A DNA stretch of 48,424 nucleotides from Saccoglossus kowalevskii (Eukaryota; Hemichordata; Enteropneusta; Harrimaniidae), in NCBI RefSeq assembly GCF_000003605.2, contig NW_003116462.1:4781-53204 (forward strand), in the 5' to 3' direction. A model generated the notes under the pieces. It saw nothing but the letters and a program-made list of their open reading frames with translations, was not told the origin of the DNA and searched no databases. The position numbers and the translations under genes are program-made. This document shows positions 1-48,424 of this stretch, piece by piece (the stretch's first letter is position 1; each line of letters begins with the position of its first letter).

Positions 1-254
1 CCAATTTACTTATAATTAACACCACCTTATGAAACGTGTCGTTGAAGACAATAGGTAAATTAGTGTACATTACACCTCTATTCATATATAGTGCTAAGTT
101 ATACTTGGAACATTGATAACGTGGATTAAAATGCAAATAACTTTGATTAACGCCACTGCAGAACTGCAGTTCAAGAGAAGTTAGCTTTATGGGCACGTAG
201 TTTCACATGGTATCCAGCATAGATATCGTTTCAAAATATTTACTGGCTTCACAT

Positions 255-327
255 TGTTTCCGCCTGGGCTCGAACCAGGGACCTTTCGCGTGTTAGGCGA
301 ACGTGATAACCACTACACTATGGAAAC
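255..327 (-). tRNA. tRNA-Val (anticodon AAC)
   Basis: The minus strand reads as a 73-nt intronless tRNA. The acceptor stem GTTTCC pairs with GGAAAC and is followed by discriminator A. The D-arm carries an A-box (TAGTGTAGTGG), the anticodon loop reads CCTAACACG with anticodon AAC, and the B-box is GGTTCGAGCCC. The CCA tail is not encoded, as expected in eukaryotes. A run of four T lies about 15-20 nt downstream on the minus strand and could end Pol III transcription. All arms pair well, so it looks functional. Confidence 0.96.
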
Positions 328-690
328 AGGCAGGTTGCTTTTCTCATATCTTCTCGAAAATACAATTAACGGTATAGTGAATTGATCAAACAATCTTGCA
401 ATTTTGCAGTTTCAAAAATTTGCGATTCGCGTATCAAAATCTTTTATTGGAACGAAACATGTCCTAAATTCACCAAAATCACGGAGGCCAGAAAAACAAC
501 CGATTTTCAACTAATCTTTTCAACAGTTAGATCTCCAATGGAATGACAAGATCGCTTTGCTAATTAAATAATTGAAATGTTCAAAACGGTTTCAATACAT
601 TGTATGAGATCAAGGTAAGTTAATCTTAAAGAGAGATCGGATTAAAATATGGTTTGAGTAATAATCAAGACTGTTTACGTGGGGGATCCG
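328..690. other. Spacer with no gene seen
   Basis: AT-rich sequence between the tRNA and the decayed retroelement. I see no convincing reading frame, repeat or RNA gene. Confidence 0.6.
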
Positions 691-691
691 T

Positions 692-777
692 AGTCTATGG
701 TGGGTATGAACTATGTGAATAAGTGGGTGGAGAACCCTCTGCCTAAATTCACTACGTTCAATTACCCACCATAGACT
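692..777. repeat. 14-bp inverted repeat at the recombinase-side end of the DIRS relic
   Basis: AGTCTATGGTGGGT at 692-705 is matched exactly by its reverse complement at 764-777, with a 58-nt loop. It lies beyond the recombinase end of the relic and could belong to its terminal or internal complementary repeats. That assignment is inference. Confidence 0.6.
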
Positions 778-1407
778 CCGGTCAGTCAATAGGTGGCGAG
801 TTTTCCGAGCAAACAGAAAAATGATGAAATGCTTTTCCCAGTCCGGGATGATACAACAATCACTCAACACCTTAGTTAAGACCCCAAGAGGGTGGTGTCT
901 TATCTTGCCGATGCCTTCCCCGGAGCAAGAAGCAAAAAAAACTGCTATGGTGACAGGATTCGGTGTGTCCGAGAAAGCTAGACCCAAACCCAATTCAGGG
1001 GGTAGTATGCTTTCGAAGTAAAGACCGAAACAGTTATGCATGAGGGCATAGGTCGAAAAGCGGGACCTGGGAGCTTCTAGGGAGTGCTTATGGTAGAGAA
1101 ATCTGTCCGCAAAAATGCAGAGACTGACTTATCGCCTATGCACAGGGTTCCTTGTGGTCGCTCGGGCTGGGTAAGCAATCCAAGTCTGACCTGCTACGAC
1201 GAGACCCTACCTGAAGGGACCCTGCTCAATAGATTGGGTGTCTCTTTGGTAGTAGTTGATAAAGATGTTCTGCGTTCTCCAGAAGCCTGCCCTTAAAATG
1301 TGTTCGAGGGGGCTCCTGACACTAGCGCTAGTGAGTTAGCAATCGCACAGACATCATGCGCTCATACTTGGTGGCTCTGCAAGTTCTGTGTTGAGGAAGA
1401 TAACGTA

Positions 1408-2209
1408 TTATAGATCTCCAATACAGTCACAGTAATCCACCTGGCAATGGGAGTAGGGAGAACGGCTTATTCTGCCTGCCTGGGCCATAACACAAAAACA
1501 TGTGTTTGGTTCCCTGTCTCGAAATCCTATTACGGTTCGCAACTCAACACTCAAACCGGGCAGAGAAGCAATTCCTCCTGATCCTCTGGACGACAATATT
1601 TGACAGCCGGGGGATGACGATCGGCTGGGATCGTGTCCTGGAATTTGGTTCTTGGCGAGAAAACTGATTTGTGTCTTTAGCACAACTTGATCGTCCATAA
1701 AGGCGGCGCACCCGTCCGTGAAGGACAGTGCGCCTATCTCTGCCCGGCATCTACCTGAGGCGAGGGCCAGCAGGAAGACTGTTTTCCACGTCCAAAACTT
1801 GAGTGGTGCTGATTGGAGAGGCTCAAAGGGCGGTCTGCATAGAGCGTACAACACAACAACCGACAAATCCCAGTTAGGCAATTCCCTTGTACGGGGGTCT
1901 CGACCTCTGGAAAGCAGTAAATGGTCTCCTAATAATAGGACAATCAGATAGTCTTGTTCCCAAAACATTCTCAATGGTGGGGGACAAGGCCGACCTGTAG
2001 CCAACGATCGCTGCGCAGGACAAATCCACTTCGTCAAACAGGTGGACGAAAGAGTCTGCTACGTGGACAATAGAGGGATGGTATGGATCAATCTCCCTTC
2101 CGCTACACCAATCAGTGTATGCTCGCACCCTAGAAATGTAGGCAGCGTTTGTGGAATCCCTGTTCGCCTTGGCTATGACGTTGGCAGCCCGCTCAGATAA
2201 ACCTTTCAT
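1408..2209 (-). pseudogene. DIRS tyrosine recombinase, frameshifted
   Basis: Two overlapping open segments (2209-1874 and 2037-1408) in different frames cover the recombinase. The first is a SAM-like N-terminal domain (starts MKGLSERAANVIAKANRDST, with the AYISRVRAYTDWC helix). The second carries the start of the catalytic domain (KTVFLLALASGRCRAEIGAL, the box with the first catalytic arginine). The C-terminal His-x-x-Arg and Tyr region is eroded. In the living family this enzyme integrates the circular cDNA. At least one frameshift is needed to join the parts, so no active enzyme is expected. Confidence 0.78.
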
Positions 2210-2219
2210 ATGTGCGGGT

Positions 2220-4181
2220 CTACTGAGAGCCTCTATGCATGTAAGTGATACCTGCTGGTCTCGTTAGTGCACCGTCTGGTTGGGACAGCAGGTCCAGTAA
2301 GTCCGGAAGCACTACTAGTGTTTCGACTATCATTGGTTGGCCAATTGGGTGCGACCAATGACAATATGCAGGTGTGCACCTGTCGATGTTTTTTCCGGTG
2401 CCAGGTGAACTAGCGAGAAGGGAGAAAAGGCGTACACAACTAAGTGGGTCCATGAGGTTAGCAAAGCGACCCTGGCCCAGGCAGCAGGAGTGTTATGTAC
2501 ATCGAGAGCTTGGCGTTCTGGGGTGCGGCAAACCGGACTGTCCCACAGCTGAAACAGCCTGGAGGTTACCCACTAGAGTATCAGCCACTCCGTGTTCTGG
2601 AGACAGAGCCGCCTTGAAAGGGCGTCTGCCAGACTGTTTCTGGTGTGCGGTTAGCTCCACATTCCAGGCACCAAAGGAGAATTTGCTCCGCTAGGACTTA
2701 CAACGATGGGAAACGCCCCCCCCCCCCCAACCTTCTTGAAGGAGACCACCGCTGTGTTGACTGTGCGGAGCAGGACTCTGTGGTCTCGAACTACGAGTAG
2801 AAAATGTGGTAGTGCTAAGCGCACTGCTTTCAGTTCGAGCCGGTTGATATGGTGGTCCCGAAACTAATGCGGGCCCATATCCTTGTGCTTGTTCGTCCAA
2901 TAGATGCGCTCCCCAACCTTGCAGGGAGGCATCTGTTACCAGAGTCATAGCTGCAGCGAGTGGGTCCAAGGGGCCCCCCACCCTGGCCAGTGACAACCAC
3001 CAGGGCAGGGCTTCCTTCACTTGGTCAGAGATCAATACCCGCCTATCTAGTTTCCATAGGAGAGATCGGCGTTGTTCCAACAAGAGTTGTACCGGGCGGC
3101 TGCGTAGTGCAGCCTGGGGAACCACCCTTCAAACCAAGGTCATTCCGATGATCCGCATTAGTTTTCGAAGGGACACTGAGGGAACACTGACTAGGCGTTT
3201 GGCTAGGCTGCTTATTGCTAAGCAACACGCTTGAAATAGCTATGCCAAGTCTACCTCTGTGTCAAACTCTATGCCCAAGAACACCAACTGTTGCATTGGG
3301 TCGGGATGGTACTTGCCGATTTACTAAAGAGCCCAACTGGTGAAGTAAATCCTGTGTTAGCTTGACGTGTTTGGCTAATACCCCTTGTCTGGGTTGTGTA
3401 GTAACCAGTCGTCTAGGTATGAATTGAGGTGTACCCACATTTGGTGAAGCGGCAGCGCTACCTGTTTCATCACTCTGGTGAACACGCAAGACGCTGCGCA
3501 TAACCCAAAGCGAACCCGAAATTCGAACACTTGGCCCAGCCAGGTGCATCAGTATGTGCAGGTAGACCCGCTTAAGTCTAGTGGGGCTATCCAGTCGATG
3601 GAGAGAAGAACCCTGAATGGCGTTCTCCATGCAGAACCGATCAAGAAGCACGTACTAATTCAGTCTGCCTAGGTCCAGAACTGGACGCCCGCCATCTGTA
3701 GATTTGGTACTACGAACACATTTGGGTAGAAGCCTGGATTAATGCCAGCTGATCTACCCTGTGTATGGCGCCCTTTTCCAGCAAACTGCTACTTCCTGTC
3801 TGATTGCTTCCACCTTGCAGGAGTCCCCTGGCAGTGCCCAATAGGGGAGACACTGACAGGGGAGATTTCAGTGGTATCCCGTAACAGAATGTCACCACCT
3901 GGAAAGGTCCAGGGATCGGTCACCCGCAACCTCCAAACCAGACTACACCGGCGCAATCTGTGTTCGACAGGGATATGTGGCCATGGGTTCTCCAGTTGCA
4001 AGGGGTGGGTGCTCACTTTTCTCATGAGGTGAGATCCTCCAAGGCCTGCGAGAGTCACTGCGTTGTAACCTGGCCACTCGCCGAACACATAACTGTCCCC
4101 CCAGTCGCAGAGGTAAGCATCAAACATGCTTCCCCCACTGCCGGGGTGGACGACTGCCAGAGGAGGCTGAGGAGCCACCAC
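2220..4181 (-). pseudogene. DIRS reverse transcriptase/RNase H, frameshifted
   Basis: The minus strand holds scattered pieces of one former reading frame. The RT palm motif YLDDWLL is encoded at 3399-3419 (YLDD at 3408-3419). It is followed by a broken thumb region with VKLTQDLLHQLG. RNase H begins near 2939 with VTDASLQGWGAHL, the usual DIRS form of its first aspartate motif. The 2220-2453 segment continues into the tail between RNase H and recombinase that is normal for DIRS elements. Adjacent motifs fall in different frames and stops occur between them. A poly-C run (about 2716-2728) interrupts the frame. Confidence 0.8.
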
Positions 4182-5331
4182 CTAAACCCTTCCTCCCTGG
4201 GGGTTCGCTGCTACACTTCCCTTCCATGGAAGGGTATGAGCGCTTGCCTCCTGGCCAACTCTGGCTAGCGGACGATGCCCTAGGGCATTGTGTTTTCTGT
4301 GCTTGGGGTGCCCTCTGTTTACCCTTGGCAGGGCCAACTGGCTAGCGGATTTGATCTGAACCCTCTGGTTCATTGCACTCCAAAGCTCCGAGACTGCACC
4401 AGCCATTTCATGAACGAAGAGGGTGGAAGATGTCCATTCTGCATCACTGAGGTGGGAACGTACCCCTTTACCCCACCCAGGGGCCTTAAGCGCTACCTCC
4501 TCCATGGCTGACCAACATCCGCCCATCAACATCGTTTGCGCGCCATGCTCCCCACTCCGTGCTCGGCCGGTCAGGGAGAGATGTGCCGATGGGGTTACTT
4601 TGGATCCCAATGCCCGTGATCCTATAAGCGTTGAGCGCCTTAGGATCAAGGGTGGGAGTATTTACATTGTATCACTAGGGTCGATGATACTCCGCATCAC
4701 CACAATGGCGTGGCTCACTGAGTAGTTACGGATGGAAGACTCTGAGGGGCCGCCCGGGGTATCGGCTGTATCCGACGTGAGCGAGCTGTCTCCTTTCCAC
4801 TTAAGTATGTGAGAGGGAGCGTGTTTGACTGCGCGTACCAGGGTCGGTTCCCTCTGGGGACACCCGTGGGTCAGTAAGAAGGGAGTCAAAACCCACAGCG
4901 GAGACCAGACACAAGAGTAAATTCTTTACCGTTGTACCATTACCGTGCGATGAACCCTGGCTGGCTGAATGTAGGGGGAGGTGCAACGTGTGCCAACCCG
5001 AAAGCCCTGCCCCGAAATCGGAGGCTTGGCTGCCAGCATCTCCATTGGCATTCAGCGCCGGAGGCCTCAGGGGAGACGCGGTGCGACTAGCCTGAGCCTC
5101 GGCCTCACCCAAATCAGTGGGAGAGCCGCGGCTGGGAACGGGGGGTTCTCCGGAAGAGACATGTCTGAATGTGAGCGATGCTTTTATGTTTAATCCTGCT
5201 TGCCCACTGAGGGGCCGCAGTGGACCACATTTTGATTGGCTCCTGTGGAAACCAAGGTGGTGTACCTGAAACTGAGCCATTTGTTTATGCTCTATAAATA
5301 GGTTAGATTGATGAAAGTTGAGGTCCACCAT
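4182..5331 (-). pseudogene. Gag-like region of the DIRS relic
   Basis: Upstream of RT on the minus strand are two open stretches (5331-4801 and 4649-4182) with Ser/Gly/Pro-rich composition and no zinc knuckle. Position and composition fit a DIRS gag, a poorly conserved protein. I identify it by location rather than by a motif. The outermost part (5160-5331) is less GC-rich and may already be flanking DNA. Confidence 0.5.
5235..5300 (+). promoter_or_regulatory. Candidate CCAAT/TATA promoter
   Basis: An ATTGG box (5235-5239) lies about 55 bp before TATAAATA (5293-5300) on the plus strand. AATAAA occurs about 460 bp further on (near 5759). The arrangement resembles a solo LTR promoter with its polyadenylation signal, or a lone Pol II promoter. 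No terminal repeats or target duplications were identified. Confidence 0.25.
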
Positions 5332-5544
5332 TTCAATTGAGTACTCTGTGTGTTGCTGCTGCTACGATATTGTGAGACAAGTGATACAGGCTTTAATCTT
5401 GTATGAACTGCTCTGTGACCTCCTGCTATCAGCGATGCCCTCCAGAATAAGAGCGTTCCTCTGCAAGCAAGACTCCAGTATCTCTTCATTGTTGTGTTGC
5501 AAGAAGCCATTGGCTGTCATCAATTTCCACATCCTGGAACTGTG

Positions 5545-7480
5545 AGTTATCACCTATGCACACTTCCCTAGACAATCCTCTATTTTAGTGAATTTATGCA
5601 TTGTATTATTTTGAAAGTATTAAAGCCAGAAGCTTTAACTTGGTAGTTTGGTGTATGTGTATTTCATTTTCAGTACTATAATAGTTATTTCTACCCCATT
5701 CTAACAGTGAAAGAACCCCTTGTCCAATGCGAGTTCTGTGAGTGTCCCTCTCAATATCAATAAACAGGCCTTACACTGTGACAGTTGAACGACAACATTT
5801 ATAAACTTGATCTTTAATTAACAGTTGAACGAACTTCAAGTTACGGGCAACATGGATTTTTAGTTTTTTTTAAAAGATAATTTGTTTCAAAATGTGTCTT
5901 AATGATGGGATAATTGTTGGCAGAACAATGCACGTATGAGTGTAGTGCAAGTTTCTGCCCAAGTTAATTTTGTACTTAGGCATACAAAATGTGTTTGGTA
6001 ATTGGTAAGACAGTTTAATTGTATTTTAACATTAAATATATTACTAAATCAACAAGATCCTCAAATAACTTCTTTGTTTCTTGATTTTAATATGGCTGAT
6101 GACACATACGCATGTGCACTGACCGTAAAATCTGTAAGCTAATTATATGTAGGCCTATTTTGTCTTGCATCACTGATGATACAAATTCAGGGGATAGTGG
6201 TTCTGGTCAATGTTTTTGCACTCACGTAACTTATTGATGTCTCTATAAAGGAAGATTCATTTGAAAAGTGGGGATGGTAACTAGGGTGAGACTGACAAGA
6301 CTGAATGATGACAGATTTATCAACTTTGTGCAAACTAATCTATAATATATGTAGACATTACATTGAATGATATACTGCTGATTACAGTAGAGCTGGTAGA
6401 AACTGAAAAACCACCCGACTCTTCCTCACTTGTATTTATGTTGGAATACCAAATGTATGCATATTTTATTGCATAGCAGCAACAATTCTGTGTGTCAAAA
6501 TCTTCTGTGATTCATTGCTGTGGATATTTTCTACTTTTTGAGAAAATTGTAAAATAATATGTATTCTCTGAGGCCAAGCTTGTACATTTTGTTCTAAAAG
6601 TCATTTTCCACCTGTTTGCATAAACATCGCAACAAGTAAACCTCATGTAGATGGGATTTTATTTAGCAGGTCAAAGTTCAGTTTGGCTCAGAATTACAGA
6701 GACACTAAGAAAAACAGCAAAAACAACTACTCACTAGGATTAAGAAACCATGTCTTGTGGGTACATTACCCTAATACGAATATTTTTTTTTAATTCAGTT
6801 TTATGTTGGTAAATTGTAATTTAGTTTATTTATAATAAAAAACATTCATTTGGTTAATTTATTTGTTGCCTCCACAATTATAACATACAAAAACTAAAAT
6901 CAAATTTTTAGAAAATAGTCATGTGACAAAACACCAAATGAGGCATTACGTCATATGTGATATCGGTCTCTTGTAACACATACACTGCATGTAAAATATA
7001 ATTGGTACTTTTCAGTAGTTCAACAGTTTTTGTTTTAAAAACAAAGACATAATAAATTCAGTAAATAGGTTTTACTTGACATACTTACTTACTTAATGAA
7101 GTTGAGAATCAAATCACGATTACCAATTTCTCAAAACAACTAAATTGTTAAAATATGAAATGACATATTATTAGAGGTTCCACTTTACAGGGAGTGCCAA
7201 ATAAACTGATTAGGAAAAGTGCTATCTCCCTAGTAATCTTCTTTGCAATGTTGGAATATTCCTAGGAACATTGGCAATAGCATCTATGATTTTGCTTTCA
7301 ACCATTGGAAAGTAAAAACTAATTCTTATATTGCAATTCCCATGTAGGATGTCCAAATTTAAAATAAAATTGTATGTTATTTTGTACTTTTACTTTGTAC
7401 AAATGTACAACGCTCGTTTCAATAATACACCATTTTCATACATCACACAATTCTTTCACTCGAAATCCATAAATTTAATT
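5545..7480. other. AT-rich spacer with no gene seen
   Basis: No recognisable coding region. Near 5780-5832 the 12-mer ACAGTTGAACGA occurs twice as a direct repeat about 41 bp apart. The rest is homopolymer-rich low-complexity DNA. Confidence 0.55.
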
Positions 7481-7483
7481 TGG

Positions 7484-7570
7484 TTTACATGGTTACATCA
7501 ATTTCCTGTTTGTTTACATGGTAACATCAATTTCCTGTTTGTTTACATGGTTACATCAATTTCCTGTTTG
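7484..7570. repeat. 29-bp tandem repeat, 3 copies
   Basis: Three consecutive 29-bp units each starting TTTACATGG and ending CCTGTTTG. They are identical except for one base in the middle copy (GGTAAC versus GGTTAC). Confidence 0.95.
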
Positions 7571-7688
7571 AAACTGAGTGGTTTTTACTGCACCTAAATG
7601 TAGTTATGCATATGTCGTAATAAATATAAAAGTTTTGAAGTCAAAACAAATACTACTGGCCATGCACGTTTCTAGGAATATCACAAAA

Positions 7689-8295
7689 CTGACTGTGACT
7701 CAGTCGTAATGACCTACAATGAAACAAGTCTATGAATCACAGTCATAATGACCTACAATGTAAGTAGTGACTGTGACTCAGTCGTAATGACCTACAATAG
7801 AAGTCACTATGACTCACAGTCATAATGACCTACAATGAAAGAAGTCACTGTGACTCAGTCGTAATGACCTACAATGAAAGAAGTCACTATGAATCACAGT
7901 CATAATGACCTACAATTAAAGAAGTCACTGTGACTCAGTCGTAATGACCTACAATTAAAGAAGTCACTATGAATCAGTCGTAATGACCTACAATTAAAGA
8001 AGTCACTGTGACTCAGTCGTAATGACCTACAATGAAAGAAGTCACTGTGACTCAGTCGTAATGACCTACAATGAAAGAAGTCACTGTGACTCAGTCATAA
8101 TGACCTACAATGAAAAAGTCACTGTGACTCAGTCGTAATGACCTACAATGAAAGAAGTCACTGTGACTCAGTCGTAATGACCTACAATGAAAGAAGTCAC
8201 TGTGACTCACAGCCGTAATGACCTACAATGAAAGAAGTCGCTGTGACTCAGTCATAATGACCTACAATGAAAGAAGTCACTGTGAATCACTGTTA
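7689..8295. repeat. 39-bp minisatellite carrying AP-1 consensus sites (about 15 copies)
   Basis: A tandem array of a roughly 39-bp unit (ACTGTGACTCAGTCG then TAATGACCTACAATG then AAAGAAGTC). Most units contain TGACTCA, the AP-1/bZIP consensus. Copies differ by small substitutions and one- to three-base indels. The array begins about 220 bp downstream of the GRHPR stop codon in gene orientation, so it may lie in the 3' UTR or just beyond it. Confidence 0.95.
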
Positions 8296-8518
8296 AACAT
8301 AATTTTTTTAGTCAGTGCAATTTTTCTGAGGTCCTGAAATCGTGAACATTTCTAGCAGCGAAAAAAAACAATTTGTTTTAAATAACGATATAAACACAAT
8401 TTTCCCTAAAATGGCTATGGCCATGTCAGCTAAGGAGTATAACTCCTCACTAAATTGCTTTCACAGGCTAGACATGGATTATCATGGATGCATGGTTTGC
8501 TATGAATTGTACAATACT

Positions 8519-11500
8519 TCAAAACTGTACTTGGCATGGGATGGGATGACCCTTTAAACCGGCCAGTAAGTTGTTCGCTGCTAGTACAGACATTTCTGTC
8601 CTTGTCTCCACCGTTGCACTCCCAATGTGTGGTAACACAACTGAAATAATATAAAGTAAAATTTTTAAAATATGCATAAGATATACAGCAAATCAGATAC
8701 TGTTTTTACTCCATTAAAAGCATATAAGATTACATCAATGATCTAGATAAGTTTGGCGTACATACATAAAACCCTATGAAACATTTTTAATTTTATTATT
8801 TGCTTTCACTGTTATTAGTAAATATAGTTATCTGAGATATATAACTTCAAAGACAGATTAGTAAAACCTACATAAATTTGCATATGAAAGCGAAAAGATC
8901 ACATCAATTGGCATTATTTTCTGAAGGAGTTCTAATAAAGCAAATCTTGGAGGAAATTGTTCAAATGGAAATTTACACAGGGAAAGTGCTCACCTGATTT
9001 AGTCAATTCTGTTCACTGATAAGAAGAATGTATTTAGCTGGCCAGAAAAAGTTCACTCCGCAAAGTTCATAGATTTCAGATTTGTTAATCAATAATTCTG
9101 AGAAATAGCCACCCCTTAACTTGGTCAAATTTAAACACTTCAGATGAAGTGCAGAAACATTAAAAGCGGGAGGATCATCACATGCGCACATGTGAGAATT
9201 GAGTATCAAGCAATGATAACAACACATGCTAAAAATGCAAAGGCTCATGGGTAGATGCTTGTTTGTAAACAATGCCACGCTATGGCCATCTGACGCATGT
9301 GCAGGTGGACTCGCCCACTTTAACACAAAACATGAAAAAAGAAGATTTACTATATAATGGTGAGAGAGAGAAATCTTACCACAATTTTCTAGCTCAAGCA
9401 ATGGATGATCTGTTGGCAGTGGTTCTGGTACAGTAACATCCAACCCGGCAGCTTTGATTGTTCCCGATTCCAAGGCTTCTAGTAAGTCATCTTGGTTAAC
9501 AACACCACCCCTGTGATAGTACAATATATACGCTATGTATCTGCCAACACATCATTCATGTCACATCATTCGACACACCACGTCATTGTAAAAGTGAAGG
9601 GAATACAAACTGTGGGTCAGTCTAATTCTATATATGTTATTTATAGCGTACAGTGTATTGCAATTCACATACCTGCTGGTGTTAATAAATATTGCTGAAC
9701 TCTTCATTTTCTCAAAGGTTTCTGTTTTAAAAAGATCGGTAGTCTCGGGTGTCAGTGAGCAGCACGCTATAACAAAATCTGATTGTAGTAGTAGATCATC
9801 AAGACTTACTGAAATAAAGACAAATTTATTATCAACAAACCTAGTCAATAAGCTGATTGGTGATCCCACTCCACTAAAAAAATCATTTTCAGTACTGTTG
9901 CCTCCTGAGAATTTACATCTTCAAACACTGTAATCTTTGTTTTTGAATTACGTTTTTTAATTAGAATTATAAAAGCTCTATCATTATGTTCTAATAGCTG
10001 AAACAAATTCCTGTGAATTTTCATTTGTCGAATGAACTGTTTTTTAGTACAATTAGTACAATTTTTAGTACAATTTTCTTTTCAAAATGTGGATGCAGCG
10101 TTTTGCTTTTTAAGTATTTTTTATGTATTGTTTTTGATTTGATAACTTTGAACTAAACAGATTTTCTATTAGCTTCAGATCTTGATCAAAGTTTGGCACC
10201 TAGTTCATAGGAGTGCTTATATTGATTTTCTGACATCTTGTTTTCTGTAAAGATTTTATTGGTAGGTTTGCAAATGTGCATCGCACTGTGCAAAAACTCT
10301 CTCCATGAGTTGGTTTTGAAACCCAGTCTAGTATTCCCATGGGATTTGGGAGATACATTACCAACGATATTATTACAAGATAAATGATTTGCTTCATTTG
10401 CATATTTCCACTGAGATCAGTGACCTTTGAATGTGTATCACCAGTGATCAGTCTAGTAGAAACAGTCAAAATATTTTATCAGATTTTCTTAATTTTTGCA
10501 TGATATTTCCATACAGAAATTCTGTTGTTCATACTCAGGGAAGACTTTATACTGATGAATAAGGTGACCAAGTTTGATGAAGTTTTGAATAGAATTAGTA
10601 AAGTTATTGTGCGCACAATAACAATTATGCAATTATGAACGGCGACGACAACAACGACATCAACGACCATGACGGTGGCAACAACCACAGCACAACAATT
10701 TTTCCCTTAATATACCTTTCCATTCCATCTTTAATGGTACGGGCAATGTAAAAATGGCTCCAATATATCAGGCTTTATTTTCATAGTGAAGACGAGAAGG
10801 TCAAAATGGCAAAACAGGAATTAGGTTGAAGTTTACATCAAAGTTTGATGACTTGGATTTCATAGCGCTGATAGCATCCACAAAACAACATCTCCAACAA
10901 AACAGACAGAAGAAAAAATAATGAAAATTAATGCAAGAAATGTTGACAGAATTTACATCGATGGCGAAGTTGTTGAAGATGTCAACAAATTTGTCAATTT
11001 TCATTGAAATTTGATGATTGGTACTTCAGATATTGGTAGAAAAGACAAAAATTTACTAATTTTACCAGCAGCTCTCACTTACCCTGTCTGTGTGTAACAG
11101 ACATACACACAGACAGGGTAACTGCAAAGATAATGTGCTTTGCAAATATACATAAAGAGTATAAAAGGTTGCACCAAAATTTTGCCCAGAAAAAATTCTG
11201 ACACTCTAGGGTTTAAATTCTATGACTTACCGAATTCAGCCGGGAGAAGATGAGAATCTGATTTAGGACTCCTACCAGTGTATAAAAATCTCTTGACCCC
11301 AAATGGTTTCAACCTCTGGCCGACAGCCATTCCAATACGTCCTAACCCAACTATTCCTACTGTGCTGTTGGAAAGTCCACTTCCACACATCCATAATGGA
11401 ACCCAGGATCCCCAGCCACCACTGGATTAATAAAAAGACATTATTATATGTATAATCTACAATATTAATCAAAGTTTTAGTATCAATCCAAGTCGTAGGC

Positions 11501-14500
11501 GGGGATTGATGCAACTCTAGGGGTAATCACAAGTGTAAACTGACGTCAATCTAAAAGAAAATAACTTGGGATTATATATTTATCACCATGTATATTAAAA
11601 AGTGAAATGTTGAAAGTAAAATTATTGCAAAAATATGAAATATGATGTGTCATACAGCAAAACAAAATTTCAACAGAATTTTGGTGTGACTGAATGATGC
11701 CAAAAATAAACACATGAGCTTACTAATATGAACCTTTTCATTACAGACTCTTGTTATCAGACCGTACATCAATCTGGAAGCTCCAGACAACTTATAGGTA
11801 GTGCAAACAATGAAAAAACAGTATGTGACATTAGACCATGTGATATGCATTTTTGATCTGACTTGCAATATGTCAGTAGAACAGGAATTAAACCGGTAAC
11901 ATGCTTGATTATCATTTTCAAAGCCTTTCAAAAAATACACATACACATAAATTTGTCAAACCTTTAGCCAATGAAAAATAACATATCATACTTTCTGACT
12001 TGCTCAGCGGCTTCTAAGAGACGTCTTGAGGTCGCTAACAGAAGAGACACTGTCAATTCAGCGGTAGCATCCGTCAATACATCCGGGGTATAACCAAGTG
12101 GGATGTTCCTGAAATCATAAAATTTGAAAATGTTGTAGGGTTTGTGGTACATTGGATTTTTGTTCTTTTTAACAGAAACTTATTAAAGGCAGCTGAATTA
12201 AAAATTTTGCACTAGTGAGTGAGTGTTACTGCACGTATACGCATTGCATTATGGGAGATACATGTAGCCTCCAACTGTGTATGAAAACTAGAATTACATT
12301 ATCACTCTGGAAACACACTAAATTGTATATTAAATGATTTCATGTTAGAATTCATAATAATACATGTCTTTCTCATCTTGTGACATCAAGCAACATTATG
12401 AGGCATGGATAAATAATTACAACATAAAAACCAGCATAAAAAAGCCAGTACACTTCAAAGTCTAGTATCTCAAAAATTCATCATTTGTATCTGATTAATA
12501 TGCAAATTGTATCTGATTAATATGCAAATTGTATCTGATCATTATGCAAATTGTATCTGATTAATATGCAAATTGTATCTGATCAATATGCAAATTGTAT
12601 CTGATTAATATGCAAATTGTTTCTGATCAATATGCAAATTGTAACTGATCAATATGCAAATTGTATCTGATCAATATGCAAATTGTATCTGATCAATGTG
12701 CAAATTGTATCTGATTAATATGCAAATTGTATCTGATTAATATGCAAATTGTTTCTGATCATTATGCAAACTGTATCTGATTAACCTCATTTTGTACCTG
12801 CGTTTCAGTTCGGCAAGATTAATATGGTCATATCCAACAGACATAGTACTAACAGCTTTAAGACTCGGACCTGCAAGATTAACAAGATGCCACATTTAAA
12901 ACAGAATAATATGTAATTGTTATAAAGCAAAATGAAGTGCTGTGAACCATTTGAATTTCAACAAATTTTCACAAATTTATTGAGTCAGAAATCCCCTCGA
13001 TAGTAAACACCCAGTACTAACCCACTGGTACTAACCACTCAATACCAACCCCTTGGTAATAACGACCTGGTTCTGACTCCTCAGTTCTAACCACATGCAG
13101 TGTTTCAGCCAGGATTTTGAAACGTGACCCATGTCAGCCAAAAAGTGGGGACACACGATTTTTTTTAGGGACACCCATTGTTAAATTTTCATAATAAATT
13201 GCATTTCACTCAAAAAAGTATGTTTACCTTTAATTTTTATTTCCATGATTGACAATGTACATAATACACATCAGCAAAGCCAATCAATATCAATATTCAT
13301 TAATGAGATATACGGGTATAGATAATAACATTCATTTCGTATGAAATGCTCTCCTTGGTTTACTTGATTTCCATAAAGCAAGGGCTTCATTGAATTGAAA
13401 ATCTTCAATACTGGGCCCCTCGCCAGAGATCAGAGACAGCGTGTCCACTCTATGAGGTTGCAGTCTATTACGCGTTTTGGTTTTTATACGATTCTGAATC
13501 GAGAACCCACGTTCGCAATCTGCTGTTTGAACTGGAAGTATAAGTGCTAAACCCGCCAATTTAAGTAGATTTGTAAATTGTTCTTTATGATATTCGTATA
13601 TTATCTTCCATAAGGTTGACATCTTATCACGTGGATATTTCTGTTGCACTACTAATGGCTTTACAACTGACCATTCATGCTTGGTCTCATCGCCGTCAAT
13701 TATAGCCGTAAACACCGTACCATCATCTGACTCGCGATCTGTACCAAAGTGATTAATTAACGTGTCCATTTCATTGATTTCAGTATTCACTGAGATCGTC
13801 ACTTGATAAGAAACTTAGTGGTCGCATAGCTAGAATAGCGAATGAGGTTATAACATCACTAGTCTCCGTCGGAAATCTTTCATTTAAATTCATCAAAATA
13901 TTATCGTTAAAGCTCTTTGTCGTGTTTTCGAATTGCTTCACAGCTTGGGGTGATGCGTTGATCGAATGGTCGAAATACTTGAACTTCGATCCTTTGTCAC
14001 GTAGTGCATTCAACTGGTTTACAAATTGTCCACCTTCCGATGCGATCGATTTAATTTTCGCAATGGCACTGTTAACGGACACTTGAACCATTGCGATGTC
14101 GATGTCAGCCTTTTGAAAAACCAAACTCAATTGTGTCATAACGGGCATCACATCCATCAACAAGTGCATTGTTGCAACGAACTGAAAGTCGGTCATTTTG
14201 TTCATTATTCCCTTTGCTATCGGGTTTTGTCGTGATACTGATTCGAAGTAAGTAATGAGAGAGCCATACGTTCTATAAATTGTTTCTAATGCACTATAGA
14301 ACGAAAAACATCTCACTTCGTGGACTTTTTATATTTCAATTGTGGGTCATCTAACACCTTTTGTATATCCTTCACAGCTTCGACACGTACGGATGAACGT
14401 TTAAAATAATAGTAAATGTCCATCAACACTTGTTGATATTTCTTCATATAGTTTACTGAGTTGGCTGCCTGACTTGTACAGAGAGCGAGGCGGTGCGCCA

Positions 14501-17500
14501 CACAATGAACGCTCAACAAAAAAGGATTTACTTCACGTCGCAATCTCGCTGCAACTCCGTTAAGCCGTCCATGCATGACACTCGCCCCATCACTGCCGAA
14601 ACCAAGTAGTTGTCTTGCTTCTATTTTTTCCTGATCTAGTAACATCTGTTTCAGCGTTTCAGTGATTACCAATGCAGTTCCATCCTTTACTGAAACATTT
14701 CTCAAATAACGAGTTCTTGGCTGAAAGTCCGAATCCATAAGTCTCATGTATACAACCAGTTTTTTGGTTACTGATATGTCCGTACTTTCGTTCGTCAACT
14801 TGCTGACAAACTCACTACCATGCAACTGATCTTCAATATTTTTACGAATTACAGTGGCCATGGCATCCTGCATTTCGTCTGCAGTTTGTTGGGTAGTGTA
14901 TGTCGCATATTCACCAGATTTCAATTTTCCCAGCGTGTTTATTCCTTGCAGTTGTAATAATTGTAATAATGATGAATATTTTCGAGTGAATATGTCTTCC
15001 TTTGCGAGCCAATATACACTACACATTGCCAATATAATTGATTCTTCTTTGTGGCTCAGAACACGTGACCTGGCTTTTTGAAAATTACGGCGAAAACAAT
15101 TTCTTGAATGGCTTTTTTGTGATCAGAGCACTGCAAATGTCTCTCCAGAGTGGACGTCCGAAAATTGAAGCATCCTCCGCTACGCGTGTCTGTAAATGAA
15201 TTTGATTTCCCGGTGTCTTGACACCATTTACAAATCATTCCTTTCTCATTGTGACGGATCAACCAATGTGAATATTGTGGTTTTTGTAGCCACCCATTAC
15301 TGAAGTTTCGGACTTTCTGTTTCTTGTGGACCGGTTCGTTCGTATCATCGTGTTGTATGTTCTGGTTGTGTTTCGGTGATGTCAACATCTTCACCAGTGT
15401 CTGCCGTACTTGTAGTAGCTGCCGTACCATGTCCTCCAAAAAAACTTGTGATTCGTTTTTGCCTTGACATTCTTATGACGGTTGACACGATGGACGTAGT
15501 GACAGTTAATGTAAATTCCCCTGTGTTTCGACTTCCAACTACGTTGAACTGCCACAGAGGCACCATAGAAACGAAACTTTGTATCAATCAGTTCGGCACG
15601 CGGCCTCAAAGAAAAAATGGCAACAATTTATTTTAGACCTAATTGATTGTCGCCACGTTGCCATAGTAGCAGACGAAATAGACAAGACATAATGCGAAAC
15701 TGTCATAAAAATCACTTACTCGTGCGGCAATATAAACAATAATGAAGTCAGAATCAAAACATTCCCACGTGCAACCTGATGTTTATATATATATATATAT
15801 ATAAAAAACTAACGCTTCACAACCAGTCCAGGCTTCCGGATAATGGTATCAGTGCGTCCCTGTGACCCCAAACCTTTATTTCTGAGGGACAATGTTTATT
15901 TTTTTGCATGAAATGACGCAAGCCCGCGCTCTGGCTGAAACACTGCACATGGTACTAGCCTTTCAGTTCTGACCGCCTGGTACTAACCCCTGGTACAACA
16001 TACCTGGTACTAATCCTTAACACTAACCATCCAGTTCAACCTCCTGCTAATTATCCCCTGGTACTCACCACCCAGTACAAACCCTCTGGTACGAACAAGC
16101 TGGTACCAACCCTCACAGTACTAACCCCGGGTACTGACCACCCAGTACTAGCCTCTTGGTACTAACCCCCCAGTACTAATCCCTTGGTACTAACCACTGA
16201 GTACTAACCCTCTGGTACCCACCCCCAGTACTAACCACCTTGTACTAACCACCCAGTACTAACCCCCTGATACTACCCACCCAGTACTAACCGCTTGGTA
16301 CTAACCCTCTCAGTCCTAACCACCTGGTACTATCCCTCTGGTACTAACCTCCTTGTACTAACCACCCAGTACTAACCCCCTGGTACTACCCACCCAGTAC
16401 TAACCGCTTGGTACTAACCCTCTCAGTCCTAACCACCTGGTACTATCCCTCTGGTACTAACCTCCTTGTACTAACCACCCAGTACTAACCCACTGGTACT
16501 AACCAGCCGGCGCTAACCCCCTGATACTACCCACCGAGTACTAACCCCTCGGTCCTAACTGCCTTGTACTAACCCCTCGATACTAACCACCCGGTACTAA
16601 CCCTCTGCTACTTACCACCTGGTACCAACCCCCAGGTAGTAACCTGATACTAACACCCGGTACTAACCACTGGTACTAACCACCCAGTACCAACCCCTCA
16701 CTACAAACCAACTGGTACCAATCCCTCGGTAATAACCGCCTGGTATTAACCCCCTGCTACTAACCACCTGGTACCAACCCCCTGGTACTAAGCCCTTGGT
16801 ACTAACCGCTTGGTACTAACTCCTCAGTTCTAACCGCCTGGTACTAGTCCTGGGTATTACCCACCCAGTACTAATCCTTAGCACTAACCACCCATTACAA
16901 CCATCTGCTAATTACCCACTGGTACTAACAACCCAGTACTAACTACCTGGTACCAACACCCCAGTAGTAACTCCGGGTACTAACCACCCAGTACTAATCC
17001 CTGGGTACTAACCAACAGGTAATAATTCTCTGTACTAACCACCCAGTACTAACCACCCAGTACTAACCTGCTGCAGTCAAAATATCACCATCAATAGTAT
17101 CAGTTAGAAGGCAATAAAGGCCATCAATTCCAGGAACGTTCTTCAATAGCTCAGATCGAGGTACCGGATCGTCTGATTTCCACTGTGTCACATGGCATCT
17201 GCACACGACATTGAGACACAAATTATTATAAATATGGTATTCTGATTACATCACTATTCATTCATTGTGTCATTTAAAGTTGTGGAGATAAAATGTAATT
17301 TGAAGCGTCCAGGGCATTGTCGCGTGTGTCTCTCAAATCTTCCGAGCGCCCCGCCCCCATTTTCAATACCCACCCAAAATAAAAACGACCATGCGAACAA
17401 AAAATGCATTCTAACAACAATAACAACAACACTTTAGATTCAACTTTAGCAATGCGTGTGCAAAGGAAGTGTGAAGAAAGTTTGGCAATCAATGTTATAA

Positions 17501-17618
17501 CCGAGCAGTTGTAGTTGGACTCGTGAGTCGTTACTACTCACTCTGGCTGCAGAATATCTAGTGCTTTCTGAGGAATATTCCGAGTCACGAAGATTTTAAA
17601 ACGCTTCTCACTACTCAT
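8519..17618 (-). CDS. GRHPR: Glyoxylate reductase/hydroxypyruvate reductase (eight exons, complete)
   Basis: Exons in transcript order: 17618-17542, 17198-17068, 12870-12798, 12108-11992, 11421-11231, 9808-9673, 9510-9380, 8640-8519. All junctions are GT-AG and phases agree, giving 325 codons, close to the vertebrate protein length. The start context gives [20 protein letters not shown]. The NAD(P)-binding loop is GIVGLGRIG in exon 5. The catalytic set of D-isomer 2-hydroxyacid dehydrogenases is present: Arg242 (NTSRGG), Glu271 ([10 protein letters not shown]) and His290 (LPHIGSA). The family reduces glyoxylate to glycolate and hydroxypyruvate to D-glycerate with NADPH, preventing oxalate build-up. 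The protein ends CQVQF without a clear peroxisomal SKL signal, so a cytosolic location is plausible. Intron 2 (3.9 kb in total gap, 17067-12871) holds a hAT transposon and a minisatellite. No canonical polyadenylation signal was found close to the stop. Confidence 0.96.
9167..9317. mobile_element. MITE family A, copy 1 (diverged), GRHPR intron 7
   Basis: About 150 bp similar along its whole length to 35537-35689, sharing internal blocks such as ACGCTATGGCCATCTGA and GCTTGTTTGTAAA. The ends are imperfect inverted repeats (GGGAGGATCATCACATGCGC and the complement of GCATGTGCAGGTGGACTCGC). This copy is the more eroded one. Confidence 0.75.
11079..11121. repeat. Perfect 17-bp hairpin in GRHPR intron 5
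   Basis: TTACCCTGTCTGTGTGT at 11079-11095 is followed by a 9-nt loop and its exact reverse complement at 11105-11121. No longer element surrounds it. Confidence 0.9.
12485..12784. repeat. 22-bp minisatellite of POU octamer sites in GRHPR intron 3
   Basis: About 13-14 tandem copies of a 22-bp unit, TTGTATCTGATTAATATGCA plus AA. Nearly every unit contains ATGCAAAT across the junction, the exact octamer bound by POU/Oct factors, next to TTAAT. In gene orientation the array begins about 14 nt after the exon 3 splice donor at 12797. Confidence 0.95.
13007..13097. repeat. Distal part of the intron 2 splice-donor-like minisatellite
   Basis: Short degenerate units of the CAGTACTAACCC / TGGTACTAACC type. 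They continue in phase with the larger array at 15946-17067 once the transposon between them is removed. Confidence 0.85.
13332..15470 (-). pseudogene. hAT transposase (ZNF862/KIAA1586-like), frameshifted
   Basis: The start [13 protein letters not shown] is at 15470. A zinc finger of TTF/BED type follows (ICKWCQD, then [14 protein letters not shown]). Next come the hAT catalytic core pieces ([17 protein letters not shown] with the first acidic residue region, [24 protein letters not shown]). It ends with the C-terminal dimerisation domain ([19 protein letters not shown], catalytic Glu) and stop at 13332. The protein is spread over five segments with changing frames, so at least four frame changes are needed and it is probably inactive. 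Erosion is light, which suggests a fairly young insertion. Confidence 0.9.
15784..15803. repeat. (TA)10 microsatellite inside the hAT element
   Basis: Twenty bases of alternating TA near the 5' (right) end of the transposon. Confidence 0.95.
15946..17067. repeat. 14-16 bp minisatellite of splice-donor-like units, starting at the exon 2 donor
   Basis: A degenerate array of units reading TACTAACC plus a short variable linker (CACCCAG, CCCTGG and similar), dozens of copies over 1.1 kb. In the GRHPR sense strand the unit is GGTTAGTACTGGGTG. The very first unit is the functional exon 2 donor (GCAG|GTTAGTACTGG), and the next two follow at exact 14-nt spacing. Every good unit therefore resembles a 5' splice site. 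Confidence 0.93.
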
Positions 17619-20600
17619 GGTCCTCGCACACTTGCTACTTCTCATTAACAAACAGGAAAAGTATCCGACTTTTCTTAAATTTCTTGCGAAAACTATTAAG
17701 ACCATGATCGTTTCATGGGCGCTGCCATTTTGTATGAAGGGATTTTCAGTTGGTGGCGCCCTTGTGATTGGACTCGGAGTTGGTGCGGTTTCAATAATGA
17801 TTTAGTGTGTTTTACACCGTATTATGTTTTGCAAGTAATTACAAGCATTACTTTTCGTGTATAGAAGACTCTTTTGCAAAGGCGATCTATACCACATTAT
17901 GTAACATTAATAATCTTTATTGTGTTCGTGTATATTATTATTTAGAGGACTTATCATGCGCATATTCTCCTAAGAAAAACAAATTAAAACTCGTAAAATT
18001 GACTACAGGGATATGTTTTAGTGCCCTCTTCAGCGATTTTAAAAGTGGTGAAATGTGAAAAGATAAACCACGCCTGCAGACAAGACGAGCTGCTGAATTC
18101 TGGACTCGTTGAAGTTTTTTTATCAAATAATCAGGGCATCCGACTAATAAGCAATTGCAATAGTCAAGACGAGATAGTATGAAAGCACAAACGAGAGTGA
18201 GTGTTTCTTTTGGTGTAAGATAGTGGCAAATAGAAGAAATACGTCTTAGTTGAATATAGCATGATTTGCATATACAGGTACTTGCGGCGACATATTGATA
18301 TTGCAATCAAGTGTGACACCAAGACCCCCAGGCACCAAGATTGCAATACAGATGCGAAAAAGACAAACAAACAAAATGAGAATAAAATAAAAACACAAAC
18401 AAAGCAAAACACCACAACTATTAAACAAAAAAATAATGGAAAAATAAATTGGATTTGTTTTTCATATTTGTGTTGGTGAATATTTCGTTTACTAATTGCA
18501 TGTAAATAACCTTATAGCTGCGGTTTCGCAGCTCTCTATTGCGACTGTCAACTGATTACTGCCTTTTAAATTTTATTTGGACGTCTTTTCAACTTGTTTT
18601 CGAATACCGACGACCAAAAATTACAATAAAAAATGGCTTTCAGGGGGCTATGAGTCCACAGCTGATCTTGGGGTAGCTGACTTTATTGTTTTCAGTTTGT
18701 ATTCTCTGGTGTTGAAACCGTGACAGTTTTCTGTGCATTTTGCTGTTTGTATTATTCTTTTCTTATCTATATTATTTATAAAATATTTTAGTTTTACTTT
18801 ATTTTTTGCTAAATGCGGGGATGATAACCGCTGATAAAGTTGTTTTTTTCTTATTCTTGCATACAGATCAAATGTTAACAGAGAATGTTTATCGTCTTCT
18901 ATGGCGTGAGCACTTATCTTAATGTTGTCATTGATGACCTGTGATGAGTATTTTTGACTACGTGTAAGTGGTTTTCAGTTCTCTGTAAGTGCGCAATTTA
19001 TTTTTTCCTTAGTTACCTTTGTCTAAAATCTGTTTACAAATGTTTTCAATTTTTTTTTATATTACTTTATTTATAATTACATTGTCCGTGTTTTGCTATT
19101 TTTTTATTTTAAAGAAGGGGGCAAGGGTTATTTTCGTTCAACGTATTTTTTTTTTTTTTGTTCGTACAACGTAAATTGAAAAAAATACATTCTGTAATTC
19201 TGTAATCACAGGCTAAACGTACAACGTAATCAATCAAATATTTTTTTTTTCGTACACTGTAAAAATGTGTAATTTTTCTCGGTACGTACAAGAATTTACA
19301 TCTAAATAAAAAAGCTGTAAAGAATAATCCATGGAAATTACATTTTCGAAACTGTAAAACGACTAGATGGCACAATTCACTGCAAAATTCAATTTTCACT
19401 GTAAACTGTAAAAACGTCTTTTTTTTCCTTGTAAATTGTAAAAAGCCCCTTTTTCTCATAAAACTGTACCAGCTACCCCCCCCCCTTGCCCCTTTAAAAG
19501 ATTTAATCACTTTTGTAAAAACGGAAGCAAAACAAAGTATGATCCCCGAGGGCGCCGTAGCTGTCAGGCAAACTTTTGACAGTTTGGTGGCGGGTACATT
19601 TTCACTGGCCTTGGAAACTAAATCACATATGTATGTGTGTAACAAGTGTCGCTCACGGTGACTGTTTTCGACGACGCTGTGGGGGTCGTTTTACCGTTAC
19701 AGTACCAGATCATCTGATGAAATCGGAGAAATAGCACTGAGGTAAGTGGTATTGGTCGACCCCCAATCAGGTGCAACGGCACGCTCTCCAACTTTATCCA
19801 GGGAAAAATCAGCAGCCACGCGGTTCAACTGAGAGTGTATATGTGTTGAAGAGCTGCGTGCGCTGTGTCTGTATAGTGTACACAGTGAATCAAGTGCTTT
19901 CACAAAACATCCGCACAAGACGCGGTCTTTGGAATAGCCAGACCTGAACGAAGCCTTGTCAACACACATGTCCATTGCATCGCGGGGTATACACGTTACC
20001 ATAGAGACCACAGAAGCGAGGTATTGTTTATTTTTCAGTCGGAAGTTTATTAAATACTCGCCGTGAAGACCGGGTAACCCATCCACACCGGCGAGTTTCT
20101 GCTAGTCGTAGCTCCGTTGCTATGCACACTGGAAATAGGAGCACGTTTCGAAAAGTGATTTCGGGATTAAACAGCACACTTGTATTTGTTCTCATTGATC
20201 GATCGATTGATTGATTTATTGATAGAAAAACTATTTCAGTTTTTTCTCTAGAAACTCACATGGCCATGCAAGCGGTGACTTTGTTCAGCATTTTGTCTGC
20301 AATTATTTCAACTGAATTTGACTTTTGCAAGTGATGTTTTGATTTCTCACGTAAAGTTACCTAACATTCTTTGTGTCCGTATTATCACCAAGACTCTGAA
20401 TTTTTGTGTGTGTGTTGCTGTATGTGCACCATAATTGTAAACATACATACTAAGTCAATGCTGTAGTGACTGTACAGTTTGAGTGGAATCAATACTTCTA
20501 TGCACAAGAGCTCTAGTATGTGTTTGTTCTCTGGGCTGTCCTCAATTGCTGCTAATACTTAAAATTAACAAAAAACGAATTTGTTAGGGAATTTCACCTT

Positions 20601-22716
20601 AATCCTAATTTGGACTTTTATACTCTGCAGTTATTCAGTATGTGTAATTGTTTGTTTTCGGTTTATTTATTTCAAAAAGAACTCTATGTGTATAGTTTTT
20701 TTTTATACATGTTGTACCTGCTGTCGGGCCAACACTCAAGTTCAATGGCTGTCCATCAAAGGAATTGTCAACTCAACCATGGTTGCTTTATCGGGAAACT
20801 GGAAACTGCCTTCAGAAAGGCTGCAAAAGAGTATGATGGATTGAAAAAACAAAAATGGATTGTGTTTAAATCAATAATAAATGAAATAGAAAATTTCAAA
20901 AAATTATTTAGTTGGTAAAAGTTAAATGTAAATGTGTCAAAAAAGGTAGTTGTATACGCTCACTGCCAAGCCAGCCCCAAGAATGTTCAAACAAATAAAA
21001 TTAAACTTCAAAACTCATTACAGATTGTAAATAAATATAAATACAAGTCGTATAACAATTTAACATTTCTGTCATGGTATGCATTTCTTTACATTTTGTA
21101 ATCCCGATTTAAAGAGATAATTGAAATGGAAAAATACAATGGTCTATTGTAATACCCCTTTTGTTCCTAGGTAATAATGGTATTCGTGCTGCAATGTGTT
21201 TTCATAATTTATTATTATCTAAGTTATCAGTGAATGGGATGGGCATTCTATAATCTTGTGTCCTGAAAATACAATGCTGTATCGCCGTTAATGTTATTCA
21301 GATTGTGGGTTGGGAAATCTCACATTAAATCATGGCTGCGTACATATATAGGTACATTTGTATGCAAAGGGCAGAGTCCATCGTTGATAGCAGTATGAGG
21401 TACTAGCCATGATGTTTTATGGTTTTGGCACAAATCCATGTTAACTGAACCTTTGTTGAATTGTTTTCGCTATAATATTATGAGTTTATTCTGAGAATAT
21501 CACAGATCAGTGGAGACAATGCAGTGAGGGTAACGACCGATGCATAGCTGAGGTCGACATGACCGTATGTATACTGTCTGAGTGTAATCCTCATAATAAC
21601 CTTATTTCTATACATGTCTTTTTCGGTTCAACCACCTGAAGTCGGCCTGTAAATAGTTTTCATGTAGATAGGAGGAAAAAAGTAATACGTTTTGGCAATG
21701 CCACTTGTTATTTATAACAAGCTGCCATATTAGAAATATATATATTTTTTTCATCTTTCAATTATTAAGTTATTATACCTTACTTGGAATATGCATTTTC
21801 TAAAATTCACTGAGAAAAAAGCCTTTCTGCATGGATCAGTTACAAATGTTCGCATAACAACTTTTTTTAATTTATTTTCAGAAATGTAAAAAAAAAGAGA
21901 CAACTTTCAGGTTTTATGAAAAATAAAAGTTCAAATTGGATAAAAATTTGATAAAAATGCTTGTGTGCAACAATTTTGAAAAAAATGTATTTGTTTTGGG
22001 TTCTTTGTTGGGATATATATACATGGAGTAGTTAGCAAAAGGCAATTTTTTTTAAATTCTTGAAGTCAGTGAAAATGATAACATTTTGTAGGAATGAAAA
22101 GTTTGTTTCCTACGACAAGAAGGTCAGTGACTTTTTTTGTTAATTTTTGTCTTCACAAATGCCATAAAATCCTGAAATTGCAAAAAAATAATAATATTAA
22201 TAATTTAAATGGTTTGCAATATATCTTAATACAACAGCAGGTTCACTCCAGTGAGTGAGAGTAATTACGTAATGTTTAAGTTTTATGTTTGTGGGCAGAG
22301 TCAAAGTTAGCATAGGGTAAACTACAGTATTTTTCTAAATAGATCTGTACCCCCTTATTCTTTATTTTTTACAGTGAAAACCACTGAGACTTTGTCATGG
22401 AGATTGCTCTGAAAGTTGTGAGATTAGAGCAGCTGATTACCAACCATGTTTCAAAATGTTGTCTATTACTGTCAGACTGACAGTATGGATGTATTTACAC
22501 ATAGAAATAATGTAAATAGGTCTACAAATTTGATTTGTGATCCCATTATAGCAATAAGCAATCTATTTGCAAAGTATAAGAAATTCCAAAGATATTATGG
22601 TCAATCTTAAAAAAATTAAACATTAGAAAAATCTTAATTTTATGGGTACTTTAAATTACTTTTTGTTATTTAATGGAAAAAATTGATAATTGTGTATTTT
22701 TTTCACTGTTTTTCAG
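17619..22716. other. Divergent intergenic region between GRHPR and the LRR-caspase gene
   Basis: About 5.1 kb between two start codons pointing away from each other. Apart from the LINE fragment I see no gene I can name. A GC-richer stretch at about 19540-20110 could hold a promoter or a 5' UTR exon for either gene, which is inference. A 20610-20918 plus-strand frame ending in a Lys-rich segment is unrecognised. Confidence 0.5.
18034..18340 (-). mobile_element. LINE fragment: C-terminal reverse transcriptase (CR1/L2/jockey-like)
   Basis: Minus-strand pieces match the conserved tail of non-LTR reverse transcriptases: LGVTLDCNINMSPQV in one frame, then QLRRISSICHYL, LVCAFILSRLDYCNCLLVG and LQRVQNSAARLV in another. 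Homology stops around SPLLKSL (near 18034). A frameshift separates the first motif from the rest. It is a dead fragment. Confidence 0.85.
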
Positions 22717-22752
22717 TTAAAAAGATAACACAATTGTATAAAGTTTAACACA

Positions 22753-25700
22753 ATGGAAGAGGAGCCTCAATTGTTGGAACAGCAAGAGCAGAATCAGTTA
22801 TCAGAAGGGGAGGAGCCAAAAGAAGAACAGCCTAAAGAATGTATACTTCGAGGGAAATCGCTCAAATCTGTTCCAGCCGAAGCATGGCAAGACAGGGACA
22901 TTTATAAGCTTAGTTTGCAGGGAAATAAACTTAAAGATTTACCTCCTCAACTCCGTCGCTTGAAAAATCTCCAAGAACTCATACTCTCATTTAATGCATT
23001 TGATAAATTCCCGCTAGTAGCATGTGATTTTCAAAACTTGCGCACTTTGTCGGTGAGCCGAAATCGGTTGAAAACGGTCTCATCACAGATATGTCAATTG
23101 ACTAATTTACAGGACCTGTGGCTGACCGGCAATGTTTTTGAAGAATTCCCGGAAGCATTGTGTTCGGTGGAGCTGGGAAACCTAGAGAAGTTGTATTTGT
23201 ATGATAACAAGATCGCTAATATTCCACAAGGAATAGCTCGTTTAAAAAAACTAAAAGTGTTGAATATCAATAACAATAAGGTCCGAGAAATCCCAGAAGC
23301 ATTCTACGAGCTAAAAAACCTGGAAAACTTCCATGCGAAGGGCAACAAGATTAAGAAGCTGCCTCCAAAGTTTGGCACTGAGCTTAATCAGATTAAGCTA
23401 CTGGAGCTTAATGGTAACCCACTTGTGATACCTTCGCTTGCCGTCTGTCAGCGTGGAATAAACGCCATCAAAGATTTTCAAGATAAAAAAAAAGCTGAGG
23501 CCGAGTCCACCCGCGCCGCCCTGCTTGCAAGACAGCAAGTTGACGGTGTAGCTCAGTTTAGGATGAATAACAACGATGAAAAGATCACAATCAATGGGAT
23601 ACCAAAATTAGTTGCAAATAAAGAAGATGTCTATTGCATTGATGGGATCCCAGCGTATCGAGTCGGAAGTTTGCCTCGAGGTTTGGCAGTCATTATAAAT
23701 AATCATCACTTCAAAACAGATCCATCATGCATAGATGAGAGCCGACAACTTCCTGACCGAGAGGGAACACAAATTGATAAAGGTAAGCTTATTTTCTTCC
23801 ACCATATATTAGCTGTAAACTGCTCATTTTGGGTTGCCACAATATATTCAATTTGAATATTTTTTCAAATTTTTACCCAACTTGGGAAAATGTTTTTTTT
23901 TGCAAGAAATTACGGTAAAATACTTTATTCTGGCTGGAATTCATTTTCGCTGAAAAAACTTTCAGGCGTTTTGTATGGAATTTATTTTCACTGATTTTTG
24001 ACGAGTTGAATGTAAAATATAGCAAAAAAGGTATATTCGCTGGGTTTTATTTTTACTGAATCATTACTTCAGAGAAAATAGCGAAAATTAATTCCAAGCC
24101 TAAATGAAGTATTGTACAGTATTCTTTGTTTATTTATTTTAAATTGCGGATCAAAATATAAATCTGAATGATTGTCTAATTACACTTGTTGTCAAATACA
24201 GTGAAAGGCAGAAAGTGTATCTTAGTTTTCTTTAAAAATATTAAATATTGATAATCAGCTTTCTCAGCTTTTTCAGCTAACTTATTAATATTCAAAATGA
24301 AGTGCTGACTGATTGGATGGTGTTGAACTAACTCATTAATATTCAAAAGGAAGTGCTGGCTTATTGGATGGTGTTGAACTAACTCATTAATATTCAAAAT
24401 AAAGTGCTGGCTGATTGGATGGTGTTGAACTAACTCATTAATATTCAAAAGGAAGTGCTGGCTTATTGGATGGTGTTGAACTAACTCATTAATATTCAAA
24501 ATAAAGTGCTGGCTGATTGGATGGTGTTGAACTAACTCATTAATATTCAAAATAAAGTGCTGGCTGATTGGATGGTGTTGAACTAACTCATTAATATTCA
24601 AAAGGAAGTGCTGGCTTATTGGATGGTGTTGAACTAACTCATTAATATTCAAAATAAAGTTCTGGCTGATTGGATGGTGTTGAACTAACTCATTAATATT
24701 CAAAATGAAGTGCTGGCTGATTGGATGATGTTGAACTAACTCATTAATATTCAAAATGAAGTGCTGGCTGATTGGATGGTGTTGAACTAACTCATTAATA
24801 TTCAAAATGAAGTGCTGGCTTATTGGATTGTGTTGAACTAACTCATTAATATTGATTAGAATTAACCCATGATGATGTTACAATACCATTTCTTGATTAT
24901 TATAAAACCCCAACCAAACAACTGAATAAATCTAAATTTGGAATTAACAAATATATTTATGTTTTAATACAACTCATACCACTGAATTTTAGTTTGTGTT
25001 TTCAACTGACAAATCAAACATATCATCATCCATTCAAATAAAACTTTAAACAAGGTTTAGCTCTGCAACAAATCTCTCAATTCAAAAACTGAAGTGATCA
25101 GTTAAATTCAGTATTCAAATGACATCATTTACTATAGTAACCCTAGCAATTATGTTTACAAAGTNNNNNNNNNNNNNNNNNNNNNNNNNNNNNNNNNNNN
25201 NNNNNNNNNNNNNNNNNNNNNNNNNNNNNNNNNNNNNNNNNNNNNNNNNNNNNNNNNNNNNNNNNNNNNNNNNNNNNNNNNNNNNNNNNNNNNNNNNNNN
25301 NNNNNNNNNNNNNNNNNNNNNNNNNNNNNNNNNNNNNNNNNNNNNNNNNNNNNNNNNNNNNNNNNNNNNNNNNNNNNNNNNNNNNNNNNNNNNNNNNNNN
25401 NNNNNNNNNNNNNNNNNNNNNNNNNNNNNNNNNNNNNNNNNNNNNNNNNNNNNNNNNNNNNNNNNNNNNNNNNNNNNNNNNNNNNNNNNNNNNNNNNNNN
25501 NNNNNNNNNNNNNNNNNNNNNNNNNNNNNNNNNNNNNNNNNNNNNNNNNNNNNNNNNNNNNNNNNNNNNNNNNNNNNNNNNNNNNNNNNNNNNNNNNNNN
25601 NNNNNNNNNNNNNNNNNNNNNNNNNNNNNNNNNNNNNNNNNNNNNNNNNNNNNNNNNNNNNNNNNNNNNNNNNNNNNNNNNNNNNNNNNNNNNNNNNNNN

Positions 25701-28700
25701 NNNNNNNNNNNNNNNNNNNNNNNNNNNNNNNNNNNNNNNNNNNNNNNNNNNNNNNNNNNNNNNNNNNNNNNNNNNNNNNNNNNNNNNNNNNNNNNNNNNN
25801 NNNNNNNNNNNNNNNNNNNNNNNNNNNNNNNNNNNNNNNNNNNNNNNNNNNNNNNAAATAGTTCTTCAAAAAGTTTGAAAAATTCACCATTCATTTTGTG
25901 GAACAATTGTATAATTTATATGCATGAACTTGGACCATGCACAAATTTTGGTGCAAAATTTCTTACTTTTTGTTTTCTAAATATTTTTTTCTTCATGTAA
26001 TTTTTGACCAAATGAATGGTCTTACTATTGCCTAATAAAGGTTTTTTTATTACGGAAAATTTATTTTAGTTTACTCTCTAAAAAATGACAAAAGTTAAAT
26101 TTTTCTTTCAAAACTTTAACCTAAGAGAATGCTACAAATTTTGAGTCACAAATGTTTGCCAAAGTGGTGTTTGTTTGGTTGCCTATAACCCTGTAATTAC
26201 TATGCTGACCTATCAATTTTTACCTGTCATTTTTATTCTCTGTATCAAACTATTACAAATATTAAGAAATTCAAAATTAATGCTTAAATCATCACAGTCA
26301 TTATGCAGTGTGTGTTTAAATTACATATAAAAAAAACAAAAATGTCATACGCTCATTACGTACGTTGTATGGGACCCATATTGAACATGACATGGAGTGA
26401 CGTTTCTGATTCTTCAATTCATGCGTTAATTCTTGCCCACTTACAAACTGTAGTGTCTCTTGGGTTACCTCCATCTTAGGAAAACAATGGCATCATTTCT
26501 TTGCACAAGTCATACTGGGCTTGGCCGGGTGTGAGGCGTTGCCCTGAAAGGAGGCATTTTTTTGTCCCTGCTGTGCTTTTATGAAGCATACAATTGTAGG
26601 CGCTAAGAGGTGTTTGCTATGCTGAGCTGCTGGATTCTATTCAGTACAGTATGCCATAGGGTACCAGTGAATGAAACTCAATCACACTCAATAAGATCGC
26701 AATTCAAGAGGTGAACAAACTTATTTCAGTTGTCAATTAAACCTTGTTGATCACAAAATGTCAAAAATATATCTGATACTACCCGATAAATGATGTATAA
26801 TGTTCTCCAGTAGAATACCACATTGTTTTAGAAAATTTTGCGATTGTTGATTTAATAAGACGTTAGAGTAAAATTCACTAAAAGGGTCTGTGACTAAGTA
26901 CCCTAATGAAATGTACACTGTTACGAATTGCCCTGAAATTTACAAGGGGCTATACCTATCATCAACATCATGGTAATTAAGGACCGGCAGGAATTTTTAT
27001 TTTTTGACTGCAGTGAACATAGAGTTATATTAAATTTCAAATTTTGGTGTGCTGTGGTTGTGTTATTAATTAAAATTGAAACGCACATGAGTGAATTGAA
27101 TACACTTTGCTTGCGAAACTATATAATGTAAATGTGGTTGTGTTTACTGTTATTAATTCAGCTAAATTTGTATTCAGAATTAAAACACATAATTGTGATC
27201 TGTTTTTAAATACACCTAACTTGAAAAACTATATAACTTGAGAGTGGCTGTGTTTACTGTGATTAATTCAGCTAAATTTTAATTTAAAATTAAAACACAA
27301 TATGTGATCTGTTTTAAAGAAATACACTTTACTTGAAAAACTATATAACTTGAGAGTGGCTGTGTTCACTGTGATTAATTCAGCTAAATTTTAATTTAAA
27401 ATTAAAACACAATATGTGATCTGTTTTAAAGAAATACACTTTACTTGAAAAACTATATAACTTGAAAGTGGTTTTGTTTACTGTGATTAATTCAGCTAAA
27501 TTCAGGAAGGGACATTTATGTAGCCTATAATCTCATTGAATTTATGGTCTGGAGTTAAACACAGTAGGTGGTTCCTGATCATCATATGTCGATCCTTATG
27601 GTATTTGTGATAGATGTACATATGGACCACACAGCTTACTCACTTAAAAGAAAAAAACCTAATGAGAGATAACAGCTCGAATATCAACGAAAAAACATTT
27701 TGCATTGTGCAAACCTTTGTATTTCTATTTTCATGTGCATCCAAGGTAAACAAAAGAAGTGTTTGATTGTGATGTAAATTTGATTTACATTTTCCAATTA
27801 GGGAAGACTGTAACAGTTTTGATCACGTTCGTATAGCAGATGTACCGTATTATAATTCGTTATGTCATTAAAATTTATACACAATGTAAAAGTCGCAACT
27901 ATATTATTACATTATATCTCTAAACAAATTCTTCCTCTTGCTGTAATAGATTTTTTTGGACAATGATACGATGAATTGAACCCATGGAAGGGAATCAAAT
28001 TAAATTATATAAAATTGCTTCATCAACAAAAACATTAATTTAAAAACTCGTCCAATTAGCAGATTTTCACAAAATTCTGTAGCAGTGAAATTTTCACAAA
28101 AGATTTGTCTCTGGCTCCTACGTCAACAACTCATCAAATTGTGCAAATCTCGGAAAATAGAAATTTAACAATTTAAATATCTCTGTAGCCAAGAGGTACC
28201 GTATTTGCTCAATTAGAAGCGCATCTCCAATAGAAGTTCCTATAAAACAAAAATCACATTTTATACAGTAAATCATTAAATTGAAACACTTGTATAATTA
28301 ATGTAAACACATGCGTTACTAATAAAGCAAGTATGGTATGTGAATTCAGGCTTTAAACCACATCTTTAATGTTACCTCAATGCATGTGTGTGTTGATTTG
28401 TGTAACCATGTAGGTGAATTGCTGAATAAAATGATAAAATACTGGTTATACTAATTATCACTTGACTCGAATTAAATTGCACCAATTTACTAATTGAGTG
28501 AGTGATTTATTCTTCTGTTCTATGTGACATGTTGCATTAATGGTAACTAATAGCTGTGTGTGGTAATAAATTTGTTTTATTGTCTTGAGATAAAGGTTCA
28601 TACTTGGGTGATATAATACCCCTTAGCAATGTGTAAATAAACATCACCCCATTAGGGAAAATTTACCTACCCTTCTGCATTGCAGAAATGTACATTGTAT

Positions 28701-31700
28701 TATTGTTGCCATGGAAACCAACATTCGTTATTTTTGTCATGTTTTTCTTTGTATCTATTACATGAGATGACATATTTTTTTCGTGAATAAAAAAGACGTA
28801 ATCTGAGCATGCAACCGCAAATTTAGATTTGAGTTATCAGACATTTTGCATTTTGTTACAATTTTGTTTTGTCCCAATTTGGAATACCGTTGCATTTTAA
28901 GACATTGAAGAATTTTGAGTCATGCTGAAAATCCTTTGGAAATTGCTTCCCAGCATCAACATTTTACATTTTTTCTTCTAAATCATTTTTTCAAGATGGT
29001 GGTTAATCATAGTTGTCTTAGTAACCATATGTAAATGTGAATTACTCCTAGTACTAAATTGTTTTGTACTCGTAAGACAGTCAAAATAAAATCTAGTTCA
29101 TAGCATAGTTTTCCTTACACAGACAAGTACCAGCATTATGGCTGCCTATATATAGAGCCATCAGAATACCGATTTTACTTACTTTACCTAACCTTTTCAC
29201 CACCAGACTTTCTTGCCCAAATTTTTCTGCACTTTTTTCTTACATTCTTGAAATGAACCTTAATTTTGGAGCCAACTGACAAAATTTGAGTCAATTTTCG
29301 GTTTTCACTCCAAAAAATTGGCTAATCTTCTGAAAGAAAGTGAAGACTATAAACAGGACTATTTTGTGAATTTTTGATGAAAAGAGGGAACTGGTGGTGA
29401 AAAGGTTAATGCCATACACTATAGCTAAAGAAGGGGATATCTTAAATTGACCCCACCTCTCCAAATGTGTGTTGCTGGGAAGAAAGTGAGTTCACTTTAA
29501 GTATTAACAAGTATCTGTCACAATATATACTAATAATAAAATAACAAAGAAGTTAAAGTTTTTATGTCGTGATCATGTATTATATCGGCGTATGTATCCG
29601 GGCATGTTTGAATGACCTGGGATTAAGCAGTCCTTCATTTTCACCGACCTGGGTCATTATCATAAATGGCAAAAGATTACAATGAGCATGTGTAATGAGT
29701 TGGAGAGGTACACTCTAGATCATCCTAGCTACCAATGCAAGATGTAATCCCATGTCAGATAACGTGCAGCATATTCACCGTACTAGCTTACGTAAAAGCC
29801 CTCTTAACAAGTTATCGGTAGTACTATCACATAGTAAGCATGGTGTGCGACATTCATCCAAACAACCCATTCAACCCCATCCTGTTTCTTCTAAATAATA
29901 TTTGTCTTTCTAAAATAGAAGTTTTGATGAGAATGCATAATGACTGAAAAATGATAATTTTATAATATACAATTTTCCGATTGCGGTTAATTTTTACATC
30001 AGTGACTTCAATACGTATTTTAGACATATATGTAGTTGTGATTTTACCAAAGAGAGCTTACTTGTCTTGTATTTAAAGGGCGGTGGTCGTTGCGCTGCAC
30101 ATGTGCGACATTTGTGTGGATAAACATTGATTTTCCCACAATCCAATGCACTCTTCTAATGGAAATCATAAGTCTGAGGTTTGGCCTAGGGGCAACTTGC
30201 ACTAATTACCGCCGATGACCTATTCGATACCATCCAATCCTCAAAAAATATTTAATTAAAGCTTGGTAACGTCTCAATTTGTACTTGACTTTTAAAAAAT
30301 GGCGCGCATTTGCTTTCAATTTTTTGTAATTGTGTTCTTTTTAAGCTAGCTGGTTTCCCTTATTCATTTCCAGTCGATTAAAATTACACACTGTTGTAAT
30401 CTTACATCACATATTAAATTTTGTTGACTCTCAGTTTATTTTTACCTCTTTATTCAACACGTTACTATTATTTTTAAATTATTATATCACTGCATTCAAT
30501 CTCTAATGTCATAGAATGAATACTACATGTACCTAGTATTACTGTTATTTCTAAACATTGAATTGCTTTCCACCTGTCAATCAAAAATTTCGTCAACATA
30601 ATGTTTTGTTCATTTACAACAAAAATAACAATTACAATTATGTTTTCCATATTAATAAAATTATGTTTTCCATATCAACAAAATTATGTTTTCAATATTA
30701 ATAAAATTATGTTTTCCATATTTATAAAATTATGTTTTCCATATTAATAAAATAGTGAATAATACGTAGATGAACGAAGTTAGTCAATAGTCTATGTGCA
30801 TCGCTTATTTTCTTTTATGTGCATTCAACTCACTATTAATGACTGTCTGAGACCGGCAAGATCGTATATCCAATCACAATAATTCGTGATTTGTTCTAGA
30901 TTCATTCATGAAGAAGGTTTTTGTAATTTTTATACAAATTTAATAAGATAACAAAGTGCAGATCAACAATTAGGTTTTGATAAATTAAATTCTAAGTTTA
31001 AAAAGATTTAAAATTTAATTAAAAAGCTTCAAATATATGATTGAAGGTATGTGTTTAGAGTAGCAGCCGCATGTCTCACATGTTTCCATGGCAACAGCAT
31101 TCAGACATCATCAGCAATTCGTCTTCACTTCTAATTTTCATTGCAGTTTTTTTGTCACACATACTAGTTCAGCCAGCTGTAATTTTGCCTATCTAAATTT
31201 CAGTGCAACATTTTTCACAAGAATAATTTATATATATATATTTTTGTTTATATTTTAATCAAGACCTGTACACAATGAAATTATTGAAAATTACAAACAA
31301 TTTTGCGCAATTTTTTGAGTAGGAAATAGTATGATTATTTATGATTGATTTACGAATACCGGTAAGTTTTGGGGGAATTTGATCTCAAATCAAATCCAAC
31401 ACCTGAGATATAATCAATAAAATACACTGTAAACCATTCAATCTTTGCTGCCAAAAATTTTATCGCATTTATTGAAGCATATTTTTTGTGAAAGTCAATG
31501 ACATAAAACCCCAGACAAATTTTCACCGCTAAAACACTTTTTACTGATTCACAAAATTTTCGCTCACAAAATTAATGGTTAACAATTGATTACTGTAAAA
31601 CACGTCATTTTAGCTAATTTAGCTAACTTGTAATTTTGCTAATTCAAGATGTCGCTAATTTAGAATAAAGTATATTCTCACAATGAGATTGTTGGCATTT

Positions 31701-34700
31701 TAGCTAAATTAAGATTTAGTTAATTCATGCATGGAGTCAAATTTGCTAAAATGGCATGGAGCTATTTCAATGTTTTTTAAGGTAGTTAAGTCAGAACACC
31801 TGTGGAATTGGATCAAGGGTTGACATTTGATTTCCCATGACATTGTCCAAAGAAACAAAATATTAATGTACATGTATTAATTAAATTAACCTATAAAATA
31901 GAGATTTCATAATGTTGTCAGATTTCACAACCCTATGCTAATAAAGGTCACAGTCTCAACCATGAAATTGGCGCCAAATCAACTCTGGCCTTATTGATTC
32001 ATTTCAATAGTGTTGATCAGCAGAGATATAATAGATAACCAGTCGAGTGTTTTGATGACAATGAACACCAGCTGCGGCTCTATTTTCAAGGCATTGAGAC
32101 ATTGACAATGGCGTTTCAATTACACCGAACAGTTGCCATGCTCCCTCGAAGCTGACCACAGCTACTCTGTGCTGATATCGCATTTCTACAAAAGCAGCTT
32201 AAACACCTAACTGTTTGTGTGTAGCAACTAGTATTGGGAAAGATGACCTTTGATGAACTGTTTAGTGATTACAGAGTTCACAGGGTGTCCCAAATACAAT
32301 AGGACATTATTATTGTTTGTCTTTTCTTTTTAAATGCTTATAAATGCTGTAAAAGCATTAAATTTCACACTGGTATTTATTATCACCATTTTGATCATTT
32401 AAGATTCAAATTCACAAATTTCCAGGCAAACTCATTGTAACCTTGATTACTATTCACATGACTTTAATTAAATAAATTTGATTTAATTTATCTGCGGAAA
32501 ATAGGAAATTGAAAAAACAGTGAAACATTAATGATGTTACAGTTTGTTTGAAAATATCTTTATTTATATCAAAGAATGTTTCTAATTTATTTATTTATTT
32601 TCTGTAATGAGATCTTGTTTCACAAACTCTCATGAATACAGTGAATAAGACGTATGTACTGTAATGAACTGTTTCCAAATATCCTAAGGGGGTTTTAGAC
32701 CACTATACAAATAACCAGTGTTAGAGTAAACAAGTTCTAAGTCAAAAATGTATCAATGTCTTCATTGTTGTTGAACTGTTCATAATGACTATTCAGAAAA
32801 TAAATTACTTTCAATTCTGTTAATCAAGAACAATTAAGAACTTTCTTGCTGCTTTTAATACACTATCATCAGTGATTATTGGTTTGAAATAGGTTTGAAC
32901 TACATTACTCTGAAGTGTGTATGCATAGCTAGCAACACAATGAACAACCACTCCCTGTACTCAACAGTACATTAAGTCTGCCCAAAAGTTTATAAAATCT
33001 TGCCTACTGTAAAATACTTTATTTTCGCTTGCAACTTCTTTTTCGCTGAAAGAATGATATAGTCCAGCTAATATTCCTTTTTTCCTATATTTTACATTCA
33101 ACTTGTCAACAATCAGTAAAATAAATTCCATACAAAACACCCAAAAAGTCTTTTCAATGAAAATTAATTCCAGCTAAAATAATGTATCTTACAGTATGTT
33201 GACCCAGAATAAAGTTCCACTGACCTTTATTACCTATACTGAATGCCCCAATTCCAACCTAGCACAGTTTGAGATTAGCCTAGAATCAGGAGCTCTTACA
33301 ATAAGGTATTGATTTCAAAAACCAGTGTCTAGTAACAAATATGAATGCAGTAGTAGGATTGCCTGTATTGATAGCTGTTAACACCAGTAGTCATATAATA
33401 GATTACGTTATTCAATGTTGCAAGTGTTGAAATGTATTGCCTATTGTGTGGGTGACAGTATTAAAATCAAAGGAAAAAGAAAATGTTTTTTAAAACGTTA
33501 TAGTCGCCGGGCATGACTGCGTAAATGTGAGTCCCATGCAACATGTAAAGAACATTGTTTGTTTACAATACTCACAATTCAATCACATGTGAAGACAACA
33601 AGTATTTTAATAGAAGCATTGTGTTAGGTAATAATTGTAGAATTTAAGTTCCGTCAGAAGAAAATGTTTTTATGTTTTGTAAATGAACCAGTTTAAAAGA
33701 CTTTTATTTGAATTTTATCTGATCTTTGACATAGGAATGTTGTCCATGCTTTTGTTTACAAGTAGGATAGCTATATAGTAAAGCAAATCAGTAAAATATT
33801 ACCCTGGGAGTTTAAACAGTTTTATTAACTTTACATTATATATCAAAAGACTCCCTAGGCCAGTGAGGAAACCTTGCAAAGGTATATATTGAAGTAAAGG
33901 TAAACCTTGCTGAGAAAAAATAAAAGTACATGTCTATACCTGTATGTGAACAAATTTGAGTTAAATTTTTTCCACATCCTCAGATTTTGCCAAGGGTTGA
34001 TTATTCAACTGATTTAATTCCTTGATACATAAAATCTGTTATTATAATTAATTTATGCACCAATATGGGTGTGTATTTATATTATTACCCACAGCTCACT
34101 GCAGTCAGTTCAAAAAAAGAATTAACTTAATAGGTTTCACCATATAGAATTTGGATCTGATTTGTGTAAATGTCATGTTTGGTCGTTGATATATCGAGAC
34201 TTATTATTCCACTGTAAATAATGTGTCTGAACTTTTCATTCATAATGGTGTAATGCATCAGTAAGGTTGCCATAACAACTATAGAAATATATTCCTTGTG
34301 TTGTTTTCTTTCCATCGCCATCCAAGTGAATCTTACAGAGTCTCAATTAGGTCCTGACAAATAAATCACAATCTCAACATATAATTCAGTACCAGGTGGT
34401 GATGTTATTATCAACTGTCTCAAAAATGTCACACTGTATTTGGGAATTTTCTAGAGATCTCTTTGATGATAGAATTTTTCAACCAATCAGAGTCTACTTT
34501 ACTAAAATAAAACTTCATTGTCCTGCTCACATTTTTTTTTTATTCCAGGTCATGATTGGCTGTAAATAAACCGATTTTGAGTTCATGTTATTGCAGTGTA
34601 AACACAGTATGGTGTTAGATTTCTCAATTTGCCAACAGGAGAAACAGTTTTGATAGAGGGAATACAATGTTAATAATATTTAGTATACACTTTGTAATCA

Positions 34701-37657
34701 TAATAGCATGTAATTTAGTTTTGAATGACATATTACGAAATAATGTGTTTATAATTGTTCTTGGTGTCATTTGATTTAAAAATAGTGACTGCATGATTTG
34801 TACGTTTGAAGATATGTACGTGTGCCAGACACATTTTAGTTCTATAGTTATGCCTTATTATTTATTATTTTATGCATTGTAAATAAATTAAAGAAATTGC
34901 TTTGAACACTATTGTCGATACGCAACAGAGATATGTTTTTGTTTGGTAATCAGTTTCATATATTTTGAAAGATGAAACTGAGTAATTATTCAAAGAACAA
35001 AATTGCTAGTGTATTGAAATGTTTACCAAACCCCCACCGATTATTTACAGTATTCAAACGTTTGTTTTTTGTCTGCAGGGAAGCTTTTGTCAATCGCATA
35101 TCACTTTTCTCGGTGTCACTAAGAATGTAATCAATTCCTTGTTAGTGCGATCAAATTTGATTTATTTTTTACTTTGTGTAAATGTAGCGTGAATGCAATC
35201 TCCCCTGCTATGGAATCGAGTTACGTTCTCTAAGTGAGCATTGTCGTCATCAATATCTTGTTCTAAACTCACAAATTTATAAATGTCCATAGATGAAAAC
35301 AAATTTTTATTTTATATTTACTTTATATTTCGTAGATTGAACCTAAATTTAGTTAGAATATTTCTTAAGTTTTTATATATTTTATTAATCGCAATAATTT
35401 TCCCTACAACCTCTTTAAACAATAATAATTGTTATGTAAATTAGGTAGACAAAGTTGTACACTGGAAAATACTATAATGAGCTCCGACATAATCTTTAGT
35501 TTGGGTTACAAAAAATCTTGTTCTCAAAAATCTAAGCAGGAGGGTCGTCACCTGCGCACACGTGGGAATTGAATCCCAAGCGACGATAACAGCACATGCT
35601 AAAAACGCAAAGGCTCGTGGGCAGACGCTTGTTTGTAAATAATGACACGCTATGGCCATCTGATGCTTGCGCAGGTGACAACTCTCCTGTTTTAAGTAAG
35701 TTAAGTTTCAATTTCAAATAATTTTCACTGCTAGAAATTTTCAGGAATGTCTGGCATTTGTGAAGACGAAATTACGCTAAAGTCACTGAAACCCAGAAAA
35801 ATTTGTTACTGCTACAAATTTTCTCTGACTCAGGAAATTCACAAAAATTTATCTCTGGCTATCAGTGGATACATACACTGGAAGAACAATTTTCAGCGGT
35901 TGTATTTTATGATAGGCTTGTTTTTATGCAACGCAATCAGCTTTAATATTTGTTGCAATTGTATTTCTACATGTGACAATTGTGCAAACAGCTTGTTGAA
36001 GAGTGCTGAACATTTGTTGATTGTTTACTAAAAATTTGTAACATTTTCACACACCAACTTAATTCATAAACCTCATTACTAAGATGGCATCTGCAGTAAT
36101 TCAAATGCTCACCTGACAACAGCAAATATTTGCAAGGATATCAATTTTAAGTACAATTTTTCTTGTTTTTGTTTTTTTTTCCAGAAAAACTTCAATCAAT
36201 TTTCAGTCAGTTAAAGTTTGAAGTCCAAGTTCATGAAGATCTAAGTTCTGATGATTTGATGCGCGTACTGATACAAGTGAGTCAAGAAGATCATGAAGTG
36301 TACGACATGTTTGTTTGTTGTATCCTGACGCATGGTTCAGCGGGTGTGGTTTATGGTAGTGATAGCATTGCTGTCAAGATCAGTGACATCACAAGTACTT
36401 TTGTTTCTTCTCGATGTCCAACTTTGAGAGGAAAACCAAAGCTCTTCTTTATTCAGGTTTGTTGTTAATACAATTTTTTGATAATTTGCCTATACCCAAC
36501 TAGGAAAAGCCACAACACTAATCTGCTAAAACAATTGCCCAAAAACAGTAGTCAGTGAAACTAAGCTAAAGATATCAACATGTTACTTAATAGTGACATG
36601 ACAAAAAAAGTTATCGTAAGCCAAGCAAATATGCATTGCTGTGAATACAGTCTTATGCCTAAACGTTAAACACACATGAATGATAAATATACATAGAAAA
36701 ATAATAAATGTTTAATAAACTATAAAGAAAAATATAGTGAATATACACTGAAGTCAGCTAAAGCATGTATGTATACTCATAAACCTAAATGACATTGGCT
36801 GTTCTAAAAAATACATATAGACTGCCCTCTATGGCAAAACTTTGCATTTCTTTCGTTGTACTTATGTACTGATAATTTTGATAACTACTGTAGAATACTT
36901 TATTTTCGCTTGGAATTTATTTTCGCTATTTTCGCTAAAGGGATGATTCCGTGAAAATAAAATCCAGCGAATATACTTTTTTTCCTATATTTTACATTAA
37001 ACTCATCAAAAATCAATGAAAATAAATTCCATACAAAATACCCAAAAAGCCTTTTCAGCGAAAATTAATTCCAGCGAAAATAAAGTATTCCACAGTATTT
37101 AGTTTTTATCATATATCTAGCTATAGTTGCAGCCATGTATGAATATTCTTCTAATTCAGTGACAATTAACTTGAAGGATTGGGTTATTTTTTTGACCAAT
37201 AAGCCTGAGTCAATCGACGTGCCAAGAACATAAACAAAATAGGGCGTGTCTTCACAAATACTTTCTTTTCCTCATTAATTCAATTGTTCATTATTGCGAA
37301 TAATTTTCCATTTTTTTCTTTATATTATAGGCATGTCAGAATGAAGAGAGTGAGAAACCTGAAGGTTTGCAGGAAGATGCGGTTCATGTCAACAATGTGA
37401 TCCCGGATCAGGCTGATTTCTTACTCGGCTATGCAACCGTACCGGGATTTGTGTCATACCGACACACAACCGATGGTTCGTGGTACGTTGGTGCACTGGT
37501 GAAGGCATTAGACAAGTATTATAACCGACTGCATCTACTCGACATTCTGACAATCGTGAATGACACTGTCGCCCAAGAGAGTTCAGATGGCTTCGTTCAA
37601 GTCCCTGCGCCACAGTATACGCTGAGAAAAAGACTGTATTTGGATGCTCCAATGTAA
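22753..37657 (+). CDS. LRR-caspase fusion protein (caspase-8-like protease domain with N-terminal leucine-rich repeats)
   Basis: Coding exons 22753-23782, 36185-36456 and 37331-37657; junction phases 1 and 0, all GT-AG; 542 codons. An in-frame TAA precedes the ATG, and an acceptor (CAG ending at 22716) implies an upstream untranslated exon. Residues 1-30 are Glu/Gln-rich. Residues about 30-235 form seven to eight 23-residue LRRs (LxxLxLxxNxLxxLP type). Residues 240-306 are a linker. The caspase domain runs 307-542: RGLAVIINNHHF (Arg309, S1 pocket), REGTQID, CCILTHG (catalytic His393), KPKLFFIQACQ (catalytic Cys436), IPDQADFLLG, SYRHTTDGSWY (Arg478, S1 pocket) and a caspase-8-like end TLRKRL. 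No DED, CARD or death domain is seen. LRRs and the p20 start share one exon. Likely a cysteine protease of cell death or innate immunity with an LRR sensing or scaffold module; the biological role is inference. Confidence 0.93.
23911..24121. mobile_element. MITE family C, copy 1 (LRR-caspase intron 1)
   Basis: A palindromic 211-bp element beginning TACGGTAAAATACTTTATTC and ending with the inverted counterpart, via AGCGAAAATTAATTCC, to TACAGTA. It starts only 129 bp after the exon 1 donor. Inner sequence (TTGTATGGAATTTATTTTCA) matches the other two copies in reverse orientation. Confidence 0.82.
24282..24850. repeat. 51-bp minisatellite, about 11 copies (LRR-caspase intron 1)
   Basis: The tandem unit contains GTGCTGGCTGATTGGATGGT, then GTTGAACTAACTCATTAATA and TTCAAAA. 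Two main variants alternate in part of the array (AAATAAAGTGCTGGCTGATT and AAAGGAAGTGCTGGCTTATT). Because 51 is a multiple of three, the minus strand stays open for over 200 codons with a 17-residue repeat. It lies in an intron, and I do not think that frame is a gene. Confidence 0.95.
25165..25855. other. Assembly gap (691 N)
   Basis: An unbroken run of N inside the first intron of the LRR-caspase gene. Reading frames that appear to cross it are artefacts. Confidence 1.
25856..27054. other. Intronic AT-rich DNA, nothing recognised
   Basis: No coding motif, RNA gene or repeat family was identified in this part of the first intron. Confidence 0.5.
27055..27500. repeat. 112-bp tandem repeat, about 4 copies
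   Basis: The block ATTAATTCAGCTAAATT recurs at 27152, 27262, 27374 and 27486 (spacing 110-112 bp). Each is preceded by ACTATATAACTTGAGAGTGG-like and TGTGATCTGTTTT-like blocks. The middle two copies are almost identical. Confidence 0.9.
28197..28338. mobile_element. MITE family B, copy 1
   Basis: A 142-bp element with inverted ends: TACCGTATTTGCTCAATTAG at the left and the complement of CTAATAAAGCAAGTATGGTA at the right. It shares its terminal blocks and its length with 37914-38055. Confidence 0.78.
28339..30636. other. Intronic DNA, nothing recognised
   Basis: AT-rich first-intron sequence of the LRR-caspase gene. I see no exon, RNA gene or named repeat in it. Confidence 0.5.
30637..30751. 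repeat. 23-bp tandem repeat, 5 copies
   Basis: Five consecutive units of ATTATGTTTTCCATATTAAT plus AAA with one to three substitutions each. Confidence 0.95.
30752..33004. other. Intronic DNA, nothing recognised
   Basis: AT-rich. A stretch near 31590-31750 is rich in TTTAGCTAA-like palindromic blocks and could be an eroded MITE, but I could not define its ends. Confidence 0.45.
33005..33196. mobile_element. MITE family C, copy 2 (LRR-caspase intron 1)
   Basis: A 192-bp element starting TACTGTAAAATACTTTATTT and ending with the inverted form (AATTCCAGCTAAAATAATGT, then TACAGTA). Inner blocks CCTATATTTTACATTCAACT and AAATTCCATACAAAACACCC match copy 3. Confidence 0.88.
33197..35536. other. Intronic DNA, nothing recognised
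   Basis: AT-rich first-intron sequence without identifiable exon, RNA gene or repeat family. Confidence 0.5.
35537..35689. mobile_element. MITE family A, copy 2 (LRR-caspase intron 1)
   Basis: A 153-bp element. The left end CAGGAGGGTCGTCACCTGCG is mirrored at the right end, whose complement reads CAGGAGAGTTGTCACCTGCG. CAG ends suggest a non-autonomous hAT, but a clean target duplication was not found. It matches 9167-9317. Confidence 0.85.
36886..37097. mobile_element. MITE family C, copy 3 (LRR-caspase intron 2)
   Basis: The best preserved copy, 212 bp. TACTGTAGAATACTTTATTT with TCGCTTGGAATTTATTTTCG at the left is mirrored by AATTAATTCCAGCGAAAATA and AAGTATTCCACAGTA at the right, giving terminal inverted repeats of more than 30 bp. 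Confidence 0.92.
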
Positions 37658-37913
37658 GATGTGTTTGAATTACATTTAGAATTATATGTAACTCATAATC
37701 GAGAACATAATTTCACAAAGCACTCAAAAATAGTGTAACAAGCACAAGAACTTAAATTTTAATACTGATCTATTATTGTGTGATAATAGATTTAACGCTC
37801 TTAAATATTCAAAATGGCTAACAAATGTGTGCAAGTGCTAATTTTTGCACATAAAAATGGATTTTAATTTTCCCACCTGCTACGAAATGTATGCTCAACA
37901 AATAATCAACAAT

Positions 37914-38055
37914 CCTTATTTACTCTATTAGAAGCATGCACACCTCCAATGCAAGTGCAGAAAAAACAAAAATTGCATTTACTAAAAATATGGCTTATTT
38001 TGTCCATAAAGACACTTCTGTTTTTTATGCACGCACTACTAATAGAGCAAATATT
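37914..38055. mobile_element. MITE family B, copy 2 (3' of the LRR-caspase stop)
   Basis: A 142-bp element with ends CCTTATTTACTCTATTAGAA and the complement of CTACTAATAGAGCAAATATT. It has the same length as copy 1 at 28197-28338. It lies 256 bp after the stop codon, so it is probably in the 3' UTR. Confidence 0.78.
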
Positions 38056-38091
38056 TTATACATTATAATTATATTTTAGAATTAAATCAAG

Positions 38092-38097
38092 AATAAA
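38092..38097 (+). terminator. Candidate polyadenylation signal of the LRR-caspase gene
   Basis: AATAAA 435 bp after the stop codon at 37657. It is the first canonical hexamer I noticed downstream on the plus strand. Usage is not shown. Confidence 0.3.
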
Positions 38098-38528
38098 ACA
38101 ACATACTTTATAATATTTTTTGGTAAAAATTGAGGACATTGGTCAGTATAATAAGCAATCAGAGTGCTTGTAACAGAAATCAGTAAAATAATTTTTTTGA
38201 GAGATGGTTCATGGTTGGGTGATATTTTTATCTATTTTGAATATTTTAACAGTTATGTCTTCATTTTACAATGTTTTTTTTTTTTTTTTTCATTATTTTA
38301 TTTCTGCATCCCTGGTTACTCAAGAACTGTTTTAACTTCCGTACCCATTTTGTAAATTTGTGAGGTACCGTCCTCTTACTAATATACACCATCAATTGTT
38401 GTAAATGAGTTACGGTAAAAGAGATTCACAACAGAATAAGAATTTAAGTGGACCTGTTAAATTATACTAGATAGACACTCCCCAAGTTAGGGGGCCTTGT
38501 TTGTTCTTGGAGGTCAGTAACAATAGTA

Positions 38529-38905
38529 GCGTTCACGCACAGCTCCTTAGCACGGGCTAAGAGGACAAATACCTCAGCCTGTGCTAAGAAACGCTAAGTA
38601 TGGATTAAATCTGGCCTGTTTTTAGGACCCGGTGAACACTTAGCTCGGGCTAAGCACAAAAAACGACATTGAATTCAATGTTCATTTGAACGATTTGCTA
38701 TTATATTCATAACTATTAATTGCGACATGCCATTTCAGACATGACAATCAACAATCGGGCACATCTGCGGACATTGTTCTTGAGAACAAAAATGAACTAA
38801 CGATGACACTCTGTGCTGCTTCCTTTTATTCTGCAATCTGCATATGAACTTGCTTTGATATTGCTTAGCCTGTGCTAACCACTTCTTTCTTCTGTGCGTG
38901 AACGC
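38529..38905. mobile_element. MITE family D (about 377 bp)
   Basis: GCGTTCACGCACAG at 38529-38542 has its exact reverse complement at 38892-38905. Further in, TTAGCACGGGCTAAG is mirrored by CTTAGCCTGTGCTAA. The inner sequence repeats GCTAAG-type blocks (CTGTGCTAAGAAACGCTAAG, TTAGCTCGGGCTAAGC). No coding capacity and no clear target duplication. Confidence 0.82.
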
Positions 38906-40556
38906 AATTGGGTCTATCCGATATGCAAACATATGAGATTACTTAGTTTAAATCTTAGTCCATACTTTGTGTAGCATGAACACTACAAATGTAGGTATGT
39001 TTGTCTCTAAGATAACACCCTCCAGTATCTTCAAACTGAAAGGAGCAGAAAAGTGAGGGCAGGAAACCTACTTTTAATATATCATGCTTTTAGATATAAA
39101 AGCAGCAGCATATTTTGTTTTTAGTTTGTTCTGGGAGGGATTTTCACATATTTACAAAGTTGGAATGCAACTTTAATGTGTAAATCTAGCATTGTAGTAG
39201 TATGTGTATGTGCTATGAATATGAGCAAAGTAGAAAAATGAAATACCAATTTAAAATAAATTGATTTTATATTTTTATTTTTTCAGTAAAAAATTTACAC
39301 ATGGTTATAATTTCATATTGTATTTCTAAAAATTATTGTTAATTTGGATATGTATATTTGGATAACTAGATCATAAATTCAAGAAGGTATTGTCTTCTGT
39401 ATGACAAATAAACATGACATTAATATTTTTTGTTACATTTTGTAGCTATGAACATTTTTGTTGAACAGTATTTTTGACAATAATTTTAAGATGATTTTAA
39501 CTAACTATATATTGATATTGTTTAATTTTTTTATTAATTTCTTCCTTATTTAAAGCTTTGAAAGCCTATTTTTGCCACTTTTCGCAAAATAAACCTGCAT
39601 AATTTTGTCCTCAATATTTCAGATCAAGACCATTATTCAAAGTGTAATTGTCAACATTTTGTTCAAAATTAACAAAGAAATTATAGAATATACACAAACA
39701 ATTGGTTGCTGTTCAAACATTGATGAAGGTTCATTAATCATCGCATGTGTAGTTACGTTGAGAGAACAGACGCCACACAGTGATGCATGAATTATTTCTC
39801 GCATATTGTAAAAGTCTCTTGTGACCAATTTCAAACACAATCCAACATGACAGGACACAATGCAATGCAACAACTACGACAATTTAATATTCTAAGTTGC
39901 AAAATCAGACAACAGCAACAACCTGAATAACTATATCATATAGCGTTTTCCTCTCATATTAAGAGGATATACGTAAAGGAAAATATTGCTGTATTTCAAG
40001 GTGCCAAATTAATTGTTAATAAACATAGTAAAAGTGGTGTACAACCTTCTCTTCCCATGATATTTTGGTATTTTCAAAAATGGAATTCATTTGCATATCA
40101 ATATCAAAACTTGTGAACACTTCTGTATGGTCTAAAATAATATATTAAAATAATATATTTTAAAATGTTATTTTAGCTTTCAAAAGCATTACAAATATTT
40201 GGAAAGGGTTCAAATGAATTCCACTCCTATTTTGGGAGGGGGAGGGGGTGATTTGTGCTGCATGTTTTATATTTGTATCATTTTAATGTAATTCACTTTG
40301 ATTTGGTAAGAGACAAATCAATTAATTATTCATGAATTTTCTGGGTGAGGGCAAATTGCCAAATTTTCTAACTAGAAAACGTTCAATAACATGTAAACTA
40401 AAATTGACTTTTCTGAAATCAATCATAAAAATTACCGGTAGCAGCAATTTACAGAATGTTAAATCGCAGTCTGTATAGCCCCACTTGTATGTTTCATTTT
40501 ACTTGAATAAAATAAAAAAATTTTAAACCACCTTTCATTTTTTTTATTAAAAGCCA
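38906..40556. other. AT-rich spacer, nothing recognised
   Basis: No coding motif or RNA gene identified. Short A/T tracts dominate. Confidence 0.5.
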
Positions 40557-41775
40557 TAGAATGAGATCCTATAGAAAACCATAACCGGTATAGAATATGC
40601 CACTCTTGACAAAAGTGAATTACACAGAATGAGATCCTATAGAAAACCAGATTCCCTATAGAATACAACACTCTTGAGGAAGATGAATTACATAGAATGA
40701 GATCCTATAGAAAACCAGAACCTCTATAGAATACACCACTCTTGATGAAAGTGAATTACATAGAATGAGATCCTATAGAAAACCAGAACATCTATAGAAT
40801 ACGCCACTCTTGATGAAAGTGAATTACATAGAATGAAATCCTGTAGAAAACCAGAACCCCTATAGAATACAACACTCTTGACGAAAGTTAATTACACAGA
40901 ATGAGATCCTATAGAAAACCAGAATCTCTATAGAAAACACCACTCTTGAGGAAAGTGAATTACATACAATGAGATCCTATAGAAAACCAGAACCTCTATA
41001 GAGTACAACACTCTTGAGGAAAGTGAATTACACAGAATGAAATCCTGTAGAAAACCAGAACCCCTATAGAATACAACACTCTTGACGAAAGTGAATTACA
41101 TACAATGAGATCCTATATAAAACCAGAACCCCTATTTAGTACAACACTCTTGAGGAAAGTGAATTACACAGAATGAGATCCTATAGAAAACCAGAACCCC
41201 TATAGAGTACAAAACTCGTGAGGAAAGTGAATTACACAGAATGAAATCCTATAAAAAAAAACAGAACCTCTATAGAATACAACACTCTCGGGGAAAGTGA
41301 ATCACATACAATGAGATCCTATAGAAAACCAGAACCTCTATAGAATACACCACTCTTGAGGAAAGTGAATTACATAGAATGAGATTCTATAGAAAACCAG
41401 AACCCCTATAGAATACAATACACTCGAGGAAGGTAAATCACAAAAGATGAAAATCCTGTAGAGAACCAGAATCCCTATAGTTTACACCATTCTTGTGTTA
41501 AGCAAAAACTTTTGGAATGTGATCCTATTGAAAACCAGAATTCAACACCCCGTGGAAGGTGAATGCCATAGAATGAAATCCTATAGAATATCAGAACCCC
41601 TATATGATACCTCACTCTTGTGGAAAATGAATGCCACAGATTGTGATCCTATTGAAACCAGAACTCTTAATATGAATGCCATGGAATGTGATTATAATGA
41701 AACTTGGGGAAGGTAAATGCTATTGAAGGCGATCCTATAGAAAACCAAAAGTTCTATAGAATACACCACTCCAAT
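40557..41775. repeat. 68-bp minisatellite, about 18 copies
   Basis: The unit holds ATGAGATCCTATAGAAAACC, AGAACCTCTATAGAATACAC and CACTCTTGAGGAAAGTGAAT. Unit starts at 40561, 40629, 40697 and 40765 show exact 68-bp spacing. Copies near 41450-41720 are shortened and more diverged, as expected at an array edge. Confidence 0.95.
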
Positions 41776-43765
41776 TTGAGTACTTGTCTATGATAAAAAC
41801 AACAGACGCTTATTTATCAAAATATACAGTGATTATTATTTGGGGGTTTACGATTTATATTTCCTTTTAAATACAAATTGAGTTACTAAATTTTAACATT
41901 AAAAAAACAAATCTATATTAACTGTTAATAAAAGTTTGAGTTACTAAATGTGGACGTTCAACAAAAACAAAAATGTAAGTTGCCCTTAATTTGAAGTTCT
42001 GTTAACTGTTAATTGAACATAGAGTTACTATTTGGAAGTTGTTTCGCAAAAGTGGGCGCGGTTTCTAAAATATGGGCGTGGTCATTTTCATGGAGATATC
42101 ACCACTTGACGTTAGTATCGTGTCTTCCAATATATCGCCCTCACACTACAGAAAGAAATACTTTTGTTTCTATTCTCGCCTGGCCAACAGTCCGGCGATG
42201 TAAATGGAGGTTTTTTTTTAAGTTACTTTGCTAAATTGATCGTTTCATGTACAACAATCAAACATGTGTTCGCCAAATGTTCATTAGATTTCGATTTGAA
42301 AGTTGTACAACTGATGTTTTCATTGACATAATAATAAAATTCAGAATCAGGACTAAATTAGACACCAACTTTTACGATTTTACAATCGCTTTTATAATAT
42401 ATCAATGCTGAGCAGAATATTTCGACTCAAACCGTACGACAAAATAAATTTGAGCTGTTTTTTAAGTTTCATCTCGAATTGCCAATATGTTTTTATTACT
42501 AGTATGTCATTTTCGGTTCACTTAGAAAATCATGCGTTATGCTTGAAATCGAACGTTAAAACAGGACAAAGATCATATCGTCGTAGTTGTGCCAACACGT
42601 CGTGTGGGATACGACAAACCATGGAAGGTAGCTTCCATGAACGGACAAACGTAAAAGTATTTTTTAAGTATTTTCATGCTTAATTAGTGTGCTATGCCAG
42701 TTTTGTTAGAGTAAGGGTATCTCGACTACATATTCTACTCTGAAAGCTCGGCTCGCCATTTCAACATTGAATTATACAACAATCAATTTCAACGTAAAAT
42801 CTTTTGATTTTTTGTGGTAGTCGCTCGGCCAGCACCCTTCACCCATTACGCGAGATCTCGCAGTGAACGAAAAATCAAATTCGCAATAATAGAAACGTCA
42901 AAAAATGTATCAAATCGAAAATACGTGTGATGAGTCAAAGGACCAACTTGCTGATGTAAAATTCTATGGCTTAGAATTTGTGATTGGTCAAACGCCATTG
43001 ATTGTCATTTTAACAAGTCTTATGCATATCCACTACTAGTATTTACGTCCCTGTTCATAGCTTTAGTGGAATGATAGTCGCCCAAATATGTAAAAATTAA
43101 AATATGAAACCAAGTTCGTGTAGTTCACTAAGAAACATTTTGAAATTCCGAAACACTAACTTCGTTGAGCGCGATAATTTTTCAAGTTGTTCCTCTCTCC
43201 TATACATGTACTATGGTTACGTAACTCAGTGGAACAATGGACGCGATAATGGAAGACAATGAAATACGATTTGAAAGACCAACAAAAAGTCGCGCAGATT
43301 TCTGGCTCTCAACGAGATTACTGCGGCTATACGCAAAGTTGCATAGGGATTTGTTGTATTTGTAAGTGAACAATATCTGGATCATATGATAAGGTTTCGT
43401 GAGGAATATCGATGAAAACCAAAAGCTTCCACCTCGATGGTCTTCGACTTCTTAGACAATTATAATGATGCGACAACCCTCCATAATAGCGTTCTCACAG
43501 GAAGATCTTCTCTGGAAGGTGTTCTCGACGATGGCTTCAGGTTTGCTTAGGTTGTACTCGCTTGTTTCGTTTTCTTTTTTACCACTGGCGAATCCAGAAA
43601 TTCGGTAAGGGGCGCGCCTCACTAATGACACGAAAGCCACGTCCGCGCACCTCCGGTGGACTACCAGTGGGTTTGTCATTTTTTTGCGGGCTAAAGGGAG
43701 GGCGCTAGGCATCCGCGCATGTTTACCGTAGCCTGGGTCAAGCCTACGGACATCGTATCCGAGGT
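41776..43765. other. Spacer, no gene recognised
   Basis: Less AT-rich in 42560-42900 and 43400-43770. Open frames at 42405-42683 (+) and 43452-43784 (-) show no motif I recognise and no supporting splice pattern. Confidence 0.45.
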
Positions 43766-44150
43766 CTGGTCTGTCCAGTGCCACTGTTGAAATAATATTT
43801 TCTCACCGACTCACTGGTCTACCCAGTGCCACTGTGGAGATAATATTATCTCACTGACTCACTGGTCTGTTCTGTGCCACTGTTGAAATAATATTATCTC
43901 ATCGACTCACTGGTCTGTTCTGTGCCACTGTTGAAATAATATTTTCTCACCGACTCACTGGTCTACCCAGTGCCACTGTGGAGATAATATTATCTCACTG
44001 ACTCACTGGTCTGTTCAGTGCCACTGTTGAAATAATATTATCTCATCGACTCACTGGTCTGTTCAGTTCCACTGTTGAAATATTGTTATATCATCGACTC
44101 ACTAGTCTACCCAGTGCCACTGTGAAGATATTATTTCTCTCTGACTCAGT
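43766..44150. repeat. 48-bp minisatellite with trimeric higher-order structure, 8 copies
   Basis: The unit holds CCACTGTTGAAATAATATTA, TCTCATCGACTCACTGGTCT and GTTCAGTG. Variants follow the order a-b-c-a-b-c over the first six copies (a: TATTTTCTCACCGAC; b: GTGGAGATAATATTATC; c: TATTATCTCATCGAC), giving a 144-bp higher-order period. The last two copies are diverged. Confidence 0.94.
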
Positions 44151-45121
44151 CGTCAATGTCCCTGCGGAGATTGATTGATTGTTTTCCTCTGTTTGACTTC
44201 TGAAGACATATCACATGATAATACGTTTCTTTTCTATATTGTCAACACTGACTATATCTATACACATCCATGCATAAATGGAATAAACATGAACAAAATA
44301 ATTCTATTTTGAAAAAAATAGTGTTGAAAATTGTTTTAAAGTAAAGACAAAAATCAACTTTGCATATTTGTTCAAATCAGATCAAAATGTAGGTGGCGCA
44401 GTACTTATTATTAGGGCGGTGATTCTGAGTTTCAGAATTCTCTGAGTTTCAGAATATTCTCAGTTTCAAGATGGCGGAAACGACTTTCATAACGAGAAAT
44501 CGAGTTTCAATATCTTGCTTAGCTTTGGGATTTAATCACCAAACGTAGCCTGGGAGCGGTGTTCACGACGTACATTTTTAATTTTATTCAGAAAAGCTAT
44601 TCCCGTATTTATGATACACATGTATATTACATCAATTCCTAGAGGGTGGCAAGTTAAGGGTTTAGGGATGATCAACAAAGTTTTCTTAAACGTGGTCACG
44701 GTGGGTTTGAAGTGCTCGCGCTATATTTTCGCGTGAGAACACGTGAACACGGACAGGGTAAATTACATGTATTACAGCCGTATCTGTCGACAAATAGGTC
44801 CATACCCCCAATTTTGTATTTACTTTTTTCAAAATGTAGCTGTGGGCAGAATTTGTTATTACCTTGAGTTTAAAAAATAAATAAATGGCTCTGTGAAGCA
44901 ATGAGCAATATAGGCCGGCAGTACTCGAAAGCATGCAAAGAACACTAATCAGTGAAAGCTGATACTTATACAAGTAACAGCTAATTGCTCTTTGGCGTAA
45001 AATTATGTAAGAAAAAGACAATAATTTATCAAGTTTATGAATTGGTGGTCTCTTCACTCTCCTGACGATATTTTTATTACTGGTAACTGGGAAAGACCGC
45101 CGAAGGGCGACTCGGATGTGA
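44151..45121. other. Spacer, no gene recognised
   Basis: CAAGATGGCGGAAACGAC near 44468 matches the YY1-type CAAGATGGCGG motif and could mark a promoter. A 186-codon minus frame at 44686-45246 is unusually long for non-coding DNA but shows no domain I know. Confidence 0.4.
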
Positions 45122-45137
45122 CCACAAGAGGGCGCTA
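45122..45137 (+). promoter_or_regulatory. CTCF-like binding motif
   Basis: CCACAAGAGGGCGCTA agrees closely with the conserved animal CTCF core (CCAC-x-AG-x-GGGCGCTA). It stands about 700 bp upstream of the U1 gene. Binding is inference from the motif. Confidence 0.55.
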
Positions 45138-45564
45138 TGAAAAAAATGCGCATCCCTTTGTTTGACAAGGTGTCACGGTCAGTGTTGATGATCTGTGGAG
45201 GTATATAATTTTTGTGACGCTGTCTATTCCAGCAACGTGTACACATTAGAAGAAATGGGCGAGTGACGCGGACACGTGAATAGCGTGGAGCCCACGTTGC
45301 AAAGGGACGATACCAAAATAAAAGACTAGTACACTAGTAGTATAAAACAGCTTGTTAAATTTCATTCATGCGCTTATAGTTTTTTGTGGTACAGCTGTGC
45401 TATGCAGTGAGACCAGTTTCATTCGCTTGTAATTTTGACAAATTAAATGAGATACAAGTTCCAAGCTACCCTGAAATACGGTTGCTAAACAGGAATAACC
45501 GTGTCTGAATGTAACGCTCAGTCCCGATGATTTATTATGACGCACTTCCGGTACAGTAAAGCTT

Positions 45565-45572
45565 ATTTGCAT
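45565..45572 (+). promoter_or_regulatory. Octamer (candidate distal sequence element of U1)
   Basis: ATTTGCAT lies 265 bp upstream of the U1 5' end. Octamers are the usual activator of animal snRNA genes at about -200 to -250. Position and motif fit; function is inference. Confidence 0.5.
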
Positions 45573-45769
45573 ATTGCTCCATCCTCAGGTCCGACCTCTA
45601 TTACTTTGTTAAAAAATCATCGTATATTGTCCACAAACTCAAATTTGTTATTATCACAATATAAACAGTAATATGTTTCTTTACACATTAATTATTTAAC
45701 AATAATTGTTGTCGATACAATGACGAAGTGATAGGAAATTGAATGTTTGATACGCCATATACATACAAC

Positions 45770-45789
45770 TCACCGCATCCTAAATTTGG
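45770..45789 (+). promoter_or_regulatory. Candidate proximal sequence element (PSE) of U1
   Basis: TCACCGCATCCTAAATTTGG sits at -60 to -41 relative to the U1 start. It shares the TCACC start and AAA core of the vertebrate PSE, the binding site of SNAPc. No TATA box follows, as expected for a Pol II type snRNA gene. Confidence 0.55.
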
Positions 45790-45829
45790 CTTCTATTCAT
45801 ATGAGTCCTCATCGAGGGATTTTCCTAGC

Positions 45830-45994
45830 ATACTTACCTGGCGTAGGGGTTAACCGTGATCAAGGAGGCGGTTCCCTCAGGGAGAGGCCTTCCCATTGCA
45901 CTCCGGCTGGGCTGACACCTGCGATCGCCCCAAATGTGGGCGACTCGGGCGCATAATTTATGTTAGTGGGGGACTGCGTACGCGCTATCCCCTG
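45830..45994 (+). ncRNA. RNU1: U1 spliceosomal snRNA
   Basis: 165 nt, almost the human length. The 5' end is ATACTTACCTGGCG, the stretch that pairs with 5' splice sites. Loop I carries the U1-70K site (GATCAAGGAGGC region). Loop II retains the U1A-binding ATTGCACTCC. The Sm site ATAATTTATG lies before the final stem, and the 3' stem-loop is GTGGGGGACTGCGTACGCGC with TATCCCCTG. All functional parts are intact, so it is a real gene rather than a pseudogene. Confidence 0.98.
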
Positions 45995-46005
45995 ATAATT
46001 AAACG

Positions 46006-46014
46006 AAATGTAGA
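46006..46014 (+). terminator. 3'-box-like element of U1
   Basis: AAATGTAGA, 12-20 nt after the U1 3' end, resembles the AAA-R-NN-AGA core of the animal snRNA 3' box used by Integrator to form the RNA end. Confidence 0.5.
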
Positions 46015-47097
46015 ATTCGAAATGTTATTAACAAAGAAGATAAGTTGTGGTCACTACTACTACTACTAACCTTGGTGCTATGAATTTACAGCAAATCGGA
46101 CACCTACAAAAGGCTTGTAAGTAGCGTGGCAGTGCCATCAACCCGTATCATTTATTTCCATGGTAATGTTACAGTGTATGCAGTTAGTCACGTGGATGGA
46201 AATGTCTGCAATGAAAGTTTATAGGACTGCACTTGTTAATGTGTTATAGCTTAAGTTAGAGGTTGGTGGGCACTTGGAGTGAATTTCTTTTTTGCTTTTT
46301 CTGACCCAGACAGTCTTGGCTAGATAGTGTTAACATTTCGTAGCATTGTCATTGTTGGAACATACGAACGATTTTAAAATATAGGGACCCGGTGCACACG
46401 TACGTGATTAAAAGGCTCTTTGATTGACAAGTCACTGTTGATGTTATATGCAAACGATTGCTGGCCCCAGTTACGGAGCAGCGATGTGCGACTTCCTGTC
46501 CTGGCTCTCTGTTTACTTACCTCAAGTGCGATCTTTTAGAGGTCTTTAGAAGATCTTCTTTGGATCAACTAGCAAACTGCAAAAAAAACGCAGAACAAAA
46601 AAGACAAGACGTATACGCTTCCAGCATGCAATTTACAGTTGTAAATTATAAGTAAACTTTTTCACTTTTAAATAATTTGATTTTTTCATTTATTTTCATG
46701 TAGGAGGAAGTCCCGATAGGGCGATTTAATTTTCACGCAAAACAAGGTCACAATTTCTTTTGTTTTCTTGATGCATAGATTTCAAGCTTTTTCGCATTGT
46801 GCGTTTCCACACATTTTAACACTGAAGTAAACATTTTTCGTTTCGCTGTAACGATCACCGTGCTGATAGAATTGTGATGCAATCACAGTCCCACAACAGT
46901 TGTGGAGGGACTATGGTAAAATGTATATTGGTGAAATATCAATAGCCCACGTATTTGAGCTATACAACATTTAAAAAATGCGGAGTTCCCGGCTACAATT
47001 GAATGAGTGTGTAAGTTGTTAAACAAGATAGTCAATCATTCGTTGTGCATTTAATATATTAACATTAGATATGAACACGTATCGAATATAATTTAAA
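46015..47097. other. Spacer, nothing recognised
   Basis: No gene, RNA or repeat family identified. A short CTA run lies near 46055-46070. Confidence 0.5.
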
Positions 47098-47200
47098 CCA
47101 GGGCCGGATCGACCAAACCGTTTTGGGACCGGAACGTCCAAACCAGGGCCGGATAGTCTTTTTTGTCCAGAGACGCAACCGACCAGGGCCGGGCCGTCCT
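47098..47200. repeat. Three diverged copies of a GC-rich repeat (about 40-45 bp)
   Basis: CCAGGGCCGG occurs at 47098, 47143 and 47183 with related GTCC/GACC sequence between, in an AT-rich setting. Confidence 0.6.
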
Positions 47201-48424
47201 GATACCGTGTGTATCTATCGTAACCGATTCCTGCCGCACGTATTTACGCTATATAACACATAAAAATCGCAGACTTTCCGGCTCCCACTGAAAGGGTGTC
47301 CATCCACAGTCTGCTGGAGTACAAATGATAATAAAATAAAAGTGATTAATTTATCGATCGATACTTACTCTATGGGGAAGCCATGTTGATTACGGCTAGA
47401 AACTTAATTTCTTTCTGTAAGACCCTTTTTATCCTTTCCTAAGGATTTTATGCGTCTAATAAAAAATATACAAATAAATATACAAATATCCACTGTAACC
47501 AGCTATAAAAACTGACGCAAATATTTAAGGTAGTATAACACATTAAAAAAAGTGCAGACCTACAAGCTCTCATTGCAGGCATTACCATCCAACTGCGTAC
47601 ACTGTAACTTAACTTTGTAAAAAAAATGACACATGTTATAGCATTGCGAAGCTACGTACAAGCATGGAAGGTACTAACGGAAGGAGCCCCGACGCTATTG
47701 TTTTAGCTTTACCCCATGATCGTTTGTCAATGTTTGCTCACAAACATTGTTCTTGTTAGCTTTTAGCACCTTCGTACAATGGGTTACAATAATCTCGAGC
47801 ATTCCGTAATATTCGGAGCACGCTCGGAAGCGATAGTGGAACCTCGCATGTACAATATTGAAAATGGCGTCTAGTTTGAATGCTGTTGTTTCCGGAGATC
47901 TTGGCGAACTTTAATGGAAAATTGTCAAATATAATATTGATTGAAGAAGAACTGATGAAATATCGTGGATTTTTCATTTTTAATGGTAATGAGACCTAAT
48001 CAATGATTGCATTATTCAATGGTACCATTGTCAGTGCGTGGGTTCGGCGCCCGAAACTGTCGAAATTGTTGACCACCGGACATCGGCGAACACCAACAGC
48101 AAAGTTAGTATCGAAAGAAGAGCATGCCTAGACACTTTCTCTGGGATAATTACCAAACGCTTCAGCGTGGTATTAAGAGTTTGTTTTCAGGGGTGGGTGA
48201 TACCAAGGTTGAAAATGGGTGCCCTATTTTTTAATGGCAGAGTCCAATAGTTTCACCCCAACTGGGAAATCTGCATTGTTGCTTGAATGAGAGTTAATTA
48301 AACACATTTTCCAGACCGGCGAAAGTGTATGCAACAGCCAATTTTAACAGCCTGTCACGTGATTTTACTCTGAATGTCAACAAGAAAGAGGCTAGTCCAT
48401 TTTACGCAGGAATAATTGGGGGTA
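47201..48424. other. Spacer, no gene recognised
   Basis: AAAATGGCGTC near 47863 starts a short open stretch (MASSLNAVVSGDLGEL) but no convincing splice donor follows. No other feature is supported. Confidence 0.4.

What the first reader, a model, noticed from the sequence alone, without database searches (positions are those of the whole stretch)
22753..37657. Leucine-rich-repeat domain fused to a caspase-8-like protease
One protein carries about eight LRRs and a complete caspase domain with Arg309, His393, Cys436 and Arg478 all in place. Caspases of the 8/10 type normally carry death-effector domains, and LRRs normally reach caspases only through adaptors, as in PIDD1-RAIDD-caspase-2 or NLR-ASC-caspase-1. 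Here sensor-type repeats and protease are joined without a visible death fold, which suggests a one-component signalling protease. I do not know of this architecture as a described family. The fusion is seen directly because LRRs and the start of p20 share one uninterrupted exon; the sensing role is inference.
Basis: partly seen in the sequence, partly recalled or inferred. Interest (0 to 1): 0.93.

Follow-up and report, generated by a model that had tools for sequence, protein, structure and literature searches.

The report
LRR-caspase fusion gene in a hemichordate
This marine invertebrate gene joins a leucine-rich-repeat binding domain directly to a caspase protease, one of several such genes in the same genome; this rare combination was already reported in amphioxus in 2008, so it is a new member of a little-studied kind rather than a new kind.

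Summary
The 12.4-kb join is supported by an intron of the same position and phase in six other caspase loci of this genome. No death fold is visible.

Novelty fails as claimed: LRRs-caspase hybrids were named in amphioxus in 2008 and proposed as direct recognition-to-apoptosis links (PMC2575513). New here: the genome looks hemichordate (mitochondrial code); five LRR-caspase loci were found; LRRs accompany both caspase-8-like and caspase-3/7-like domains (one clade rejected, p-AU 0.0001); and no DED or CARD match lies on any of 14 C14-bearing contigs.

Most likely a cytosolic one-component initiator: LRRs bind a ligand or partner, caspase domains dimerise, the linker is cut (candidate Asp450). 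Sensing, activity and expression are untested. The motif reads QACQN, not QACxG, so reduced activity is a live rival.

The parts
22753..23782 (+). Coding exon 1: ATG, acidic N-terminus, about eight LRRs, linker, first 35 residues of p20 with Arg309 (23677-23679); ends in phase 1 at a GTAAG donor
22840..23472 (+). LRR region, about residues 30-240 (LRRD1/SHOC-2-like LRRs)
23677..23782 (+). Start of the caspase p20 subunit within exon 1 (PRGLAVIINNHHF...GTQIDK)
   Evidence: Pfam C14 from residue 309; alignment to caspase-8
23783..36184 (+). Intron 1, 12.4 kb, phase 1, GT-AG; holds a 691-base N run (25165-25855) and a 51-base tandem array
   Evidence: same position and phase in six other caspase loci
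36185..36456 (+). Coding exon 2: rest of p20 with His393 (36331-36333)
37331..37657 (+). Coding exon 3: Cys436 (37334-37336), Asn438 (37340-37342), intersubunit linker with Asp450, p10 with Arg478 (37460-37462), stop
22715..22728 (+). Likely 5' splice acceptor (CAG ending at 22716) followed by an in-frame TAA at 22726-22728, upstream of the ATG
   Evidence: sequence

Best explanation
A real, spliced gene for an intracellular LRR-caspase, one of five LRR-caspase loci found in what is probably a hemichordate genome. Shown: the domains, the catalytic residues, the exon borders, the conserved intron position, the paralogues, and the presence of LRRs with two different caspase clades. Inferred: with no signal peptide (judged by eye) and no death fold, the LRRs do what a DED or CARD prodomain does elsewhere. 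They bind a ligand or partner and bring caspase domains together; dimerisation permits cleavage in the intersubunit linker (candidate GLQED450-A); the active protease then cuts downstream substrates such as the caspase-3/7-like enzymes in the same genome. The LRR module spread among caspases partly by exon shuffling.
For: In-frame three-exon model with all four catalytic/S1 residues; C14 8e-57 and LRRs; caspase-8 best match. Phase-1 GT-AG intron at the same codon in seven loci: window, C1602, C3950, C4306a, C3005, C1141, C3553b. LRR exon upstream of caspase exons on the same strand at C1602, C3950, C4306a and C1763, with a possible in-frame splice at C1763. Tree: 100/100 branch between caspase-8-like and caspase-3/7-like rows, LRRs on both sides; all five LRR rows as one clade rejected, p-AU 0.0001; the nearest relative of the C4306a LRR exon in the genome search is that of C1763, 46% over 132 aa. 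No DED or CARD match on the 14 C14-bearing contigs; the Death matches on two of them are on the opposite strand. The 2008 amphioxus paper argues the same shortcut logic and cites caspases activated by artificial dimerisation.
Against: No transcript or protein evidence. QACQN is off the usual QACxG, which all seven other loci with a readable QAC motif keep. No ligand, oligomer or activity data. Some sister loci look damaged: C3950 lacks 71 bases of its caspase exon relative to the window, and C1763 has AWEN where others have SWRN, so its S1 arginine is replaced. At C4306a and C1763 the LRRs sit in a separate exon, so fusion there rests on order, strand and phase. C3005/C1141, close kin of C4306a, show no LRR exon in the upstream DNA I held; even the four LRR rows on the caspase-8 side are rejected as one clade (p-AU 0.00125).
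Confidence: 0.6

Rival explanations
1. Weak or dead protease acting as a regulator, in the manner of cFLIP: the LRRs target it to a complex, and the QACQN caspase domain dimerises with active caspases and tunes them.
For: Asn438 replaces the usual Gly; the seven other loci with a readable QAC motif have QACQG (four), QACKG, QACRG and QACEG, the last in a damaged copy. The same genome carries two tandem caspase-like genes with Arg for the catalytic His and no Cys at the aligned catalytic position (C3553a/b), so inactive caspases exist in it.
Against: Cys436, His393, Arg309, Arg478 and the HG glycine are intact; a linker Asp is present. Asn is a common replacement for Gly in tight turns (recalled).
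Confidence: 0.22
2. The LRRs are not a sensor of foreign or danger ligands but a docking or autoinhibitory domain for a host partner (for example a Ras-family GTPase or PP1, as recalled for SHOC-2/RSU1-type LRRs), used in development rather than immunity.
For: Solved relatives of the LRRs include LRRD1, SHOC-2 and Ras suppressor protein 1; no signal peptide is apparent by eye.
Against: LRR number and type differ strongly among the five loci, which fits diversifying recognition better than one conserved partner; not decisive.
Confidence: 0.3
3. Two genes or an annotation artefact: an LRR gene ending near 23856 next to a separate caspase whose first exon is elsewhere.
For: The LRR reading frame runs on to 23856 without splicing; the gap to the next exon is 12.4 kb with a 691-base N run.
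Against: The LRR exon itself contains the first 35 residues of p20 in frame, and the donor at that codon is conserved in six other caspase loci.
Confidence: 0.03

Closest known systems
Amphioxus LRRs-caspase hybrid genes (PMC2575513, Genome Biol 2008)
   Same: LRRs joined directly to a caspase domain, proposed as a direct link from recognition to apoptosis.
   Different: Those are stated to keep QACXG; the window gene has QACQN. Their sequences are not held here, so homology of the fusion was not tested. The animal here appears to be a hemichordate.
Caspase-8/10
   Same: Caspase-8 is the closest solved caspase (172 bits); the stretch between INNHxF and GTxxD aligns without a gap to caspase-8; caspase-8 side of the tree.
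   Different: No DEDs; LRRs instead.
PIDD1-RAIDD-caspase-2 (PIDDosome)
   Same: LRR sensor feeding a caspase (recalled); this genome also has 11 LRR-then-Death pairs on 8 contigs (hand count).
   Different: Here LRRs and protease are in one protein, with no death domain and no need of an adaptor.
NLR-ASC-caspase-1 inflammasome
   Same: LRRs upstream of a caspase (recalled).
   Different: No NACHT, PYD or CARD in the window protein.

Membership tests
Caspases (Peptidase C14) | His-Cys dyad and the two S1 arginines | tested here: met
   His393, Cys436, Arg309, Arg478, aligned to caspase-8
Caspases (Peptidase C14) | Full-length C14 domain (p20 and p10) | tested here: met
   profile 1-233 of 233, E 8e-57
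Caspases (Peptidase C14) | QACxG active-site motif (typical, not invariant) | tested here: not met
   QACQN; the catalytic Cys is present
Caspases (Peptidase C14) | Proteolytic activity after Asp | not testable with these tools
   no assay
Caspase-8/10 | Tandem DED prodomain | tested here: not met
   no DED at E <= 1 in the protein, none listed on contig C1008
Caspase-8/10 | Protease domain on the caspase-8 side of the family | tested here: met
   only caspase-8, -3 and -7 served as references
Amphioxus LRRs-caspase kind | LRRs directly joined to a caspase domain in one protein | tested here: met
Amphioxus LRRs-caspase kind | QACXG motif, stated for all of the reported ones | tested here: not met
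   QACQN against PMC2575513 Discussion; filed by architecture only
Amphioxus LRRs-caspase kind | Common descent of the fusion | not tested
   amphioxus sequences not held
NLR | NACHT ATPase | tested here: not met
PIDD-like LRR-death-domain proteins | Death domain | tested here: not met

The most novel reading that the evidence does not exclude
In this lineage LRR modules have taken over from death folds as the general caspase prodomain: the LRR exon is a shuffled cassette attached to both initiator-type and executioner-type caspases, no DED- or CARD-caspase remains, and a direct LRR-to-protease system stands in for the adaptor-based pathways of vertebrates.
Probability: 0.15. Interest if true: 0.8.

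Novelty: new member of a known kind. Interest (0 to 1): 0.45.

Why it matters
Vertebrate sensing-to-death pathways rely on separate sensors, adaptors and caspases. A one-protein LRR-caspase would be a natural experiment in how little is needed, and would allow direct tests of whether LRR binding alone can drive caspase dimerisation. The finding extends a proposal made for amphioxus to what is probably a second deuterostome phylum, shows it as a small gene family rather than a single oddity, and gives sequence evidence that LRR exons have become joined to more than one caspase clade.

Tried and rejected
Two separate genes: rejected, because p20 begins inside the LRR exon. Processed pseudogene: unlikely, introns are present and no internal stop is found. 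Hidden death fold: in-frame stop between the 5' acceptor and the ATG, no DED/Death/CARD listed on C1008; a weak AG at 22742-22743 was not formally excluded as an acceptor. Single origin of LRR-caspases in this genome: rejected on the caspase tree. That tree used 15 rows (12 from this genome, 3 references), several with X for unread parts, and left out C3323a, C4306b, C2351, C1465 and C2107 (fragments, a damaged copy, or not caspase proper by eye). The tested groups were defined by architecture, but the first tree had been seen. The four LRR rows on the caspase-8 side are also rejected as one clade (p-AU 0.00125), because C3005/C1141, in which I saw no LRR, nest among them. Absence of DED/CARD caspases is a lower-bound result, exon by exon, in a fragmented assembly. 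The species was not identified; PMC11175523 and PMC11148506 (passages) did not help.

Papers: ten searches over the held open-licence PMC library. PMC2575513 is the only paper in which I saw LRR-caspases described. The other papers that hold one of the LRR phrases use them differently: PMC6553700, PMC11033252 and PMC3437474, one passage each, are about NLRs, CARDs or NLRP3. The four other papers hold only 'TNFR-caspase' and were seen as listings. PMC11508797 (12 of 13 passages) speaks of NLRs. PMC3196919 on 45 amphioxus caspases has no occurrence of LRR (12 of 17 passages; section 11). In PMC2246300 both LRR occurrences are in the reference list; in PMC2779465 'leucine-rich' occurs once, about NLRs; in PMC8195603 (12 of 14 passages) none describes an LRR-caspase. 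All other papers in the listings were not opened. The supplements of PMC2575513 were not read (no look-ups allowed).

Full report
What was checked. The window is G000:C1008:4781-53204 of a 572-Mb assembly with 4,830 contigs. Exons 22753-23782, 36185-36456 and 37331-37657 on the + strand have GT/AG borders and join in frame to 542 aa. Pfam finds Peptidase_C14 over its full profile (8e-57, residues 309-537) and several LRR families, with no death-fold family among those listed at E <= 1. The closest solved caspase is caspase-8 (172 bits; best caspase-3 149); a different caspase of the same genome (C3323b, hand-joined from exon pieces) matches caspase-3/7 at up to 250 bits, so the contrast is real. 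The solved proteins nearest to the LRRs are LRRD1, then bacterial LIC proteins and SHOC-2.

Is the join right? The LRR exon already contains the first 35 residues of p20. Its donor, in phase 1 after the codon that follows GTQID, is found at the homologous codon in six other caspase loci of the genome (C1602, C3950, C4306a, C3005, C1141, C3553b). The second window intron lies just before the catalytic Cys (FFIQ|AC); at C1763, C3323b, C2720 and C128 the open frame also leaves homology after FFIQ, which suggests the same intron there. This is a multi-intron gene, not a retrocopy. An in-frame TAA lies between the probable 5' acceptor and the ATG.

Which animal? The mitochondrial contig C4830 (17,037 bases) reads ATA as Ile (six ATA codons in the aligned COX1 stretch: three at Ile, two at Val, one at Leu, none at Met), TGA as Trp (four of five), AAA at conserved Lys sites such as LGERKALGYMQARKGP in ND1, and its few AGA codons (four in the six further genes tabulated, none in the COX1 stretch) at sites that look like Ser (the comparison for ND1, CYTB and ND5 is recalled). 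By recall, this combination is that of hemichordates: echinoderms read AAA as Asn, chordates and most protostomes read ATA as Met, cnidarians and sponges read AGA as Arg. The species was not identified.

A family, not a single gene. A six-frame C14 search gave 28 exon-level matches on 14 contigs. LRR exons lie upstream of caspase exons on the same strand at four further places. C1602: LRRs and p20 start in one exon, like the window. C3950: likewise, with fourteen LRR motif hits, but the caspase exon lacks 71 bases after CILSHG relative to the window and changes frame; I left it as it is. C4306a: LRR exon, p20-start exon, caspase exon. C1763: LRR exon with a phase-compatible splice to the p20 exon, but AWEN where related loci have SWRN, so probably impaired. 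C3005 and C1141 (near-identical caspase exons) are close kin without an LRR exon in the upstream DNA held: about 8 kb for each, to which 5.2 kb were added for C3005; the only tblastn hit was one of 20 bits, E 0.65, in L034. C3553a/b have Arg for the catalytic His and no Cys at the aligned catalytic position.

How the LRRs got there. In a tree of 15 caspase rows a 100/100 branch separates caspase-3/7-like from caspase-8-like rows; the window, C1602, C3950 and C4306a are on the caspase-8 side and C1763 on the other. One clade of all five LRR rows is rejected (p-AU 0.0001), and so is one clade of the four on the caspase-8 side (p-AU 0.00125). Yet in a genome search with the C4306a LRR exon the nearest relative is that of C1763 (46% over 132 aa; the next, C257, 33%). 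The reverse was tested only among four LRR exons, where C4306a is also nearest to C1763. The simplest reading is movement of an LRR exon between caspases, or repeated fusion from one LRR pool; losses of LRRs would also explain part of the pattern. Relatives of the window's LRRs include loci in which a Death match follows on the same strand within 10 kb: 11 such pairs on 8 contigs (C1345 twice, C3896, C2440, C3738, C479, C1602 twice, C4172, C2966 twice), counted by hand, without gene models. Two of them lie within 25 kb of the C1602 LRR-caspase, on the opposite strand. The single best LRR relative of the window (C2443, 38%) has no Death match on its contig.

Death folds. DED gave 67 matches, CARD 13 and Death 55. 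None of the DED or CARD matches is on any of the 14 C14-bearing contigs; the Death matches on two of them (C1602, C2351) are on the opposite strand. So no conventional death-fold caspase was seen. This is a lower bound: the search is exon by exon, weak domains are missed and contigs end.

Mechanism. Shown: architecture, residues, introns, paralogues. Inferred: cytosolic location (acidic N-terminus, no signal peptide, by eye), LRR-driven clustering, dimerisation, cleavage at a linker Asp (Asp450 in GLQEDAV is the best candidate), and downstream executioners. The main doubt is QACQN: Asn438 stands where the seven other loci with a readable QAC motif (C1602, C3950, C4306a, C3005, C1141, C2351 and the damaged C4306b) have Gly. 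It may be tolerated, or it may mark a weakened enzyme.

Known or new. [quoted passage not shown] sections 8 and 10). Phrase searches found no other paper with this architecture; the three other LRR-phrase hits were opened and are about other things. The window gene is therefore a new member of that kind by architecture; whether it descends from the same fusion was not tested.

Noticed in passing
window 45830-45994 (+): U1 spliceosomal RNA gene, full-length Rfam match, 142 bits.
   Followed up: no
window 254-328 (-): tRNA-Val, anticodon AAC.
   Followed up: no
window 9003-9920 (-): Two exons of a D-2-hydroxyacid dehydrogenase (2-Hacid_dh_C), probably glyoxylate/hydroxypyruvate reductase (name recalled).
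   Followed up: partly
window 13332-15472 (-): hAT-type transposon remnants: dimerisation region and zf-C17orf113 above cut-off, DUF4371 below its cut-off.
   Followed up: partly
window 7692-8289, 12485-12781, 16055-17068, 24277-24853, 40555-41664, 43766-44148: Many tandem arrays of different unit length (39, 22, 14, 51, 68 and 48 bases).
   Followed up: no
L036, L037 (G000 C3553): Two tandem caspase-like genes with Arg for the catalytic His and no Cys at the aligned catalytic position; possible cFLIP-like regulators.
   Followed up: partly
L030 (G000 C3950) and L035 (G000 C4306, second copy): An LRR-caspase locus with a gap and frame change in its caspase exon, and a rearranged caspase copy with stops in the matched stretch.
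   Followed up: partly
L051 (G000 C1359), G000 C257, C3354: LRR exons similar to that of the C4306a LRR-caspase on contigs without a C14 match; what they are joined to is unknown.
   Followed up: no
G000 contigs C1345, C3896, C2440, C3738, C479, C1602, C4172, C2966: Eleven same-strand LRR-then-Death pairs within 10 kb, suggesting a PIDD-like expansion (hand count).
   Followed up: partly
L046, L047 (G000 C4830): Mitochondrial contig with COX1 on the strand opposite to COX2, COX3, CYTB and ND1 (gene names by eye).
   Followed up: no
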